From Cellulomonas gilvus ATCC 13127 (lineage in GTDB: Bacteria > Actinomycetota > Actinomycetes > Actinomycetales > Cellulomonadaceae), in contig NC_015671.1 in the NCBI RefSeq assembly GCF_000218545.1, forward strand, positions 1,178,001 to 1,242,000: a stretch of 64,000 nt of DNA, in the 5' to 3' direction. The notes beneath the pieces were generated by a model. That model searched no databases. It saw nothing but the letters and a program-made list of their open reading frames with translations, and was not told the origin of the DNA. The translations under genes and the position numbers were made by a program. Position 1 is the stretch's first letter. Each line of letters begins with the position of its first letter. Below are positions 1 through 64,000 of this stretch, one piece after another.

Positions 1-234
1 GTCGGGAGGGGTGCCACGCAGCACGCGGCGCAGCTGGCGCAGACGCACCGTGGCGGGGGTGCCGCCCGCGAGGCGCGTGCCGACGAGCGCGGCGTCGAGC
101 TGCGCGGGCGTCGGGTGGACCGGGCTGGCGAGCACGACGAGCGTGGCGTCGTACCCGGACAGCGTCTCGAGGGTGGCCGCGGCCCACTTCACGTACGAGT
201 CGGAGTCGGCGACCGCGAGGACCGACGGGGTCAC
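1..234 (-). CDS. DUF6716-like putative glycosyltransferase, N-terminal part
   Basis: Only the first 78 codons lie in the window; the gene runs off the left edge. The GTG start overlaps the TGA of the upstream gene (GTGA). The N-terminus has the pattern VLAVADSDSYVKWAA, which I recognise as the opening of DUF6716 proteins, putative GT-B glycosyltransferases found next to sialic-acid-type genes in actinobacteria. It is the last visible gene of a minus-strand set with a polysialyltransferase-like protein, NeuB and a CMP-sugar synthetase, so a role in building or transferring a nonulosonic acid glycan is inferred. No catalytic residues can be judged from this fragment. Confidence 0.6.
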   Translation of the reverse strand, partial: MTPSVLAVADSDSYVKWAAATLETLSGYDATLVVLASPVHPTPAQLDAALVGTRLAGGTPATVRLRQLRRVLRGTPPD

Positions 235-1223
235 GTCGCCGTGCCGCCCAGGGCGACGACGCCCGAGCGGAACCTGGCGGACGCGTTCGGGGTCCACCAG
301 TCGTCGGGGACGGCGGAGCCCGCGAGCCGGATGCCGAGGTCGGCCAGCGCGGTGCGCAGCGTGAGCAGCGGGGTGGACGGCAGGCAGTGCACCACGGTGC
401 CCGCGGGCAGGCAGCGCAGGCTGACCTCGACGGGCCAGGGGCCGCGCTCGACGCGGATCGACGGCCGGTCGGCCACGGTGGCGGTGATCGCGGGGCTCTC
501 GCGACGGTGGGGGATGTAGACCACCTCGCCGTCGCCCTCGTCGGCGATCGCGTGCACCCAGCGCGCGTACGCGTCGGTGCGGATCAGGCCGTCGGTCGCC
601 ATCGCGGAGCCGACCACCACGATGTCCGCGCCGTGCAGCTCGGGCTCGCGCAGCGACGCGCTCCAGGCGAACGAGTGCCGCACCAGGCGCCCACCCAGCT
701 CGGTGAACGCGTCGGCGACCTGGTCACGCACGGGCAGCGCGGTGAACACCGTCAGGTGCCCCTCGCGCGCCAGGTGCAGCAGCCGGGTCCGGGCGGCGCC
801 GGCGAGCGCGCGACGCAGGCTCCCGGGGCGCGCGCGCGCACGCACGAGCGGACCACCCGCAGGCGCCGTGAGCAGGTCCAGCAGGTGGAGCGTCGCCAGG
901 CCGTCGTCGAGCACGACGAGCGGCCGCCGCCGCGCGACCGTGCCGCGCGCCTGCAGCGCGCCCGAGAACGCGTCCCCGAACGCCTCGGGGTAGCCGCGCA
1001 GCCACAGGTTGCGCGTGTCCCACGCGGTCACCGACGTCCCCGCCGGCAGCGCGACGGTGCCCAGGCGCGCGGCCAGCTCCGCGAGCGAGGGGATGCCCGC
1101 GCGGTAGATCACCTCGACCGTGTCGCCCAGCTCGCCCGCCGCGCTGGCCTCGAGGGCCGAGACCATCTGCAGCGGCGACTCCACCCAGGCGCGGGTGGTC
1201 GCTGCGGTGTCGGGGACGGGCAT
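231..1223 (-). CDS. Polysialyltransferase-family-like protein (330 aa)
   Basis: The protein begins MPVPDTAATTRAWVESPLQM. I associate the WVESPLQ opening with actinobacterial proteins of the alpha-2,8-polysialyltransferase / LOS sialyltransferase group. Bacterial polysialyltransferases carry an acidic-acidic-Gly motif, an HP motif and a Ser-Ser/Thr motif. Here DDG is at residues 106-108, a PHR stretch (not HP) follows YI near residue 240, and a C-terminal STP element is present. The likely role is transfer of CMP-activated nonulosonic acid. It lies 23 bases downstream of neuB and overlaps the DUF6716 gene by four bases, so it is probably co-transcribed. The ATG at 1223 was chosen because in-frame sequence further upstream lies inside neuB. 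Function is by family resemblance only. Confidence 0.6.
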   Translation of the reverse strand: MPVPDTAATTRAWVESPLQMVSALEASAAGELGDTVEVIYRAGIPSLAELAARLGTVALPAGTSVTAWDTRNLWLRGYPEAFGDAFSGALQARGTVARRRPLVVLDDGLATLHLLDLLTAPAGGPLVRARARPGSLRRALAGAARTRLLHLAREGHLTVFTALPVRDQVADAFTELGGRLVRHSFAWSASLREPELHGADIVVVGSAMATDGLIRTDAYARWVHAIADEGDGEVVYIPHRRESPAITATVADRPSIRVERGPWPVEVSLRCLPAGTVVHCLPSTPLLTLRTALADLGIRLAGSAVPDDWWTPNASARFRSGVVALGGTAT

Positions 1224-1246
1224 CGTCGGCCTTCGGCTGCGCGCGG

Positions 1247-2128
1247 TCAGGCGCCGATGCGGCGCAGCCGGGACAGCGGGGCGAGCTCGCCGGGGAAGAC
1301 GCGCTTCACGCCGTCGCCCATGGCCTGCTCGATGATCCGGATGTCGCGCACCAGGTGCTGCAGGCCGCTCGGCTCGAGCGACGAGGCCTGGTCGGAGCCC
1401 CACATGGTGCGGTCGAGCGTGATGTGGCGCTCGACGGCGACGGCACCCAGGGCCACCGCGGCGATCGAGATCTGCAGGCCGCGCTCGTGGCCGGAGTAGC
1501 CGACCGGCACGCGGTAGCGGTCCTGCAGCGTGTGGATCATGCGCAGGTTCGCCTCCTCGGGCGGGAGGGGGTACGTCGAGGTCGCGTGCATCAGCACCAG
1601 GCGCTCGGTGCCGACGATCTCCACGGCGGCGTCGATCTGCTCGAGCGTGGACATGCCGGTCGACAGGATGATCGGCTTGCCCGTCGCGGCGAGCGCGCGC
1701 AGCAGCTCGTGGTCGGTGACGGACGCCGAGGCGACCTTGTGCGTGACTACGTCGAGCTCCTCGAGGAACTCGACCGAGGGGACGTCCCACGGCGAGGCGA
1801 ACCACTGCAGCCCGCGCGCCGCGGCGTGCCGGGCGACCTCCTGGTACTGCTCGCGCCCGAACTCCACGCGGTAGCGGTACTCGAGGTACGTCATCTCGCC
1901 CCACGGCGTCTGCCGGATCTGGTCGCGCTGCGCGGCGGGCGTCGAGATCTCGGGCGTGCGCTTCTGGAACTTGACCGCCTGCGCGCCGGCCTCGGCCGCC
2001 ACGTCGACCAGCTGCTTCGCGATCTCGACGTCGCCGTTGTGGTTGAGACCGATCTCGCCGATCACGTAGACGGGCTGGTCGGCTCCGACCAGGTGCTCGC
2101 CGATCGCGACGGGTTCTGCGGTGGTCAT
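1247..2128 (-). CDS. neuB: NeuB-type nonulosonic acid synthase lacking the SAF domain
   Basis: This is an N-acetylneuraminate-synthase-family TIM barrel, which condenses phosphoenolpyruvate with a hexosamine to give a nine-carbon acid. The diagnostic GEIGLNHNGD motif is at residues 24-33, followed by typical barrel segments (AVKFQKR, LSTGMST, GYSGHE). At 293 residues it stops at the end of the barrel. The usual NeuB is about 340-350 residues with a C-terminal SAF (antifreeze-like) domain over the active site, and none is present here. The start has a strong purine-rich ribosome site (AGGAGAGGA). The synthetase/phosphatase fusion upstream on the same strand should act on its product. Whether the substrate is ManNAc or a diamino sugar cannot be told from sequence. 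Confidence 0.85.
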   Translation of the reverse strand: MTTAEPVAIGEHLVGADQPVYVIGEIGLNHNGDVEIAKQLVDVAAEAGAQAVKFQKRTPEISTPAAQRDQIRQTPWGEMTYLEYRYRVEFGREQYQEVARHAAARGLQWFASPWDVPSVEFLEELDVVTHKVASASVTDHELLRALAATGKPIILSTGMSTLEQIDAAVEIVGTERLVLMHATSTYPLPPEEANLRMIHTLQDRYRVPVGYSGHERGLQISIAAVALGAVAVERHITLDRTMWGSDQASSLEPSGLQHLVRDIRIIEQAMGDGVKRVFPGELAPLSRLRRIGA

Positions 2129-2165
2129 GAGGTTCCTCTCCTGGCACGCAGGCCGTGCCGTCTCG

Positions 2166-3332
2166 TCATCGTGGCACGTCCTGCGCAGCGCGCGCGGCCA
2201 GGATCAGGTCGCAGACCTCGCGCACCGCCCCGGCTCCTCCGTCGTGGTCGAGCACGAGCCGCGCCGCGGCCCGGACCTCGGGCCGGGCGTCGGCGACCGC
2301 CACGGGCCAGCCGACGAGCGCGAGCGCGGGCAGGTCGTTGACGTCGTTGCCGACGTAGGCGACCCGCTCGAGCGCGACGCCCCGCTCGGCCGCCCAGGCC
2401 CGCAGCGCGGCGGCCTTGTCCGCCGACGCCTGGATGCACTCGACGCCCAGCTTCTCGGCACGCCGCGAGACGACGCCGTTGGTCTCGGTGGACAGGATCA
2501 GGACCGGCACGCCCGCGCGGCGCAGACGTGCGACCCCCAGCCCGTCGCCCCGGTGGACCACCACGGACTCGTGACCGTCCTGGTCCACGTGCGCCCGGTC
2601 GTCGGTGTGGACGCCGTCGAAGTCCGTGACCAGCGCGTCCACGTCGAGGCCGACGTGCGTGCCGGGAGCAGCCGCGTGCTCGTCGCCGCCCAGCGCGCGT
2701 GCGAGCGTCAGGTCGTCGACCGTGTCGACCTCGAGCGCGGTCCGCTCGTCGACCACCTCGATCGCGGTGCGCCCGAAGAACCGGTGCCCGGCGGCGCGCA
2801 GCCCCGACGTGCGCATGACGTAGAACGCGCCGGTCTCGGCGTACAGCGGCTCGCGGTCCTGGCGGCGCGGCCGGTGCGCGGCGTCGTGCCCGACCGCGAC
2901 CGCGCGGCCGTCGTCGAGGCGCCACGTGAAGACGTGCGTCGGGGCCGCGGACAGGACGCTGTCGGCCTCGTCGGACAGCACGCGCCGCACCGCGCGGTCC
3001 AGCGCCGCACCGTCGATGAACGGCGACGTGGCCTGCACCAGGACGGTGACCTCCGGTGCGGCACCGCGCGCGGCGAGCACGTCGAGCGCGTGGAGCACGG
3101 CCGACTCGGAGCTCGCCTCGTCGCCCGAGAGGTCCGCGGGACGGTCGACCACGTCGGCACCCGCACGCCGGGCCTCGGCCGCGATCCCCGGATGGTCGGT
3201 GCTCACCACGACGAGGTCGACCGCGCCCGCCGACCGCGCCGCGTCCACCGCACGTGCGACGAGCGAGCGGCCGGCCACCGCCTGCAGGTTCTTCAGCGGG
3301 ACACCCTTGGACCCCCCGCGTGCGGGGATCAC
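2166..3332 (-). CDS. neuA: CMP-nonulosonate synthetase fused to KdsC-like HAD phosphatase
   Basis: The N-terminal half is a CMP-sialate-synthetase-type cytidylyltransferase with IPARGGSKG at residues 2-10 and LVQATSPF near 98-105. The C-terminal half is a HAD phosphatase of the KdsC group with DFDGVHTDD at 237-245 and GNDVND at 328-333. The same domain order is known in animal CMAS and in bacterial nonulosonate synthetases. It would dephosphorylate and/or activate the NeuB product with CTP. The start is a problem. The first in-frame GTG is at 3332, directly before the IPARGG motif, with no ribosome site. In-frame codons continue upstream, and a GGAGG at 3377-3381 sits five bases before an in-frame CTG at 3369-3371. 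An ATG at 3496-3498 is in another frame. Confidence 0.8.
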   Translation of the reverse strand: MIPARGGSKGVPLKNLQAVAGRSLVARAVDAARSAGAVDLVVVSTDHPGIAAEARRAGADVVDRPADLSGDEASSESAVLHALDVLAARGAAPEVTVLVQATSPFIDGAALDRAVRRVLSDEADSVLSAAPTHVFTWRLDDGRAVAVGHDAAHRPRRQDREPLYAETGAFYVMRTSGLRAAGHRFFGRTAIEVVDERTALEVDTVDDLTLARALGGDEHAAAPGTHVGLDVDALVTDFDGVHTDDRAHVDQDGHESVVVHRGDGLGVARLRRAGVPVLILSTETNGVVSRRAEKLGVECIQASADKAAALRAWAAERGVALERVAYVGNDVNDLPALALVGWPVAVADARPEVRAAARLVLDHDGGAGAVREVCDLILAARAAQDVPR

Positions 3333-3566
3333 GGCGACCGTGCGGCAGGCGGCCGGGTCGGCGGCTTCCAGGGCGTCCTCCGGGCGGTTCGGCTGTCGGT
3401 TCGGCGATCGGTTCGGCGGTCGCGGCGTGCGCGCGCTCGGTGCCGGGACAGGACCCTGGACCGTGCGGGGGTGTGGCGGCCGTTGCCGCGTCGGACATCC
3501 TATGGTGTTCCCGCTGCACCCCCGACGCTGCGTCGGCGCCGACGCAGCGGACGGAGGCCAGGCCGC
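3333..3566. other. Divergent intergenic region with three 12-bp direct repeats
   Basis: This stretch separates the minus-strand synthetase and the plus-strand glycosyltransferase. On the plus strand, 3382-3417 holds three tandem 12-base units sharing the core CGGTTCGGC. A plus-strand minus-10-like TATGGT lies at 3501-3506, and on the minus strand TAGGAT reads at 3497-3502, so both promoters may overlap here. Part of the region may in fact be the N-terminus of the synthetase (see its entry). Confidence 0.45.
3501..3506 (+). promoter_or_regulatory. Putative -10 box TATGGT
   Basis: It matches the actinobacterial TANNNT -10 pattern about 60 bases before the GTG start of the glycosyltransferase at 3567. 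No good -35 is visible. Confidence 0.4.
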
Positions 3567-4553
3567 GTGCACCGCATCGACGTCGTCGTCCCCGTGCGCG
3601 ACGCGGCCCGGTTCCTGCCCACCTTCCTGGCGAGCCTCGACGCGAACTCGCCCGAGGGGTGCCGCTACCTCGTCGTCGACGACGCGTCCGGCGACGAGAC
3701 GCCGCGCGTGCTCGCCGACGCGGCGCGCACGCGTCCCCACCTGGAGGTGCTGCGCACCGACCGGCCGCGTGGCGCCGCCGGGGCGCGCAACGTCGCGCTC
3801 GAGCGGCTCGACGCGCGCTGGGTGACGTTCGCGGACGTCGACGACTGGAGCGCCCCCGGGCACCTCGCGGCGATGCTCGAGCGCGCCGACGAGCTCGGCG
3901 CGGACATGGTGCGCACCGACCACGTGCGCGTCGTCGGGCACCGCCGCATCCCCGAGACCGCCCCCGCGCAGCGCCGCGGGGCCGTGTTCGCGGCGCGCGA
4001 GGGCATCGGCGGTCCGGATGGGCAGACGCTCGTCGACTACCCGTTCCTGTGGGCCGGCGTGTTCGACGCCCGGCTGGCCGCGCGCGGTCTTCTGACGTTC
4101 GACGAGCGGCTGCGCACCGCGTCCGACCGGCCGTGGTTCTGGCGCCTGCACCTGGCCGGGACCACGTGCGCGGTCGTGCCGAGCCCCGGCTACTTCTACC
4201 GCCGCAACCCGGCGTCCGGCTCGCTCACCGAGAACGCGGGTGCCGCCACGCTCGACTTCCTCCCGGCGTACGAGCAGGTGCTCGACCTCGCCGACGCGTC
4301 GGGGGACGCCGCGCACCGGGTGCGCGCGATGTACGGCGCGTGCCGCATCGTGGCCTACCACACGGGCCGCGAGGAACGCCTGCCGCCCGCGCTGCGCCGC
4401 GCGATGCACGCGCGCGCCGCGCTCCTGCTGGCGCGCGGTGACGACGACACGTTCGCAGCCGCGCTCGAGCACGCACCGGCGCGCGCGCGTCGGCTGCTGG
4501 CCGGGCTGCGCCGCGTCGGGCGGCGGCGCACCGCGGGGGAGCGTGCGTCGTGA
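3567..4553 (+). CDS. Family 2 glycosyltransferase (328 aa)
   Basis: This is a GT-A glycosyltransferase. It opens VHRIDVVVPVRDAARF, typical of family 2, has the VVDDASGDETP nucleotide-binding strand near residue 40 and the donor/metal motif FADVDDW near residue 90. A C-terminal stretch rich in Arg and Ala looks peripheral rather than membrane-spanning. The GTG start is preceded by GGAGG at 3553-3557 with good spacing. The stop overlaps the next gene by four bases (GTGA), so the two are translationally coupled. Acceptor and donor sugars are unknown; the context is surface glycan assembly. Confidence 0.85.
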   Translation: MHRIDVVVPVRDAARFLPTFLASLDANSPEGCRYLVVDDASGDETPRVLADAARTRPHLEVLRTDRPRGAAGARNVALERLDARWVTFADVDDWSAPGHLAAMLERADELGADMVRTDHVRVVGHRRIPETAPAQRRGAVFAAREGIGGPDGQTLVDYPFLWAGVFDARLAARGLLTFDERLRTASDRPWFWRLHLAGTTCAVVPSPGYFYRRNPASGSLTENAGAATLDFLPAYEQVLDLADASGDAAHRVRAMYGACRIVAYHTGREERLPPALRRAMHARAALLLARGDDDTFAAALEHAPARARRLLAGLRRVGRRRTAGERAS

Positions 4554-5077
4554 CGACGGTCGCCCTGGCGCTGTCCGCGCACGAGGCCCGCGCGACGCTC
4601 GCCGCGCACCGCGTCGACGTGCTGCTGTGCGTGACGTGCGACGAGCCGCTCGAGCTGTCGCCCCGGCTGGGTGCGGACCGCGAGCTGCGCGCGCTCGCCG
4701 AGGCGGCCGACGCGCGGGTCCTGGACCTCGCCGACCTGCTGTCCGGGCAGCACCCGCTCGCGTGGGGTGCCGCTGACCTGCCGCACGACGAGCCGCGCGT
4801 GCGGGCGGCGCTCGGCGACGTCACGGCGTTCGTGCTGCCCCCGCAGGACGCGGCCGCCCGGGGTGTCGCGGAGGTGCTGCGCGCGGTGTACCCCGACGCG
4901 CGCGTGCGGACGTCCGACGGCCACGACGTGCCGGCAGGCCCCGTCCCCCGCGTGGCGGCGACCCGTCCGCGTGGTGTGCGCCGGGTGCTGCGCGCGGCAC
5001 GTGTGCGGCTGCACGAGGTCGTCGTCCTGGCCGCCGCGTGGCGCGACCTGAGCCCGCGGCGCCGTGGGCCGGCCTGA
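4550..5077 (+). CDS. Hypothetical protein (175 aa)
   Basis: I do not recognise this protein. It starts with a GTG overlapping the stop of the preceding glycosyltransferase, which suggests coupled translation and a shared pathway. The sequence looks like one alpha/beta domain: a hydrophobic first strand (VALALSAHEA), a VDVLLCVTCDEP strand near residue 25, a TAFVLPPQD segment near residue 90, and a basic C-terminal tail (SPRRRGPA). There is no signal peptide or membrane segment. It could be an accessory or NDP-sugar-binding domain acting with the glycosyltransferase, but that is speculation. Confidence 0.7.
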   Translation: MTTVALALSAHEARATLAAHRVDVLLCVTCDEPLELSPRLGADRELRALAEAADARVLDLADLLSGQHPLAWGAADLPHDEPRVRAALGDVTAFVLPPQDAAARGVAEVLRAVYPDARVRTSDGHDVPAGPVPRVAATRPRGVRRVLRAARVRLHEVVVLAAAWRDLSPRRRGPA

Positions 5078-5104
5078 CGACGCCCGCAGCGGAGCACCTA
5101 TGCT
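5074..5104 (+). promoter_or_regulatory. Putative promoter CTGACG-19-TATGCT
   Basis: A TTGACA-like CTGACG (5074-5079) lies 19 bases before TATGCT (5099-5104), upstream of the glycosyltransferase at 5135, which has GAGGAGGAG before its ATG. The -35 overlaps the stop codon of the preceding gene. Confidence 0.45.
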
Positions 5105-5134
5105 GGCGCCGCCCGACGCCCTGCGAGGAGGAGC

Positions 5135-6946
5135 ATGACCGCGCCGACCGAGGCCCGTGACCCCGAGGTGCTCGTCGCCCCCGGCGGAGCGATGGGCCCC
5201 GACGTCTCGGTCGTCGTGCCCACGCACGACGTGGTCGACTGGATCGACGAGTGCCTGACGAGCCTGCTCGAGGACCAGGACGTCGCGCTCGAGGTCGTCG
5301 TGGTCGACGACGCCTCGCGTGACGGCACCTACGAGCGGGCGCTCGAGCGGGCCGCACGCGACCCGCGGCTGCGCGTCGTGCGCAACGCCGGCGTGGGCGG
5401 CGGGCAGGCGCGCAACCACGGCGTCGCGCTGGCCCGCGGGCGCTACCTCGCGTTCGCGGACGGCGACGACATCGTCCCGGCGGGTGCGTACGCCGCGATG
5501 CTGGCCTCGGCGCGGCGCAGCGGCGCCGACCTCGTCGTCGGCGACTTCTACAAGTTCAGCGCGGCCGAGTCGTGGCGACCCGCGGCCCGGTGGCCGCTGT
5601 TCGAGCGTGCGCTGCAGGGCACGACGCTCGCGGCCACGCCCTCGCTGATCCGCAACCGCGCGTGCTGGAACCGCCTGTTCCGCCGTGACTTCTGGACGGA
5701 CACGGCGATCGCGTTCCCGAGCGTCCCGCGCTCGAACGACGTGGTCCCGATGGTGACCGCGCTGACCGCGGCCCGGTCCGTCGACGTGGTGCGCGACATC
5801 GTCTACCTGTACCGGTCTCGGCCCGGGACCACGTCGATGACGTCGCGTGCGAGCGCCGACGACAGCGTGAGCAGCTACCTGTCCCAGGAACTGCTGTGCG
5901 CCGAGCTCGTCGGCGCGGTCCCGTCCGCCGAGCTCGCGCGCACGTACTGGTCGATGGTGCTCGACGCCGACGGGTGGGTGCACCTGCGCACGTTCGCGCG
6001 CTCGGTCGCCGAGAACGGCGCCGATCCGGCGTCGCAGGTGCCTGCGCTCGTGCGCCAGCTGCTCGACCGGCGGCTGCCCGCGGCATGGGACCGCGTCGAC
6101 GCCGACCGCCAGGTCGTCTACACGTTGGTCGCCCACGGTGAGCTCGACCGGGCGGCGCAGGTGGTCGAGGCGATGGGGGAGCAGGGACGGACGCCCGTGG
6201 CGATGTCGCCCGTGTCGGCGCTCGAGGCCGCGGTGCGCGTGGAGCAGACGCAGGAGGTCGGCGAGGACGCGCTGCGCAGGTTCGTGCAGCGGCACGTCCT
6301 GGAGGGGCTGGCCGCGCGCGACGAGCCGCTCACGCCCGCCGACGCGACGCGTGCCGTCGAGCTCGCGGCGGGCCGGACGTGGTTCGTCGAACCGGTCGCG
6401 CCGATCGAGCGACCGGTCGAGGCGGCGGTCCGGCAGGCACTGGTCGCGGGCGACGTCGCGGCGCTCACCGCGCCGCGTGCGCGGCTCGTGCCCATGAAGG
6501 TGCGTCAGGGCGTCCTGCGCGACGAGTCGCTCGAGCTCGTGCTCGACAGCTTCCGCATCCGCGTGACGCAGCGCGACGTGCGGGTGCGCGCGGTGATCTC
6601 CGGGCGTCCCGAGACGATGCACGACGTCGCGGTCGCGGACACGTCCCGGCCGGACTGGGTCGCGACCGTGACCGCGCGCGCCCTGGGCGAGGACGGCAAG
6701 TGGCTGTTCGAGGTGGTCTACGACACCGAGCACGGGCGCGTGCAGGTCCCGCTCGAGGTCATCCGCGGCGACATCCGCTCGCAGCGGCACCGGTGGGGCC
6801 GGCTCGTCGTGCGGGGTGCGCGGCGCGGCCAGGTGCCGCTCGTCGTGCTGCGCGTGCCGAACCCCGTGCGGCGCGTGGCGGTGGCCGTGCGACGCCGGGG
6901 CGTGGGCGTGCTGGTCAGGCTGCCTCGGGCGCCACGAGGCGGGTGA
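5135..6946 (+). CDS. Family 2 glycosyltransferase with C-terminal beta-rich extension (603 aa)
   Basis: The catalytic domain covers roughly residues 24-270: DVSVVVPTHDVVDW, the VVVVDDASRDGTYE strand and the metal/donor motif FADGDD near residue 110. A helical middle region follows. The C-terminal 140 residues are strand-rich (VRVRAVISGRPE, WLFEVVYDTEHGRVQ), a layout common in teichoic-acid- and capsule-type polymerases with an accessory domain. The ATG has a strong GAGGAGGAG ribosome site. The last 32 bases overlap the 3' end of the convergent gene at 6915. It probably adds a sugar or polyol unit to a wall or capsular polymer; specificity is unknown. Confidence 0.85.
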   Translation: MTAPTEARDPEVLVAPGGAMGPDVSVVVPTHDVVDWIDECLTSLLEDQDVALEVVVVDDASRDGTYERALERAARDPRLRVVRNAGVGGGQARNHGVALARGRYLAFADGDDIVPAGAYAAMLASARRSGADLVVGDFYKFSAAESWRPAARWPLFERALQGTTLAATPSLIRNRACWNRLFRRDFWTDTAIAFPSVPRSNDVVPMVTALTAARSVDVVRDIVYLYRSRPGTTSMTSRASADDSVSSYLSQELLCAELVGAVPSAELARTYWSMVLDADGWVHLRTFARSVAENGADPASQVPALVRQLLDRRLPAAWDRVDADRQVVYTLVAHGELDRAAQVVEAMGEQGRTPVAMSPVSALEAAVRVEQTQEVGEDALRRFVQRHVLEGLAARDEPLTPADATRAVELAAGRTWFVEPVAPIERPVEAAVRQALVAGDVAALTAPRARLVPMKVRQGVLRDESLELVLDSFRIRVTQRDVRVRAVISGRPETMHDVAVADTSRPDWVATVTARALGEDGKWLFEVVYDTEHGRVQVPLEVIRGDIRSQRHRWGRLVVRGARRGQVPLVVLRVPNPVRRVAVAVRRRGVGVLVRLPRAPRGG

Positions 6947-7988
6947 GCAGGCGCGCGTAGTCGCGGCTCATCGCGTACGGCGTGTAGGTGCTGGCGAACG
7001 CGGCGGCCGCCTCGCCGTCGCGTGCCGCGGTCCGCAGCGCCTGCCGCATGGTCTGCGCGAGGTGTGCGGCCTTGTCGCCCGAGGCGTCGAAGAACGAGAC
7101 CCAGTCGTGCGCGCCGAGCTCGTGCTCGAGGTGCGGCTCGCGCGGCAGCACGCACGGGCGCCCGAACGTCGCCGCCAGGAGGACCGAGCCGGAGTTGAGC
7201 ACGCGCTCGTACGGGAACACCAGCAGGTCCGCCGCGCGGAACCACACCTGCAGCTCGGCGTCGTCGACGAACCCGTGGTGCCGCACCACGCGCACGTGCG
7301 CGGGCAGCTGCGCCTCGACGTCCGCGAGCACCTCGGGGCGCGTCGCTCCCGCGAGCAGCAGCGTCAGGTCCTCGACCTGCTCGCCCAGCCGGCTGACCGC
7401 GTCCAGCAGCGTCGTGATGCCCTTGTACGGCCGGATCTGGCCCACGAACGCGACCGTGGGGGACGAGCCCGGCACGCCAAGGCGCTCGCGCGCCTCCGCG
7501 CGCGTCACGTCGGCGGGGTACACGCCCACGTAGGACGCGTGCGGCAGCGTCACGAGCCGGTCGCGCGGGAGCACGTAGTCCTCGGCGACCGCCTCGACCG
7601 TGTGCGCGTTGATCTGGATGACCTGGCTCGCGACGTCGGCGAGCCGCGTCATCAGCTCGACCTCGAGGTCGTGGTGCAGCATCTCGTGCGGGAGCCGGTT
7701 GTGCACCGTCCACAGCACCGCGACCCCGCGCGCACGCGCGGCCGCGAGCGCGCCGAGGAAGCTCTCGAGCCGGTCGCTCGCCTCGGCGGCGTCCGGTGTC
7801 TCCTGGCACACCGGCTGCGTCCAGTGCACGTGCAGCGCGTCACCGCGGCCCAGCACGGACGCCTGGAACACGAGGTCCTGCAGCTCGGTGGTCCCGTCGA
7901 CCTGCCAGCCCTGCCCGCGCACGGCCAGGTACAGCAGGTTGAGGTACGGGTTGTCCCGCCAGGCGGGGTACACGACGAGGCGGGGCAT
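6915..7988 (-). CDS. GT-B glycosyltransferase, family 4-like (357 aa)
   Basis: This is a two-Rossmann-domain glycosyltransferase. The N-terminal domain holds LHVHWTQP and LWTVHNRLPHE (residues about 50-115). The C-terminal domain holds VAFVGQIRPYKGI, typical of family 4 nucleotide-sugar binding, and VFPYERVLNSGS, the region that binds the donor phosphate. It starts seven bases after the pyruvyltransferase stop with GGAG before the ATG, so the two form an operon on the minus strand. Cytoplasmic or peripheral membrane. Donor and acceptor are unknown. Confidence 0.85.
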   Translation of the reverse strand: MPRLVVYPAWRDNPYLNLLYLAVRGQGWQVDGTTELQDLVFQASVLGRGDALHVHWTQPVCQETPDAAEASDRLESFLGALAAARARGVAVLWTVHNRLPHEMLHHDLEVELMTRLADVASQVIQINAHTVEAVAEDYVLPRDRLVTLPHASYVGVYPADVTRAEARERLGVPGSSPTVAFVGQIRPYKGITTLLDAVSRLGEQVEDLTLLLAGATRPEVLADVEAQLPAHVRVVRHHGFVDDAELQVWFRAADLLVFPYERVLNSGSVLLAATFGRPCVLPREPHLEHELGAHDWVSFFDASGDKAAHLAQTMRQALRTAARDGEAAAAFASTYTPYAMSRDYARLLTRLVAPEAA

Positions 7989-7995
7989 CGGTCTC

Positions 7996-9555
7996 CTAGG
8001 CGGTGGCAGCGGCGGGCGTGCCGTCGACGGTCCACGGCTCGACCTCGTGCGCGGGGCGCACGGACGCGACGCCCAGACCGAGCGTGCCGGGGCGCGCGAC
8101 CGGGATCTCGTGCACCTGGTCCTCGACGTCGGTCACCGCGAGGCGGACCTCCCACGGACCCGCACCCGCGGTCGCGGACGCGGGCACCAGGACGTCGAGG
8201 TCGAGGTGCCACTGGCGGCGGTGGAACGGCGAGCGCGGGACGGCGACGACGCTGCGCTGCCGGCCGGGGCCGACCAGCACCAGGTCGAGGTGCCCGATCC
8301 CGCCCGTGACGCGGTCGCACTCCAGGCTCAGGCTGAGGACCCGGCCCGAATCCGTCGGGCGGTCGGCGCGGCCCTCGGCGCACAGCCCGCGGGCCGCGAG
8401 CCGCACCTCGAGCGCGAGCCGGCGTGCGTCGCGCTCGTCCACCAGGTCGAGCAGGTGGGCCGTCGTCCCCTCGGGGGCCGGCTCGGGCTCGGGCACGACC
8501 AGGTCGCGGAACGTGGCGGCGCCCGCGACGAGCGCATCGGCCTCAGGGGCGTCCGCGAGGGCGGCGTCGATCGCGCGCGGGAGCAGCTCGTCGACGAGCT
8601 GCGTCGTCGCGGCCCCGACGTCGAGCGTCCCCGCGACGAGCTCCGGCACCCGGCGCAGCACCTCGTCGGGGAACTCGGCCGTCGGGATCGGCCGGCCGTG
8701 CACCGTGCGCAGCCGCGAGCCGAGACCCCACACGTCCCGCGGGAAGGACGCGACGAGCGCGTCACGGTCGAAGGACGGCGCGCCGTGCCCGCCGAGCGCG
8801 AGAGCGTCGGGCACGTCGCGCGCGATGCGCGCGTGCGCGCGTCCGGTCCCCGCGAGGTAGTCGCGGTACTTCAGCGGGTCCTCGTGCGCCGACGCGACGA
8901 ACCGGGCGGGGATGCCCAGCGCGTCGGCGACCACGACCGCGTGCAGCGACGACCCGACGACGATGCGCGACTGCGCGATCGTGCGCAGGACGCTGCGGAC
9001 GCTGTCGGTCGGGTCGAGGACGCGCGTGCCGCCGTCGGTGTCGCCCGCGGGCAGGGCGTCGTCGGTCAGGTCGGCACGGTCGTTGAGGTTGGGCGCCACC
9101 AGGACGTCCCAGCGCTTGACCCGGGTCCAGCGGACCAGCTCCGGCAGCAGCTCGGGCAGCAGCAGCGCGGGATCGCCGTACACCTCAGGCACGTCGACGC
9201 CACGAGCGCGCAGGAACGCGGCGGTGAGCGGCCCGCGCACCGCCCGCACGTCGAGCTCGAGGTCCGCGGTGACGTGGCCGTTGTCGGCCTTGCCGTTGAG
9301 GCCCGAGCCCCACACGACGTCGCGGCGGCGGCCGAGGTGGAGCACCGAGCCGACCGAGAGCACGCGGCGTGCGGGCACCTGCGCGAGCCGGACCGTGGGA
9401 TCGAGCCGCTCGAGCATGAGCTCGACGACGAGCGGGCCCAGCAGGTCGCCGACGTTGTTGACCAGGGCGCTGCGGCCGTCGTGCTCGCGCAGCGGGTTCC
9501 ACTGGAACGCCGCCACGCCGCCGACGAGTCGCTCGAAGTCGCCCGGCTCGTCCAC
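7996..9555 (-). CDS. Polysaccharide pyruvyltransferase family protein (519 aa)
   Basis: It resembles the CsaB/WcaK pyruvyltransferase family, which adds ketal-linked pyruvate from phosphoenolpyruvate to polymer sugars. Family-like features are NVGDLLGPLVVE near residue 30, WGSGLNGKAD near 85, DPALLLPELLPE near 135, and the C-terminal SRIVVGSSLHAVVVADALGIP near residue 205. About 280 residues follow that I cannot assign; the last part is strand-rich (WHLDLDVLVPASATAG). The GTG at 9555 was chosen because a TACGCT -10 box ends eight bases before it, giving a leaderless mRNA. Longer in-frame sequence upstream lies beyond that promoter. Confidence 0.75.
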   Translation of the reverse strand: MDEPGDFERLVGGVAAFQWNPLREHDGRSALVNNVGDLLGPLVVELMLERLDPTVRLAQVPARRVLSVGSVLHLGRRRDVVWGSGLNGKADNGHVTADLELDVRAVRGPLTAAFLRARGVDVPEVYGDPALLLPELLPELVRWTRVKRWDVLVAPNLNDRADLTDDALPAGDTDGGTRVLDPTDSVRSVLRTIAQSRIVVGSSLHAVVVADALGIPARFVASAHEDPLKYRDYLAGTGRAHARIARDVPDALALGGHGAPSFDRDALVASFPRDVWGLGSRLRTVHGRPIPTAEFPDEVLRRVPELVAGTLDVGAATTQLVDELLPRAIDAALADAPEADALVAGAATFRDLVVPEPEPAPEGTTAHLLDLVDERDARRLALEVRLAARGLCAEGRADRPTDSGRVLSLSLECDRVTGGIGHLDLVLVGPGRQRSVVAVPRSPFHRRQWHLDLDVLVPASATAGAGPWEVRLAVTDVEDQVHEIPVARPGTLGLGVASVRPAHEVEPWTVDGTPAAATA

Positions 9556-9563
9556 GGCAAGCG

Positions 9564-9569
9564 AGCGTA
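9564..9569 (-). promoter_or_regulatory. -10 box TACGCT, leaderless
   Basis: On the minus strand TACGCT ends eight bases before the GTG at 9555, so transcription would start at or next to the start codon. Confidence 0.55.
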
Positions 9570-9625
9570 CCTGACCGGCTCCGCCCGGCCCGGGCGGGTC
9601 AGCCGCGGCCCCAGCGGGCCCGGGG

Positions 9626-9631
9626 TATCGT
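9626..9631 (+). promoter_or_regulatory. Putative -10 box TATCGT
   Basis: It matches TANNNT and would give a leader of about 45 bases before the small ORF at 9684 and the acyltransferase at 9713. Confidence 0.45.
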
Positions 9632-9683
9632 TCCTGCGCGCCGGGGCGGTCGGGACGCGACCGGGCGAGGACCGAGGAGAGCC

Positions 9684-9716
9684 GTGGACGCGTACGCCTG
9701 CGAGACGACGGCATGA
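9684..9716 (+). CDS. Possible 10-codon leader peptide coupled to acyltransferase
   Basis: A GTG at 9684, preceded by GAGGAGA, opens a ten-codon ORF (VDAYACETTA) whose TGA overlaps the ATG of the acyltransferase in the arrangement ATGA. The acyltransferase itself has only a weak ribosome site just upstream, so its translation may depend on ribosomes finishing this leader. The small size means it could also be chance. Confidence 0.4.
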   Translation: MDAYACETTA

Positions 9717-11809
9717 CCTCGGCGGTCCCCGAGCCGGTCGCCGCATCGGCCCCCGCCGCGGGTCCCGCTGCCCGCACCGGGCGCTCGCTGCGACGCGACG
9801 TGCAGGGTCTGCGTGCGGTCGCCGTGCTCGCCGTGATCGCCGACCACGTGCTCGGCCGGCCGCAGGGCGGGTTCGTCGGCGTCGACGTGTTCTTCGTGAT
9901 CAGCGGCTACCTGATCACGGGCCTGCTGCTGCGCGAGCACGCCCGGACGGGGTCCATCTCGTTCCGCGGGTTCTACGCGCGCCGCGTGCGGCGCATCATG
10001 CCGAACGCGCTCCTCACGCTCGTCGTGACCGTGGGCGCCACGGCCGTGCTCGTCGGCGGCGACCGGCTGGCGGCGACCGTCAAGGACGCCGTCGCCGCCG
10101 CGCTGACCGTGGTCAACTGGCGTTTCGCGGTGCAGGGCACGGACTACTTCGCGCAGGGGCTGCCGCCGTCTCCCGCGCAGCACTTCTGGTCGCTCTCGGT
10201 CGAGGAGCAGTTCTACTTCGTGTGGCCGTGGCTCATGCTCGGGCTGCTCGCGCTCGTGGCCCGCCGTGCCTCGGCCCGCTCCGGCCGGGTCCGCGGCACG
10301 TGGGTGCTCGGCGTGGCGATGGGCGTGGTCGTCGTCGCCTCGTTCGCGTGGGCGCTGCACCAGTCGGCCGCGCAGCCGTCGTTCGCCTACTTCTCGACGC
10401 TCACGCGCATCTGGGAGCTCGGCGTCGGCGCGCTCGCGGCGATCGGCGCGGTCCGGGTCGCGCGGTGGTTCGCGGCGAGGCCGCGGTGGACGCGTCCCGT
10501 GGCCGCGTGGGCGGGGCTGGTCGGGATCGGCGTGTCGCTGCTCGTCGTCCGCGCGGACCAGGGCTTCCCCGCGCCGTGGGCGCTCCTGCCCGTCGCCGCG
10601 ACCGCACTGGTCATCATGGCGGGGGAGGGTGCGACGGGCTCGGGCCCGTGGCCGCTGACCAACCGCCCCATGAACTACGTCGGTGACGCGTCCTACTCGC
10701 TGTACCTGTGGCACTGGCCCGTCGTCGTGCTGCTGCCCGTGCTCGTGCCCGACGACTCGGCGTGGTTCGGCGCGCTCGCGGTGGCCCTCGGCGTGGCGCT
10801 CGCGCTGCCCGCCTACCACCTGGTGGAGAACCCGGCGCGCGGCGGGCACCCGGGGCATGATGCGCAGGGTCGTCGCGCGCACCCGCTGCGCCGCGCGTCG
10901 TTCGCCGCGGTCGCGCTGGCCGCCGTGGTCGTCGGCGGCTGCGCGGTGACCGTCTCGGCGCTCGAGAGCGCACGCGAGCCGGTCCAGGCGTCCCCGGTGG
11001 GCTCGCAGACCGAGTGCTTCGGTGCCAGGACGCTCGAGAAGCGTGCGCTGTGCGCGGACGTCGTGTTCGCGGACCCCGTGACGCCCGACCCGCAGGACGC
11101 GGAGTCGGACATGGGCGGCGCGTACAGGTGCTACAGCGCGCAGGACGCGCCCGCCAAGCCCTGCACGCGCGGTGACCTCGACGGCGCGACGCGCGTCGCG
11201 GTCGTCGGGAACTCGCACGCGGCTGCGCTCCTGCCCGGGCTGCTGCCCGAGGCCGAGCGGCTCGGCTGGAAGGTCGACGTGCTCGTCGGGTTCGGCTGCA
11301 ACCTCACGACGACGCCCAACCCCGCGTGCGCCGGGACGAGCGCCGAGATCGAGCGCCGCCTCCTGCACGACGAGCCGTACGACCTGGTGATCACCACGTC
11401 CAGCCGGTCCGCCACGGGCGCCGCGCGCCTGGACCGCATCCCGGGGCTGCGGGACATGATGGACGCGGTCACCGCGCGCGGCACCGCGGTCGCGGCGGTC
11501 TCGGACGCCCCGATGGTGAGCGAGCAGGCGCTCGCGTGCGCCGCGCGGATCGGCGCCGACCTGTCGACGTGCGGCATGCCGCGGGACGAGGCGTTCGCGG
11601 TGCGTGACCCCCTGCGCGAGCCCGTGCGTCAGTCGGCCGACGCGGTCTTCGTGGACGTATCCGACCTGTACTGCCGCCCCGAGACGTGCCCGGTGGTGGT
11701 GGGTGGCGTGCTCGCGTACCGCGACACCGCGGGCCACACCACCGCGACGTACAGCCGCACGCTCGGCCCGATCCTCGTCGAGCGGATCCGCGAGGCGACC
11801 GGGATCTGA
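9713..11809 (+). CDS. Membrane acyltransferase 3 with C-terminal SGNH domain (698 aa)
   Basis: It has the OafB-type architecture. Residues about 25-390 form an acyltransferase-3 domain of roughly ten membrane helices, with the opening LRAVAVLAVIADHV, GFVGVDVFFVISGYLITG, RRVRRIMPNA and FWSLSVEEQFY. This is followed by a periplasm-facing SGNH hydrolase domain with block I VVGNSHAAAL near residue 500 and a C-terminal TAGHTTATYS. Such enzymes move acetyl groups across the membrane and O-acetylate surface sugars. Block I reads GNSH rather than GDSH; the catalytic Ser is kept. ATG 9713 overlaps a possible leader ORF stop. A similar protein occurs at 39788. Confidence 0.9.
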   Translation: MTSAVPEPVAASAPAAGPAARTGRSLRRDVQGLRAVAVLAVIADHVLGRPQGGFVGVDVFFVISGYLITGLLLREHARTGSISFRGFYARRVRRIMPNALLTLVVTVGATAVLVGGDRLAATVKDAVAAALTVVNWRFAVQGTDYFAQGLPPSPAQHFWSLSVEEQFYFVWPWLMLGLLALVARRASARSGRVRGTWVLGVAMGVVVVASFAWALHQSAAQPSFAYFSTLTRIWELGVGALAAIGAVRVARWFAARPRWTRPVAAWAGLVGIGVSLLVVRADQGFPAPWALLPVAATALVIMAGEGATGSGPWPLTNRPMNYVGDASYSLYLWHWPVVVLLPVLVPDDSAWFGALAVALGVALALPAYHLVENPARGGHPGHDAQGRRAHPLRRASFAAVALAAVVVGGCAVTVSALESAREPVQASPVGSQTECFGARTLEKRALCADVVFADPVTPDPQDAESDMGGAYRCYSAQDAPAKPCTRGDLDGATRVAVVGNSHAAALLPGLLPEAERLGWKVDVLVGFGCNLTTTPNPACAGTSAEIERRLLHDEPYDLVITTSSRSATGAARLDRIPGLRDMMDAVTARGTAVAAVSDAPMVSEQALACAARIGADLSTCGMPRDEAFAVRDPLREPVRQSADAVFVDVSDLYCRPETCPVVVGGVLAYRDTAGHTTATYSRTLGPILVERIREATGI

Positions 11810-11889
11810 CCCGGCGGCAGCCGCGCAGCGCCGTCGCCGGCCTGCTCACGTGCGGTGCGGGCGCGTTCGGAGGGTCCTGGCGACCTGGT

Positions 11890-11895
11890 TACGCT
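11890..11895 (+). promoter_or_regulatory. -10 box TACGCT, leaderless
   Basis: TACGCT ends eight bases before the ATG at 11904. A weak -35-like TTCGGA is at 11866-11871 (18-base spacer). It would drive the cysC-sulfotransferase pair as a leaderless mRNA. Confidence 0.6.
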
Positions 11896-11903
11896 GAGGC
11901 ACC

Positions 11904-13196
11904 ATGAGCGACGACTGGTCCCGGTGGAGCGCGTTGCCGCACCTGGTGCTCGCCGATCCGGACGCGGACGCGGTCGAGCTCGCGCTCGGCGGGGCGCTGA
12001 CGGTCGCGCAGCAGCCCGTGGTGGCCTCCTCACCGCTCGGTGCGGTGGTCCTGCTCGACGAGGAGAACACCCCGCTGGCCGTCCGCTCGGAGCCGCACGC
12101 ACCGCTCGAGGCGCTCCGGCCGCGCGGCGTGCGGGGCGGCGAGGACGCCGACCGGCGGTACCGGGTGCCGGCGCGGGAGGTGCGCACGCGCCTGTCGGGT
12201 CTCGGCGTGCTGGGCGTGCTGGTGGACGACGTGCCGGGGACGGGCGAGCTCGCGCGCGTCGTCGAGCGGGCGGCGGGTGCGGACCACGTGCTGCTGCTGT
12301 GCCTCGTCGGGACGCCGCGCCCGGCCTACGCGGCGGACGTGTCCAGCGCCGGCGTCGTGCGGGCCGCGGCCGCGCTGGCGGAGGCCGTCGAGCGCGACAC
12401 GGGGATCCCGGCGTCCACCGTCGCGGTGCCGTGGGCCGCGGGCGCCGTGCTGCACCGTCTCGCGTGGCCCGGCGGGGCGGGGCCGTCGCTCGACGACGTC
12501 GCGCGCGCGTACGGCGCGACGGACGTGCTCGACCTCTCGGCGCAGCCGGGCGCGGGACGTCAGGAGTTCACCGACGCGGTGCGGCGGCGCGACGAGGTCC
12601 TGGCGCGCAGCTTCCCGCCGGCGTCCGCGCGTGAGCTCTCCGGCGCCGCGACCGCCGGAGTGGGGCCGGGCGCCGTGGTCCTGTTCACGGGGCTGTCGGG
12701 CTCGGGCAAGTCGACGGTCGCGAAGGCCGTGGCGCAGCGGCTCGAGGTCTCCAGCGCGCGCCGGGTCGTGGTGCTCGACGGCGACGAGGTGCGGCACATG
12801 CTGTCGGCGGGCCTCGGGTTCGACCGTGAGTCGCGGTCGCAGAACGTGCGCCGGATCGGGTACGTCGCCTCGCTCGTCGCGGGTGCGGGCGGCATCGTGC
12901 TCGCCGCGGCCATCGCGCCGTACGAGGCCGACCGGGCGGACGTGCGCCACCGGACCGAGGCGGCCGCGACGTTCGTGCTGGTGCACGTCGCCACGCCGCT
13001 CGAGGTGTGCGAGGCCCGCGACCGCAAGCACCTGTACGCGCGGGCGCGCGCCGGTGAGGTCCCCGAGTTCACGGGCATCTCGGCGCCGTACGAGCAGCCG
13101 CACGACGCGGACCTGGTGATCGACACGACCGACCTCGACCTCGCGGCCTCGGTGGACGCGGTGCTCGCGGTGCTCGCGCGGTCGGGCGTCGAGTGA
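11904..13196 (+). CDS. cysC: APS kinase with degenerate ATP-sulfurylase-like N-terminus (430 aa)
   Basis: The C-terminal 180 residues are a complete adenylylsulfate kinase: P-loop GLSGSGKS at 263-270, DGDEVRHML near 292, SQNVRRIGY near 312 and the EFTGISAPYE lid near residue 390. It phosphorylates APS to PAPS in the cytoplasm. The first 245 residues resemble a shortened ATP sulfurylase (Sat): a PUA-like opening (DAVELALGGALTV), LLLCLVGTPRP near 131 and YGATDVLDL near 203. The sulfurylase catalytic QxRNPxHxxH motif is missing (VLVDDVPGTGELA occupies that place), so this half is probably inactive. A normal CysC is about 200 residues. The stop overlaps the next gene (GTGA). Confidence 0.85.
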   Translation: MSDDWSRWSALPHLVLADPDADAVELALGGALTVAQQPVVASSPLGAVVLLDEENTPLAVRSEPHAPLEALRPRGVRGGEDADRRYRVPAREVRTRLSGLGVLGVLVDDVPGTGELARVVERAAGADHVLLLCLVGTPRPAYAADVSSAGVVRAAAALAEAVERDTGIPASTVAVPWAAGAVLHRLAWPGGAGPSLDDVARAYGATDVLDLSAQPGAGRQEFTDAVRRRDEVLARSFPPASARELSGAATAGVGPGAVVLFTGLSGSGKSTVAKAVAQRLEVSSARRVVVLDGDEVRHMLSAGLGFDRESRSQNVRRIGYVASLVAGAGGIVLAAAIAPYEADRADVRHRTEAAATFVLVHVATPLEVCEARDRKHLYARARAGEVPEFTGISAPYEQPHDADLVIDTTDLDLAASVDAVLAVLARSGVE

Positions 13197-14242
13197 GCGC
13201 CGGCGCCGAGGACGCTGCGCCGGCGACGGTCGAGGCGGTGCCGGCGGGGACGCGGATCGTCCACATCGGCGCCGCGAAGACCGGGACCACGTCGGTGCAG
13301 GCCGCGTTCGCCGCGGCGCGCGAGCAGCTCGCCGGGCTGGGCGTCCTCTACCCGGGCACGGGTGCGAACCACAAGGCCGAGATGGACCGGCTGCTCGCGA
13401 ACCGGCCGGGCGGTGCGCTCGAGCGGCTGCGCACCGAGCTGGCGCAGCATCCGGAGCATCGCGTGCTGCTGAGCGCCGAACGGCTCGCGCACCAGCTCGC
13501 ACCCGGTCCGCAGCGTGTGCGCGAGCTCGTCGGCGAGCGGGCGCACGTGGTGCTCACGTTGCGCAGCGTGGCCGACTTCCTCGCCTCGATGTGGCAGCAG
13601 GAGGTCAAGAGCGGCGAGGTGCGCGACCTCGACACCTGGACCCGCGAACGACTCGAGGCGATCGACCGGTACAACCTCCTGCGCCGCGACGACGGGACGG
13701 GCGTGGCGCGTCGGTGGGTGCGCGAGTTCGGTCCGGAGCACGTCACGGTGGTGGTGCTCGAGCGGTCGAGCCCCGGGCGGCTGTTCGAGGTGTTCGAGGG
13801 GCTGTGCGGGCTGCCCGCGGGGACGCTGCGCGTCTCCGAGCTGAACCGCGGCCTCACGTGGCCCGAGGCGGAGCTGGTGCGTGCGGTCAACGTGCGCATC
13901 GCGGCCGGCGGTGCCGCCGAGCGTGCCGACCTGCGCCGGCTCGTGCACCTCGGGATCGTGTCCGGCATCGTGCGCGACTGGTCGCCCGAGCAGGGCGAGG
14001 CCAGGCCCGTGCTCCCCGCGTGGGCCCGGGCGCAGGTGGTGGAGGTCGCCGCGCGGCTCGGCGACGACGTCCGCGCGTCCGGCGCGCGCGTCGTGGGGGA
14101 CCTCGCCGAGCTCGAGCGGTTCCCGACGCGCGACATGCCCGGACCCGTGGGCGCCGTGCCGACCGGGCTGCTCGACGCGGCGCTGCACGGCCTGGTCCGG
14201 CGTACCGCGGCCATGACGCGGCGGCGCAGCGGGCGGCCGTGA
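13193..14242 (+). CDS. PAPS-dependent sulfotransferase (349 aa)
   Basis: The N-terminus carries the 5'-phosphosulfate-binding loop of PAPS sulfotransferases, HIGAAKTGTTS, with the catalytic Lys and loop at residues 29-34. The 3'-phosphate-binding segment is LTLRSVADFLASMWQQE near residue 120. It would transfer sulfate from PAPS to a hydroxyl or amine of a carbohydrate. It overlaps cysC by four bases, which places PAPS production and use in one transcript. No signal peptide or membrane helix is evident, so it probably acts on a cytoplasmic, lipid-linked or nucleotide-linked intermediate. Two related proteins follow at 14326 and 16245. Confidence 0.85.
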   Translation: MSAGAEDAAPATVEAVPAGTRIVHIGAAKTGTTSVQAAFAAAREQLAGLGVLYPGTGANHKAEMDRLLANRPGGALERLRTELAQHPEHRVLLSAERLAHQLAPGPQRVRELVGERAHVVLTLRSVADFLASMWQQEVKSGEVRDLDTWTRERLEAIDRYNLLRRDDGTGVARRWVREFGPEHVTVVVLERSSPGRLFEVFEGLCGLPAGTLRVSELNRGLTWPEAELVRAVNVRIAAGGAAERADLRRLVHLGIVSGIVRDWSPEQGEARPVLPAWARAQVVEVAARLGDDVRASGARVVGDLAELERFPTRDMPGPVGAVPTGLLDAALHGLVRRTAAMTRRRSGRP

Positions 14243-14274
14243 CGCCCCCGGCGCCGACGTGGTGTCCGTTCCAT

Positions 14275-14280
14275 TAGTCT
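14275..14280 (+). promoter_or_regulatory. Putative -10 box TAGTCT
   Basis: TANNNT match about 45 bases before the ATG at 14326, probably starting the sulfotransferase-cysQDN operon. A short GTG-started ORF of eight codons (14294-14320) lies in the leader. Confidence 0.45.
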
Positions 14281-14325
14281 TCTGGGGTTTCCCGTGCCGG
14301 CCGACCCGGAAGGTCGTTGACAGTC

Positions 14326-16248
14326 ATGCCCGTCGATCGCGCCGCGAGCGACCGACTCCCGCAGGGGTGCCGGCTTCTCGTCGTCGGGACACCCGGGCGC
14401 GAGTCGGCCCGGCTCGACGCCCGGCTGGTCGACGAGGCCGACGCGCTCGCGGAGCACGGCGTCACGGTGCTCGCGGCGGGAACCCGGTCGGTCCGCGCCG
14501 CGCTGGACGCCGCCGCCGACGAGGCGCACGCGCTCGCCCAGGCGCTGTCGACCGCTGGTACCGGCACCGTGGCGGTGCTGTCCGACGAGAGCCTCGCGGC
14601 GGCGACGCCGGCGGAGCTCAGCGGACTGCCGACGCTGCTCGGGGGACCCGTGCACGTCGTGGTCGATGGGGCACCCGACCCATGGGTCGACCTGTTCGGC
14701 CCCGATGCCGTCACCGCCGTCGGTCCGACGCACGGGTCGCCCGGCCTGTCCGCGGAGCTGGCTCGGCTGCTCGACCTCCCCACGGAGCAGCTGGTGCCGC
14801 CCGCGGGCGACGCGCCCGAGCCTCCCGTCCTCGAGGGCGTCTGGTGGCGGCGCGCCCAGGAGCCGGTGCCCGCACCCCTGCAGCTGACCGAGGCGCTGCT
14901 GGACGCGGCGGCCGGTGCGCTCGACAGGGGTGCCGCGGGTGACGCCGGCACACCGTCCGAGGTGCCGCTGGACGGTGCGGCGGATGCGCTGTACGCGGCG
15001 TTCCGCACCGCGCGCGACGAGGTCGCCGCCGCCGGCCGGCCCGTGAGGCGCACCGTGGACGAGCTGCGGCCGCTGCCCGTGGGGACGACCCTCCTGCACG
15101 TCGGGCTGCCCGCCGCGGGATCCGACGTCGTGCAGCGCTCGTGGCGCGCCTGGAGCACGGCGGCACTGCCGGGCGCACGCGTGGCATACCCGGGTGCCCG
15201 CGACTCGCACGACGTCCTGGCGGCCTGCCTGCTCGCGGGCTCGCCCGAGGAACGCGCCGAGCTGCCCGCGGCGATCGGCAGGCTGCTGCCCCCGCAGGAG
15301 GCGGAGGACGCTCAGCACGTCACGCACGTGCTCAGCGCCGAGCGTCTGGCGCTCGCGGACGCCCGACGGGTGCGAGCGCTCGTCGCCGCGCTGCGCGCCG
15401 CGGGCTGCACCGGTCTCCACGTGGTCCTCACGCTGCGGAACGTCCCCGAGCTGCTCGTGGCCGCGTGGCAGCACACCGTCACCTCGGGCGGCGGCCACGA
15501 CCTCGACACGTGGCTGCGGACGGCGTTCCAGGACGACGGCTCGGTCCGGATGCCGGGGCTCGACGCGCTGGGCGAGGCCGACGGCACGTCGCTCGTCGCC
15601 CGGTGGGCCGATGCCGTGGGACCCGCGCACGTGACCGTCGTCGTCGAGCGCGACGAGGGCCGGGACACGCTCGCGGTCCTCGCACGACTCGCGGGCCTCG
15701 GTCGCGACGCGGTCGATGCGGTGCCGAGCACGCGTGCCCTCACGGCCCGCGAGACGGAGCTGATCCGGGCGTTCAACGCGCACCTGCCCTACCGCGCGAC
15801 GGTGCCGCCCGCCCAGCGCCGGCTCCTGGTGCGGCGCGGAGCGATCGCCGGGCTCCTGGCGGGCCCGCGTCCCGACGACGCGGACGCCGCGCTGCCGGCC
15901 TGGGCGCTCGCGCCCGCGCAGGCGGCAGGCCGCCGTCTCGAGGAGCAGGTGGGCGGGCTGCCCGTCACGGTCGTCGGTGACCTCTCCGTGCTCGCGGACG
16001 CGCCCTCGAGCACGCAGGGCATGCCCCCCGCGGAGGACCTGACGGTGCTGCACCGCTCGTCGGTCGAGGCAGCGCTGCTGGGCATGTTCGACCGCGCCGT
16101 GCGGTTCCCGGAGCCTGAGCCCGTCGTGGCGCCTGCTCCCGCGTCGCCCCGACCGTCGCTGCGCCACGTGCCGACCCGCGCGATCGCGCGTGAGCTCGTC
16201 GGGCGCGTGACGGGCCGGCGCGCCGGTGCGGGGGAGGTGCGCACGTGA
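14326..16248 (+). CDS. Degenerate sulfotransferase-like protein, two domains (640 aa)
   Basis: The second half (from about residue 250) aligns by eye with the two flanking sulfotransferases, including LSAERLAL, LDTWLRTAF, ETELIRAFNAHL and a matching C-terminal segment. The PAPS loop HIGxxKTGTTxxQ is replaced by HVGLPAAGSDVVQ at 258-270: the catalytic Lys and the TGTT are gone. The 3'-phosphate segment LRSxxxxLxSMW has become LRNVPELLVAAW. The first half (residues 16-160) looks like a second, shorter decayed copy: LLVVGTPGRESAR at the loop position, LSDESLA, VHVVVDGAPDPW and LARLLDLP. It is probably catalytically dead but kept intact in the operon. ATG 14326 follows GGAAGG; a TTG at 14317 is an alternative start. 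Confidence 0.75.
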   Translation: MPVDRAASDRLPQGCRLLVVGTPGRESARLDARLVDEADALAEHGVTVLAAGTRSVRAALDAAADEAHALAQALSTAGTGTVAVLSDESLAAATPAELSGLPTLLGGPVHVVVDGAPDPWVDLFGPDAVTAVGPTHGSPGLSAELARLLDLPTEQLVPPAGDAPEPPVLEGVWWRRAQEPVPAPLQLTEALLDAAAGALDRGAAGDAGTPSEVPLDGAADALYAAFRTARDEVAAAGRPVRRTVDELRPLPVGTTLLHVGLPAAGSDVVQRSWRAWSTAALPGARVAYPGARDSHDVLAACLLAGSPEERAELPAAIGRLLPPQEAEDAQHVTHVLSAERLALADARRVRALVAALRAAGCTGLHVVLTLRNVPELLVAAWQHTVTSGGGHDLDTWLRTAFQDDGSVRMPGLDALGEADGTSLVARWADAVGPAHVTVVVERDEGRDTLAVLARLAGLGRDAVDAVPSTRALTARETELIRAFNAHLPYRATVPPAQRRLLVRRGAIAGLLAGPRPDDADAALPAWALAPAQAAGRRLEEQVGGLPVTVVGDLSVLADAPSSTQGMPPAEDLTVLHRSSVEAALLGMFDRAVRFPEPEPVVAPAPASPRPSLRHVPTRAIARELVGRVTGRRAGAGEVRT

Positions 16249-17606
16249 CCCGGGTCGACGACCCGCGCGCGCTGGTCCTCCCCGAGCGCACGCGCCTGCT
16301 GCACATCGGCTCGCCCAAGACCGGGACGACCGCGCTGCAGAACGCGATGTCGCGCCTGCGCCCGCAGCTGCTCGAGCAGGGCGTGCGCTACCCCGGGACC
16401 ACGCTGCACCACCAGTACGGCGCCTCGGTGCTGCTCGGCCGCAAGTCCCCCGCGTGGGGCGGGACGCTGCCGCCGCACGAGTGGTGGGACGACCTGCAGG
16501 CGGAGATCGACGCCGAGACCGAGCGTCGGGTGCTCGTGAGCTACGAGATGATCTGCCAGGGCGACCTGCCGGCCGTCCAGCGGTTCGCCGACGCGCTCGG
16601 CGAGCGGACCCACGCGGTGCTCGTCGTCCGCAGCTTCGGCACGCTCCTGCCCTCCATGTGGCAGCAGCGCGTCAAGATGGGCCTGTCCCAGCCGCTCACC
16701 GGATTCCTCCGGGAGGCGCTCGCGGATCTCGACGAGGTCCGCATCCGGTACTCGGACGCGTTCCACCGCTCGGACGGGCTGCACCTGGTCGAGCGCTGGG
16801 CGCGCGTGCTGGGGCCCGAGAACGTGACGGTCGTCGTGCTCGACCCGGCGCGCCGGAGCCTGCTGTTCGACGCGTTCGAGGGTCTGCTCGACCTGCCCTC
16901 GGGCCTGCTCGACACGGCCCCGAGCGACGGTCACCGCGCGAACCGCAGCATGTCCCGCGCCGAGGCCGAGCTGGTGCGGCACCTCAACGAGCTCACGCTC
17001 GGCGAACGGCGCGCGCCCAAGCCCGAGCACCGGCGGCTCGTGTGGCAGGGCGCGGTGGACCGCATGCTCAAGACGCACGAGCCCACGCGTGCCGAGGGCC
17101 GGGTCGCGATCCCGCGGTGGGCGCTCGAGCCGTGCCAGGAGGCCGGGCGGCGGCTCGCCGAGGTCGTCCGAGCACAGGGCGTGCGGGTGCACGGCGACCT
17201 GGACGTGCTGTCCGCGCCCGTCCCGGTCCTCGAGGAGACGGGACCGCCCGAGCGCGACCTCTTCCCGGTCGACGCGGCGGCGCAGGCGCTCATCGGCATG
17301 TTCGCGGGTGCGCTCGGCCGTCCGGTCACGATGCGTCCCGTGGAGACCAGGCTCGACGCGGACCACCCGCTCGCGCTGATCGGCCACGCGGGCGCGGTAC
17401 CCGGTGCACCCGCGGCGGCGGTCGCCCCGCCGGGATCCGGTACCGGTTCGTCGGGGAGCGTCCCGGCGGACGGGCCCGCCGCCCGGGCCGAGGCGCTCGC
17501 GGCCGCCTCGACACGTGACCTGGCGCGTGCGGTCGCGCGGCGCGCGACGCGGGCACCACGCCGCGCGGCACGTCGTGTGCGGCGCAGGCTGCGGCGGGAG
17601 CCGTGA
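16245..17606 (+). CDS. PAPS-dependent sulfotransferase (453 aa)
   Basis: The intact 5'-phosphosulfate loop HIGSPKTGTTALQ has its Lys and TGTT at residues 25-29. The 3'-phosphate segment is VVRSFGTLLPSMWQQR. The catalytic domain ends near residue 360. A Pro/Gly/Ala-rich linker and a strongly basic tail (RRATRAPRRAARRVRRRLRR) follow, which may hold the enzyme at the membrane or on an acidic polymer. The GTG start overlaps the TGA of the degenerate paralogue, so all three are coupled or closely spaced. The acceptor is unknown; a surface glycan is the likely one from context. Confidence 0.85.
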   Translation: MTRVDDPRALVLPERTRLLHIGSPKTGTTALQNAMSRLRPQLLEQGVRYPGTTLHHQYGASVLLGRKSPAWGGTLPPHEWWDDLQAEIDAETERRVLVSYEMICQGDLPAVQRFADALGERTHAVLVVRSFGTLLPSMWQQRVKMGLSQPLTGFLREALADLDEVRIRYSDAFHRSDGLHLVERWARVLGPENVTVVVLDPARRSLLFDAFEGLLDLPSGLLDTAPSDGHRANRSMSRAEAELVRHLNELTLGERRAPKPEHRRLVWQGAVDRMLKTHEPTRAEGRVAIPRWALEPCQEAGRRLAEVVRAQGVRVHGDLDVLSAPVPVLEETGPPERDLFPVDAAAQALIGMFAGALGRPVTMRPVETRLDADHPLALIGHAGAVPGAPAAAVAPPGSGTGSSGSVPADGPAARAEALAAASTRDLARAVARRATRAPRRAARRVRRRLRREP

Positions 17607-17658
17607 CGTGCCGGACGACGAGACGCCCGAACGGACGGACCTCCAGGAAGCAGGTGCC

Positions 17659-18471
17659 ATGACGACCACGGACCACGAGCTCGCGGCGCAGCTCGCCGTG
17701 AGCGCGGGACGCGTGCTCCTCGCGCTGCGCGAGCAGATCGCGGACGTGCCCCCGGCCGAGCTCAAGGACCGCGGCGACGCGGCTGCGCACGAGCATCTCC
17801 TCGCCGAGCTCGCACGCCTGCGGCCCGCCGACGCCGTGCTGTCCGAGGAGGGCGCGGACGACCCGGTCCGGCTCTCGAGCGACCGCGTCTGGATCGTCGA
17901 CCCGCTCGACGGGACCCGGGAGTTCTCGGAGCGGGACCCCGACGGTGCGTGGCGGACGGACTGGGCCGTGCACGTGGCCCTGTGGGAGCGCGGCGCGGGC
18001 CTCACGGCGGGCGCGGTGGCCCTGCCCGGGCGCGACGAGGTGTTCTCGACCGGCGAGCCGAGCCGCCGGCCCGTGTCCGGGCCCGGGCCGCTCCGCCTCG
18101 CGGTGAGCCGCAGCCGCCCGCCCACGCTCATCGCGCAGCTCGCGGCGCTCGCGGACGTCGAGCTCGTGCCCATGGGCTCGGCGGGCGTGAAGGCGATGTC
18201 CGTGCTCACCGGCCAGTGCGACGCGTACGTGCACGGCGGCGGCCAGTACGAGTGGGACTCGGCGGCGCCCGTGGCCGTCGCGACCGCCGCCGGACTGTTC
18301 TGCTCGCGGCTGGACGGCTCCGACCTGGAGTACAACCGCGAGAACCCGTGGCTGCCCGATCTCGTCGTGTGCGAGACGCACCGGTCGGCCGACCTGCTCG
18401 ACCTCATCGCCCGCGCCACCGGTACCGGTGACGCGGGCCCCGCACCGGCGAAGGAGAACGCTGCGCCGTGA
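17659..18471 (+). CDS. cysQ: 3'(2'),5'-bisphosphate nucleotidase CysQ (270 aa)
   Basis: An inositol-monophosphatase-fold enzyme that hydrolyses PAP (the by-product of sulfotransfer) to AMP and so relieves product inhibition. The metal-binding residues are all present: LSEE at residues 61-64, DPLDGT at 81-86 and WDSAAP at 199-204. ATG 17659 follows GGAAG. An in-frame GTG at 17608, two bases after the sulfotransferase stop and also with a GGAG site, would add 17 residues and is a fair alternative. Its place between the sulfotransferases and cysDN fits a PAPS cycle. Confidence 0.88.
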   Translation: MTTTDHELAAQLAVSAGRVLLALREQIADVPPAELKDRGDAAAHEHLLAELARLRPADAVLSEEGADDPVRLSSDRVWIVDPLDGTREFSERDPDGAWRTDWAVHVALWERGAGLTAGAVALPGRDEVFSTGEPSRRPVSGPGPLRLAVSRSRPPTLIAQLAALADVELVPMGSAGVKAMSVLTGQCDAYVHGGGQYEWDSAAPVAVATAAGLFCSRLDGSDLEYNRENPWLPDLVVCETHRSADLLDLIARATGTGDAGPAPAKENAAP

Positions 18472-19382
18472 CCACCACCCGCTCCACCTACCAGCTGAGC
18501 AACCTCAAGGCGCTCGAGGCGGAGAGCATCTACGTCTTCCGCGAGGTCGCCGCCGAGATGCGCAAGCCGTGCCTGTTGTTCTCGGGCGGCAAGGACTCGA
18601 TCGTCATGCTGCACCTGGCGATGAAGGCGTTCGCGCCCGCGCGCATCCCGTTCCCGGTGATGCACGTGGACACGGGGCTGAACTTCCCCGAGGTGCTGCA
18701 GTTCCGCGACGAGGCCGCGCAGGCCCTGGGCGTGCGGCTGATCGTCGCGTCGGTCCAGGAGGCCATCGACCGGGGCCTGGTCCGCGAGGAGAAGAACGGC
18801 TCGCGCAACCGCATCCAGACGCCGGTGCTCCTCGAGGCCGCCGAGGCCCACGGCTTCGACGCGCTGTTCGGCGGCGCGCGTCGCGACGAGGAGAAGGCGC
18901 GCGCCAAGGAGCGCGTGTTCTCCTTCCGCGACGAGTTCGGCCAGTGGGACCCGAAGAACCAGCGCCCCGAGCTGTGGAGCCTGTACAACGGCCGCGTCCA
19001 CCAGGGCGAGTCCATCCGGGTGTTCCCGCTGTCCAACTGGACCGAGCTGGACATCTGGTCCTACATCGGTGCCGAGGACATCGCGATCCCGGACCTGTAC
19101 CTGGCCGCCGAGCGTGACGTCGTCGAGCGCGACGGCATGCTCTACGCGGTGAACGAGTTCATCGAGCCGCGCCCGGGGGAGACCGTCTCCACCCGGATGG
19201 TGCGCTACCGCACGATGGGCGACGCCAACCTCACCGCCGCGGTCGAGTCGGACGCCACGACCGTCGAGGACATCATCACCGAGATCGCCGCCGCCCGGCT
19301 GACCGAGCGCGGGGCCACCCGCGGGGACGACCGGGTCAGCGAGGCCGCGATGGAGGACCGCAAGCGCGAGGGGTACTTCTAG
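18468..19382 (+). CDS. cysD: Sulfate adenylyltransferase subunit 2 (CysD)
   Basis: The PP-loop ATP pyrophosphatase subunit of ATP sulfurylase, 304 residues, which makes APS from sulfate and ATP. The SGGKDS motif is at residues 39-44; FGGARRDEEKARAKER and FPLSNWTELDIW are family hallmarks. The length is normal. The GTG start overlaps the cysQ stop (GTGA), and cysN begins two bases after the stop, so the three are one unit. It supplies APS to the CysC protein upstream. Confidence 0.95.
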   Translation: MTTTRSTYQLSNLKALEAESIYVFREVAAEMRKPCLLFSGGKDSIVMLHLAMKAFAPARIPFPVMHVDTGLNFPEVLQFRDEAAQALGVRLIVASVQEAIDRGLVREEKNGSRNRIQTPVLLEAAEAHGFDALFGGARRDEEKARAKERVFSFRDEFGQWDPKNQRPELWSLYNGRVHQGESIRVFPLSNWTELDIWSYIGAEDIAIPDLYLAAERDVVERDGMLYAVNEFIEPRPGETVSTRMVRYRTMGDANLTAAVESDATTVEDIITEIAAARLTERGATRGDDRVSEAAMEDRKREGYF

Positions 19383-19384
19383 AC

Positions 19385-20647
19385 ATGAGTGATCTGCTGA
19401 GGTTCGCGACCGCCGGTTCGGTCGACGACGGCAAGTCCACGCTGATCGGCCGCCTGCTGTACGACAGCAAGTCGCTGTTCAGCGACCAGGTCGAGGCCGT
19501 GGAGCGGGTGAGCGCCGACCGTGGCGACGACTACACCGACCTGGCGCTGCTCACCGACGGCCTGCGGGCCGAGCGCGAGCAGGGCATCACGATCGACGTG
19601 GCGTACCGCTACTTCCAGACCCCGCGGCGCAAGTTCATCATCGCCGACACCCCGGGGCACATCCAGTACACCCGGAACATGGTGACGGGTGCCTCGACCG
19701 CGGACGTCGCGCTCATCCTCGTCGACGCGCGCAAGGGCATGACCGAGCAGAGCCGCCGCCACGCGTTCCTGGCGACGCTGCTGGGCGTCCCGCACCTGGT
19801 GGTCTGCGTCAACAAGATGGACCTGGTCGACTGGTCGGAGGACGCGTTCGAGTCCATCCGCGCCGACTTCACGGACTTCGCGGCGCGCCTGCGCACGCAT
19901 GACATCTCGTTCATCCCGGTCTCGGCGCTGCTCGGGGACAACGTGGTGGACCGCAGCACCCACATGCCGTGGTTCGACGGGTCGACGCTGCTCGGCCACC
20001 TCGAGCGGCTGCACCTGGCGGGTGACCGCAACCTGATCGACGCGCGCTTCCCGGTGCAGTACGTGATCCGTCCGCAGTCGGAGTCCTCGCGCGACTACCG
20101 CGGGTACGCGGGCCGCGTCGCGAGCGGCGTCATGCGTGCGGGCGACCCCGTGGTCGTGCTGCCGTCGGGCTTCGAGTCGACGATCGCGTCGATCGAGGAG
20201 GCCGGCGAGCCGGTCGACGTCGCCTACCCGCCCATGTCCGTGGTGGTGCGGCTGGCCGACGAGATCGACATCAGCCGGGGCGACATGATCTGCCGCCCGG
20301 CGAACATGCCGACCGCCACGCAGGACCTGGACGTGCAGGTGTGCTGGATGGACGAGACCGCGCCGCTGCGCAAGGGCGTCGTCTACGGGCTCAAGCACAC
20401 CACGCGCACCACGCGGGCGAAGGTCACCGAGGTCGAGTACCGGATCGACATCAACACGCTGCACCGGGACCAGTCGACGGACGTGCTCGAGCTCAACGAC
20501 ATCGGCCGCGTGCGCCTGCGGACCAGCACCCCGGTGTTCGTCGACCAGTACGAGCTCAACCGCGAGACGGGCTCGTTCATCCTGATCGACGAGTCGACCA
20601 ACCGCACCGTCGGCGCGGGCATCGTCACCACGACGCGGCAGGACTGA
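19385..20647 (+). CDS. cysN: Sulfate adenylyltransferase subunit 1 GTPase (CysN)
   Basis: An EF-Tu-like GTPase that drives APS synthesis with CysD. G1 is GSVDDGKST (residues 11-19), G3 is DTPGH (88-92) and G4 is NKMD (143-146); domains II and III of the elongation-factor fold follow. At 420 residues it is the short form without a fused APS kinase, in keeping with the separate cysC upstream. It is the last gene of the operon and a strong hairpin follows it. Confidence 0.95.
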   Translation: MSDLLRFATAGSVDDGKSTLIGRLLYDSKSLFSDQVEAVERVSADRGDDYTDLALLTDGLRAEREQGITIDVAYRYFQTPRRKFIIADTPGHIQYTRNMVTGASTADVALILVDARKGMTEQSRRHAFLATLLGVPHLVVCVNKMDLVDWSEDAFESIRADFTDFAARLRTHDISFIPVSALLGDNVVDRSTHMPWFDGSTLLGHLERLHLAGDRNLIDARFPVQYVIRPQSESSRDYRGYAGRVASGVMRAGDPVVVLPSGFESTIASIEEAGEPVDVAYPPMSVVVRLADEIDISRGDMICRPANMPTATQDLDVQVCWMDETAPLRKGVVYGLKHTTRTTRAKVTEVEYRIDINTLHRDQSTDVLELNDIGRVRLRTSTPVFVDQYELNRETGSFILIDESTNRTVGAGIVTTTRQD

Positions 20648-20654
20648 CCGCCGC

Positions 20655-20691
20655 GGTCCGCCGTCGCGCGCCCAGGCGCCGACGGCGGACC
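20655..20691. terminator. Bidirectional hairpin terminator between cysN and the LCP gene
   Basis: Perfect 12-base arms GGTCCGCCGTCG (20655-20666) and CGACGGCGGACC (20680-20691) with a 13-base loop, placed between two convergent stop codons (20647 and 20701). There is no U tract, as is common in high-GC actinobacteria. It can serve both strands. Confidence 0.75.
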
Positions 20692-20700
20692 GTCGCGGTG

Positions 20701-22077
20701 TCAGTCGAGCCCGCCGACCTTGCCCGGCGGCAGCTTGCCGTCGCGGATCTGGCGGAAGAACGTGGGCGTCTCCTCGGGGTCGAGCAGCACCGTCGAGCCG
20801 ACACCGCCCGGGCGGTAGTCGAGGTCCGCGATGGGCGGGGTGCCCGTGATGCCGTCCTTGCCGTTGGCGGCCTTGAACGCGAGCGCGAGCCGGCCGAGGT
20901 CGAGCACGCCGGCCGACTCGTCGACCGTGAGCGACCCCGTGGCCGCCGTGATCAGCGAGACCTGCTGCGACGGGTGGAGCACCAGGCTCTTCGGGTCGAC
21001 CTTGCCGAGCACGGCACCGACGACCTGCCGCTGGCGCTTGGCGCGGCCGATGTCACCCTGCGGGTCGGCCTTGCGCATGCGCGCGAACTGCAGCGCGACG
21101 GTCCCGTCGGCGACGTGGCAGCCGGCCTTCCACTTGAGGTGCGAGTCACGGTCGTTCACGTCGTCGTCGTAGCACAGGCGCACACCGCCCACCGCGTCCA
21201 CGACGTCCTTGACGCCCGCCATGCCGATCTGCGCGTAGTGGTCCACCGTGAGGCCGGTGAACTTCTCGACCGTCTTGACCAGCAGGGGAGCGCCACCATA
21301 CGCGAACGCGGCGTTGATCTTGCCGGGCCCGTGCCCCGGGATCTCGACGTAGGTGTCGCGCGGCAGCGAGATGAGCGCCGTGGGTCCGCTCTCGGGGACG
21401 TGCAGCAGCAGGATCGTGTCGCTGCGCTCGCCCGTGGTGCCGTCGTCCTTGACCCCGCCGTCCTTGCGCGAGTCCGAGCCGGTGAGCAGGTAGGTCGTGC
21501 CGACGGTGCCCGGTGCGCCGGACAGCGCCTCGGTGCGCTGGATCTTGCCGTCGGCCCACATCACGAGCCCGATGGGCCACGCGAGCATGAGCACCAGGAC
21601 GAGCGCGACCACGACGAGCGTCCAGCGCAGACGCCGCCGGGGCCGCGGTGCGGCCGGTCCGGCCACGGGCTGCCCTCCGGAGCCGGGGCCGCGACCGCCG
21701 GGTCCCGACGAGGCGGCCGCGCCGGCGGGACGACGCGCTGCGGGCCGTGCCGTGCCGGACCGTGCACCCGAGGCCGCGGACCGCGGTGCGCCGGACCGGG
21801 CGGCGGGAGCGCCCGCGGGCGGTGTCGAGCCGGGGGTGATCGACGGCGCCCGGCCGGAGCCCGCGGATCCCACGGGCCGCGCGGGGCGTGCGGGAGGCGG
21901 CGTCCGGCCGGCGGTGCGCGGCGAGCCGCCCGCGGACGCGTCGGCGTGGGGCCGCGGCGGCACGGAACGCTGCCGGCCGACGGGCACCGCGCCACTCGCG
22001 TCCGGGCGCGAGCCGCCCGCTCCGGGGCTGAAGCTGGGCGGGACGTCCGGACCGTCGTGCGGTCGTTCGGGCCGCAT
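20701..22077 (-). CDS. LCP family glycopolymer-peptidoglycan ligase (458 aa)
   Basis: A LytR-CpsA-Psr protein that transfers lipid-linked wall polymers to peptidoglycan. A Pro/Ala/Arg-rich cytoplasmic N-terminus of about 160 residues precedes one membrane helix (WTLVVVALVLVLMLAW). The extracellular LCP domain follows with LLTGSDSRKDGG, RSDTILLLHV, SLPRDTYVEIPG and INAAFAYGG, which contain the conserved Arg and Asp residues. The ATG at 22077 lies two bases after the stop of the second LCP gene, so they are co-transcribed. It probably attaches the polymer made by the flanking glycan genes. Confidence 0.92.
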   Translation of the reverse strand: MRPERPHDGPDVPPSFSPGAGGSRPDASGAVPVGRQRSVPPRPHADASAGGSPRTAGRTPPPARPARPVGSAGSGRAPSITPGSTPPAGAPAARSGAPRSAASGARSGTARPAARRPAGAAASSGPGGRGPGSGGQPVAGPAAPRPRRRLRWTLVVVALVLVLMLAWPIGLVMWADGKIQRTEALSGAPGTVGTTYLLTGSDSRKDGGVKDDGTTGERSDTILLLHVPESGPTALISLPRDTYVEIPGHGPGKINAAFAYGGAPLLVKTVEKFTGLTVDHYAQIGMAGVKDVVDAVGGVRLCYDDDVNDRDSHLKWKAGCHVADGTVALQFARMRKADPQGDIGRAKRQRQVVGAVLGKVDPKSLVLHPSQQVSLITAATGSLTVDESAGVLDLGRLALAFKAANGKDGITGTPPIADLDYRPGGVGSTVLLDPEETPTFFRQIRDGKLPPGKVGGLD

Positions 22078-22079
22078 CG

Positions 22080-23327
22080 TCAGCAGGAGCCGGTGTTGTC
22101 GTCGAGCGTGAACGAGTCGCGCCCGGCCTTCTTCGTGGCCTGCGGCTTGGGTGTCTTCCCCGGGTTCTGCGTGGCCTTCGTGCCGCCCGAGGGGTTCTTC
22201 GTCGGCGCGGTGGTCTCGGCGGTGCCCGGGTCGTTCTGGGTGCCCGTGAGCATGGGGGTGTCGGACGCGAGGTTCGCCCACACGATGTCGGCCTCGGGGG
22301 TCCACTCGACGCGGTTCTTGTCGGTCGGCGCCGCGCCCCACGGGATCGTCATGAAGGCGATGTTGCCAGTGCGGATGCTCCGCGCGCTGTAGGCGAGCCC
22401 GGCGAGGTCAGAAGTCTGCATCGACGTGGTGAGCGACTTGGTGGCGGCGTTGAGCACGCCCAGCAGGTCGGTCCAGTCGGTCAGCACGTTCTTCGACAGC
22501 GTCTGGGACGCGATGGCGGCCAGCAGGCGCTGCTGGTTGCCGATGCGGCCGATGTCCGAGCCGTCGCTCGTCTGGCTGTGCCGCGATCGCGCGAACGCGA
22601 GCGCGGTCCTGCCGTCGAGCGTGTGCATGCCCGCGTCGATGTGCAGCTTGGCCTTCTCGTCGTCCATGTCCGCGGGGATGCAGATCTTCACGCCACCGAT
22701 CGCGTCGACCATGTTCTGGAAGCCCGCGAAGTCGACCAGCAGGAAGTCGTCGATCCGGACCCCGGTGTTCGCCTCGACGGTCTTCCACGTGCACGCCGCG
22801 GCGGACGCGAGGTCCAGGCCCGTGTCCCAGCCGCGTGCGAAGGCCTCGTTGAACATCGCGTAGTCGCTCGCGCCCGTGGTCTGCCCGTCCGTCGTGGTGC
22901 AGGACGGGATGGCCACCATCGAGTCGCGCGGGATCGAGACGAGCTCGACGCGCGACCGGTCGGCGGAGATGTGCAGCACGATCGTCGTGTCCGAGCGCAT
23001 GCCGCCCGCGACGCGCCCGCCGATGTCGCCGTTCTCGCCCTCGCGCGAGTCCGAGCCGAGCAGCAGCAGGTTGACGGGCTTGCCCGCGTCGGGGTCGGCG
23101 CCGGGCTTGACCGCGGCCCGCTCGGGGCGGTCGCCGAGCAGGTCGTCGACCTCGACGTGGTTGATGTTGCCGTTGAGCCGCTCGTACGTGGCGTACACCG
23201 CGGTGCCGCCGAACGCGAGGAGGGCGACGGTCACGAGTGCGGTGCCGCGCATGACCCGACCGCTGCGGTGCGTGCGGGCGTGACGCGCGGTCGTGGGGCG
23301 CTCGGCAGAGGCATGGCGGGCTGGCAC
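22080..23327 (-). CDS. LCP family protein, second paralogue (415 aa)
   Basis: A short basic N-terminus is followed by one membrane helix (GTALVTVALLAFGGTAVYA) and an LCP domain: LLLLGSDSREGENG, RSDTTIVLHIS, SIPRDSMVAIP and FNEAFARGWD. The C-terminal 60 residues are low-complexity (Thr, Pro, Lys) and end in Cys. The GTG start lies seven bases after a TACGAT -10 box, so the mRNA of this two-gene LCP operon would be leaderless. It differs from its neighbour in domain length and tail, suggesting different polymer or acceptor preference. Confidence 0.9.
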   Translation of the reverse strand: MPARHASAERPTTARHARTHRSGRVMRGTALVTVALLAFGGTAVYATYERLNGNINHVEVDDLLGDRPERAAVKPGADPDAGKPVNLLLLGSDSREGENGDIGGRVAGGMRSDTTIVLHISADRSRVELVSIPRDSMVAIPSCTTTDGQTTGASDYAMFNEAFARGWDTGLDLASAAACTWKTVEANTGVRIDDFLLVDFAGFQNMVDAIGGVKICIPADMDDEKAKLHIDAGMHTLDGRTALAFARSRHSQTSDGSDIGRIGNQQRLLAAIASQTLSKNVLTDWTDLLGVLNAATKSLTTSMQTSDLAGLAYSARSIRTGNIAFMTIPWGAAPTDKNRVEWTPEADIVWANLASDTPMLTGTQNDPGTAETTAPTKNPSGGTKATQNPGKTPKPQATKKAGRDSFTLDDNTGSC

Positions 23328-23334
23328 GCGCTCG

Positions 23335-23340
23335 ATCGTA
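23335..23340 (-). promoter_or_regulatory. -10 box TACGAT, leaderless
   Basis: TACGAT on the minus strand ends seven bases before the GTG at 23327 of the LCP operon. Confidence 0.55.
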
Positions 23341-23517
23341 TGGAAACGGCCGTCGGGAGCGGCGGAGCCGCCGCAGGAACGCGGTGGAGAACTTGTGCAG
23401 ATGCCTGCCGCGCACTGCCCGCGCGGCGTCCCAGGTCAGCGCGGTGCCGCGGCGGATCGGACGTTCCGGACGGCACGGACGCGAGGCGGGGCGGCGCGCC
23501 CGGGTGGAGTCATCGTG

Positions 23518-24762
23518 GTGAGTCGTGTCACTCTCTTGGTCATGTCGCTCGGAACCCACCGTCCCGCAGATGCCCTCACGACCCCCTCGGCGCGTCCGCG
23601 GCGGACGGTCCGACGCGCGCTCGCGCTCGTGCTGACCGCGGCGCTCGCGCTGCTCGTGGTCCCGCCCGCGCACGCCGCGACGACGACGTCGCTCACGCTG
23701 ACGATGGACAAGACGCCGCGCTCGGGGGAGTCGATCTGGTTCTCGGGCACGTGGAAGGTCAACGGCAAGGGCACCTCGAACAAGACGATCTCGCTCGACT
23801 ACCGCAGGAAGGGGTCCACGCGGTGGACGTCGGCCGGCACCACGCGCTCGCGTGCCGGCGGCGCATGGGCGCTGCGGTACAAGCCCGCCGCGAGCTACGA
23901 GTACCGCGCCCGCGCGGAGGCGTGGGGCTCCACGCCGGGAGCCCTGAGCCCCTACCGCCAGGCGAGGTTCGTCTCGAACAAGCGCTCCATCGAGAGCCGC
24001 GTCAACGTCCTCGGCTGGCGTGCGGGCACGAGCAACGGGCTGCGCACCGTGGACGTGCCGGGCACCCAGAAGGTCCGCTACGACTCACGCACGACCATGC
24101 TCCTGGTGGAGGTCACCACGTCCGAGCGGGTGCGCACGTGGACGGTCGAGGGGGAGATCCGCAAGGCGTACACCGCCAAGGGCAGCGCGACGGGTGAGCT
24201 GGGCTACCCGCTGGGCGACGCACGCTGCCGGCTGCTCGACAACGGCTGCCTGCAGCGGTTCCGCAACGGCGTGATCTACGACAACGCCTTCGAGAGCCCC
24301 GTGGTCCTGCTGGGCAAGAAGCACTCGGTGCTCGAGGTGATCGCGGTCGCGCGCTCGCAGGTCGGGTACGCGGCGCCCGCGAGCAACATCTCGCGCTACA
24401 ACACCTGGGTGGGCACGACGAACGCGTGGTGCAGCATCTTCCAGTCGTGGGTGGGTGCGGCGTCCGGGCACGAGTCCACGATCCGCACCTACGGCAACTT
24501 CCCCGACTTCCACTCGTGGGCGGTGCGTTCGCTGGGCCGCAAGTCCGCGCCGACGATCGGCGCGATCGCGTTCTTCGACACGCACACGAGCGACGGCGTC
24601 TCCGCGGCGACGCACGCCGGCCTGGTCATCGGGTACTCGAGCAACGCGATCTACACGATCGAGGGCAACACCTCGAACCCGGCGACGGGCACCGGCCGTG
24701 GCGTGTACTACAAGACGCGGCCGCGCTCGATGCCGATGTACTACGTCTACCCGCAGTACTGA
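23518..24762 (+). CDS. Secreted CHAP-domain cell-wall protein (414 aa)
   Basis: A signal peptide with hydrophobic core ALALVLTAALALLVVPP is cut after AHA. An immunoglobulin-like domain follows (about residues 48-140), then an LGFP-like segment (GELGYPLGDARC) and a C-terminal CHAP amidase/peptidase-like domain with the Cys in TNAWCSIFQSWVG and the His in THAGLVIGYS. The catalytic Cys-His pair is therefore present. It probably cleaves or binds peptidoglycan. GTG 23518 has GGAG eight bases upstream; GTG 23515 and ATG 23542 are alternatives. It diverges from the LCP operon. Confidence 0.8.
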   Translation: MSRVTLLVMSLGTHRPADALTTPSARPRRTVRRALALVLTAALALLVVPPAHAATTTSLTLTMDKTPRSGESIWFSGTWKVNGKGTSNKTISLDYRRKGSTRWTSAGTTRSRAGGAWALRYKPAASYEYRARAEAWGSTPGALSPYRQARFVSNKRSIESRVNVLGWRAGTSNGLRTVDVPGTQKVRYDSRTTMLLVEVTTSERVRTWTVEGEIRKAYTAKGSATGELGYPLGDARCRLLDNGCLQRFRNGVIYDNAFESPVVLLGKKHSVLEVIAVARSQVGYAAPASNISRYNTWVGTTNAWCSIFQSWVGAASGHESTIRTYGNFPDFHSWAVRSLGRKSAPTIGAIAFFDTHTSDGVSAATHAGLVIGYSSNAIYTIEGNTSNPATGTGRGVYYKTRPRSMPMYYVYPQY

Positions 24763-24770
24763 GGGGCACG

Positions 24771-25511
24771 GTGACCGACGGGTCCGCGGCGGGGCGTGAC
24801 GGGCGTGCGCGCGCGCACGTCGTCGTGCTCGCCGCGGGCCTGGGCTCACGGCTGGGCACCGGCGCGCCCAAGGCCCTGACGACGCTGCGTGACGGGCGCA
24901 CGATCCTGCGTCAGCAGCTCGACGTGCTGAGCCGCCACGCGGTGGTCGAGCCCGCGGTGGTCGTCGTGGGCTTCCGGGCCGACGAGGTGCGCGCGGCCGA
25001 GCCCGCCGTGCGTGCCGTGCCGAACGACCGCTACGCGAGCACCAACACGGCTCGCAGTCTCGCGATCGGGCTCGACGCGTGCCCGCCCGGCGACGTGCTC
25101 TGGCTCAACGGCGACGTCGTGTGCCACCCCGAGGTCGTCGGCCGCGTGCTGGCCGCGCGGACGACCGCGGTCGCGGTGGACACCGCGGCCGTGGGGGAGG
25201 AGGAGGTCAAGTACGACCTCGACGACGAGGGCTGGGTGCGGCACCTGAGCAAGCAGGTGACGCCCGCGCTCGGCGAGGCGGTGGGCGTGAACCTGGTGGC
25301 CGCCGCCGACCGTGCGGTGCTGCGCCGCCGCCTCGACGACGTCGCCGACGGCGACTACTTCGAGCGCGCGCTCGAGCTCGCGATCGCGCGGGACGGGCTG
25401 CGCGTGCGCCCCGTCGACGTGAGCGACCTGTTCGCGGTCGAGGTCGACTTCCCCGCGGACCTGCGGCGTGCCGACGACGCGCTCGCCGCGGCGTCGACCC
25501 CGACCCCCTGA
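24771..25511 (+). CDS. Sugar/alcohol-phosphate nucleotidyltransferase (246 aa)
   Basis: The N-terminal motif VVVLAAGLGSRLG..APKAL is the nucleotide-binding signature of NTP transferases of the LicC/GlmU type. WLNGDVV (near residue 105) holds the metal-binding Asp, and VEVDFPADL closes the domain. The small size and downstream neighbours (a CDP-glycerol-type polymerase and a CDP-alcohol phosphatidyltransferase) suggest it makes a CDP-linked alcohol or sugar, though the nucleotide cannot be read from sequence. The GTG start has GAGGGG five bases upstream, nine bases after the CHAP gene stop. Confidence 0.8.
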   Translation: MTDGSAAGRDGRARAHVVVLAAGLGSRLGTGAPKALTTLRDGRTILRQQLDVLSRHAVVEPAVVVVGFRADEVRAAEPAVRAVPNDRYASTNTARSLAIGLDACPPGDVLWLNGDVVCHPEVVGRVLAARTTAVAVDTAAVGEEEVKYDLDDEGWVRHLSKQVTPALGEAVGVNLVAAADRAVLRRRLDDVADGDYFERALELAIARDGLRVRPVDVSDLFAVEVDFPADLRRADDALAAASTPTP

Positions 25512-25513
25512 CG

Positions 25514-26758
25514 TCAGGCCGGCCCGTCCCCCGAGCCGAGGGCCGCCGCGCGCTCGTCGCGCTGCGCGACGAGCGCCGTGACGGCGTCGAGGAACCGGGT
25601 CAGCGATGCACCCGGAGCCATGTCGCCGTAGTGGTGCGCCACGAGGCGCGCCCGGACCGCGGCCGCCTGCGGTGCGGCGGCGTCCGCGAGGCGCCCGAGG
25701 ACGAGGTGCGCGTCGGCGGCCGCCAGGAGCGGCAGCGCACCGGGCAGGCCCGCGGGGTCGACGATCGCCTCGGGTGCGGCGGGGCGCGTGAGGACCAGCG
25801 GCTTGCCGGTCGCGAGCCAGTCGTACGCGACCGCGGAGATGTCCGTCACGCACGCGTCGCACGCGGCCAGGTGCCACCCGAACGACGTGCGCGTGTCCCA
25901 CAGGTGCCCGGCCCCCGGGTCACGACGGGCCGCCGATCGCACGCGTCGCCTCAGCTGCCGCAGCGCGGTGCGCGTCGCGGGGTCGGACGTGCCCGAGCGC
26001 GGGTGGGGCCGGACCACCACGCGCACCGTCGGGTCCGCGAGCAGCGCGTCGAGCAGCGCGGGTCCGTGCGAGGCGAGCGACCCGTATGCCATCGACGGGC
26101 GGTCGCCCTCCCACGTGGGGGCGTACAGCACCGTGCGTCGCGTGGTGGGCGCCAGCCCCGGCCCGGGCGGGGGCGCGTCCACCTGGGGCCGGCCGATCGG
26201 CACCGTGCGGGCCGCGACGTCGTACTCCGCGAGCGCCGCGAGCCGCACGCGGGCCGCGTCACCCGCGACGAGCACGCGGTCGTAGGCCTTGGCCTGGTTC
26301 GAGGCCATGTAGTCCTTGTCGCTCTCGCCGTGCGAGACGAACACGTGCGCGGGGTCGCGGTACCGCAGCACCGAGAAGTTGCGGACGTTCTGGTTGACGT
26401 AGAGCACCACGCGCACGGGGTGGTCGGTGAGCAGCTCCTCGACCTGGGCGACCGACCGCGCGAGGCGCACGGGCAGTCCCGACTCGGCGGCGACGGTGCG
26501 CGCGGTCGTGCCCTGCCGCACCAGCAGCACCACCGGCAGGCGGGCGTGCAGCGCCTGCAGCGGGCTGTACCACTGGCGCAGCTGGTAGAGGTTGACCGGC
26601 GCGTCGGGGAAGTGGACGGCCACGCGGAACGTCCCCGCTAGGACGGCCGGGCGCAGCGCCTGCTCGCGCTCGAACGCGCGACGCGCGACCGCACCCCGCG
26701 CGCGGCCCACCGCGAGCCGCGCGAGCGAGACGACCGCGCGCACGGCTCCCATCGGCAC
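25514..26758 (-). CDS. CDP-glycerol glycerophosphotransferase-like protein (414 aa)
   Basis: It resembles the TagB/TagF/TarF family that adds polyol phosphates in teichoic acid synthesis. Family-type elements are VFVSHGESDKDYMASNQAKAYD near residue 140, LYAPTWEGDR near 210, VVVRPHPRSG near 250, and DACVTDISAVAYDWLATGKPL near residue 310 (the region that binds the CDP phosphates). There is no membrane helix; such enzymes are peripheral. The GTG start has GGGAGGG upstream. It diverges from the CDP-alcohol phosphatidyltransferase gene across a palindromic region, suggesting joint control. The transferred unit may be glycerol or another polyol. Confidence 0.85.
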   Translation of the reverse strand: MPMGAVRAVVSLARLAVGRARGAVARRAFEREQALRPAVLAGTFRVAVHFPDAPVNLYQLRQWYSPLQALHARLPVVLLVRQGTTARTVAAESGLPVRLARSVAQVEELLTDHPVRVVLYVNQNVRNFSVLRYRDPAHVFVSHGESDKDYMASNQAKAYDRVLVAGDAARVRLAALAEYDVAARTVPIGRPQVDAPPPGPGLAPTTRRTVLYAPTWEGDRPSMAYGSLASHGPALLDALLADPTVRVVVRPHPRSGTSDPATRTALRQLRRRVRSAARRDPGAGHLWDTRTSFGWHLAACDACVTDISAVAYDWLATGKPLVLTRPAAPEAIVDPAGLPGALPLLAAADAHLVLGRLADAAAPQAAAVRARLVAHHYGDMAPGASLTRFLDAVTALVAQRDERAAALGSGDGPA

Positions 26759-26797
26759 TGTCCCTCCCGGCTCCTGCGGCGCAGGCGCGCCGGGGGC

Positions 26798-26833
26798 ACG
26801 CTAGCAAGGTCCGCACGTGGTGCGGACTACCCT
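26798..26833. promoter_or_regulatory. Divergent promoters around a perfect palindrome
   Basis: GTCCGCAC-GTG-GTGCGGAC (26809-26827) is a perfect 8-base inverted repeat. It abuts TACCCT (26828-26833), a -10 box for the plus-strand gene at 26917, and lies five bases from TAGCGT (26803-26798), a minus-strand -10 box for the gene ending at 26758. A protein bound here would cover the promoter spacer of both genes. Confidence 0.6.
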
Positions 26834-26916
26834 GCCGGGACGGGTCGCAGCGCCGGGTCGGGTGGCGGCACGGTGCGGTCAGGTGGCCGTCAGGAGGCGG
26901 CTGGGAGGCGGACACG

Positions 26917-27693
26917 ATGCGGGGTGCGGCACGGGTGCCGACGGTCGACGCGCTGCGTCCGATCGTCCAGCCGCCCGCCGTGCGGAGCCGACGTGCCGAG
27001 CACTGGACCGCGCACGTGTACCTGCGCCGCGTCTCGCCGCACCTGACCCGCCGCCTCCTGCTGTGGGGTGCGGACGCCGACACGGTCACGTGGCTCATGG
27101 TCGCGGCCGGTGTCCTGGCGGGTCCCGCGCTGCTGCTGCCCGGCCTGGCGGGCGCGCTGCTGGCCGTGGGGCTGGGCCAGCTGCAGATGCTGCTGGACTG
27201 CTGCGACGGCGAGGTCGCGCGGTACCGCGGCACCGCGAGCGCACGCGGCGTCTTCCTCGACAAGATCGGTCACTACGGTGCGGAGACGTCGATCGCGCTC
27301 GCGCTCGGCGTCCGGGCCGCGTGGCACGACGACGCGTCGTGGGCGGTCACGTGCGGTGCGCTGCTCGCGCTCGGCGTGGTCGCGAACCGTGCCGTGAACG
27401 ACATGGTGCACGCGTCCCGCGCGGTCGCCGGGCTGGCCCCCGTCACGCCCGACGTCAGCCACCGGCCCGCCGCTCGCGGGTGGTCGGGGGCGTGGTCCGC
27501 GGCGCGCCTGCTGCCCGCGCACCGGCTCCTGCACTCGGTCGAGCTCACGCTGCTCGCGCTCGTCGCCGCTCTGGTGACGACCGCGGCGGGGGTCCCGGCC
27601 ACCGCCTGGCTCGTCGGTGCCGCCGCGCCCGTGGTCGCGTTCGTCGTCGTGGGGCACGTCGCGGCGGTCCTGACGTCGCGCCGCCTGCGGTGA
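26917..27693 (+). CDS. CDP-alcohol phosphatidyltransferase family membrane protein (258 aa)
   Basis: The signature of the family is DxxDGxxAR(x8)GxxxDxxxD. Here it reads D94-D97-G98-A101-R102-G111-D115 and then H119 instead of the fourth Asp, the residue proposed as catalytic base. About five membrane helices are visible (VAAGVLAGPALLLPGLAGALLAV and later segments). The enzyme would displace CMP from a CDP-alcohol onto an acceptor in the membrane. The His may be a subfamily trait rather than a lesion. GGGAGG lies before the ATG. It overlaps the next glycosyltransferase by four bases. Confidence 0.82.
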   Translation: MRGAARVPTVDALRPIVQPPAVRSRRAEHWTAHVYLRRVSPHLTRRLLLWGADADTVTWLMVAAGVLAGPALLLPGLAGALLAVGLGQLQMLLDCCDGEVARYRGTASARGVFLDKIGHYGAETSIALALGVRAAWHDDASWAVTCGALLALGVVANRAVNDMVHASRAVAGLAPVTPDVSHRPAARGWSGAWSAARLLPAHRLLHSVELTLLALVAALVTTAAGVPATAWLVGAAAPVVAFVVVGHVAAVLTSRRLR

Positions 27694-28595
27694 CGCCGCC
27701 CCCCGGGCAGGGCAGCGCGCACGGCGGGCCGCTGCCCGCGGTCGCGGTCGTGGTGCTGACCCAGGGGCGCCGGCCCGCGAGCCTGGCCGCCGCGCTCGAG
27801 TCGGTGCTGGCGCAGCGGGGCGTGCACGTGGACGTCGTCGTGGTGGGGAACGGCTGGGAGCCGCACGGGCTGCCCCCGCGCGTGCGCACGCTCGCGCTGC
27901 CCGCCAACCGTGGCATCCCGGGCGGGCGCAACGCGGGCGTCGACCAGGTCCGTGGCGACGTGCTGTTCTTCCTCGACGACGACGCGCGCCTGCCCGCGCC
28001 GGACGTGGTCGCGCGCCTCGTCGCGCGGCTCGGCACGGGCGACGTGGGGCTGGTCCAGCCGCGCGTGCTCGACCCGGACGGCAGGCCCGCGCCACGCCGC
28101 TGGGTGCCCCGCATCCGCAAGGCCCACCCCGGGCGGCCCGGTCCGGTGTTCTCGGTCTGGGAGGGCGCGGTCGCGGTCCGCCGCGACGTGTTCGAGGCCG
28201 CCGGGCGGTGGCCGCACGCGTTCTTCTACGCGCACGAGGGCATCGAGCTCGCGTGGCGCGTCTGGGAGACCGGGCACGTCGTCTGGTACGCCGGGGACGT
28301 CGTCGTGCACCACCGCGCGCACGAGCAGGAGGCGCGGCACCCGTACCACCACCGCCTCAACGCACGGAACCGCGTGTGGCTCGCGCGGCGCAACCTGCCG
28401 GCCGTGCTGCGTCCCGTGTACGTCGGCTCGTGGACGCTCGTGCAGGTCCTGCGCACGTGGCGCCGGCCCGCGGTGCTGCGCGCGTGGTTCGCCGGCTGGT
28501 GGGAGGGCTGGCGGAGCACGCCGCCGGCGCTGCGTCCCATGCGCTGGTCCACGGTCGCGCGCATGACGCGGCACGGACGCCCCCCGGTGATCTGA
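27690..28595 (+). CDS. Family 2 glycosyltransferase, rhamnosyltransferase-like (301 aa)
   Basis: GT-A fold with AVVVLTQGRRPASL at the start, VVVVGNGWEP, the NRGIPGGRNAGVD segment typical of rhamnosyl/GlcNAc transferases, and the metal motif FFLDDDARLP near residue 95. The acceptor-side motif YAHEGIELAWRVWETG near residue 180 matches the ED-like region of the family. The GTG start overlaps the CDP-alcohol phosphatidyltransferase stop (GTGA), so they act in one pathway. The C-terminus is basic and aromatic, probably membrane-associated. Confidence 0.87.
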   Translation: MTPPPGQGSAHGGPLPAVAVVVLTQGRRPASLAAALESVLAQRGVHVDVVVVGNGWEPHGLPPRVRTLALPANRGIPGGRNAGVDQVRGDVLFFLDDDARLPAPDVVARLVARLGTGDVGLVQPRVLDPDGRPAPRRWVPRIRKAHPGRPGPVFSVWEGAVAVRRDVFEAAGRWPHAFFYAHEGIELAWRVWETGHVVWYAGDVVVHHRAHEQEARHPYHHRLNARNRVWLARRNLPAVLRPVYVGSWTLVQVLRTWRRPAVLRAWFAGWWEGWRSTPPALRPMRWSTVARMTRHGRPPVI

Positions 28596-28607
28596 CGCAC
28601 GGGCATT

Positions 28608-28613
28608 TACCAT
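28608..28613 (+). promoter_or_regulatory. -10 box TACCAT, leaderless
   Basis: TACCAT ends six bases before the ATG at 28620. Confidence 0.55.
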
Positions 28614-28619
28614 CGACCG

Positions 28620-29675
28620 ATGTCCTCCCGCTCCGCCCTCCTGGCTCTCCTGTGCGTGAGCGTCGCCGCGCTCGCCGCGTGCACGTCCGAGCCGGGCGAC
28701 CTGGCCGAACCGACGCCCTCGGGCGTCGCGCGTGCCGCAGAGCCGGCGCCGACCCGCGTGGACGCGACGCCGAGCCCGGCCCCCAGCCCCGAGCCGACCG
28801 CACCCTCCGTCGAGGACGTCCTCGCGGCGCTCGCGCCGTCGCTGGGACCCAGCGTCGCCGTGGACACCTACGTGCCGGACCCCGCGCACGCGCGCGACTC
28901 CTACCCCGTGCACTACGACCAGAAGTGCCACCAGGACATCGACGGCGACTCGCCGTGGCGCTGCACGTTCGGCGACGAGGACTCGGCCACGCAGATCCTG
29001 CTGGTCGGCGACTCGCACGCGGCGCACTGGTCCTCGGGCCTCGCGCAGGCGGCGACCGACGAGGGCTGGCAGCTGCAGGTCTCGTCGAAGACCGCGTGCC
29101 CCGTGCTCGACCAGCTGGTCTGGATCCGGGCGCGGGACGGCGCCTACGAGAGCTGCCTCGCGTGGGGCGAGGCCGTGGTCGAGCGCATCCTGGCCGACCC
29201 GCCGGACCTCGTCGTGACGTCGCTCAGCGGCGAGTACGACGTGGTGACCGACGGCGTCAAGGTGCCCGCGGGTGACGAGGCCGACGCGGCGCTCCGGTCG
29301 GCGCTCGAGCGCACGTGGGGACGCCTGCGGGATGCGGGCGTGCCGCTCGTGGTCGTCCAGGACACGCCGTGGCTCGCGCAGGAGCTCGGTGACTGCCTCG
29401 AGGACCACCTGACGGACCCGGCGGCGTGCGACAGCCCCGCCGACGAGGCGCTCGCGGCCTCGGGCCAGGCGAACATCGCCGCGGCCGCGCAGGAGACGGG
29501 CACGCCCGTGATCGACCTGACGCCGTGGCTGTGCACCGACGAGATCTGCCCCGCGGTGGTCGACGGCATGCTCGTCATGCGCGACGAGCACCACGTGACG
29601 GCCGAGTACTCGCGCAGCCTCGCACCCGTGCTGGGCGCCGCGATCGAGGCCGTCCTGGCTGCCGACCTGGGATAG
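28620..29675 (+). CDS. Stand-alone SGNH-hydrolase-like lipoprotein (351 aa)
   Basis: A lipoprotein signal peptide ends in the lipobox LAAC (Cys about residue 21), followed by a Pro/Thr-rich linker. The domain from about residue 85 matches the C-terminal SGNH half of OafB-type acyltransferases: block I LLVGDSHAAHW and the Asp-His pair in MRDEHHVTAEYS. There is no acyltransferase-3 membrane domain. It could accept acyl groups from one of the two full-length acyltransferases in this window, or act as a surface esterase. Its stop codon TAG is part of the TAGCAT -10 box of the next gene. Confidence 0.82.
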   Translation: MSSRSALLALLCVSVAALAACTSEPGDLAEPTPSGVARAAEPAPTRVDATPSPAPSPEPTAPSVEDVLAALAPSLGPSVAVDTYVPDPAHARDSYPVHYDQKCHQDIDGDSPWRCTFGDEDSATQILLVGDSHAAHWSSGLAQAATDEGWQLQVSSKTACPVLDQLVWIRARDGAYESCLAWGEAVVERILADPPDLVVTSLSGEYDVVTDGVKVPAGDEADAALRSALERTWGRLRDAGVPLVVVQDTPWLAQELGDCLEDHLTDPAACDSPADEALAASGQANIAAAAQETGTPVIDLTPWLCTDEICPAVVDGMLVMRDEHHVTAEYSRSLAPVLGAAIEAVLAADLG

Positions 29676-29678
29676 CAT
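29673..29678 (+). promoter_or_regulatory. -10 box TAGCAT overlapping a stop codon, leaderless
   Basis: TAGCAT contains the TAG stop of the SGNH lipoprotein and ends seven bases before the GTG at 29686. Confidence 0.55.
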
Positions 29679-29685
29679 CCGGCCG

Positions 29686-30732
29686 GTGATCCCCGAGCCC
29701 GCGCCCGCCGTGCCCGACCAGGGCGAGGCCGCCCTGCCGCCCGTCAGCGTGATCATGCCGGTGCGGGACGAGGAGCCGTACCTCGCGGACTCCGTGCACC
29801 GCATCCTCGACGACGGCTACGCGGGCGAGATCGAGATCGTGCTGGCCGTCGGGCCCTCGCAGGACCGCACCGCGCAGATCGCCGACGAGCTCGCCGCGCG
29901 CGACCCGCGCGTCGTCGTCGTCGAGAACCCCACCGGACGGACGCCCGCGGGCCTGAACGCCGCCATCCGCGCGTCGCGGCACGCGATCCTCGTGCGCGTC
30001 GACGGGCACGGCTTCCTGCCGCCCCGCTACATCGAGACCGCGGTCGACGCGCTCGCTCGCACGGGCGCGGCCAACGTCGGGGGCGTGATGGTGCCCGAGG
30101 GCCGCACGCCGTTCGAGCAGGCGGTCGCGCGCGCCATGAGCAGCCGCGTGGGGATCGGCGGCGCACCGTTCCACGTCGGGGGCCAGGCCGGACCCACGCA
30201 GAGCGTGTACCTGGGCGTGTTCCGGCGCGACGTGCTCGAGGAGCTCGGCGGGTTCGACGAGCACTTCACGCGCGCGCAGGACTGGGAGCTCAACCACCGC
30301 ATCCGCGCCGCGGGCCACACCGTGTGGTTCGAGCCGGGCATGCGCGTGGCGTACCGGCCGCGCTCGGGCCTGCGCGCGCTGGTCACGCAGTTCCGCGGCT
30401 CGGGTCGCTGGCGGCGCGAGGTCGTGCGGACCTACCCCGAGACCGCGTCGATGCGGTACCTCGCCGCGCCCGTCGCGGTCGTCGGCCTCGCGGGCGGCAC
30501 GCTCGCGGGCGTGGCAGGCCTCGTGGGCGGGCCGGCGTGGCTGCGGCTCGGGTTCGCGGCGCCGGTCGGCTACGCCGCGATCCTCGCGGCCGCCACGGTG
30601 GTCGAGGGCAAGGGCCTGGCGCCGCGCGCCCGCGCGTGGTTCCCCGGCGTCGTCGCGACCATGCACCTGGCGTGGGGTGCGGGCTTCCTCGCGGGTGTCC
30701 GCGCCGAGCACGCCGACCGCGCGCCTCGCTGA
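29686..30732 (+). CDS. Family 2 glycosyltransferase, ExoA-like, with C-terminal membrane helices (348 aa)
   Basis: PPVSVIMPVRDEEPYL opens the GT-A domain; VRVDGHG (near residue 105) stands at the DxD position; AQDWELNHRIRAAGH (near 200) is the usual acceptor/catalytic region. The layout matches succinoglycan ExoA-type enzymes. Two or three hydrophobic segments (YLAAPVAVVGLAGGTLAGVAGLV and after) anchor it in the membrane. The GTG start is leaderless. The last codons lie in a 16-base tandem repeat. Sugar specificity is unknown. Confidence 0.87.
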   Translation: MIPEPAPAVPDQGEAALPPVSVIMPVRDEEPYLADSVHRILDDGYAGEIEIVLAVGPSQDRTAQIADELAARDPRVVVVENPTGRTPAGLNAAIRASRHAILVRVDGHGFLPPRYIETAVDALARTGAANVGGVMVPEGRTPFEQAVARAMSSRVGIGGAPFHVGGQAGPTQSVYLGVFRRDVLEELGGFDEHFTRAQDWELNHRIRAAGHTVWFEPGMRVAYRPRSGLRALVTQFRGSGRWRREVVRTYPETASMRYLAAPVAVVGLAGGTLAGVAGLVGGPAWLRLGFAAPVGYAAILAAATVVEGKGLAPRARAWFPGVVATMHLAWGAGFLAGVRAEHADRAPR

Positions 30733-30768
30733 CCGCGCGCCCCGCTGACCGCGTGCCTCGCTGACCGC
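30715..30768 (+). repeat. 16-bp tandem repeat, about 3.4 copies
   Basis: Units GACCGCGCGCCTCGCT (30715-30730), GACCGCGCGCCCCGCT and GACCGCGTGCCTCGCT, then a partial GACCGC. The first unit includes the end of the glycosyltransferase; each unit junction recreates CTGA, so the stop codon lies within the repeat. Confidence 0.8.
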
Positions 30769-30795
30769 CCCGCGCGGGCAGCCCGGGCAGCGGAC

Positions 30796-31902
30796 TCAGG
30801 ACCGCGCGGCCCAGCCCTCGAGCGTCGCGACGAAGCGGCGGCCGTCGGCGGCCCAGTCCAGCTCGGCCAGCGCCGCGGCGCGCCCGGACGTGGCCATCCG
30901 CGCGCGCAGCTCGTCGTCCTCGACCAGGCGCCGCACGGCGTCGGCCACCGCCGACGCGTCGTCGAACGGCACCAGGACGCCGGCCTGCGTGCGCTCGACG
31001 AGCTCGCGCGACGCGGGGTTGGGCGTGCTGATCACGGCGACGCCGTGCGCCATGTACTCCATGAGCTTGGTCGGACGCGAGTGCGCGTAGTTCGGCTCGG
31101 CGCGCAGCAGCGAGAGCCCGGCCAGCGCACCGTCCAGGCGGTGCAGCGCCTCGTCGTTCGGGACGAACCCGCGCCACACCAGCGCGCCGTCGCCGCGCGC
31201 GGCCTCGAGCGCGGTCCGCAGGTCGTCGTCGGCGGGTCCGATGACCTCGAGCACGACGTCGCGGGGGAGCAGCGGCGCCAGGTCGAGCAGCACGCGGGCA
31301 CCGCGCGCGTACGTCACGCGACCCAGGTAGACCACGCGCAGGCGTCCCGACTCGTCGCGCTGGGTGGTCGTCGTGACGTGGTCGGGCACGACGACCGAGT
31401 TGGGCACCACGGGGTGCGGGCGCGCGAACCGCTCGGCGTAGGCGTGCTCGGCGAGCAGCAGCCGCACGTGCTTCTCGGCCCACGTCTCGAGCACCCGGAC
31501 CCCGGCGCGCGCGATCCGGCGCAGCAGGCGGGGGACCCACGCACGCATGCCGACCGCAGCGGCGGTGTCCTCGTGCACGTCCCACACGACGACCGTGCGG
31601 CGCAGCGTGGCCGAGCGCATGACGGCCAGCAGGAGCTCGGGGTCGTGCAGCAGGACCACGTCGTGCGAGCCCGCGAGGCCGGCGAGCGTGCGCCGCGCGG
31701 CGAGCACCGCGCGGAGCCGGTGGCGGCCCGTGGCGCGCGCGAGGTCGACCGCCCGTACGCCGTCGGGCGCCGTGCGCCCGTACGCCGTGAACGGTGCGGC
31801 GTACGTGACCTCGTGGCCCGCGGCGAGCAGCGCCTCGATCTGACGGAACCTGATCCGGGCGTCCTGCGGGTCGTGGACGACGGTGCACACCAGGACGCGC
31901 AC
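30796..31902 (-). CDS. GT-B glycosyltransferase, family 4 (368 aa)
   Basis: The N-terminal Rossmann domain holds VLVCTVVHDPQDARI and VVLLHDPELLL with VWDVHED near residue 115. The C-terminal domain has LRVVYLGRVTYARG, GFVPNDEALHRLD and YAHSRPTKLMEYMAHGVAVIST, where the donor-binding Lys and Glu region is recognisable. The GTG start lies three bases after the stop of the ABC transporter ATPase, so it is the last gene of an export operon on the minus strand. It likely acts on the exported polymer before transport. Confidence 0.87.
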   Translation of the reverse strand: MRVLVCTVVHDPQDARIRFRQIEALLAAGHEVTYAAPFTAYGRTAPDGVRAVDLARATGRHRLRAVLAARRTLAGLAGSHDVVLLHDPELLLAVMRSATLRRTVVVWDVHEDTAAAVGMRAWVPRLLRRIARAGVRVLETWAEKHVRLLLAEHAYAERFARPHPVVPNSVVVPDHVTTTTQRDESGRLRVVYLGRVTYARGARVLLDLAPLLPRDVVLEVIGPADDDLRTALEAARGDGALVWRGFVPNDEALHRLDGALAGLSLLRAEPNYAHSRPTKLMEYMAHGVAVISTPNPASRELVERTQAGVLVPFDDASAVADAVRRLVEDDELRARMATSGRAAALAELDWAADGRRFVATLEGWAARS

Positions 31903-31905
31903 GCG

Positions 31906-32775
31906 CTACCTCTTGAGCGACTTGGCGTAGGCGGCGACGACCTCGTCCGACGGACCGTCCATGATGATCTCGCCCTGCTCGATCCACAGCGCTCGGTCGC
32001 ACATCTGCGTGATCGCCTTGTTCGAGTGGCTCACCAGGAACACCGTGCCGGCGTGGTCCTTGACCTCGCGGATCTTCTCGCTGCTGCGTGCGCGGAACTC
32101 GGCGTCACCGGTCGCGAGCGCCTCGTCGATCATGAGCACGTCGGGGATCGCCGCGGTCGAGATGGCGAACCGCAGGCGCGCGGCCATGCCCGAGGAGTAC
32201 GCCTTCATCGGCATGTAGACGAACTCGCCGATGCCGGCGAACTCGACGATGTCGTCGAACCGCTCGCGCACCTGCTGCGGCGTCAGGCCCAGTGCGAGCC
32301 CGCCGAGCATGATGTTCCGCTCGCCCGTGAGCGAGCTCATGAGCGCCGCGTTGACGCCCAGCAGCGAGCTGGTCCCGCCCACGTACACGGCACCCTGGCT
32401 CGGCGGGATGAGGCCCGCGATGGCGCGCAGCAGCGTGCTCTTGCCGGCGCCGTTGCGCCCGACGATCCCGATCGACTCGCCCGTGTGCGCGACGAACGAC
32501 ACCCCGCGCACCGCGTGCACCTCGGTGGCCCCGACGTGCTGGCCGCCGCGGTTCAGCAGGCGCCGCACGCGCCCGGGCGCCGGCCCGTCCGTGACGGCCT
32601 GCCGCTTGCCCGCACCCACGATGCGGTACCGGATGTGCAGGTCGTCGACGATGAGCGACGGTGGGCCGAGGGGCGACTCGTGCGCTTCTGACCCGGGTGC
32701 GGCGCCCTCGGGCACGTCGGTGGCGTCGGCCTCGAAGTCGATCTCCTCGAACCGGCGGGGGTCAGTCCCGGCCAT
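31906..32775 (-). CDS. ABC-2 polysaccharide exporter ATPase, TagH/Wzt type (289 aa)
   Basis: Walker A GRNGAGKST at residues 106-114, signature SSGMAARLRFAIST, and Walker B VLMIDEAL followed by the H-loop in LVSHSN. An N-terminal extension of about 40 acidic residues precedes the domain. There is no long C-terminal carbohydrate-binding domain as in Wzt of the O9a type, so it is closer to TagH. It pairs with the permease whose gene overlaps it by 14 bases. It powers export of lipid-linked teichoic-acid-like or O-antigen-like polymer. Confidence 0.92.
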   Translation of the reverse strand: MAGTDPRRFEEIDFEADATDVPEGAAPGSEAHESPLGPPSLIVDDLHIRYRIVGAGKRQAVTDGPAPGRVRRLLNRGGQHVGATEVHAVRGVSFVAHTGESIGIVGRNGAGKSTLLRAIAGLIPPSQGAVYVGGTSSLLGVNAALMSSLTGERNIMLGGLALGLTPQQVRERFDDIVEFAGIGEFVYMPMKAYSSGMAARLRFAISTAAIPDVLMIDEALATGDAEFRARSSEKIREVKDHAGTVFLVSHSNKAITQMCDRALWIEQGEIIMDGPSDEVVAAYAKSLKR

Positions 32776-33664
32776 AGCGTTCCTCCGCCCGCCAGAACAT
32801 GATGAAGCCGACCACGCTGAACAGCACGGCCCAGCCGGCGCCCAACCACCACAGGTGGGCCTGCAGGGGTGTCTCCACGAGCACGCACGAGCGGACGATG
32901 TCGATGTACAGCGCGACGGGTTGGTAGGCCAGCACGAGCGACGCGAGCGAGTCGGTCGCGTAGTAGTCGATCGAGTAGAACACGCCCGAGAAGTAGCGCA
33001 GCAGTCGCGTGCCGACGGGGATCAGGTTGCGCACGTCGCGTGCGGTCGCCACGATGCGCGCGGTGATGAGCGCGCAGCCCGCGTTGAACAGCGTGATCAT
33101 CGCGACGGCCGGGACCAGCAGGAGCCACGTCCACGTGATCGGCTCACCCGACAGCGCGATGATCAGCAGCATCACGACGATCGTCGGGATCAGGTTGATG
33201 AGCTCGGCGACCGCGATGGACAGTGGCAGCAGCGCGCGCGGGAAGTGCAGCGCGCGCACCAGCGACAGGTTGCCCGTGATCGCGCTCGCACCGGAGGAGA
33301 TCGCCGTGGAGATGAAGCTGAAGATGAAGATGCCGGTGGTGAGGAACGCGACGTAGTTCTGGGTGCCGCCCCGCGTGGTCAGCAGCACGCCGAACACCAG
33401 GTAGTACGTGCCCGCGAGCAGCAGCGGGTTGAGGATCGACCAGACCTGGCCCAGGTAGTTGTCGGTGTTGCGCGTGTACGCGCGGCCCGAGGCGAGCGTC
33501 CACAGGAAGTGCCGCCGCTGCCAGATGTCCCGGACGTACGGGATCAGCGCGGGCCGGGCGCCGATGCGCTCGAGCCCGTAACGCTCGGCGAGCGCGGCGG
33601 CGTCCAGCTCGTCGTCCGGCGGCCCGGACACGGGCGCACCCGAGCCCGGGTGTCGCGACCTCAC
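32762..33664 (-). CDS. ABC-2 polysaccharide exporter permease, TagG/Wzm type (300 aa)
   Basis: Six membrane helices are visible, e.g. ILNPLLLAGTYYLVFGVLL, IFIFSFISTAISSG, IPTIVVMLLIIALSG, LLLVPAVAMITLFNAGCALI and the last WAVLFSVVGFIMFW. The amphipathic interface region (RRHFLWTLASGRAYTRNTDNYLGQVW) is typical of TagG/Wzm. The GTG at 33664 overlaps the stop of the dehydrogenase (GTGA); a GTG at 33631 would shorten it by 11 residues. Together with the ATPase it moves the glycan across the membrane. Confidence 0.9.
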   Translation of the reverse strand: MRSRHPGSGAPVSGPPDDELDAAALAERYGLERIGARPALIPYVRDIWQRRHFLWTLASGRAYTRNTDNYLGQVWSILNPLLLAGTYYLVFGVLLTTRGGTQNYVAFLTTGIFIFSFISTAISSGASAITGNLSLVRALHFPRALLPLSIAVAELINLIPTIVVMLLIIALSGEPITWTWLLLVPAVAMITLFNAGCALITARIVATARDVRNLIPVGTRLLRYFSGVFYSIDYYATDSLASLVLAYQPVALYIDIVRSCVLVETPLQAHLWWLGAGWAVLFSVVGFIMFWRAEERYGRD

Positions 33665-34920
33665 AGGCGGTGCGCGCGGGGGTCGGTCGTCGCGCCCTTG
33701 GTGTCCAGCAGCCGCTGCGCGGCGCCGACGATCGCGTCGACGTCGTACGCGCGGTGGTTCTGCACGAGGATCACCAGGTCGGCGTCGGCCACCGCGGCGT
33801 CCAGGTCCGCCTCGCGCTCGAGCACGCGGCCGTCGACGCGCCACTGCTCGACCGCGGGGTCGTGGAAGCGCACGTCGGCGCCGAGCGTCGTGAGCTGCTT
33901 GGCGAGCGGCACGGCGGGCGACTCGCGCTGGTCGGCGATGTCGGGCTTGTACGTCACACCCAGCAGCAGCACGCGCGAGCCCTTGATGGCGCGGCCCGCG
34001 TCGTTGAGCAGGTCCTGCGCGCGGCGCGCGACGTACGCGGGCATCGTCGAGTTGATCTCCTGCGCCAGCTCGACGAACCGGAACGGGTAGCCCAGCCGGC
34101 TGCGCACGCGGTAGCTCAGGTAGTTCGGGTCGATCGGGATGCAGTGCCCGCCGACGCCCGGACCGGGGTAGAACGCCTGGAAGCCGAACGGCTTGGTCTT
34201 CGCGAGGTCGATGACGTCCCACAGGTCGACGCCGAGCTCGTGGCAGAACCGCGCCATCTCGTTGACCAGCGCGATGTTGATGTGCCGGTACGTGTTCTCG
34301 AGCAGCTTGGCCATCTCGGCCTCGCGCGTGCCCTTCGCGGGCACCACCTGGTCGACGAACCGCCCGTAGAACTCGGCCGCACGCGCCGTCGAGGTCTCGT
34401 CGATGCCGCCGACGACCTTGGGCGTGTTCTTCATGCCGTACACCGCGTTGCCCGGGTCGATGCGCTCGGGGGAGAACGCCAGGAAGAAGTCGGTGCCCGC
34501 CACGAGCCCGCTCTCGGCGAGCATCGGCAGCAGGACCTCCTCGGTGGTGCCCGGGTACGTCGTGGACTCGAGGACCACGAGCGCGCCCGCCCGCATCGCG
34601 GGCGTGACGGTGCGGGTCGCGGACAGCACGGCACCCAGGTCGGGTCCGCCGTCCTCGGCCAGCGGCGTGGGCACGCAGATGACGTACGTCGCGGCGCCGA
34701 CGATCTGCTCGGGGTCGGTCGTGGCGCGGAAGCCGCTCGTGAGCATCTCCGCGATGTCGTCGTCCGAGAGGTCGTCGACGTGCGAGCGACCCGCGTTCAG
34801 GCCGTCGACGACAGCGGTGCTGACATCGAAGCCGACGACGGAGAGACCTGACCGCGCGGCCTCCTGCGCGAGCGGGAGGCCCACGTAGCCGAGCCCGATG
34901 ATGACGACGTCGATGGACAC
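33661..34920 (-). CDS. wecC: Nucleotide-sugar dehydrogenase, UDP-ManNAc type (WecC-like, 419 aa)
   Basis: The NAD-binding motif is GLGYVG at residues 9-14, the substrate region AFSPERIDPGN near 148, and the catalytic Cys is Cys260 in GPGVGGHCIPIDP. The overall pattern fits UDP-ManNAc dehydrogenase, which makes UDP-ManNAcA. A UDP-GlcNAc 2-epimerase gene lies two genes away and would supply the substrate. UDP-glucose or UDP-GlcNAc dehydrogenase activity is not excluded. GTG 34920 has GGGAG upstream; TATGCT at 34962-34957 on the minus strand is a probable -10. Confidence 0.87.
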   Translation of the reverse strand: MSIDVVIIGLGYVGLPLAQEAARSGLSVVGFDVSTAVVDGLNAGRSHVDDLSDDDIAEMLTSGFRATTDPEQIVGAATYVICVPTPLAEDGGPDLGAVLSATRTVTPAMRAGALVVLESTTYPGTTEEVLLPMLAESGLVAGTDFFLAFSPERIDPGNAVYGMKNTPKVVGGIDETSTARAAEFYGRFVDQVVPAKGTREAEMAKLLENTYRHINIALVNEMARFCHELGVDLWDVIDLAKTKPFGFQAFYPGPGVGGHCIPIDPNYLSYRVRSRLGYPFRFVELAQEINSTMPAYVARRAQDLLNDAGRAIKGSRVLLLGVTYKPDIADQRESPAVPLAKQLTTLGADVRFHDPAVEQWRVDGRVLEREADLDAAVADADLVILVQNHRAYDVDAIVGAAQRLLDTKGATTDPRAHRL

Positions 34921-34956
34921 AGACGAGACTCCCAGGTCGGGGATGGACCGCGCGGA

Positions 34957-34962
34957 AGCATA
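34957..34962 (-). promoter_or_regulatory. Putative -10 box TATGCT
   Basis: On the minus strand, about 36 bases before the GTG at 34920; it would start the wecC-exporter-glycosyltransferase operon. Confidence 0.5.
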
Positions 34963-35003
34963 TCGCGCGTGAGGTGGGCATCCTCTGCGATGCGGGGCGC
35001 CCG

Positions 35004-36866
35004 TTACAAACCGGTGTACAGCGCGCGGTACTGCTCGGCGGCGCGGCGCCACGTGCGCTCGGCCAGGATCCAGGCCCGGCCCGCGGAGCCCGCGTCGTGC
35101 CGCGCGACCGGGTCGGTGACGAACGTCTCGAGCGCCGTCGCGAGTGCGGCGGGGTCGTCGGCCGCGGCGAGCGCACCCCACGCCGGCGTCACGAGCTCGC
35201 GCAGCGCGGGCAGGTCGCTCGCCACCACGGGTCGTGCGCTCGCGAGCGCCTCGAGCGGCTTGATCGGCGTGACCGCGGCGGTCACGGGCAGGTCCCGGCG
35301 CGGGACCGCGAACACGTCGATCGCGCGGTGCCACGCGGGCACCTGGGCGAACGGCACCCGCCCGGGCAGGTGCGCCGCGTCACCCAGGGCGCGGGCCGCA
35401 CGCGCGCGCACGCCCGCCAGAGCGGGACCCGAGCCGACGACGAGCAGGCGCACGGGCAGGCCCCGGGCCCGCAGCAGCGCGACCGCATCCACCAGGACGT
35501 CGACGCCCTCGTAGTCGTTGACGGTCGTGACGGTGCCGACCACGACGTCACCGTCCGGGATGCCGAGCCGGGCGCGCACGTCCGTGGGGTCGGCGAGCGG
35601 ACCGGTGAACCGGTCGTCGACCGCGTTCGCCACGACGTGCACGTGGGCCGCGGGCACGCCACGCGCGACGATCGCGTCCCGCATGCCCTGCGAGATCGTC
35701 ACGACGCGGTCGGCGGCGAGCATGACCTCGGTCTCGCGCTCGCGTGCGCCGCGGTACAGGTCGGCGGCCGGGTCGCCGCCGCGGCTGCGCCACGTCTCCT
35801 CGAGGAACCCGCGCACCTCGTAGACGACCGGGAGGTCGAGGCGTGCGGCGACGCGCAGCGCGACGTCCGCGTTGACGAACTTGCTGTGCGCGTGCAGCAC
35901 GTCGGGTGCCAGCGCGCGCGCGAGCGCGGTCGTCGCGGCGACGTCGTGCGCGAGCCGGTCGTCGGCGCGCCGGGGGAGCGGGCGGGCCGTCAGCAGCCGG
36001 TGGTAGCCGACGCCGTCGCGCACGACCGTGCGCGGCGCCCCCAGGCTGCCCGCCGTGACCGGGAACCCCAGACGTGTGCCCACGTGCACGTCGAGCCCGA
36101 GCGCGTGCTGGGCCGCGGCCAGGCCGTGCGTGCGGGTCGTGTAGCCGGCCTGCACCTCGGGCAGCGCGTTCGTCACCTGGTGCAGCACGCGCGCGGGTGC
36201 GCGGCCGGACGGGACGTGCGTGCGTCCGGGCAGCCGGCCGGGGGTGAGCACCGCCACCTCGCCCTGCAGGTCCGCGCGCAGACGTCGCTCCGCGGGCCCG
36301 CGCGCGTCGGCGAGCGCGGCCACCGCGCGCGTCAGGTGGCCCTCCTCGGCCGCGACGAGCGCCTCGGCGCGCCTGCGTCCCGGAGCCGTCCCGGGTACGG
36401 CGTCGAGCGCCGCGCGGGCGAGCGCCCCGCGGTGCAGCGCGACGGCCGCGATCGCGGCCGCAGACGCACGGCGCGGCGCGCGCGTGGCGGCGAGTGCGCG
36501 CAGCGTCGCGTCGGCCGCGTCGGAACGACCGTCCGCACCCAGCGCGAGCGCTCCGGCCACCGTCCGGGTGCGCCCCAGCGTGTCGGCGAGTGCGCGCCGC
36601 ACCGGAGCGGGCAGCGCGCGCAGCGCGCGCGTCGCCGCGACGACCGGGTGGCGACCGAGGTGTCCGCGCGCGACGCTCGCGGCCGGCAGCGCGTCGCGGA
36701 CCAGGGCGCGTGCACGGCGTCCGACGGCCCCGCCGCGCGGCGCCGTGACGCGTGGGACGTCGTCGTCGCGCCGCACGGCCGTGGCCCGGTCCGACGCGCT
36801 CGCGGGACCGCTGGAGGGGGCGCCGCCGGGGGCGCTGTCGGGTGACACGGCCCCCGAGTCTGGCAT
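35004..36866 (-). CDS. GT-B family 4 glycosyltransferase with helical N-terminal domain (620 aa)
   Basis: Residues about 1-230 are Ala/Arg-rich and helical, with short alternating helices that look TPR-like. The glycosyltransferase part begins at VLHQVTNALPEVQAGYTTRTHGL. It continues with DVLHAHSKFVNADVA, VVYEVRGFLEETW, VVTISQGMRDAIVARG, VVVGTVTTVNDYEGVD and the donor-site stretch AAVTPIKPLEALASARPVV. It is a paralogue of the protein at 43617. The start is uncertain: ATG 36866 is used, but GTG 36848, preceded by a CAGACT -10-like box eight bases away, would make a leaderless mRNA. It diverges from wecB. Confidence 0.8.
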   Translation of the reverse strand: MPDSGAVSPDSAPGGAPSSGPASASDRATAVRRDDDVPRVTAPRGGAVGRRARALVRDALPAASVARGHLGRHPVVAATRALRALPAPVRRALADTLGRTRTVAGALALGADGRSDAADATLRALAATRAPRRASAAAIAAVALHRGALARAALDAVPGTAPGRRRAEALVAAEEGHLTRAVAALADARGPAERRLRADLQGEVAVLTPGRLPGRTHVPSGRAPARVLHQVTNALPEVQAGYTTRTHGLAAAQHALGLDVHVGTRLGFPVTAGSLGAPRTVVRDGVGYHRLLTARPLPRRADDRLAHDVAATTALARALAPDVLHAHSKFVNADVALRVAARLDLPVVYEVRGFLEETWRSRGGDPAADLYRGARERETEVMLAADRVVTISQGMRDAIVARGVPAAHVHVVANAVDDRFTGPLADPTDVRARLGIPDGDVVVGTVTTVNDYEGVDVLVDAVALLRARGLPVRLLVVGSGPALAGVRARAARALGDAAHLPGRVPFAQVPAWHRAIDVFAVPRRDLPVTAAVTPIKPLEALASARPVVASDLPALRELVTPAWGALAAADDPAALATALETFVTDPVARHDAGSAGRAWILAERTWRRAAEQYRALYTGL

Positions 36867-36996
36867 GATGCGACGTGCTCCGGGCGCGTCCGCTCCCGTG
36901 CGCGGCCCGTCCCGCGCGGGGCACGGCCGGCGCCCGTCGGGCGCCGACGCGGAGCCCGAAGCGACCCGTCCCGCCCCTCGAGGAGCTCGCCCCCGG

Positions 36997-38085
36997 ATGT
37001 CTGACGCCGTCCTGCACATCACCGGTGCCCGTCCCAACTTCCCCAAGGCGGCACCCGTCGTCGCCGCCCTCGGGGGGCGTGGCGTCGAGCAGGTGCTCGT
37101 CCACACGGGTCAGCACTACGACGACCGCATGTCGGAGGTGTTCTTCCGCGAGCTGCGGCTGCCCCGGCCGGACATCAACCTGGGCGTCGGCTCGGGCACG
37201 CAGGCGGGTCAGACCGCGGCGATCATGGTCGCGCTCGAGGAGGTCATGCTCGAGCGCCGGCCCGCGATGGTCGTGGTGTACGGCGACGTGAACTCGACCG
37301 TCGCCGCGGCGCTCGTGGCCGCCAAGCTCATGATCCCCGTCGCGCACGTCGAGGCGGGTCTGCGCAGCTTCGACCCCTCGATGCCCGAGGAGGTCAACCG
37401 CGTCGTCACGGACCGGCTCTCGGACGTGCTGCTCGCCACCAGCCCGGACGCGATCGCGCACCTCGCGCACGAGGGCGTGCCCGCCGACCGCATCCACCTG
37501 GTCGGCAACCCGATGATCGACACGCTCCTGTCCGCGCGCGACCGGTTCACGCCCGACGCGGCGGCCACGCTCGGCCTGCCCGACGAGCCGTACGCGGTCG
37601 GCACGCTGCACCGCCCGGGCAACGTCGACGACCCCGCGGACGTCGCGGCGCTCGTGGCGGCGGTGCACGCCGTCGCCGACCAGGTGCGCGTGGTGCTCCC
37701 GCTGCACCCGCGCGGCCGCGGCCGGCTCGAGGCCGCGGGGCTGCTCGACCACCCCGGCGTCTCGGTCACAGACCCGCTGGGGTACCTCGACTTCATGGGG
37801 CTCGTGGACGGTGCGCGCCTGGTCGTGACGGACTCGGGCGGCGTGCAGGAGGAGACGACCGTGCTCGGGGTGCCGTGCCTCACGCTGCGTCCCAACACCG
37901 AGCGTCCCGTCACGATCACGCATGGCACCAACCGGCTGGTGACCCGCGAGGGCCTGGCCGACGAGGTGGCGGCCGCGCTCGCGGCCGGCCGCCCGCAGAC
38001 GTGGTCCGTGCCCCCGCTGTGGGACGGGCACGCGGGCGAGCGCATCGCCGACGTCCTGGTCGCCGAGCTGCGGGCGCGCGGGTGA
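36997..38085 (+). CDS. wecB: UDP-GlcNAc 2-epimerase, non-hydrolysing (WecB, 362 aa)
   Basis: Converts UDP-GlcNAc to UDP-ManNAc. Signature elements are GARPNF at residues 10-15, HTGQHYDDRMS near 37, HVEAGLRS at 117-124, LHRPGNVDD near 204 and DSGGVQEE at 279-286. The length is normal. ATG 36997 follows GAGGAG; an in-frame ATG at 36868 would add 43 residues unlike the family. Its product feeds the WecC-like dehydrogenase nearby and possibly the nonulosonic acid pathway at the left end. It overlaps the next glycosyltransferase by four bases. Confidence 0.93.
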   Translation: MSDAVLHITGARPNFPKAAPVVAALGGRGVEQVLVHTGQHYDDRMSEVFFRELRLPRPDINLGVGSGTQAGQTAAIMVALEEVMLERRPAMVVVYGDVNSTVAAALVAAKLMIPVAHVEAGLRSFDPSMPEEVNRVVTDRLSDVLLATSPDAIAHLAHEGVPADRIHLVGNPMIDTLLSARDRFTPDAAATLGLPDEPYAVGTLHRPGNVDDPADVAALVAAVHAVADQVRVVLPLHPRGRGRLEAAGLLDHPGVSVTDPLGYLDFMGLVDGARLVVTDSGGVQEETTVLGVPCLTLRPNTERPVTITHGTNRLVTREGLADEVAAALAAGRPQTWSVPPLWDGHAGERIADVLVAELRARG

Positions 38086-39749
38086 CCGACGCCGCCCGCG
38101 GCGGTGCGCGCACCCTCGCCCCGGCCCGGCCGGCGCGACGGTGGCTCGCCGCCGCCGCGCGCGTCGCGGGTGAGCAGCGCGCGGGCCGCGACGTCGCCGT
38201 GCCCGGACCCGACGTCCGGCGCGGCGGTCCGCCGCGCCCGGAGGTCGTCGTGGTGGTCGCGTCCGACCGGCTCGCGGACCTGCTGGAGCCCGAGTGGGCG
38301 CAGCGCCGGGCGGCCGCGCAGGACGCCACGGTGCTGGGCACGCACCTGTCCGGGGCCGACGCCCTGGTGCTCGAGTGGTCCGGCGGGCCGGGCTCGGCGC
38401 ACGACGTCACCGCCGACGAGGCGGCCGCCGTGCTCGCCGCGGCCCGGGCGCTGCGCGTCCCCGCGCTCGTCTGGGACACCGTCCGCGCGGCCGGTGACCG
38501 CCCGCTCGCCCCGGCGGGTGCGACCGTCGTCGGCGCCGACGACGCCGCACGCGTCGCGGCGTACGGCGCACGGGGCGACGCGACGGTCGAGCTCGGCAGC
38601 ACGTTCTCCGCGCGCCGGGACGGCGCCCGCGTGCGGCTGCGCCCCGGCGCCGCGCACCGGCACGAGGGCGCGCAGGCCGAGGCGGACGCCGCGCTGGTCG
38701 CGGCGCTCGACGCTCACCATGCGGCCCGTCCGCGTCCGAGCGACGGACGCACGTGGCGCGCGACCGTGCTCACGGGTGACGCGTCGCGCGACGTCGTCAC
38801 GCCCGGGCTGCTGCGCAGCGCCGCGGCCGGGAGCGTCGTCGTCACGACGAGCGCCGCGGTCGCCGGACGCGTGCCGGGCGTCCTCGCGGTCGACGGCGCG
38901 GACGACGCGCGCTGGACGCTCGCGGCGCTCGACCGGCACGCCGAGCTGCGGGACCGTCATGCGCACCGCGCCCGCCGGGCGGCGCTCGCGGGGTGGAGCG
39001 CGACGGTGCGCGCGGGCCAGCTGCTGGACGCCGCCGGTCTCGGGGCCACGACGGTGCCGTCGGTGTCGGCGGTGGTCGCGACCATGCGGCCCGACCGGCT
39101 CGACGACGTGCTCGACGCGATCGCGCGTCAGCGGCACCCCGCGGTCGAGCTCGTGCTGGTGACGCACGGCTTCGAGGTCGGTCGCGAGGACCTCGCGGCG
39201 CGCGCGGCCGCGCGGGGCCTCGAGCACGTGCGTGCGGTGGCCGCGGACGCCTCCCTGACGCTCGGGGCGTGCATGAACCTCGGTGTGGACGCGGCCGACG
39301 GCACGTACGTCGCGAAGATGGACGACGACAACTACTACGGGCAGCACTATCTCGCCGACCTGGTCGCGACGTTCGGGTGCACCGCGGCCCAGGTGGTCGG
39401 CAAGTGGGCGCACCTGACCTACCTCGAGTCGACGCGTGCCGCGCTGCTGCGGTTCCCGGCCGTCGAGCACCGCTACACGCGCCTGGTCCAGGGCGGGACG
39501 ATCGTCGTCGAGCGCGAGCTCGCGCGCGCCGTGCGGTTCGAGGACCTGCCGCGCCGCGTGGACACGACGTTCCTCGACAAGGTGCGCGACCGCGGGGGAC
39601 GCGTGTACGCCGCCGACCGGTTCGGGTTCGTGTCGGTCCGCACGGCGCGCACGGCCGAGCACACGTGGCGCGTCACGGACGCCGAGCTGCTCGCCAAGCC
39701 GTCGCGGCTGCTGTTCTACGGCGAGCCCTGGGAGTACGCGGATGTGTGA
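38082..39749 (+). CDS. Family 2 glycosyltransferase with long N-terminal extension (555 aa)
   Basis: The first 325 residues are an alpha/beta region I cannot assign (VVVVVASDRLADLL, ALVLEWSGGPGSA). The GT-A domain starts at SAVVATMRPDRLDDVLDAI and carries LGACMNLGVDAADG and the metal motif KMDDDNYYG with DDD at 414-416, then QGGTIVVERELA and RVDTTFLDKV. The architecture matches the protein at 41903 throughout, so the two are paralogues flanking an acyltransferase. The GTG start overlaps the wecB stop. The N-terminal part may be a non-catalytic GT-B-like domain. Confidence 0.82.
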   Translation: MTDAARGGARTLAPARPARRWLAAAARVAGEQRAGRDVAVPGPDVRRGGPPRPEVVVVVASDRLADLLEPEWAQRRAAAQDATVLGTHLSGADALVLEWSGGPGSAHDVTADEAAAVLAAARALRVPALVWDTVRAAGDRPLAPAGATVVGADDAARVAAYGARGDATVELGSTFSARRDGARVRLRPGAAHRHEGAQAEADAALVAALDAHHAARPRPSDGRTWRATVLTGDASRDVVTPGLLRSAAAGSVVVTTSAAVAGRVPGVLAVDGADDARWTLAALDRHAELRDRHAHRARRAALAGWSATVRAGQLLDAAGLGATTVPSVSAVVATMRPDRLDDVLDAIARQRHPAVELVLVTHGFEVGREDLAARAAARGLEHVRAVAADASLTLGACMNLGVDAADGTYVAKMDDDNYYGQHYLADLVATFGCTAAQVVGKWAHLTYLESTRAALLRFPAVEHRYTRLVQGGTIVVERELARAVRFEDLPRRVDTTFLDKVRDRGGRVYAADRFGFVSVRTARTAEHTWRVTDAELLAKPSRLLFYGEPWEYADV

Positions 39750-39787
39750 CGCGATGGTCGAGGCAGCACGGGTGACCGAGGAGCGAC

Positions 39788-41902
39788 GTGGCCGGAACTG
39801 ACACGGTGCTGGCGCAGCACACGCCGACGCGCGGCCGCCAGGGTGCGGGCTTCCGGCCCGACATCGAGGGTCTGCGCGCGATCGCGGTCGGCCTGGTGCT
39901 CGTCTACCACGCGGGCGTCGACCAGCTCTCGGGCGGGTTCGTCGGCGTGGACATCTTCTTCGTGCTGTCGGGCTTCCTGATCACGGGCCTGCTGGTGCGC
40001 GAGCTCGAACGCTCCGGCCGGGTCTCGCTGTCCCGCTTCTACGCGCGCCGCGCCAAGCGGCTGCTGCCGGCGACCGCGCTCACCCTCATCGCCAGCGCGC
40101 TGCTGACCTGGGCCTTCATCCCCGTGACGCAGTGGCGCGCGTTCGGCGGGGACATCGTCTCGGCCGCGCTGTACGTCGTGAACTGGCGGCTGGCGGACCG
40201 GTCCGTCGACTACCTGGCCGAGGGCACGGGCGCCTCGCCCGTGCAGCACTTCTGGTCGCTCGCGGTCGAGGAGCAGTACTACATCGTCTGGCCGCTGCTG
40301 CTGGTGCTCGTGGGCCTCGTCGTGCGCCGGACGCGCCTGCGGGTCCGGCCGACCATGGCGGTCGCGCTCGCGCTCATCGTGGTGCCGTCGCTCGTGTGGT
40401 CGGTGCACCTGACCTCGACGCAGCCCGCGGTCGCGTTCTTCGTCACGACCACGCGCCTGTGGGAGCTGGGGATCGGGGCCGCGGTCGCGATCGGCGCCGC
40501 GTGGTGGGTGCGGGTGCCCGCACGTGTCGCGGCGCTGGCCGGCTGGGCCGGTCTCGCGGCGATCCTGGCGAGCGCGCTCCTGTTCTCCTCGGCCACGCCG
40601 TGGCCGGGGTCCGCCGCGCTCGTGCCGACGCTCGGCACCGCGGCGGTGATCGTCGCGGGGTTCCGCGCGGCCGGCCCGGCGCGGCTGCTGGCCCTGCGTC
40701 CGCTGGTCTGGATCGGCGGCATGTCCTACTCGCTGTACCTGTGGCACTGGCCGCTCGTGGTGGCGGCGACGTTCGCCGCGGGTGGCGAGCTGGGCGCCAA
40801 GGTCGGGCTGCTGGTCACGGCGGCGTCGGTCGTGCCCGCGTGGCTCTCGCTCCGGCTGGTCGAGAACCCCGTGCGGTTCTCGACCTGGGTCGCGGCCAAG
40901 GCGCGGCGCGCCCTGACCGTGGGCCTGGCGTGCACCCTCGTCGGCGTGCTCGCGGGCGTGGCGCTCCTGCTCGCGGTGCCGCAGGGGCCGCCGCCTCCGC
41001 CCGACACGCGCCCCGAGGACCCGCGCACGCTCGTCGGCGCCGAGGTGATCCAGGACGGCGGGCCGCAGGCGGGGGCACCGCGGGACACCGTGCGGTTCAT
41101 GACGCCCGCACCGACCGACGCGGTCGACGACGTCCCCGAGGCGTACGACCGCGAGTGCCAGGTCGACTCCGACGGGTCGGAGCCGCGCGCATGCGCGTGG
41201 GGCGACCCCGACGGCACGCTCGACGTCGCCGTCGTGGGCGACTCGAAGATGCTGCAGTGGACGTCGGCGCTCGACGAGATCGGCCGGTCCGAGGGCTGGC
41301 GCGTGACCACGTGGACCAAGTCCGCGTGCGCGTTCGCCGACGTGGTCCAGACGCAGGGCGGCAAGCCGTACGAGTCGTGCGTGGCCTGGAACGACGCCGT
41401 GCTCGCCGAGCTCACGGCCGCTCCGCCCGACGTGCTCGTCACGTCCCAGCGTGCGACGAGCGCGATGCCTCCGGACGGCGGCGACTCCTCGAGCGAGGCG
41501 ATGTCCGCGGGCATCGAGCGCCGGTGGCAGGAGGTCGCCGCGCTCGGGACGCGCGTGGTCGTGCTGCTCGACAACCCGGCGCCGCCGGACGAGGTGTACG
41601 AGTGCGTGGCCGAGCACCTCGAGACGCTCACGGCCTGCGCGTTCGACCGCGACGACGCGGTGCGCTCGAGCGCGGCGTCCGAGCAGCTCGCGGCGGCGAC
41701 CGCGCTGGGCGACGCGGTCGGCGTCGTCGACATGACGCCATGGGTATGCCCGACCACACGCTGCGCCCCGGTGATCGGGGACGTGCTGGTCTACCGGCAG
41801 GGCTCGCACCTCACCGACACCTACGTGCGCTCGACCGTCGCGATGCTCCGCAGCGAGCTGATCGACGCGATCGGCGCGACCGCCCCCACCGAGGAGAGCT
41901 GA
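39788..41902 (+). CDS. Membrane acyltransferase 3 with C-terminal SGNH-like domain (704 aa)
   Basis: The acyltransferase-3 membrane domain covers roughly residues 18-385: DIEGLRAIAVGLVLVYHAG, GGFVGVDIFFVLSGFLITG, ARRAKRLLPATAL and FWSLAVEEQYY. The extracytoplasmic SGNH-like domain has block I VVGDSKMLQW and a C-terminal YRQGSHLTDTYV. Compared with the SGNH lipoprotein at 28620, the block I His is Lys and the Asp of the Asp-His pair is Gln; the catalytic Ser and His remain. It probably O-acylates the glycan made by the flanking paralogous glycosyltransferases. GTG start with GAGGAG just upstream. Confidence 0.87.
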   Translation: MAGTDTVLAQHTPTRGRQGAGFRPDIEGLRAIAVGLVLVYHAGVDQLSGGFVGVDIFFVLSGFLITGLLVRELERSGRVSLSRFYARRAKRLLPATALTLIASALLTWAFIPVTQWRAFGGDIVSAALYVVNWRLADRSVDYLAEGTGASPVQHFWSLAVEEQYYIVWPLLLVLVGLVVRRTRLRVRPTMAVALALIVVPSLVWSVHLTSTQPAVAFFVTTTRLWELGIGAAVAIGAAWWVRVPARVAALAGWAGLAAILASALLFSSATPWPGSAALVPTLGTAAVIVAGFRAAGPARLLALRPLVWIGGMSYSLYLWHWPLVVAATFAAGGELGAKVGLLVTAASVVPAWLSLRLVENPVRFSTWVAAKARRALTVGLACTLVGVLAGVALLLAVPQGPPPPPDTRPEDPRTLVGAEVIQDGGPQAGAPRDTVRFMTPAPTDAVDDVPEAYDRECQVDSDGSEPRACAWGDPDGTLDVAVVGDSKMLQWTSALDEIGRSEGWRVTTWTKSACAFADVVQTQGGKPYESCVAWNDAVLAELTAAPPDVLVTSQRATSAMPPDGGDSSSEAMSAGIERRWQEVAALGTRVVVLLDNPAPPDEVYECVAEHLETLTACAFDRDDAVRSSAASEQLAAATALGDAVGVVDMTPWVCPTTRCAPVIGDVLVYRQGSHLTDTYVRSTVAMLRSELIDAIGATAPTEES

Positions 41903-43528
41903 GTGGTCAACGCACGACTGCGCCGCGTCGCCGAGCGACTGCGTCCGAACCCCGCGAGCGGTCCCGCACCCGTGGCCACCCCGGCCGATCCCGGCCCGGC
42001 GACGCCCGCCGTCCGCCCCGCCCCCGCGTGCGCGTCCGTGCGCGCGTGGGTCGTCGCGGGGGACCGCACGGCCACCGGTCTGGCTGGCCAGTGGACGCAG
42101 GAGCGCGTGAGCGCGGACGTCCCGGCGGGTGACCTCCCGCAGGTCGTGGTCGTCGAGCTCGTCGACGGGCGGCCGGCGGGCTGGACCGGCGACGACGAGG
42201 CGTTCGCGGCGTTCGTCGCGCACGTGGTCTCCGGCGGCGTCCCGGTGCTCGTCTGGGCGACGTCGGGCGGCCCGGGCGCCGCGGCCTGGCTCGACGTGGC
42301 GAGCCAGGTGCTCGTGGCCGACGAGTCCCAGGTGGCGTCGTGGGCGCCGCGCGCCGTGCAGGTCCTGCCGCTCGCCGCGGCCTGGTCGGCCCGCGCCGGT
42401 GGGCCGCGCGGGGAGCGCGCGCTGGTCGTCGCGCCCGCGGGCCTGGTGGGCCGCAAGGATCTCGCGCCGGTGGCGACCGACCGCGCGGAACCCGGTGCCA
42501 CAGCGGCGCAGACGCTGACCCGGTACGCGGCCGTGGTCCTCGACGCGACCGCGCCCGACGCGGCGCACCTGATCCTCGACGCGGCCGGGGCCGGGGTCAC
42601 GCCGTACTGCGTGGGCCCGCTGCCCGCGGGGCTGCCGCCCACGGTCGCCGCGCGCGTCGTGGTGGTCGAGCAGGACGTGCGCGACGCGCGGCACTCGGTG
42701 CGCGCACGGGCCGCGCAGCCCGAGCTGCGCGACCGTGACGCGGTGCTGCTGCGCCGCGCGAGCGCGGGGCACGGGTTCGACGACCGCGCGCTCGCGCTCG
42801 CGTCCGCCGCGGGTCTCGACCTGCCGCACCGCGGACGGACCGTGTCCGCGGTGGTCCCGACGAACCGGCCCGACCAGCTCGAGCACGTCCTGGTGCAGCT
42901 CGCGGCGCAGCGGGACGTGGACGTCGAGCTCGTCCTGGTGCTGCACGGCATCACGGGCCGGACGGCCGAGCTCGAGGGGCGCGCACGTGAGCTGGGCCTG
43001 CGTCTGGTGGTCGTCGAGGCGCCCGCCGAGGCCACGCTGGGGCGGTGCATGAACCTGGGCGTCGACGCCGCGAGCGGCGACCTGGTCGCCAAGATGGACG
43101 ACGACAACCACTACGGCCCGCACTACCTGGCGGACCTGGCGCAGGCGCTGCGCTCGAGCGGCGCGGGCCTGGCGGGCAAGTGGGCGCACTACGTGTGGCT
43201 GCGCTCCACGGACGCCGTGGTGCTGCGGTACCCGGACCACGAGAACACGTTCGGCACGCGCGTGCAGGGCGGCTCGATGCTGTTCGAGGGCGACGTGGTC
43301 CGTGACCTGCGGTTCGGCGACCACCTGCCGCGCGCGGTCGACACCGACATCCTCGACCGGGCCGCCGCGGCCGGCGTGCCCATCTTCTCGGCGGACAGGT
43401 TCGGGTACGTCAGCGTGCGCGGCACCGACCGCATGGGCCACACCTGGACGGTCACCGACGAGACGTTCCTGACCGCGGCGGGCAGGCTGGAGTTCTTCGG
43501 CGACCCCCGCACGCACGTCGACGTGTGA
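41903..43528 (+). CDS. Family 2 glycosyltransferase with long N-terminal extension, paralogue (541 aa)
   Basis: It has the same architecture as the protein at 38082: an unassigned N-terminal alpha/beta region of about 310 residues (VVVELVDGRPAGW, VLVWATSGGPGAAAW), then the GT-A domain SAVVPTNRPDQLEHVLVQL, LGRCMNLGVDAASG, KMDDDNHYG (DDD at 399-401), QGGSMLFEGDV and AVDTDILDRA. It starts with GTG one base after the acyltransferase stop, so it is in the same transcript. The pair may add successive or alternative residues to the same polymer. Confidence 0.82.
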   Translation: MVNARLRRVAERLRPNPASGPAPVATPADPGPATPAVRPAPACASVRAWVVAGDRTATGLAGQWTQERVSADVPAGDLPQVVVVELVDGRPAGWTGDDEAFAAFVAHVVSGGVPVLVWATSGGPGAAAWLDVASQVLVADESQVASWAPRAVQVLPLAAAWSARAGGPRGERALVVAPAGLVGRKDLAPVATDRAEPGATAAQTLTRYAAVVLDATAPDAAHLILDAAGAGVTPYCVGPLPAGLPPTVAARVVVVEQDVRDARHSVRARAAQPELRDRDAVLLRRASAGHGFDDRALALASAAGLDLPHRGRTVSAVVPTNRPDQLEHVLVQLAAQRDVDVELVLVLHGITGRTAELEGRARELGLRLVVVEAPAEATLGRCMNLGVDAASGDLVAKMDDDNHYGPHYLADLAQALRSSGAGLAGKWAHYVWLRSTDAVVLRYPDHENTFGTRVQGGSMLFEGDVVRDLRFGDHLPRAVDTDILDRAAAAGVPIFSADRFGYVSVRGTDRMGHTWTVTDETFLTAAGRLEFFGDPRTHVDV

Positions 43529-43616
43529 GGGTCGGGCCCGCCGCCCACCCCCTTCGACGACCCCGACGGGCGCGTGCGCCCCGACGACCAGCCGTACCCG
43601 ACGAGAGAGCGACACC

Positions 43617-45641
43617 GTGGCACCCCAGCTGAGACGACAGGCCGAGCTCATGGCACGACGCGTGCTCGCCCGCATGCCCGCGGGCGTGGGCCCGACGCGC
43701 GTGCAGGACGCGGTGGACCGCGTGCACAGCGGACGCGTCCGCGCGCAGCTGCGCGCCGGACGGATCCCGGCCGTGAAGGGCCTGGGGCCGCAGGCCGCGC
43801 TCGTCGAGCAGCTCGGCGACGCGGGACGCCGGGCCGAGCAGCTGACCGCGCTCGACCGCCTGCTGGCCGCCCCGGCCTCGAGGGTCGCGGCGCGGCGCGA
43901 GCGCGTCGCCGAGCTGCTGGTCGAGGCGGGCGACCTCGAGCGCGCGCGGGCCTACGCCGACCGGCAGACCGCGTCGCGGCGGGCCGAGGCCGACCGTGCG
44001 GTCCAGGTGCTCGCGCGCGTGGCCGCCTGGCCCGCCGACGACGCGGCGCGCCAGGAGGAGCTGCTCGCCGACCTGCGCGGGGGACCCGACGCGCCGCAGC
44101 TGTTGACGAGCGTGCTCGTCGCGGTGGACCGGCCGGACCTGCTCGCGTCCGAGCTCGCCGCGCTCGCGCACCGCACCGACCTGCGCTGGCCCAGCGCGCA
44201 CACGCTCGCGCAGTCCGCGACGCACCAGATGTCGGACGGGCACCTCGCGGCGGCGCTGAGCCTCGCGGACCTCGCGGTGCGCGCCGGTGCGTCCGGCGGC
44301 GGGCTGACGCGCGTGCGCGTCGAGGCCGGTGACCGGCTCGCGCAGCTGGACCAGCCCTGGCGTGCACCCGAGCGGGCCGCGGTCCCGAGCGTCGAGACCC
44401 GTCCCGACGCGCTGCTCGCGGTGCTCTCGCAGTCGCTGCCGCTGCGGTCGGGCGGGTACGCGACACGGTCTCACGGCATCCTCACGGGTCTGGCCGGCCA
44501 GGGCTGGCACATCGAGGCGCTGACGCGGCTGGGCTTCCCGTACGACCGCTGGCCCGCGTCGGACACCCGGACGGTGCCGACGGTCGACGTCGTCGACGGC
44601 ATCCCGTACCACCGTGCGCTCGACGACCGGCGCCGCTACCCGCAGCACCCGTTCGCGACGTACACCGAGCAGCAGGCGGCGCACGTGACGCGTGCGATCG
44701 AGCGCCACCGGCCCGCGCTCGTGCAGGCCTCGTCGTTCTACTCGGCGGGCGCGGGCGCGGCCGTCGCAGCCCGGCGCGCGGGCCTGCCGTTCGTCTACGA
44801 GATGCGTGGGCTCGGCGACCTCATGGTCACCGCGAACCGGCCGCAGCTGCACGGCACGCAGGGCTGGCGCTACCTGGTCGAGATGGAGACCGCGGTGTGC
44901 CTCGCGGCCGATGGCGTGCTCACGCTCACCGGTGCGCTGCGCGAGGAGATGATCCGGCGCGGTGTGCCGGCCGAGCGCATCGGGGTGCTGCCGAACGGCG
45001 TGCACGCCGACCAGTTCGCGCCGCTCGAGCGGGACACCGAGCTCGCCGCGGAGCTGGGTGTCACGGACAAGGTCGTGCTCGGCTACGCGGGCACGCTCGT
45101 CGAGTACGAGGGGCTGGACCTGCTGCTCGGGGCGCTCGCCCGGATGCGGCGCCGCTCGGACGTCGCGCTCGTGATCGTGGGCGACGGGCCGGCCGAGGCC
45201 GCGCTGCGCACGCTGTCGTCGAGCCTCGGGCTCGACGACCAGGTGACGTTCGTCGGCCGCGTCCCGCACACGCAGGTGCCGCGCTACCTCTCGCTGACCG
45301 ACATCGCGCCGTTCCCGCGCCTGCCGCTCGACGTGTGCCGCCTGATCTCGCCCATGAAGCCGTTCGAGTCGATGGCCATGGGCCGGGCCGTGGTGTCCTC
45401 CGACGTCGCGGCGCTCGCCGAGATCGTCGACGACGGGCGCACGGGCCGCACGTTCACCGCGGGGGACGCGGGTGCGCTCGCGGACGTGCTCGACGAGCTC
45501 GTCGACGACGCCGCGCAGCGCGACCGGCTCGGCGCGGCCGCACGCGAGTGGGTGCGCGTCGAGCGGGACTGGTCGGTGCTCGCGGCCGGTGCGGACCGTG
45601 CCTACCGCGCGGTGCTCGCGGGGGAGCCGCTCGCGCCGTGA
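43617..45641 (+). CDS. GT-B family 4 glycosyltransferase with helical N-terminal domain (674 aa)
   Basis: An N-terminal helical, TPR-like region (about residues 20-250: repeated LVEAGDLERARAYADR-type helices) precedes a family 4 glycosyltransferase: LPLRSGGYATRSHGIL, LVQASSFYSAGAG, FVYEMRGLGDL, VLTLTGALREEMIRRG, VVLGYAGTLVEYEGLD, LVIVGDGPAEAAL and ISPMKPFESMAMGRAVVSSD. The layout matches the protein at 35004. The start is GTG 43617, preceded by AGAGAG. Located between the paralogous GT2 gene and the pyruvyltransferase-GT8 fusion, it most likely extends the same glycan. Confidence 0.83.
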   Translation: MAPQLRRQAELMARRVLARMPAGVGPTRVQDAVDRVHSGRVRAQLRAGRIPAVKGLGPQAALVEQLGDAGRRAEQLTALDRLLAAPASRVAARRERVAELLVEAGDLERARAYADRQTASRRAEADRAVQVLARVAAWPADDAARQEELLADLRGGPDAPQLLTSVLVAVDRPDLLASELAALAHRTDLRWPSAHTLAQSATHQMSDGHLAAALSLADLAVRAGASGGGLTRVRVEAGDRLAQLDQPWRAPERAAVPSVETRPDALLAVLSQSLPLRSGGYATRSHGILTGLAGQGWHIEALTRLGFPYDRWPASDTRTVPTVDVVDGIPYHRALDDRRRYPQHPFATYTEQQAAHVTRAIERHRPALVQASSFYSAGAGAAVAARRAGLPFVYEMRGLGDLMVTANRPQLHGTQGWRYLVEMETAVCLAADGVLTLTGALREEMIRRGVPAERIGVLPNGVHADQFAPLERDTELAAELGVTDKVVLGYAGTLVEYEGLDLLLGALARMRRRSDVALVIVGDGPAEAALRTLSSSLGLDDQVTFVGRVPHTQVPRYLSLTDIAPFPRLPLDVCRLISPMKPFESMAMGRAVVSSDVAALAEIVDDGRTGRTFTAGDAGALADVLDELVDDAAQRDRLGAAAREWVRVERDWSVLAAGADRAYRAVLAGEPLAP

Positions 45642-45714
45642 CGCGAGGCGCCCGACCGGTCGATCTCACACGTGTCCAGGGCCGTTCGGGCGCGGGATGC
45701 CCGGTCGGGTCCAC

Positions 45715-45720
45715 TATCGT
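45715..45720 (+). promoter_or_regulatory. Putative -10 box TATCGT
   Basis: TANNNT match in the 184-base gap before the fusion gene at 45826, giving a leader of about 100 bases. Confidence 0.45.
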
Positions 45721-45736
45721 CGGCACCGATCCCGAC

Positions 45737-45826
45737 GTGCGCCGCTGCCGCGCGCATGCGCGTCGTGCCCAGGGGAGGGCCATCCACGGCCTGCGCCCCG
45801 TCTGCTCGTCCGAGAGGAACCCCTGA
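45737..45826 (+). CDS. Possible 29-codon leader ORF overlapping the fusion gene start
   Basis: A GTG at 45737, close to the predicted transcription start, opens a 29-codon frame (VRRCRAHARRAQ and on) that ends in TGA sharing its A with the ATG at 45826 (TGATG). It is rich in Arg and has two Cys. No clear ribosome site precedes it and the main gene has its own GAGAGGA, so this may be chance. Confidence 0.25.
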   Translation: MRRCRAHARRAQGRAIHGLRPVCSSERNP

Positions 45827-48549
45827 TGGCCACGTCCCGGCCCGCGCCCGGTGCGCGCACGATCGTCCGGTCGGTGCTCGACCGCCTGCCCTTCGAGGTG
45901 AGCCGGCGTCGTCCGACCCGGTCGGCGAGCTCGCCGAGCGACGCGAGCGCGGCGCGTCTGGACCAGACGCGTGCCGAGCTGCGTCAGATGGTGCACGCCT
46001 ACCGCGGCCTGGTCGCGGCGAGCCAGGGCGTGCAGGCCTCCGACCTGGGCCCGGTGCCGCTCGCGGCACCCGACGCCTCGACGCGCCTGGCCAACCGTCG
46101 CGCGGTCCAGGCGCTGCGTCGCGACGCCGAGCTCGTGCGGGCGATCGAGCGGGGCTCGGACCTCCCGGAGGCTGCCGTCGCGTACGTGCGGGCGCTCCTC
46201 AAGCGCCCCGAGGCCGAGCACGCGCAGGTGCGCTCGTTCGCGCACGCGCTGCAGCGCGACGAGGCCACGGCCGTCGTCGGGCGGCTGTGCGAGGCGGTCG
46301 TCGCGAGCGCCAAGGGTCTCGAGGAGCTCGCGCGGACGCGGTTCGCCCAGGTCCCCGCCGAGCTGTGGGGCCGGCACGCGCTGGTCGAGCACGTCTCGGT
46401 CGCCGGGCGGCTGGGCGACGACGCGATGATCGACGACGCGGTCGCGGCGGCCCGCGTCCCGGGCGCGCCGGTGCACGGCGTGCTGCACGTGGCCGAGGTG
46501 TGCCTGGCCACCGGGCGGCTCGACGTCGCGCGCGAGCTGCTCGACGTCGTGGCCGCGCACGAGGTCGGCGACGAGGAGGTCGACCGCCGCGTGCGCTGGC
46601 TGCGGCCGTGGCTCGCGACGGTCGCGACCCCGGAGCCGTCGCCCGAAGGCGTGATCGCGCTCGGTGTCATCGACTACAAGCAGCCCGACCTGCGCAACAC
46701 GTCCAGCAACCTGGGCGACTACGTGCAGACCGCCGCCGCGTTCGGCCACTGGCTGCGCCACAGCAACCTGACGATCACCGGTGACGAGCCCGACCTGGTC
46801 GACGCCGTCACGCAGATGCACGGCCGCGTGCGTGCGGACCTGCGCCTGGACACCCCGGCGCGCACGGTGCGCCTGGTCCGGGTGGACCGCGACGCCTCGC
46901 ACCACAACCCGATCCCCGACGCGACGTGGACGATCGCGTTCGGCTGGTACATGCACGGGCAGTTCGGCACGGGCTACGACTTCCCGTTCCACGAGAACGT
47001 CCGCCCGATCTTCGTCTCGTTCCACTGCAACCGGCGCGACATGCTCACGCCCGAGGCCGTCGAGTACCTCAAGGCGCACGGCCCGATCGGCTGCCGCGAC
47101 TGGAACACCGTCTACCTGCTGCTGAGCATGGGCGTGCCCGCGTTCTTCTCGGGCTGCCTGACCACGACGATCGACGCCTACTACGAGCCGGTCACGGCCC
47201 CGCCGGCGGCGTCGCGTCCGCCCGTCTGGGTCGACGTGCCGGCACCCGCGGGCGGTGCGTACATCACGCAGGCGAGCGACGACGTGCGCTGGACCGCGGC
47301 GGGCCCGAACCTGATCGATGCGCTCGACCTGCTCGAGCGCTACCGCAGCGAGTTCGGCACCGTCGTGACGTCGCGCCTGCACTGCTTCCTGCCGGCGTGG
47401 GCGATCGGCGCCGACGTCGACTTCCAGCCGCACAACCGCGCCGACGTGCGGTTCGCGGGTCTGCTCGACGCCGACGAGGACGGCCGCAAGGCCATCCAGT
47501 CGCGCATCCGCCGGCTGCTCGAGGCCGTGACCACGCGCATCCTCGCGGGCGACGACGAGGCGACGGTCCGCGCGGCGTGGGCCGAGCTGTGCGCGCCCGA
47601 GATCGAGATCGCGCGCGCCCGGCTGGCCGAGCCCGCCGCGGCGCACGCGCTGTCGTTCGACCTGGCCGCGGCGTGCGCCACGGTCCGCTCGGAGCAGCGC
47701 GACGTCCCCGCGAGCGCACCGCGCGACGGCGAGGTCGTCGACCTCGCGCTCGCGCTGGACGGCAACCTCAAGGAGGAGTTCGCGGTCGTCGTGACCGGGC
47801 TCGTCGAGGGCACGCAGGCGCCGCTGCGCCTGTGGGTGCTGTGCCGCGACCACGACCAGGAGGACTTCGACCGCGTCGCGCGGCAGTTCCCCGAGGTGCA
47901 CGTGACGTGGCTGCCGTGCGACCACGTCGACTACGGGCCGGTCCTGGGCATGCTGCGGCACATCACGGTCGCGACCATGGACCGCCTGCTCCTGCCGGAC
48001 CTGCTGCCCGAGCTCACGCGCATCACGTACGTCGACATCGACACGCTGCCGATCGGCGACGTCGCGCAGCTCGCGGCGTGGGACCTCGCGGGTGCGCCCC
48101 TGGCGGCCCGTGACGCGGTGGCTCGCGGCGCGTCGTCGGGCTTCGGCAACCTGCACTCGACCGCGCGGCGCCTGCGCACGTCGCCGACGGCCGCGAACGA
48201 GCTGCTGCGGCTGGCCTACCAGCGGCACGCGTTCGACTTCGACGCGTTCAACGCGGGGATCCTGGTGCTCGACCTCGAGCGCATGCGGGCCGACGACTTC
48301 GGCCCGACGTTCCTGCCGTGGGTCGAGCAGTTCGGGATGAACGACCAGGAGCTGCTCAACGCGTACGCGGGCGCCGACCGCGCGGTGCTGCCCGGCAGCT
48401 GGAACGCGCTGCCGACGCAGGAGGTCCTGACCGACCCGCAGCTGATCCACTGGGCCGGCTGGCTCAAGCCGTGGCGCGCGGAGTACGTCGCGCACCAGGA
48501 CCTGTGGCTGGCCGCGCGCGAGCGCACGCGGGCCCGTCTGGCGGACTGA
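45826..48549 (+). CDS. Pyruvyltransferase-like / GT8 glycosyltransferase fusion (907 aa)
   Basis: Three parts are visible. Residues 1-270 are helical and repeat-like. Residues about 275-585 resemble a polysaccharide pyruvyltransferase: VIDYKQPDLRNTSSNLGDYVQT, PIGCRDWNTVYLL, FFSGCLTTT and VVTSRLHCFLPAWAIG, where the RLH element matches the family. Residues about 635-895 are a family 8 glycosyltransferase with LALALDGNLKEEFAVVV, the DxD at D737-D739 (YVDIDTLPIGD), FNAGILVLDLERMR, DQELLNAY and the closing HWAGWLKPW. One protein may thus add a sugar and a pyruvyl group. ATG 45826 follows GAGAGGA. Confidence 0.83.
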   Translation: MATSRPAPGARTIVRSVLDRLPFEVSRRRPTRSASSPSDASAARLDQTRAELRQMVHAYRGLVAASQGVQASDLGPVPLAAPDASTRLANRRAVQALRRDAELVRAIERGSDLPEAAVAYVRALLKRPEAEHAQVRSFAHALQRDEATAVVGRLCEAVVASAKGLEELARTRFAQVPAELWGRHALVEHVSVAGRLGDDAMIDDAVAAARVPGAPVHGVLHVAEVCLATGRLDVARELLDVVAAHEVGDEEVDRRVRWLRPWLATVATPEPSPEGVIALGVIDYKQPDLRNTSSNLGDYVQTAAAFGHWLRHSNLTITGDEPDLVDAVTQMHGRVRADLRLDTPARTVRLVRVDRDASHHNPIPDATWTIAFGWYMHGQFGTGYDFPFHENVRPIFVSFHCNRRDMLTPEAVEYLKAHGPIGCRDWNTVYLLLSMGVPAFFSGCLTTTIDAYYEPVTAPPAASRPPVWVDVPAPAGGAYITQASDDVRWTAAGPNLIDALDLLERYRSEFGTVVTSRLHCFLPAWAIGADVDFQPHNRADVRFAGLLDADEDGRKAIQSRIRRLLEAVTTRILAGDDEATVRAAWAELCAPEIEIARARLAEPAAAHALSFDLAAACATVRSEQRDVPASAPRDGEVVDLALALDGNLKEEFAVVVTGLVEGTQAPLRLWVLCRDHDQEDFDRVARQFPEVHVTWLPCDHVDYGPVLGMLRHITVATMDRLLLPDLLPELTRITYVDIDTLPIGDVAQLAAWDLAGAPLAARDAVARGASSGFGNLHSTARRLRTSPTAANELLRLAYQRHAFDFDAFNAGILVLDLERMRADDFGPTFLPWVEQFGMNDQELLNAYAGADRAVLPGSWNALPTQEVLTDPQLIHWAGWLKPWRAEYVAHQDLWLAARERTRARLAD

Positions 48550-48571
48550 ACCGCCCCCGGAACCGTCCCCG

Positions 48572-48603
48572 ACGGCGCGCCCCGGCCCCCCGGGGCGTGC
48601 CGT
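48572..48603 (+). terminator. Hairpin terminator after the fusion gene
   Basis: Fourteen-base arms (48572-48585 and 48590-48603) pair with one G-U and a CCCC loop, 22 bases after the stop at 48549. The next promoter begins ten bases later. Confidence 0.7.
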
Positions 48604-48612
48604 CACGCGTGT

Positions 48613-48618
48613 CACACT
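48613..48618 (+). promoter_or_regulatory. Putative -10 box CACACT, leaderless
   Basis: It ends seven bases before ATG 48626, the same spacing as the TANNNT leaderless promoters in this window, but the first base is C rather than T. Confidence 0.4.
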
Positions 48619-48625
48619 GGTGGAC

Positions 48626-50467
48626 ATGCGCCCCAGGATCAGCGCCCTCGTCGCGCTCGTGACCCTCGTCCTCGCCGGGTTCGCGGCACCCGCCGCGGCG
48701 GCCACGACGACGGGCGTCTACGCCTCGGCGGTCGCCACGACGACCGCGGGCGCCCGCGTCCCCGTCGCGGTGAGCTGGGTCAGCAAGGACGCGCCCGTGA
48801 CGGGCCGCGCCAACCTGCAGAAGCGGTCGGGCTCGTCGTGGGTGCACGTGCGGCAGTTCGCCGTCGTCGACGGGGTCGCCCGGACCTGGGTGGACCCGAG
48901 CGTCACGACGACGTACCGGATCCGTGCGAGCTCGGCCAGCGCGCCCTCGGGGACGGTGACGACGGGCGCCGCGGGCACCAGCCGGTCGGTCACGGTCACG
49001 GTCGTGACGTCGGCCCTCAAGGCCGGTGCCCCGCACCTGGCGCAGACCTCGGCGGTGCTGGACGGCACGCGCGCCCCGCTCACGGTCGCGTGGACGTACC
49101 GCGGTGCGAAGGTCACGGGCGCGGTGAACCTGCAGCGCAGCTCGGGCTCGGGCTGGGTCCACGTGCGGCGGGTCTCGGTGGTCGACGGCGTCGCGTCCGT
49201 CACGGGGACGGCCACGGGCACGTCGCTGTTCCGGCTGCGCGCCGTGTCGAGCGACGTCCCGGGTCTGGTGACCGCCCACCCGTACGGCACCAGCGAGGAG
49301 GTGCGGCTCGTCCCGGGCGGTGCCGTGGCCCCCGCGAGCTTCACGGTGGTCGGCGCGGGCTACGGGCACGGCGTGGGCATGTCGCAGTACGGCGCGTACG
49401 GGATGGCGCTCGACGGCGCGGGGCCCACCACGATCCTGCAGCACTACTACACCGGCGCGACGCTGGCGCGGACGGCCACGAAGCAGCTGGTGCGGGTGCA
49501 GGTGCGCACGGGGACGTCGGCGACCACGATCACGTCCGCCTCCGGCAAGGCGCGCATCCGGGTCAACGGCACGGTCGCGACCGAGGTCGCCGCGGGGACG
49601 CCCGTCACGATCGCGCCCGTCTCAGGCAAGCTGCGGGTCACGGTCGGTGCGCGGACGTGGACCACGAGCTCCACGACGAGCCGGGTGCACGTCGAGTGGC
49701 AGAACACGCGCTACTGGACGGGCTCGACCAGCGCGGACGTCACGGTCAAGGTCAGCGGCGCGGACGCCGACGCCTACCGCTGGGGCCGGCTCGAGGTGAG
49801 CAACCTGAGCGGCAGCGTGAACGTCGTCGACGTGGTGCAGCTCGGGGACGAGTACCTGTACGGGCTCGCGGAGGTGCCGTCCTCCTGGCCCGCCAACGCG
49901 CTGCGTGCCCAGGTGGTCGCCGCACGGTCCTACGCGTGGGCGGACCTGGGCTCCGTGAGCTCGGGCTGCGACTGCCACCTGTACGACGACACGCGTGACC
50001 AGGTCTTCCGCGGCTGGGACAAGGTCGCCGAGCCGTACTACGGCGCGCGCTGGAAGTCCGCGGTGGACGCGACGATCTCGGCCGAGGGGTCGAGCGTCCT
50101 CACCACCGCCGGGGGCACGCGCATCAAGGCGTTCTTCTTCTCGTCGTCCGGCGGGCGCACCGAGAACAGCGAGGACGTCTGGTCCGCGGCGCTGCCGTAC
50201 GCGCGCAGCGTCGACGACCGGTGGAGCAAGGACCCGGACGTCAACCCCAACTGGCGGTGGACCGCGACCGTGAGCCAGGCGTCGATGCGTTCGGCGTTCG
50301 GGCTGCCCGACGTCGCCACGGTCGCCGTGGTCTCCCGGACGGCCGGTGGTTCGGCGGACGTGGTGCGCGCGACCTCCACGTCGGGGGCGACCGCGTCGAT
50401 GAGCGGGCAGTCGTTCCGGAGCCGGTTCGGTCTCCGGGGTGCGTGGATCTCGTCCGTCAGCGGCTGA
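48626..50467 (+). CDS. Secreted SpoIID/LytB-domain protein (613 aa)
   Basis: The signal peptide ALVALVTLVLAGFAAPAAA ends near residue 25. Two beta-sandwich repeats follow (about 35-125 and 135-225), each with VNLQ/NLQ..SGS.WVHVR..VVDGV. GHGVGMSQYGA lies at 247-257, and the SpoIID domain proper at about 390-560 (VVDVVQLGDEYLYGLAEVPSSW, LRAQVVAARSYA, SSGGRTENSEDVW). In endospore formers SpoIID is a peptidoglycan lytic transglycosylase; here a role in wall remodelling is likely. GTG 48620 is an alternative start. It is convergent with the amidase-type gene that shares the repeats. Confidence 0.87.
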   Translation: MRPRISALVALVTLVLAGFAAPAAAATTTGVYASAVATTTAGARVPVAVSWVSKDAPVTGRANLQKRSGSSWVHVRQFAVVDGVARTWVDPSVTTTYRIRASSASAPSGTVTTGAAGTSRSVTVTVVTSALKAGAPHLAQTSAVLDGTRAPLTVAWTYRGAKVTGAVNLQRSSGSGWVHVRRVSVVDGVASVTGTATGTSLFRLRAVSSDVPGLVTAHPYGTSEEVRLVPGGAVAPASFTVVGAGYGHGVGMSQYGAYGMALDGAGPTTILQHYYTGATLARTATKQLVRVQVRTGTSATTITSASGKARIRVNGTVATEVAAGTPVTIAPVSGKLRVTVGARTWTTSSTTSRVHVEWQNTRYWTGSTSADVTVKVSGADADAYRWGRLEVSNLSGSVNVVDVVQLGDEYLYGLAEVPSSWPANALRAQVVAARSYAWADLGSVSSGCDCHLYDDTRDQVFRGWDKVAEPYYGARWKSAVDATISAEGSSVLTTAGGTRIKAFFFSSSGGRTENSEDVWSAALPYARSVDDRWSKDPDVNPNWRWTATVSQASMRSAFGLPDVATVAVVSRTAGGSADVVRATSTSGATASMSGQSFRSRFGLRGAWISSVSG

Positions 50468-50500
50468 CGTCCGGCCCCGCCACCCGGGCCGGGCGGCCCG

Positions 50501-52420
50501 TCAGCGGCCGACGAACGGCGCCGAGTCGCGCGGGTACGCGGTCACCGCGTACGTGTTCGACGTGCCGAGCGGATCGGTGAGCGGAACCCCGGGCGGCGTG
50601 CTGGCGCGCGAGGCCCGCAGCCGGTAGGAGTTGGACGCGCCAGGGGTCAGCGTCGTGGTCGCCGTGCCGTCCTGCACCGTGATCTGGCGGACGTGCACCC
50701 AGGACGAGCCCGAGCGGCGCTGCAGGTTGACCGCGCCGTCGACCGGGCCGCCCGCCCACCAGCGGATGGTGAGCGAGGCCTTGTCGCCGATGCGCAGCAC
50801 GGCCGGTCCGTCCAGCTCGAGCGAGGGCGGCGTGCGGGCGACGGTCGTCGTGAGCGTGTTGGACGTCCCGGCGGTGCCCGAGGTCGCGACGTTGACGGGC
50901 AGCGTCGCCGACGACGCCCGCAGCCGGAAGGAGCGCGTCGCCGACGGCGTGACCCACGTCGAGACGACGCCGTCCACCACGGTCAGCTGCCGGACGTGCT
51001 CCCAGGTGCGGCCGGTCCAGCGCTGCAGGTTGACCTTGCCGTCCACGGGGACGTCACCGCGCGCCCACTGGGCCGTGACGAGCGAGCGCTCGCCCGCGCC
51101 CGAGACCGCGGGGCCGTCGAGCGTGAGCCGCGCGGGCACGGCCGCCATGCGTCGCTCGACGCCCGAGCGGATGGTGCCGATCCGGTCGTACAGCCGCTGG
51201 CCCGGGCAGGCCGTCGCCTTGGCGTCGCGGTGACCGGAGATCGTGCGCTGGTCACGTGAGCCGGGGTAGGTGTAGTCCGTCGTCCCCTGCGGGTCCCACA
51301 CGCCCGCGAGGCCGAGCTTCCACGCGAACAGGCTCGAGTACGCGTCGAGCACGGCCTGCGACGGCGTCACGCTGGTGAAGTCGCCGATCGCGGACATCGC
51401 GAACGACGACGAGTTGTAGTACTTCGTGTGCGCGCCCACCACGGGCTTGTCGATGCCCCCGTACGCGCCCTCCCAGACGCGCCCGAACCGGTCGACGAGG
51501 AAGTTGTAGCCGATGTCGTCCCAGCCGCGGCTCAGCACGTGGTAGCGGTAGATCGACCGGATGATCGCGGGGACCTCCGAGGCCGCGTACCCGTTCGCGC
51601 TCGCGGTGTGGTGCACGAACGCACCCTTGATCTGGCCGTACCAGATGTCCTCGCCGTAGTTGCCGCGCAGCTTCTCGTCGGCACCCCACGCGGCGCGCGA
51701 GAGGATCGTCGGCTGCGTGGGGACCAGACGCGTCGGCTGCGTGACCGCGTCGGCGGCGGCGTCCGTAGGGGTGGCGGGCGTGGCCGGGGCCGCGGCGAGC
51801 GTCGTCGCCGCGGAGGGCGCGGGTGCGGTGCCCGGGTCGATCGTCTCCAGGCGCAGCCCCGCGGGCAGCTCGTCGGCGGACCGCACGCGCACCTGGACGG
51901 CATCCGCGGCCGCGGTGACGTACGGCGCGGTGCCCGCGCGGCGCGCGGTCGTGCGCGCGCCGGGGTCCGGCGCGTGGTCGTCGTCGGACGCGAGCTCGGT
52001 CCACGCGGACCAGCCCGTCGCGGTGCGGACGCGGATCGTGACGTCGACCGAGGCCTTCTGACCCGCGGGCCACGTGACCGCGGCCAGGTGGAACGGGCCG
52101 CCCGTGCTGGTGCGCGTCACCTCGTGCACGTCCGGTGCGGCGGGCGTCAGCGCGAGCGTGCGCGTGCGTGCGGGGCGCGGCGCGGCCGCCGGCTCGGCGA
52201 CGAACCCCGGCACGGCGCCGGCCGGGTCGCCCGTGGCGCCGGACCCGGGCTGTGCGGCCCCGGCGGCCGGCGCCGCGGTGACGGTGGGCGCGGCCACCGC
52301 GGGGGACGGCGCGACCAGCGCGGTCGCCAGGACGGCGGCCGGCAGGGCGGCCACCCATGCACGCCGCACGCGGGTCCTCGTGCGGCCGGGGAGCGGGGGG
52401 CGTGCGGTCGTGGGGGTCAT
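50501..52420 (-). CDS. Secreted PGRP/amidase-domain protein with beta repeats (639 aa)
   Basis: A signal peptide (VAALPAAVLATALVAPSPAVA) precedes a strand-rich N-terminal domain of about 200 residues. A PGRP/N-acetylmuramoyl-L-alanine amidase domain follows, with zinc-ligand His in AFVHHTAS (near residue 270), FLVDRFGRVWEGAYGG, and HRDAKATACPG (near 395). Two C-terminal repeats of about 95 residues (KVNLQRWTGRTWEHVRQLTVVDG; AVNLQRRSGSSWVHVRQ) match those in the neighbouring SpoIID-type protein. It probably cleaves or recognises peptidoglycan. ATG 52420 has AGGTGG upstream; GTG 52429 is an alternative. Confidence 0.87.
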   Translation of the reverse strand: MTPTTARPPLPGRTRTRVRRAWVAALPAAVLATALVAPSPAVAAPTVTAAPAAGAAQPGSGATGDPAGAVPGFVAEPAAAPRPARTRTLALTPAAPDVHEVTRTSTGGPFHLAAVTWPAGQKASVDVTIRVRTATGWSAWTELASDDDHAPDPGARTTARRAGTAPYVTAAADAVQVRVRSADELPAGLRLETIDPGTAPAPSAATTLAAAPATPATPTDAAADAVTQPTRLVPTQPTILSRAAWGADEKLRGNYGEDIWYGQIKGAFVHHTASANGYAASEVPAIIRSIYRYHVLSRGWDDIGYNFLVDRFGRVWEGAYGGIDKPVVGAHTKYYNSSSFAMSAIGDFTSVTPSQAVLDAYSSLFAWKLGLAGVWDPQGTTDYTYPGSRDQRTISGHRDAKATACPGQRLYDRIGTIRSGVERRMAAVPARLTLDGPAVSGAGERSLVTAQWARGDVPVDGKVNLQRWTGRTWEHVRQLTVVDGVVSTWVTPSATRSFRLRASSATLPVNVATSGTAGTSNTLTTTVARTPPSLELDGPAVLRIGDKASLTIRWWAGGPVDGAVNLQRRSGSSWVHVRQITVQDGTATTTLTPGASNSYRLRASRASTPPGVPLTDPLGTSNTYAVTAYPRDSAPFVGR

Positions 52421-52518
52421 GCGGGCCACCTCGTGGAGCGGGTCGGGACCCCGACAGTGTCACCCGCGCACGGGCCGTCGGCGCTCCGCGGCCCCGGCGT
52501 GTTCGCGCGGGCGCGCCG

Positions 52519-53289
52519 TCACGCGTGCGCGGTCGGAGCGGTCCCGAGGTCCTGCGCGGTGATGCGCTCGCTCTGCGTCAGACGCTCGAGCGCGTCACGG
52601 TCGCCGTGCAGCCGGCCGGCCTCGTCGGCGTCGACGAGCACGAGCGAACCACCCGCGGCGAGCGTGCCCGCAACCGAGCGCAGCCAGTCCGCGGACGGCT
52701 GCGGGCCGAGCAGCAGGCGCTCCGGACGGGCCCCCGACCACCAGCCGGCGAGCTCGCCGTGGGGCACCGGGCCGTCGGCCGTCCCGACGAGCGCGGTGCG
52801 CTGCGGCTCGGTCGGCGGCACCCAGCCGATCGTGTCCCCGTAGGTCATGACGGCCGCCGCGGCGTCGACCGCACCCGCGGGCAGGTCGACCACGGCGCGG
52901 CGTGCGAGCGCGGGCAGCGCGACCACGACGAGCTGCGCGTGCGCCGCGGCCGGGGGAGCCGCGGTGACCAGGACGTCGGCACCCGGGTCCGCGCCCCACG
53001 CGAGCGTGGCGCCCGTGCGCCAGGTCGCGAGCGCCCACAGCGCCGTGCGCCAGTGCGGGGGAAGGTCGAGCGCCACCACCGTCCCCGGGCCCGCGTCGAG
53101 CTCCTCGACGAGCAGGTTCGTGGTCTTGCTGACCCAGTTGTCCAGCACGGCGCCGGACAGCTCGACGCGTTCGCCGCCGGCGGCGTACCACGTGAGCCGC
53201 GGACGGCCGGGGTCGAGCAGGAGCCCGCGCAGCAGGGCCGCGGCATCGACGGGGACGGCGGGCGGGTTCGGGCTGTCGGCTCCGGTCAT
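52519..53289 (-). CDS. TIGR03089 family protein (256 aa)
   Basis: I recognise this as the actinobacterial TIGR03089 family, a shortened relative of the AMP-binding/acyl-CoA synthetase fold. Recognisable stretches are LTWYAAGGERVELSG, LDNWVSKTTNLLVEELDAGPG and VALDLPPHWRTALWALATW. It keeps the N-terminal adenylating-enzyme-like region but lacks the conserved ATP-binding P-loop and the C-terminal lid, so activity is doubtful. No function is established to my knowledge. It commonly lies near wall-polymer and whiB genes in this group of bacteria. Confidence 0.8.
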   Translation of the reverse strand: MTGADSPNPPAVPVDAAALLRGLLLDPGRPRLTWYAAGGERVELSGAVLDNWVSKTTNLLVEELDAGPGTVVALDLPPHWRTALWALATWRTGATLAWGADPGADVLVTAAPPAAAHAQLVVVALPALARRAVVDLPAGAVDAAAAVMTYGDTIGWVPPTEPQRTALVGTADGPVPHGELAGWWSGARPERLLLGPQPSADWLRSVAGTLAAGGSLVLVDADEAGRLHGDRDALERLTQSERITAQDLGTAPTAHA

Positions 53290-53616
53290 GGGGCCACCCT
53301 AGGGAGCCCGCCCGTGGTGCGTGATCGAGCGCGCGACGCCCGTCCGGCCGCGCCGGGACGCGGCGCCGGACCGATTTGAACAAGTTCACCCGACAAATCG
53401 GGACAACTACCACGCCCCGGCTTGACGGTCGGAAACGACACGCGTGTAATTCAGTTTGTCCGTCAGGTCCTCTGGCGCGAGCACAGCAACCGAGCGTCGT
53501 TCACCGTGAGATCACCGCTGGATCACAGCGCGATCGCAGCGAGATCGTCGCCCGCACCGGACCGAACCGCACACCGGCGGGTCGACCGCGAAGACCAGCA
53601 CCGACCGGAGGCTCCC
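53290..53616 (+). promoter_or_regulatory. Long regulatory region upstream of whiB
   Basis: This 327-base gap has no gene and a lower GC content than its surroundings. An inverted repeat CCGATTTG (53371-53378) / CAAATCGG (53394-53401) encloses a second one, TGAACAAGTTCA (53377-53388). Downstream is a promoter TTGACG-17-TGTAAT. The leader, about 160 bases, contains GTGAGATCAC and several GATC steps in 53510-53545, possibly binding sites or secondary structure. GGAGG at 53607-53611 is the ribosome site. Confidence 0.6.
53422..53450 (+). promoter_or_regulatory. whiB promoter TTGACG-17-TGTAAT
   Basis: -35 TTGACG (53422-53427) and -10 TGTAAT (53445-53450) with the optimal 17-base spacer, the best -35/-10 pair in the window. 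Confidence 0.65.
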
Positions 53617-54003
53617 ATGTGGCACCTGCTCGACGATGACGGGACCACCACCTCGCGCTCGGCCGACGGCTCGACGCCCGACCACGGCGCGACCGTCCTC
53701 GGCTTCCCGTCCGACGTGCACGCGCCCGCGCAGGCGCCCACGTCCAACGTGCTGTCGCTGTTCGGCACCCCCGACGACGACGGCCCGATGGGGTGGCAGG
53801 AGCGCGCGCTGTGCGCGCAGACCGACCCCGAGGCGTTCTTCCCCGAGAAGGGCGGCTCGACCCGTGAGGCCAAGAAGGTCTGCACGGGCTGCGACGTGCG
53901 CGCCGAGTGCCTCGAGTACGCGCTCGCCAACGACGAGCGGTTCGGCATCTGGGGCGGCCTGTCCGAGCGTGAGCGTCGCAAGCTCAAGCGTCGCGTCGTC
54001 TGA
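53617..54003 (+). CDS. whmD: WhiB family transcriptional regulator, WhiB2/WhmD-like (128 aa)
   Basis: A small iron-sulfur-binding regulator unique to actinobacteria. The four Cys ligands are in ALCAQTD, CTGCDVRAEC (C-x2-C-x5-C). The GIWGG turn and the basic C-terminus ERRKLKRRVV, which contacts DNA or the sigma factor, are present. A 50-residue N-terminal extension rich in Asp and Ser precedes the core. WhmD/WhiB2 is linked to septation and cell division in mycobacteria; the assignment to this subgroup is by size and context (next to wall-polymer genes). GGAGG lies five bases before the ATG. Confidence 0.87.
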   Translation: MWHLLDDDGTTTSRSADGSTPDHGATVLGFPSDVHAPAQAPTSNVLSLFGTPDDDGPMGWQERALCAQTDPEAFFPEKGGSTREAKKVCTGCDVRAECLEYALANDERFGIWGGLSERERRKLKRRVV

Positions 54004-54085
54004 CCGGTCGGCCCCGCCGCTGCGTGCCGCCCGGTGAGTGTCGTTCGGCACAGCTGCCAGGCGCCCCGTGCATCATGGCCCGAGC

Positions 54086-57000
54086 ATGACTGACACCCCG
54101 ACCACCGAGCCGCCGCGCGCCGCGCCGACCACGGCGACCCTGCCGACGACCTCGTCGGTGACCGCTGTGCTGGTGACCCGTGGCCGCACCGCCTACCTGC
54201 CGACGACGCTCGCCGCGCTCGCGGGCCAGGCGCGCCGACCCGTGCGCGTGCTGCTGGTCGACGTCTCGCCGACGTCCTCCGCACAGGACCACGTGGCGCT
54301 GCGGCTCGACGCGGAGCGCGCGTTGGCGGCGGCCGGGGGAGCCGGGCAGCCCGCGCTGCACCTGGTGCACGTGCCGCGCGCGCGCACGTTCGGTGATGCG
54401 GTGCGTGCCGCGCTGACGGCCGACGACGGTGCGCGCACCACCTGGCTGTGGCTCCTGCACGACGACAGCGCGCCCGCGCCGACCGCGCTCGCGGAGCTCG
54501 CACGCGCGGTCGGGCGAGCGCCCTCGGTCGCGGTCGCGGGCGTCAAGCAGCGCACGTGGACCGACCCGGAGCGCCTGCTCGAGGTGGGCCTGCGCACCGC
54601 GCGCTCGGGCCGGCGGATGACCGACGTCGAGGCCGGTGAGCTCGACCAGGGGCAGCACGACGCACGTGACGACGTGCTCGGCGTCGGGCTCGCGGGCGCG
54701 CTCGTGCGACGCGACGTGTGGGAGGACCTCGGCGGTCCCGACCCGGCGCTCGGCGCGTTCGGCGACGGCCTGGACCTGTCGCGGCGCGCGCGCCTCGCGG
54801 GGCACCGCGTCGTGGTGGTCCCCGCGGCGGTCGTGCGGCACGCGCAGGCGACCTACCTGGGCCTGCGGGACGTCGCCCCGGGGCGGGACGACCCGGTCGA
54901 CGCGGACGGCGACGGCGAGGACGACCGCGCGGACCCGGCGCGCTCGTTCCGTGCGCGTCGGCGCTCGGTGACGCACCAGCGGCTCGTGAGCGGCCCGCTG
55001 CCGTTGCTGCCGGTCGTGGTGCTCCTGGTGCTGGCCTCGTCGCTCGTGCGCGCGCTGGTGCAGGTCGCGGCCAAGCAGCCCGGCCTCGCGGTCGACGAGC
55101 TGCGCGGACCGCTCACGGCGCTCGCGCGGCCCCGTGCGGTCTACCGTGCGCGACGTCAGGCGACCCGGACCCGCCGGCTGCCGCGCCGCGCGCTGCGCCC
55201 CCTGCAGGCCCGGTGGCGCGACGTGTGGGCGCAGGAGCGTGACCGGCGCCTCGCGCGAGCGGAGCAGCGTCGCGTCGTGCAGGCGCCCTCGGAGCTCGAG
55301 CTCGCCGAGCTCGCCGCTCTGGCCACGCGCCGGCGCGCGACGCTCGCGACCGTGACCGTCGGGCTCGTCGCGGTCGTCGCGGTGGCGTTCGGTCCGCTGG
55401 TCGGTGCCGTCGCGGGCGGTGGACGGCTCGTCGGCGGTGCTCTGCTCCCGCTCGCGGACGGGCTCGGCGACCTGTGGTCCGCCGCGAACGCGTGGTGGGT
55501 GTCGGGTGAGCTGGGCGCGCCGGGTCCCGCGGACGCGCTGCTGCGCGTGCTCGCGGCGCCGACCGCGGTGCTCGGGGGCGACCCGCGGCTCGCGGTCGCC
55601 GCGGTGCTGCTCGGCGCCGTGCTGCTGGCCGGGCTGGGCGCGTGGGCGGCGGCGGGCGCACTCACGCGCTCGGTCGTGCTGCGCGCGTGGGCCGCGCTCG
55701 TGTGGGCCGGTGCGCCCGCGCTGCTGCTCGGTGTCGGCGACGGCCGGCTGGGCCCGGTCCTCGCGCACGTGCTCCTGCCGTGGGCGGCGCTCGGCCTGGT
55801 CCGGGCCGTCGGTGTGCAGCGGGTGGACCAGGTGGTCTCGGGCGTCCTGACGGCGCAGCGCACTCCCGAGCAGGAGCACCTGCGTCACGCGGCGCCGGAC
55901 GCCGCCGAGCACGACGCGACGGACGGTGAGCGGGGGACGGCGCCGCTCGACGAGGCCGGCATGGATCCGACCGGCGTGCTGCCGGTCGAGGCCACGGCCG
56001 ACCCCGACGCGGTCCGCGAGGCGGTCGAGGCCGTCGCGGCCGACGAGGAGGTCGCGCAGTGGGTGGGCGCTCCGGCGCCGACCGGCTCCGTCACCGCGGC
56101 CGCCGCGGCCTCCCTCGTGCTCGCCGCCGTCGTCGGGGCCTCGCCCGGCCTGCTCGTCCCCGTGGTGCTCGCGGTCCTGGCCGCGGCGGCCTGCGCGCGG
56201 CGCTTCCGCCGCCGGCTCGTCGTCGCGCTGCTGCCCGCTCTCGTCGTGAGCGCGCCCCTGCTGGTGGAGGTCGCGAGCCGCGGCGCTGACCGCGTGCGGC
56301 TGCTCGCTGCGGACGCCGGGCTGCCGTGGGCGGTCGCGCCCGCCGGGGCCCTCGAACGTCTCCTCGGGGTGCCCGCCGACGCGGCGGCCCTCGTGCCCGA
56401 GTCGGTCCCGGACGGCCTCGCACGGCTGTGGCCGTACGGGGCGGGTGCGGTCGTCGTGCTGCTCGCCGTGCTCGCGCTGCTGCGCGGCCCGGTCGCGCGC
56501 GGCGTCCGCCTCGCGTGGGTCCTGGCGACGCTGGGTCTGGCGACCGCGACCACGGTCGCGCTCGTGCCCGTCGGCCTGCAGGACGGGGTCGTCGCGTACG
56601 GCTGGACCGGTCCCGGGCTCTCGTTCGCGCTGCTCGGCCTGCTCGCCGCGGCCGTGCTCGGCGCCGACGGCGTGCGGGGTGCGCTCGCCGGGTACTCGTT
56701 CGGCTGGCGCCAGCCGCTGGTCGGGATCGTCGCGTGCGGTGCGGTGCTGGTGCCCGTGCTGTGGCTCGGTGGCTGGAGCGTGCAGGCACGTGACGGCACC
56801 GCGCTGACGGTCACGGCGCTCGAGCGTGCGGTGGTCCCCGCGGTCGGCCGGCAGACCCAGGAGTCCGCCGACGCCGCACGCGTGCTCGCGGTCGTCGCGG
56901 GTGCGGGTGCACCCGACGAGGACGTGAGCTGGGCGCTGCTGCGCGCCGACGGCCCGCAGCTGGTCGAGCACGGCGCGACGGTCGCGACCACGTCCGTGCG

Positions 57001-57730
57001 GCCCGTGCGCGGCGTCGTCGGCGACGCGCGCGTCGTCGCGCCCGACGAGGCGACCGCCGAGGTCGCGGCGGTCGTCGCGCGCCTGGCGCAGGGTGCCACG
57101 GGCGATGTCGCGGGACCGCTCGCGGCCCTGGGCGTCGGGGACGTGCTCGTCCCGGCGCTCGACACCCGCGGCGCGGATGCCAACCGGGCGGGTGCGCTGC
57201 GCCGTGCGCGTGAGGCGCTGGTCGCCGAGCTCGACTCGACCGCGGGTCTCGAACGCGTGACGCAGAGCGGCGCGGGCATCCTGTGGCGCGTGTCGGCCGC
57301 ACCCGCGGCGGCCCAGGACGGCGCGGACCCCGACGGTGCCGAGACCGCTGCGGACGCCGGCACCGTGGTCACCGCATGGGCGCGACTGGTCGCCGCCGGC
57401 GACTCCCTGACCGACCCCACGACGGCCGCGGTCCCGGTCGCGGCGACGGGCCGCGGAGCGGACACCCGGATCGAGGCGGGCACGCCGGGGCGGCTGGTGG
57501 TGCTCGCCGAGCGTGCGGACCCGTCCTGGCGCGCGACGCTGGACGGCCGCGCGTTGCGTGCGGTCGACAACGGCTGGCGGCAGACGTTCGAGGTCGGTGC
57601 GCAGGCCGGCCACCTGGAGATCACGTACGACCCGCCCGCGCGCGTGCCCCTCGCGGCCGTGCAGGGGGTCGTGCTGGCGGTCGCGCTGCTGCTCGCGCTG
57701 CCCGTGCGCCGCAGGAGGCCGGGACGATGA
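54086..57730 (+). CDS. Large membrane glycosyltransferase family 2 protein (1214 aa)
   Basis: The N-terminal 280 residues are a GT-A domain: VTAVLVTRGRTAYLPTTLAAL, LLVDVSPTS, LWLLHDDSAPAP at the metal site, and FGDGLDLSRRARLAGHRV. The next 650 residues contain a dozen or so membrane helices, including LLPVVVLLVLASSLVRALV and AVAAVLLGAVLLAGLGAWA. An extracytoplasmic C-terminal region ends in one more helix (AAVQGVVLAVALLLALPV) and a basic tail. The layout is found in actinobacteria next to whiB and DUF5719 genes. It probably transfers a sugar to a lipid or wall polymer; the donor is unknown. CATCAT at 54071-54076 may be its -10. Confidence 0.85.
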   Translation: MTDTPTTEPPRAAPTTATLPTTSSVTAVLVTRGRTAYLPTTLAALAGQARRPVRVLLVDVSPTSSAQDHVALRLDAERALAAAGGAGQPALHLVHVPRARTFGDAVRAALTADDGARTTWLWLLHDDSAPAPTALAELARAVGRAPSVAVAGVKQRTWTDPERLLEVGLRTARSGRRMTDVEAGELDQGQHDARDDVLGVGLAGALVRRDVWEDLGGPDPALGAFGDGLDLSRRARLAGHRVVVVPAAVVRHAQATYLGLRDVAPGRDDPVDADGDGEDDRADPARSFRARRRSVTHQRLVSGPLPLLPVVVLLVLASSLVRALVQVAAKQPGLAVDELRGPLTALARPRAVYRARRQATRTRRLPRRALRPLQARWRDVWAQERDRRLARAEQRRVVQAPSELELAELAALATRRRATLATVTVGLVAVVAVAFGPLVGAVAGGGRLVGGALLPLADGLGDLWSAANAWWVSGELGAPGPADALLRVLAAPTAVLGGDPRLAVAAVLLGAVLLAGLGAWAAAGALTRSVVLRAWAALVWAGAPALLLGVGDGRLGPVLAHVLLPWAALGLVRAVGVQRVDQVVSGVLTAQRTPEQEHLRHAAPDAAEHDATDGERGTAPLDEAGMDPTGVLPVEATADPDAVREAVEAVAADEEVAQWVGAPAPTGSVTAAAAASLVLAAVVGASPGLLVPVVLAVLAAAACARRFRRRLVVALLPALVVSAPLLVEVASRGADRVRLLAADAGLPWAVAPAGALERLLGVPADAAALVPESVPDGLARLWPYGAGAVVVLLAVLALLRGPVARGVRLAWVLATLGLATATTVALVPVGLQDGVVAYGWTGPGLSFALLGLLAAAVLGADGVRGALAGYSFGWRQPLVGIVACGAVLVPVLWLGGWSVQARDGTALTVTALERAVVPAVGRQTQESADAARVLAVVAGAGAPDEDVSWALLRADGPQLVEHGATVATTSVRPVRGVVGDARVVAPDEATAEVAAVVARLAQGATGDVAGPLAALGVGDVLVPALDTRGADANRAGALRRAREALVAELDSTAGLERVTQSGAGILWRVSAAPAAAQDGADPDGAETAADAGTVVTAWARLVAAGDSLTDPTTAAVPVAATGRGADTRIEAGTPGRLVVLAERADPSWRATLDGRALRAVDNGWRQTFEVGAQAGHLEITYDPPARVPLAAVQGVVLAVALLLALPVRRRRPGR

Positions 57731-59277
57731 GCCGACGGGACCGGGCTGTCCGGATCGCCTCGGGCGTGCTGGTGCTGGGCGTCGCCGCCGGGGCGGTGGC
57801 GGCGGGCACGCGCCTGCCGTCGTCGGCGACGGGGGAGCGCGTGGACGTGGGCGTCGCGGTGGACGTGCCGCCGTCGCCGGCCCGTCTGGTGTGCCCCGGG
57901 CCGCTGGTGCTCCCGGAGGGCGAGGCGGGTGACGACCAGTTCGACCCGGTCCCCGTACCACCGGTCACGTCGCTCGTGGTCGCGGCGCCGTCGTCGGACG
58001 GCGGTGCGGTCACGGCGTTCGACGGCAGCACGGTCGCGCCGCTCGCGGCGGGTCAGGACGCGATGACGCTGGACCGCGTGCGTCGCCCGCTCGTCGTGCA
58101 GGCCGACCCGACGGACGTCCCCGCGCAGGTGGCCGCCGCGGCGTCCGCGCTCGTCACGCGCGGCGACCTGCGCGGCCTCGCGGCCGCGTCGTGCCAGGTC
58201 CCGACGACCGACGCGTGGCTGGTCGGCGGCTCGACCGAGCTCGGCGCGACCGCGCTCCTGGTGCTGCAGAACGCGGGTGCCACGCCCGCGGTGGTGCACC
58301 TGGACGTGCTCGGACCGACGGGCCGTGTCGACCTCGACACCGAGCAGTACCTGGTGGCTCCGGGTGAGGAGCGCGTGGTCGTGCTGGGCGGGCTCGCGCC
58401 CCAGGAGCGGCGCGTCGCGGTGCACGTGACCGCGACGGGTGGCCGGGTGGCCGCGCACGTGCAGGACTCGACGCTCGAGGGCTTCACGCCCACGGGCACG
58501 GACCTCGTCGTGCCGGGCGCGGCGCCCGCGCGGCGTCAGGTGGTGCCCGCTGTGCCGCTGCGCGCGACCGAGGTGGACGACGCGTCGGCCGGTGTGCTGC
58601 GGCTCGTGGCGACGGGAGCGCAGACGACGACCGCACGCGTCCGCGTGCTGGGCCCCGACGGCGTGCAGGACCTGCCCGGCGCCGAGGCGCTCGAGCTCGA
58701 CCCCGGTGCCGTGACGGACGTCCCGCTGGGGGGCCTGGCCGAGGGCTCCTACACGTTCGTCGTGGACGCCGACCGGGCGGTGGTCGCCGCCGCGATGGTG
58801 GCGCGGTCGGGCGACCCCACGGCCCAGGAGCCCACGGTGCCGACGCAGGAGCGCGCATGGGTGCCGTCGGTGTCGACCGACGGCGGGTTCGTCGCCCTGC
58901 CCGCCGGCACGACCGGGGCCGTGGTGCTCGGCGCGGTCGCGACCGGCGGAGAGCTCGACGCACGCGGCACGGTCGGGGCGACCCTGCAGGTCGTCGGTGC
59001 GGACGGCCGGACGGCCGCACGCCGGCACGTCGAGCTCGAGGTCGGCCGCTCGGCGCGCTGGCAGGTCGCCGACCTGGTCCCGGCGGGCACGGCCGTGCTC
59101 GGCGTCCGGGTCGTGCCGGACGAGGCGACGTCGGCCGACGCGTGGCTCGCGACCGGACTGCTCGCGGCCGTCGCGCAGGCCGACGGCCCGTTGCTCTCGG
59201 TCCTGGTCCCGGCGCAGGAGGCGGCCGCCACGTCGGCGGCGCTCGTGCGGCAGGACCCGCGCACCGGCACCCGCTGA
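57727..59277 (+). CDS. DUF5719 family protein (516 aa)
   Basis: An N-terminal hydrophobic segment (ASGVLVLGVAAGAVAAGTRL) acts as signal anchor. The rest is strand-rich, made of repeated beta-sandwich-like modules (TALLVLQNAGATPAVVHLDVLG; GVLRLVATGAQTTTARVRVLG), as in DUF5719. The ATG overlaps the stop of the membrane glycosyltransferase (ATGA), and the pair is a recurring actinobacterial unit, so it may be an extracytoplasmic partner of that enzyme. No catalytic motif is seen. Confidence 0.8.
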   Translation: MSRRDRAVRIASGVLVLGVAAGAVAAGTRLPSSATGERVDVGVAVDVPPSPARLVCPGPLVLPEGEAGDDQFDPVPVPPVTSLVVAAPSSDGGAVTAFDGSTVAPLAAGQDAMTLDRVRRPLVVQADPTDVPAQVAAAASALVTRGDLRGLAAASCQVPTTDAWLVGGSTELGATALLVLQNAGATPAVVHLDVLGPTGRVDLDTEQYLVAPGEERVVVLGGLAPQERRVAVHVTATGGRVAAHVQDSTLEGFTPTGTDLVVPGAAPARRQVVPAVPLRATEVDDASAGVLRLVATGAQTTTARVRVLGPDGVQDLPGAEALELDPGAVTDVPLGGLAEGSYTFVVDADRAVVAAAMVARSGDPTAQEPTVPTQERAWVPSVSTDGGFVALPAGTTGAVVLGAVATGGELDARGTVGATLQVVGADGRTAARRHVELEVGRSARWQVADLVPAGTAVLGVRVVPDEATSADAWLATGLLAAVAQADGPLLSVLVPAQEAAATSAALVRQDPRTGTR

Positions 59278-59299
59278 CGCGGCGCGCGCGTGCGCGCGC

Positions 59300-59737
59300 T
59301 CAGGACTCGTCGCGGTACGTCGGGTCCACGTCCTGCGGGTCGCGGCCCAGCAGGTGCGCGACCTGCTCGACGACCACGTCACGCACCAGGTCCGCCAGGT
59401 CGGCGGGATCGGCCGCCCGCGCCTCGACCGGGCGGCGGTACACCACGATCCGTGCGGGCAGCCCCGCGTCGGCCGGGAAGTAGCGGCCCAGCGGGACGCC
59501 GCCGCGCTCCCACGGTGCGGGGTGGGACGGCGGGACGTCCTCGACCGCGAACTCGGTGCCCTCGAGCTGCCGGGCCCACCGGCGCTCGAGCTGGTCCACC
59601 GCATCCAGGACCAGGTCGTCGAACCGCTGCGCGCGCGTGCGGAACGCCGGCATCGTGCTGGGCATGAGCGGTCCGCGCAGGCCCCGACCGCGCCGGTCGC
59701 GACGGCGCACGGGCTGCACGGGCTGGGACGGACGCAC
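59300..59737 (-). CDS. Metallopeptidase-family protein with lost zinc motif (145 aa)
   Basis: It belongs by pattern to the minimal-zincin family (Zincin_1), seen in FDDLVLDAVDQLERRW, VPPSHPAPWERG and ARIVVYRRPVE. The expected HExxH motif reads EQVAH at residues 124-128: the first His is Glu and the catalytic Glu is Gln, so zinc hydrolase activity is unlikely. Related actinobacterial proteins beside DUF3499 are, as I recall, similarly changed. The GTG start lies six bases after a TACAGT -10 box (leaderless); an in-frame ATG 24 codons on (residue 25) is an alternative. Divergent from the DUF3499 gene. Confidence 0.75.
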   Translation of the reverse strand: MRPSQPVQPVRRRDRRGRGLRGPLMPSTMPAFRTRAQRFDDLVLDAVDQLERRWARQLEGTEFAVEDVPPSHPAPWERGGVPLGRYFPADAGLPARIVVYRRPVEARAADPADLADLVRDVVVEQVAHLLGRDPQDVDPTYRDES

Positions 59738-59743
59738 GCCAGC

Positions 59744-59749
59744 ACTGTA
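59744..59749 (-). promoter_or_regulatory. -10 box TACAGT, leaderless
   Basis: TACAGT on the minus strand ends six bases before the GTG at 59737. Confidence 0.5.
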
Positions 59750-59835
59750 GTGCGGAGGCCGCCGGCCGACCCGCGAGCCGACCCGGTGCGGGTGGGACTC
59801 GGCGTGGGAAGGACGACGCGGTCCGCGCGCGGGGG

Positions 59836-59841
59836 TAGGTT
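59836..59841 (+). promoter_or_regulatory. -10 box TAGGTT, leaderless
   Basis: TAGGTT ends six bases before the GTG at 59848. Confidence 0.5.
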
Positions 59842-59847
59842 CACCCC

Positions 59848-60243
59848 GTGAGATCCGTCCGGCAGTGCTCGCGCACCGCGTGCGACCGCCCCGCGGTCGC
59901 GACGCTCACCTACGTGTACGCCGACTCGACGGCCGTGCTCGGCCCGTTGGCGCAGCACGCCGAGCCGCACTCGTACGACCTGTGCGTCCAGCACGCCGAA
60001 CGCCTCACGGCGCCGCGCGGCTGGGAGGTCGTGCGGCTGCTCCCGGAGTTCGAGCCGCCCGCACCGAGCCGCGACGACCTGCTGGCCCTGGCCGACGCGG
60101 TCCGTGAGGCGGGGCGCCCGCCCCAGCCGGTCGCGGCCGCCGCGGTCGCGGAGCCCGCGGCGCTGGCCGAGGCACCCCGCCGGGGCCACCTGCGCGTGCT
60201 GCGGGGGACCGGACCCGACCTGCAGCCGGGCGGACCGGTCTGA
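59848..60243 (+). CDS. DUF3499 family protein (131 aa)
   Basis: A small actinobacterial protein with putative metal-binding residues: CSRTAC at the N-terminus, HSYDLCVQHAERL near residue 45, and the conserved PRGWEVVRL. The C-terminal 70 residues are variable, Ala/Pro-rich. No function is established to my knowledge. It typically sits beside phosphomannomutase and the degenerate metallopeptidase gene, as here. The start codon is GTG on a leaderless mRNA. Confidence 0.85.
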   Translation: MRSVRQCSRTACDRPAVATLTYVYADSTAVLGPLAQHAEPHSYDLCVQHAERLTAPRGWEVVRLLPEFEPPAPSRDDLLALADAVREAGRPPQPVAAAAVAEPAALAEAPRRGHLRVLRGTGPDLQPGGPV

Positions 60244-60244
60244 C

Positions 60245-60517
60245 ATGGCGCGTCGACGGGGGGACGCCGCACGTGCGCGCGCGGCGGCCGCGAGCGAGCC
60301 GCTCGGGTCGATCAGCCGACCGCAGGGCCCACAGCCGCCCGGCACCGACGCGTGCGTGGCGTGCGGCGAGACCCAGCTGACGCGCATCCGGATGGCGCTG
60401 CCGGACGGCCGGCAGGCGACGTTCGTGTCCTGCCCGGCGTGCGAGCGGACCAACTGGTTCGCGCTCGACGGGGACGGCACGCCGCTGACCCGGGACGAGG
60501 TCACGGGCACCTCCTGA
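60245..60517 (+). CDS. Small zinc-ribbon protein (90 aa)
   Basis: A basic N-terminus (MARRRGDAARARAAA) is followed by a zinc-ribbon-like core: CVACGE near residue 37 and CPACERTNWF near 63, two CxxC pairs about 23 residues apart. I do not recognise a named family. The ATG lies two bases after the DUF3499 stop, so it is co-transcribed. It may bind nucleic acid or act in metal handling; nothing more can be said. Confidence 0.7.
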   Translation: MARRRGDAARARAAAASEPLGSISRPQGPQPPGTDACVACGETQLTRIRMALPDGRQATFVSCPACERTNWFALDGDGTPLTRDEVTGTS

Positions 60518-60590
60518 CCGTGCCGATGCGGTGCCGCCCCGGCTGGTCCGTCGGGGCCGTCAGGCCGTCGGGACACGTGGGGCGGGTCGG

Positions 60591-60596
60591 TACGAT
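60591..60596 (+). promoter_or_regulatory. -10 box TACGAT, leaderless
   Basis: TACGAT ends six bases before the GTG at 60603. Confidence 0.55.
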
Positions 60597-60602
60597 GCGC
60601 CG

Positions 60603-62066
60603 GTGAGCCCTTCCGAACGAGTCGACCTGTCCGCGTTCATCAAGGCGTACGACGTCCGGGGGCTCGTCCCCTCGGAGCTGAGCCCGGAGGTCACGCGTGC
60701 GATCGGCGCGGCCTTCGCCGACGTCGTCGTCGTGCCCGAGGCCGCCGCCGGCTCGCGGCCCGTCGTCGTCGTGGGCAACGACATGCGTCCGTCGGGTCCC
60801 GAGCTGGTCGACGGCTTCGCCCAGGGGCTGACTGCGCGCGGCGTGGACGTCGTGCGCATCGGGCTCGCGTCGACCGACGGCCTGTACTTCGCGTCGGGCT
60901 CGCTGGGCGTGCCGGGGGCCATGTTCACCGCGAGCCACAACCCGGCGCAGTACAACGGCATCAAGCTGTGCCGCGCGGGTGCGCGGCCCGTGGGTCAGGA
61001 CTCCGGCCTGGCCGCGGTCCGCGACCTCGCGGGTGACTACCTGGCCTCGGGCGTGCCGCAGGTCGACGACGCCGCGCGCGGCACCGTGAGCGACCGCGAG
61101 ATGCTCGCGGAGTACGCCGCGTTCCTGCGCTCGCTCGTGGACCTCGCGGACATCCGCCCGCTCAAGGTCGTGGTTGACGCGGGCAACGGCATGGGCGGCT
61201 ACACGGCACCGGCCGTGCTCGGCACGCATGCGGGCCTGCCCGCGCTCCCGCTCGAGGTGGTGCCGCTGTACTTCGAGCTCGACGGCACGTTCCCGAACCA
61301 CGAGGCGAACCCGCTCGAGCCCGAGAACCTGCGCGACCTGCAGCGCGCGGTCGTCGAGCACGGCGCGGACCTCGGCCTGGCGTTCGACGGCGACGCCGAC
61401 CGCTGCTTCGTCGTCGACGAGAACGGTGACCCGGTCTCGCCGTCGGCCGTCACGGCCCTCGTCGGGCTGCGCGAGGTCGAGCGCGAGAAGGCCGCGGGGC
61501 GCACGCCGACGGTGATCCACAACCTCATCACGTCCCGCGTGGTGCCCGACCTGCTGACCGCGGCGGGCGCACGCACGGTGCGCACGCGCGTGGGTCACTC
61601 GTTCATCAAGGCGCAGATGGCCGAGCACGACGCGGTGTTCGGCGGCGAGCACAGCGCGCACTACTACTTCCGCGACTTCTTCTTCGCGGACACCGGCATG
61701 CTCGCGGCGCTGCACGTCCTGGCGGCGCTCGGCGGCCAGCCCCACCCGCTGTCGGCGCTCGCCGACCAGTACCAGCCGTACGTCGCCTCGGGGGAGATCA
61801 ACTCGCGCGTCGCATCGGTGGCCGACGCGCGGGCACGCGTGGTCGACGCGTACGTGACGCGTCAGGGCGCGGGACCGGTGCAGGTCGACGAGCTCGACGG
61901 GCTGACCGTCTCGCACTGGGACGCGCACCCGCAGTGGTGGTTCAACCTGCGCGCGTCCAACACCGAGCCGCTGCTGCGGCTCAACGTCGAGGCGGCCGAC
62001 GAGGACATCATGGAGAAGGTGCGCGACGACGTGCTCGCGCTGGTGCGGCAGGAGGCCGACGCATGA
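60603..62066 (+). CDS. manB: Phosphomannomutase/phosphoglucomutase (ManB, 487 aa)
   Basis: Interconverts mannose-6-phosphate and mannose-1-phosphate for GDP-mannose (or the glucose pair). The phosphoserine loop is FTASHNPAQYNGIK (near residue 110), the metal loop is FDGDADRCF near 262, the sugar-binding loop GGEHSAHYYF near 350, and the phosphate-binding loop RASNTEPLLRLN near 450. The length is normal. GTG 60603 was chosen because the -10 box lies directly before it and the protein then begins VSPSERVDLSAFIKAYDVRG, as in the family. It supplies sugar phosphates for the surface glycans. Confidence 0.93.
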   Translation: MSPSERVDLSAFIKAYDVRGLVPSELSPEVTRAIGAAFADVVVVPEAAAGSRPVVVVGNDMRPSGPELVDGFAQGLTARGVDVVRIGLASTDGLYFASGSLGVPGAMFTASHNPAQYNGIKLCRAGARPVGQDSGLAAVRDLAGDYLASGVPQVDDAARGTVSDREMLAEYAAFLRSLVDLADIRPLKVVVDAGNGMGGYTAPAVLGTHAGLPALPLEVVPLYFELDGTFPNHEANPLEPENLRDLQRAVVEHGADLGLAFDGDADRCFVVDENGDPVSPSAVTALVGLREVEREKAAGRTPTVIHNLITSRVVPDLLTAAGARTVRTRVGHSFIKAQMAEHDAVFGGEHSAHYYFRDFFFADTGMLAALHVLAALGGQPHPLSALADQYQPYVASGEINSRVASVADARARVVDAYVTRQGAGPVQVDELDGLTVSHWDAHPQWWFNLRASNTEPLLRLNVEAADEDIMEKVRDDVLALVRQEADA

Positions 62067-62260
62067 CGAACGACGCCGTCCCGTTCGAGCCCTGGGCCCG
62101 GGACCTGCTGCGGTGCCCCGTGACCGGCGCGACGCTCCTGGATGCGACGGGGCCGGACGGCGAGCCGTGCCTGGTCTCGACCGACCCGGAGCGGCCCCTG
62201 CGCTACCCCGTGCGCGGCGGCATCCCGGTGCTGCTCGCCTCCGAGGCCGTCCCGGCCTGA
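62063..62260 (+). CDS. Trm112 family protein (65 aa)
   Basis: A small Trm112/YcaR-like protein: LLRCPVTGATL near residue 15 and RYPVRGGIPVLL near 47. In many members the first motif is CPxC; here it is CPVTG, so one zinc ligand is missing, as is common in short bacterial forms. The ATG overlaps the manB stop (ATGA). In other organisms Trm112 supports methyltransferases; the bacterial role is unclear. Confidence 0.85.
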   Translation: MTNDAVPFEPWARDLLRCPVTGATLLDATGPDGEPCLVSTDPERPLRYPVRGGIPVLLASEAVPA

Positions 62261-62283
62261 GCGCGACCGCGGGCGGTCCCGGC

Positions 62284-62289
62284 TAGGGT
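62284..62289 (+). promoter_or_regulatory. Putative -10 box TAGGGT
   Basis: TANNNT match with a leader of about 38 bases before the cation efflux gene, which has GGAGGG at 62321-62326. Confidence 0.5.
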
Positions 62290-62333
62290 GTCGGCCGGAC
62301 TTCTCGACGACCGCTGACCAGGAGGGTGCGACC

Positions 62334-63245
62334 ATGGCGCACGAGGGTGGGACCAAGGCGATCGTCGCCGCGCTGACGGCGAACCTCGGCATCGCCGTGA
62401 CCAAGTTCGTGGCGTACCTGCTCACGCACTCGAGCTCGATGCTCGCCGAGTCGGTGCACTCGCTCGCCGACTCGGGCAACCAGGTGCTGCTGCTCGTCGG
62501 CGGCAAGCGCGCCCGCCGCGCGGCGGACGAGGAGCACCCGTTCGGCTACGGCCGCGAGCGGTACCTGTACGCGTTCATCGTCTCGATCGTGCTGTTCTCG
62601 CTCGGCGGGCTGTTCGCGCTGTACGAGGCGTGGCACAAGTGGTCCGACCCGCACCCGATCGAGTCCTGGCACTGGGTGCCGATCGTGGTCCTGGTGGTCG
62701 CGATCGGGCTCGAGTCGTACTCGTTCCGCACCGCGATCCACGAGTCCAACCAGGTGCGCGGTTCGCAGTCCTGGGTGTCGTTCGTCCGCACCGCCAAGGC
62801 CCCGGAGCTGCCCGTGGTGCTGCTCGAGGACCTGGGCGCGCTCGTGGGCCTGGTCCTCGCGCTGCTGGGCGTCTCGCTCACGCTCGTGACCGAGGACGGC
62901 CGGTGGGACGCCGCGGGCACCGCGGGCATCGGCGTGCTGCTCGTCCTGATCGCGGTCGTGCTGGCGATGGAGACGCGCTCGCTGCTGCTGGGGGAGTCCG
63001 CCACCAAGGACGCCGTGCAGCGCATCCGTCAGGCGCTCGTCGGCGAGGGTGTCGCGTCGGTCATCCACCTCAAGACGCTGCACCTGGGTCCCGACGAGGT
63101 GCTGGTCGCCGCGAAGATCGAGGTGCCGGCCGCGAGCTCCGCGGCCGACGTCGCCGCCGCGATCGACGCCGCCGAGGCGCGCGTGCGCGCGGCCGTGCCC
63201 ATCGCGCGCGTCATCTACCTCGAGCCCGACCTGCGCACGCCGTGA
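62334..63245 (+). CDS. Cation diffusion facilitator transporter (303 aa)
   Basis: A CDF family metal/proton antiporter. Membrane helices include AALTANLGIAVTKFVAYLL, YLYAFIVSIVLFSLGGLFALY, WVPIVVLVVAIGL, LLEDLGALVGLVLALLG and IGVLLVLIAVVLAM. Metal-site-like motifs are HSLADSGNQ on helix II and LLEDLGAL on helix V, where the usual HxxxD/DxxxD pattern appears as ED. A cytoplasmic C-terminal domain of about 85 residues is present. The exported metal cannot be told. It overlaps the next gene (GTGA). Confidence 0.9.
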   Translation: MAHEGGTKAIVAALTANLGIAVTKFVAYLLTHSSSMLAESVHSLADSGNQVLLLVGGKRARRAADEEHPFGYGRERYLYAFIVSIVLFSLGGLFALYEAWHKWSDPHPIESWHWVPIVVLVVAIGLESYSFRTAIHESNQVRGSQSWVSFVRTAKAPELPVVLLEDLGALVGLVLALLGVSLTLVTEDGRWDAAGTAGIGVLLVLIAVVLAMETRSLLLGESATKDAVQRIRQALVGEGVASVIHLKTLHLGPDEVLVAAKIEVPAASSAADVAAAIDAAEARVRAAVPIARVIYLEPDLRTP

Positions 63246-64000
63246 GCCTGTGGGCCGCGGTGCGGCGGGTCCGGACGCGCCGCGCGGCGGCCGTCGTGCT
63301 GGCCGTCGTCGTCCCGCTGGTCGTGTCCGCACCGGCCGTCCCGTCGGGTGCCGCGTCCACGACGCTCGACGACGGCGTGACCGGCCAGGGCGCGGCGGCA
63401 GCGCGCCGCGTCGTCGACGTGGTGGTGACCGGACGCGGTGCGCCCGGCAGCACGCGCACGTTCACGGGCCGCGTCGACGGGGCCGCCACCGGCAGCCCGG
63501 TGGTGGTGCAGCGGCGCACCGAGACCGGGTGGACCGCGGCGGTGCGGGGCACCACGCGGGCACAGGGTGCGTTCGCGCTCGAGGTCCGGACCGCCCGCTT
63601 CGGGAACGCGCAGTACCGCGTGCACGCACCCGCGTGGCGCGGCCTGCCGGCCGTGTCGGGCCGCGTGCGTGACGTCGGCGCGTACGGCGACCTGCGGACC
63701 GCGCTCGCGGGGCCCGTGCGGTGCCTGGGCGCGCAGGCGCTCGACCCCGCGCTCGCGCCCTGCGACAACCCCGCGCTCGACGGGACGGTGACCCCGGACC
63801 CCCGCCGCGCGGGCTGGGACCAGGACAACCAGGGCGCGTACGCGTGCTACACGGCTGACCCCGCGCAGCCGGTCAAGTCGTGCGCGTACGGGTCCCGGGC
63901 GAAGGACGCGCTCCAGGTCGCGGTGGTCGGTGACTCGCACGGCGCGATGCTGCTGCCCGGCGTCAAGGACGTGGCCGCACGCCTGAACTGGCGGGTCCAC
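63242..64000 (+). CDS. Secreted SGNH-domain protein, N-terminal part
   Basis: The gene runs off the right edge; 253 codons are visible. GTG 63242 overlaps the transporter stop (GTGA). A signal peptide (RRAAAVVLAVVVPLVVSAPAVPSGA) leads to a beta-sandwich domain (VVDVVVTGRGAPGSTRTFTG), then Cys-rich spacing (CYTADPAQPVKSC) and SGNH block I VVGDSHGAMLLPGV close to the window edge. The Asp-His pair would lie outside. It is the fourth SGNH-type protein here and has no visible acyltransferase-3 domain. Confidence 0.75.
   Translation, partial: MSLWAAVRRVRTRRAAAVVLAVVVPLVVSAPAVPSGAASTTLDDGVTGQGAAAARRVVDVVVTGRGAPGSTRTFTGRVDGAATGSPVVVQRRTETGWTAAVRGTTRAQGAFALEVRTARFGNAQYRVHAPAWRGLPAVSGRVRDVGAYGDLRTALAGPVRCLGAQALDPALAPCDNPALDGTVTPDPRRAGWDQDNQGAYACYTADPAQPVKSCAYGSRAKDALQVAVVGDSHGAMLLPGVKDVAARLNWRVH

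Follow-up and report, generated by a model that had tools for sequence, protein, structure and literature searches.

Gene content of the locus

Within the 64,000-nucleotide stretch of Cellulomonas gilvus DNA analyzed here (the window), cysC, three sulfotransferase-type genes (ST1, ST2, and ST3), cysQ, cysD, and cysN follow one another on the forward strand between positions 11904 and 20647 (Table 1). Gene calls and family assignments agree with a first-pass annotation of this DNA, which had described these seven genes as lying together on one strand between acyltransferase/glycosyltransferase genes and LCP ligases; the flanks are an acyltransferase-SGNH gene upstream and LCP genes downstream. 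Its description of the junctions as mostly 4-base overlaps applies to three of the six (cysC/ST1, ST2/ST3, and cysQ/cysD), the others being gaps of 83, 52, and 2 bases; the gene models were called by base composition, and start positions may be off. The convergent cysN and LCP genes are separated by a strong hairpin, which may act as a terminator of both transcripts.

The first-pass annotation overlooked genes in the surroundings for nonulosonic acid synthesis and CMP-activation, a pyruvyltransferase, and glycosyltransferases. Nor did it mention the sulfated wall polymer already published for Promicromonospora citrea. The synthase, phosphatase, and CMP-Kdn synthetase families expected for Kdn are all represented, and the NeuB-type protein is probably a Kdn-9-phosphate synthase; Kdn is the probable rather than the established nonulosonic acid, because all three assignments score under the NCBIfam equivalog cut-offs. 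The DUF6716 gene at the window edge adjoins Kdn genes in several relatives, and the family-less protein next to it is, as a guess from its position, a candidate Kdn transferase.

Table 1. Features of the sulfation cassette and the surrounding glycan locus (window positions).
Feature	Position	Strand	Remarks
DUF6716 putative glycosyltransferase (end only)	1-234	-	PF20471, E 1.3e-123; gene continues beyond window (L008:17047-18234)
Family-less protein	231-1223	-	No Pfam match; beside NeuB/NeuA in relatives
NeuB-type nonulosonic acid synthase	1247-2128	-	PF03102, E 1.7e-82; under NCBIfam equivalog cut-offs
CMP-nonulosonate transferase fused to KdsC/Kdn-9-P-phosphatase-like HAD domain	2166-3332	-	PseF, KdsC, KDN-9-PPhBT, all under equivalog cut-offs
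GT2 glycosyltransferase	3567-4553	+	PF00535
GT2 glycosyltransferase	5135-6946	+	PF00535; synteny, kept near pyruvyltransferase
GT4-type glycosyltransferase	6915-7988	-	Kept beside pyruvyltransferase
Polysaccharide pyruvyltransferase	7996-9555	-	PF04230, E 8.5e-15
Membrane O-acyltransferase with SGNH domain	9824-11809	+	PF01757, PF19040
cysC	11904-13196	+	APS kinase plus ~240-residue N-terminal domain without family match; PF01583
ST1	13193-14242	+	Sulfotransferase, PAPS motifs intact
ST2	14326-16248	+	Tandem degenerate sulfotransferase, probable pseudoenzyme
ST3	16245-17606	+	Sulfotransferase, PAPS motifs intact, fold predicted
cysQ	17659-18471	+	PAP phosphatase; Inositol_P family, under CysQ equivalog cut-off
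cysD	18468-19382	+	Sulfate adenylyltransferase small subunit; TIGR02039 cut-off passed; genome's second copy
cysN	19385-20647	+	Sulfate adenylyltransferase large subunit; TIGR02034 cut-off passed; genome's second copy
Strong hairpin	20645-20703		Between convergent cysN and LCP; -50.2 kcal/mol, z -5.98
LCP ligase 1	20701-21666	-	PF03816, E 2.5e-44
LCP ligase 2	22080-23252	-	PF03816, E 5e-44
GT2	29686-30732	+	Beside Kdn/ABC or LCP/ABC genes in relatives
ABC polysaccharide exporter (two genes)	31906-33631	-	PF00005, PF01061

PAPS-making enzymes and sulfate supply

CysC matched Pfam APS_kinase with an E-value of 6.9e-56 (188.9 bits against a cut-off of 21.1) and passed NCBIfam TIGR00455 (184.7 against 138.7 bits), as did CysD and CysN with their own NCBIfam models (451.8 against 396.6 bits and 555.1 against 336.1 bits, respectively). 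CysQ scored above the family cut-off of Pfam Inositol_P (E 1.5e-27) and fell short of the TIGR01331 equivalog cut-off (85.5 against 228.8 bits); we name it a PAP phosphatase because TIGR01331 is still its top NCBIfam match, Inositol_P is passed, and it has its place in the operon. The N-terminal domain of CysC is conserved, and neither PDB sequence searches nor Pfam yielded a match to a known family. A guess that it represents a shrunken ATP sulfurylase, based on scattered look-alike residues, was not supported by these searches.

CysD, CysN, and CysC are sulfate-assimilation enzymes in many bacteria, and an operon that mainly serves cysteine synthesis, with the sulfotransferases as passengers, therefore had to be considered. 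Pfam and NCBIfam scans found neither a PAPS reductase nor a sulfite reductase gene in the cluster, as the first-pass annotation had noted. A second cys operon, the absence of which that annotation had named as counting against its reading of the set as one for sulfation, lies in the same genome at about 1.633-1.639 Mb and contains sulfite reductase, CysH, CysD, and CysN, along with a siroheme-type gene judged by eye. Its CysH has the CC/CxxC pairs, which we take to be a mark of APS reductases, and cysteine synthesis should therefore need neither PAPS nor the window operon. A genome-wide search identified the cysC of the window as the sole full APS kinase. Across the genus, 31 of the 60 genomes surveyed gave an APS_kinase match at E 0.001 (30 above the Pfam cut-off), and six had a full APS kinase, defined as a match of E < 1e-40 spanning the profile, the 25 others being dropped as partial (best E 1.6e-5); that a full APS kinase was not found in 54 of the 60 also argues against a role in cysteine supply. 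Given the second operon with its APS-reductase-type CysH and the single full APS kinase, we conclude that PAPS made here serves sulfation, as first annotated, and we reject cysteine assimilation as the main role, which we regard as highly improbable.

Sulfotransferases

The description of three sulfotransferase-type genes holds for ST1 and ST3, which have both PAPS motifs, and requires qualification for ST2. The 5′ phosphosulfate-binding loop (HIGxxKTGTT, KTGTT-like) is present in ST1 and ST3, and its H, I, G, K, T, and G are invariant in all 15 aligned sulfotransferase members. The 3′-phosphate motif, an R followed eight residues on by an S, corresponds to R129/S137 in ST3 and to an equivalent pair in ST1 (R in 15/15 and S in 13/15 members, counted by eye). 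ST2 consists of two degenerate domains in tandem, with KTGTT gone in both halves and the Ser of the 3′ motif gone in the second; its orthologue in another Cellulomonas genome, G033, likewise lacks KTGTT twice.

No sulfotransferase match was found for ST1-3 in Pfam (E 0.01) or NCBIfam (E 1), the single NCBIfam match of ST1 (E 0.33) being attributable to chance, and phmmer searches of ST3 and ST1 against the PDB returned no relevant matches. At E up to 1, five of the aligned members touch Sulfotransfer_1 (best 0.0087) and three touch Sulfotransfer_4 (best 0.00087). The ST profile run against single Pfam-named sulfotransferases gave motif-length matches only (E 0.068 and 0.0025; controls 0.27 and 0.36), and this comparison was set aside. 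We call ST1-3 sulfotransferases because of their motifs and the predicted fold of ST3. The predicted structure of ST3 (pLDDT 79) is that of a sulfotransferase, with PAPS-dependent sulfotransferases making up 50 of 50 rows among the matches listed and heparan-sulfate enzymes near the top; closest among the matches listed were a bacterial sulfotransferase whose substrate is not stated and heparan-sulfate sulfotransferases. The cassette points to an unnamed sulfotransferase family with degenerate partners, probably directed at glycans.

Co-occurrence in the genus and in relatives

Sulfotransferases were found in five of the 60 Cellulomonas genomes, all five of which have full cysC and Kdn-type NeuB (the latter present in 10/60). 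For G050, the sulfotransferase match is split between two reading frames on a draft contig. The APS kinase of G047 is shorter (E 1.1e-46), and this genome lacks the sulfotransferases and has only the remote NeuB. Cellulomonas composti NBRC 100758 carries the cassette. The first-pass annotation had proposed searching related genomes for sulfotransferases together with LCP and glycan genes, and in the genus survey Kdn-type NeuB, pyruvyltransferase, and LCP genes accompany the sulfotransferases in 5/5 genomes, in a common order (cassette, Kdn genes, pyruvyltransferase, LCP), with the two LCP genes adjoining the cassette kept in all five. These genomes may form one clade, and the co-occurrence may represent a single, shared gain, whereas p-values for it presuppose independent genomes. 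One further genome (G015) has a Kdn/pyruvyltransferase locus without the cassette; we rejected it as a clean empty site, as it is rearranged, with the LCP genes on the other side.

Beyond the genus, 4 of the 13 Promicromonospora genomes searched had a sulfotransferase match, one of them weak. PAPS genes adjoin NeuAB in Promicromonospora, but the sulfotransferases themselves are not beside NeuAB; their neighbors are Ugd, an epimerase-2, and a different ABC pair. Two Demequina genomes have sulfotransferase genes between or beside NeuB/NeuA; in Demequina salsinemoris sulfotransferase and Kdn genes share one contig, and a cys gene was not found in the stretches examined. In three Kineosporia genomes sulfotransferases and NeuB are on different contigs, and neither NeuAB nor a cys gene was found in the 80 kb around the sulfotransferases of G076. 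The small number of Promicromonospora matches and the arrangements in D. salsinemoris, Kineosporia, and G076 count against the reading proposed below. A tblastn search showed cysC to be present in L015.

Proposed role and acceptor

Judged from sequence, the cassette very probably sulfates a sialic-acid-like wall polymer. Glycan sulfation as its role is well supported, and the best reading is that the cassette is an optional part of a teichulosonic-acid wall locus. Gene content, the intact motifs, the single full APS kinase, the separate assimilatory operon, and the co-occurrence come directly from sequence, and the ST3 fold from structure prediction; from these we infer catalysis, the acceptor sugar and position, the wall linkage, and Kdn over other nonulosonic acids as follows. 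CysDN would produce APS, which CysC would convert to PAPS; ST1 and ST3 would transfer sulfate from PAPS to glycan hydroxyls in the cytoplasm, on a lipid-linked chain or repeat, and CysQ would clear the PAP that results from sulfate transfer. The ABC exporter would then move the chain out, and the LCP enzymes would attach it to peptidoglycan. The most likely acceptor would contain Kdn and bear a pyruvate ketal as well, which would make it similar to the polymer of Promicromonospora citrea. A wall-linked polymer as the acceptor, in line with the first-pass annotation, is suggested by the way the cassette stays linked to genes for Kdn, pyruvyl and glycosyl transfer, ABC export, and LCP ligation.

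Loci suitable for comparison include one from Cobetia, a Gram-negative genus. The sulfated capsule cluster of Cobetia marina KMM 1449 resembles the window in combining PAPS-making genes, cysQ, and sulfotransferases with an ABC exporter, although its product is the capsule of a marine bacterium and neither Kdn nor an LCP ligase is mentioned in the parts of the report considered (PMC11766843). P. citrea 665T has a sulfated, pyruvylated Kdn-glucose wall polymer, a teichulosonic acid, with sulfate at C3 of glucose and 7,9-pyruvate on Kdn (Dmitrenok 2017, via the review PMC6801904). Genes predicted for synthesis of a Kdn-type acid, for the transfer of pyruvyl and glycosyl groups, and for sulfation from PAPS are all present in the window, and Promicromonospora genomes have relatives of them grouped together, a link to P. 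citrea at the level of the genus. The P. citrea polymer is known by chemistry, with no genes named in the review section (PMC6801904), whereas the window is known from genes alone. Streptomyces coelicolor likewise has a dedicated locus, SCO4873-SCO4882, for a Kdn-type (Gal-Kdn) teichulosonic acid (Ostash 2014, cited in PMC13011467); in contrast to the window, the term sulfate is absent from the three texts searched. For the actinobacterium Pontimonas salivibrio, PAPS-dependent sulfotransferases have been proposed to modify the cell wall, but a polyrhamnose wall is proposed and, in the part of the source consulted, PAPS reductase/sulfite reductase was not detected (PMC6106888). The wps-1 glycan cluster of Actinoplanes missouriensis encodes two predicted sulfotransferases, neither of them dispensable for normal sporangia; as described in the relevant part of that paper, it differs in being Wzx/Wzy-type, in serving the sporangium matrix, in its sulfotransferase families, and in that sulfation is predicted only (PMC13390465).

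The main alternative to a Kdn chain, which we consider unlikely, is that sulfate goes onto a different surface glycan: either a loose exopolysaccharide or another wall polymer, the product of the genes at ~23.6-48 kb. Downstream of the cassette lie additional glycosyltransferases, together with Ugd, an epimerase, and a CDP-glycerol-transferase-like gene; this region may direct synthesis of a second polymer, itself a possible acceptor. The company kept by the Promicromonospora sulfotransferases fits this as well. The pyruvyltransferase, too, could serve another chain, because P. citrea has two wall polymers that are both pyruvylated (part of PMC6801904). However, of the Cellulomonas loci compared, just the window and G033 have the LGFP, MobA, GlyphT, and CDP-OH genes, whereas the gene order around the cassette is kept in every sulfotransferase genome of the genus, and the positions of the Promicromonospora PAPS genes and the Demequina sulfotransferases also favor the Kdn chain. 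A small molecule or glycolipid as the substrate of the sulfotransferases, in natural-product or sulfolipid tailoring, is still less probable. Bacterial sulfotransferases are so used elsewhere, as in the ascamycin locus (from a listing) and by Teg12, which appears among the ST3 fold matches and which we take to be such a tailoring enzyme. Yet a scan of 40 of the 50 proteins called in the window recognized no natural-product synthase, the neighboring genes are for polymer export and ligation, and the ST3 fold scores heparan-sulfate enzymes above small-molecule ones, bearing in mind that a shared fold shows no substrate.

With the Kdn chain as the favored acceptor, the window supplies candidate genes for a sulfated Kdn-type wall polymer known chemically from a related genus and, as far as we searched, not tied to genes before. 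A passage in a 2026 paper states that bacterial sulfated polysaccharides were reported exclusively in cyanobacteria (PMC13390465), a statement contradicted by the structures from P. citrea and Cobetia as given in the source sections cited above; P. citrea provides the single chemically described actinomycete sulfated wall polymer met in these sources. A link between such a polymer and a set of genes opens the question to knock-out and to searches across genomes. We tentatively suggest that the cassette, with its extra-domain cysC, active and degenerate sulfotransferases of an unnamed family, and cysQDN, is the genetic basis of sulfated, pyruvylated Kdn-teichulosonic acids and came together with Kdn wall loci in Cellulomonas, Promicromonospora, and Demequina, and that the degenerate domains (ST2 and the second halves of tandem enzymes) may have no catalytic role and instead act as partners that determine which acceptor is used or how heavily it is sulfated.

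The cassette and the use of its PAPS

The gene set of the first-pass annotation (cysC, three sulfotransferase-type genes ST1 to ST3, cysQ, cysD, and cysN) was confirmed, coordinates included, and that this cassette sulfates a glycan is well supported. The earlier description of its junctions as mostly 4-base overlaps holds for three of the six, the remaining three having gaps of 2 to 83 bases. A very stable hairpin, with no obvious T run, separates the convergent cysN and LCP ligase genes. ST2 retains an open reading frame and coding-type base composition, with a dN/dS of 0.60 relative to its orthologue in Cellulomonas genome G033. Tandem proteins pairing an intact with a degenerate domain were seen in P. 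umidemergens (L018) and genome G041. The N-terminal domain of CysC (~240 residues) is conserved in Cellulomonas and Promicromonospora and gave no Pfam match and no PDB sequence match.

Features of the window and of loci in relatives
Feature	Location	Assignment
Cassette	window 11904-20647 (+)	cysC to cysN
CysC N-terminal domain	window 11904-12660	
ST2	window 14326-16248	tandem degenerate sulfotransferase
Hairpin	window 20645-20703	
Protein beside NeuB/NeuA	window 231-1223	no Pfam match
Epimerase-family gene	window 36997-38085	UDP-GlcNAc-2-epimerase family
LGFP, MobA-like, CDP-glycerol-transferase-like, CDP-alcohol-transferase genes	window 23629-27693	
Permease, Promicromonospora	L067:14499-15509	TauE family (Pfam)
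Permease, Demequina	L011:2530-3510	TauE family (by eye)
Sulfotransferase-like gene	L010:9307-9984	Sulfotransfer_3
Sulfotransferase-like gene	L011:4719-5363	Sulfotransfer_2
Sulfotransferase-like gene	L066:313-1248	KTGTT motif alone

The set had also been read as serving sulfation rather than cysteine synthesis. A second, assimilatory cluster does lie elsewhere in the 3.53-Mb genome (one contig, the window being bases 1178001-1242000), and cysteine synthesis should not depend on the cassette. That cluster comprises sulfite reductase, CysH, CysD, and CysN, with a siroheme-type gene recognized by eye only, and lacks cysC. Its CysH has two cysteine pairs, CC and CxxC, which we take to be the signature of an APS reductase, and judged by these residues cysteine synthesis should bypass PAPS. 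In a profile search of the genome the window cysC was the sole full APS kinase; one further match, formally at the cut-off with E 5.8e-4, spanned 40 of the profile's 152 positions. The window CysD and CysN match copies adjoining Kdn genes of Promicromonospora at 76 and 72%, and are farther from their counterparts in the assimilatory cluster of this genome (64 and 55%).

Co-occurrence with nonulosonic acid genes

One fixed set of 60 genomes of the genus served for the APS kinase, ST, and NeuB searches. Full APS kinase (E < 1e-40) was found in six, with partial matches only (best E 1.6e-5) in 25 others; the ST profile (E up to 1e-10) matched in five and Kdn-type NeuB (E < 1e-160) in ten, remote NeuB near 1e-50 occurring in five more. 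In the co-occurrence check suggested by the first-pass annotation, all five ST genomes had full-length cysC, Kdn-type NeuB, and, around the latter, pyruvyltransferase. The chance of overlap is 1.1e-6 for ST with APS kinase and 4.6e-5 for ST with NeuB, assuming independent genomes, which may not hold. Pyruvyltransferase also accompanies NeuB in G015, where a Kdn-pyruvyltransferase-acyltransferase-ABC locus and LCP genes occur in a different gene order and without the cassette; in the other four of the ten NeuB genomes, the sequence retrieved around NeuB did not show it.

A scan beyond the genus yielded 47 loci, the best ten of which (L010-L019, E up to 5e-28) belong to Promicromonospora (two), Demequina (three), Microbacterium, Kineosporia (three), and Cellulomonas composti. 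Matches at the remaining 37 loci are weaker, and most of these loci come from outside the actinobacteria. The NeuB search, run on the best ten, was positive in 9/9 genomes searched, and the tenth locus, L012, carries NeuB itself. Two Promicromonospora genomes cluster NeuA-NeuB-GT-DUF6716-ABC-cysC-TauE-cysQDN (the TauE name was Pfam-tested in L067 only), and three group pyruvyltransferase-GT-ST. Two Demequina genomes have ST genes that either separate NeuB from NeuA or adjoin them, and the same contig carries cysC, a TauE-like gene, and cysN, D, and Q. Against linkage count D. salsinemoris, where STs and Kdn genes share a contig with no cys genes in the stretches read; Kineosporia, where STs and NeuB are on different contigs; and the presence of an ST match, one weak, in only four of 13 Promicromonospora genomes. 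In one ST-bearing Promicromonospora genome (G076), NeuAB and cys genes were not seen in the 80 kb read around the STs.

In Promicromonospora and Demequina a TauE-family permease gene stands between cysC and the remaining cys genes; the window operon lacks it. Further sulfotransferase-like genes occur near relatives' sulfation or Kdn genes (see table).

The likely acceptor

The genes around the cassette suggest its acceptor. On the 5' side are a NeuB-type synthase and a CMP-transferase with a fused KdsC/Kdn-9-phosphatase-like domain, as well as glycosyltransferases, one pyruvyltransferase, and one acyltransferase; the 3' side has a pair of LCP ligases together with an ABC exporter. The best reading, which we consider reasonably likely, is a Kdn polymer that is linked to the wall and probably pyruvylated. 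Kdn as the product is favoured by the phosphatase domain, going by family matches that all fall below equivalog cut-offs. The epimerase-family gene is the only other nonulosonate-pathway candidate among the window proteins scanned, and the product may therefore be of Neu5Ac type instead. As to a Kdn polymer, the wall of Promicromonospora citrea 665T contains ->6)-Glc-(1->6)-Glc3SO3-(1->4)-7,9Pyr-Kdn-(2-> (review PMC6801904, section 23), and a sulfated Kdn wall polymer is therefore already known chemically; the strain's second wall polymer, in the same review, is a pyruvylated and acetylated galactan. Among the matches listed in the open-licence literature, no report links the sulfation of a Kdn polymer to genes; related gene-level proposals exist for Pontimonas salivibrio (PMC6106888), Cobetia (PMC11766843), and Actinoplanes (PMC13390465). 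The main value of the locus is as a genetic handle on a polymer so far known from chemistry.

The protein at 231-1223, which the Kdn loci read retain next to NeuB/NeuA, is a candidate Kdn transferase. A second polymer, containing phosphate, may be the product of the LGFP to CDP-alcohol-transferase genes. In the comparison of Cellulomonas loci these gene types were found only in the window and G033, and an LGFP relative is also present in Promicromonospora G001.
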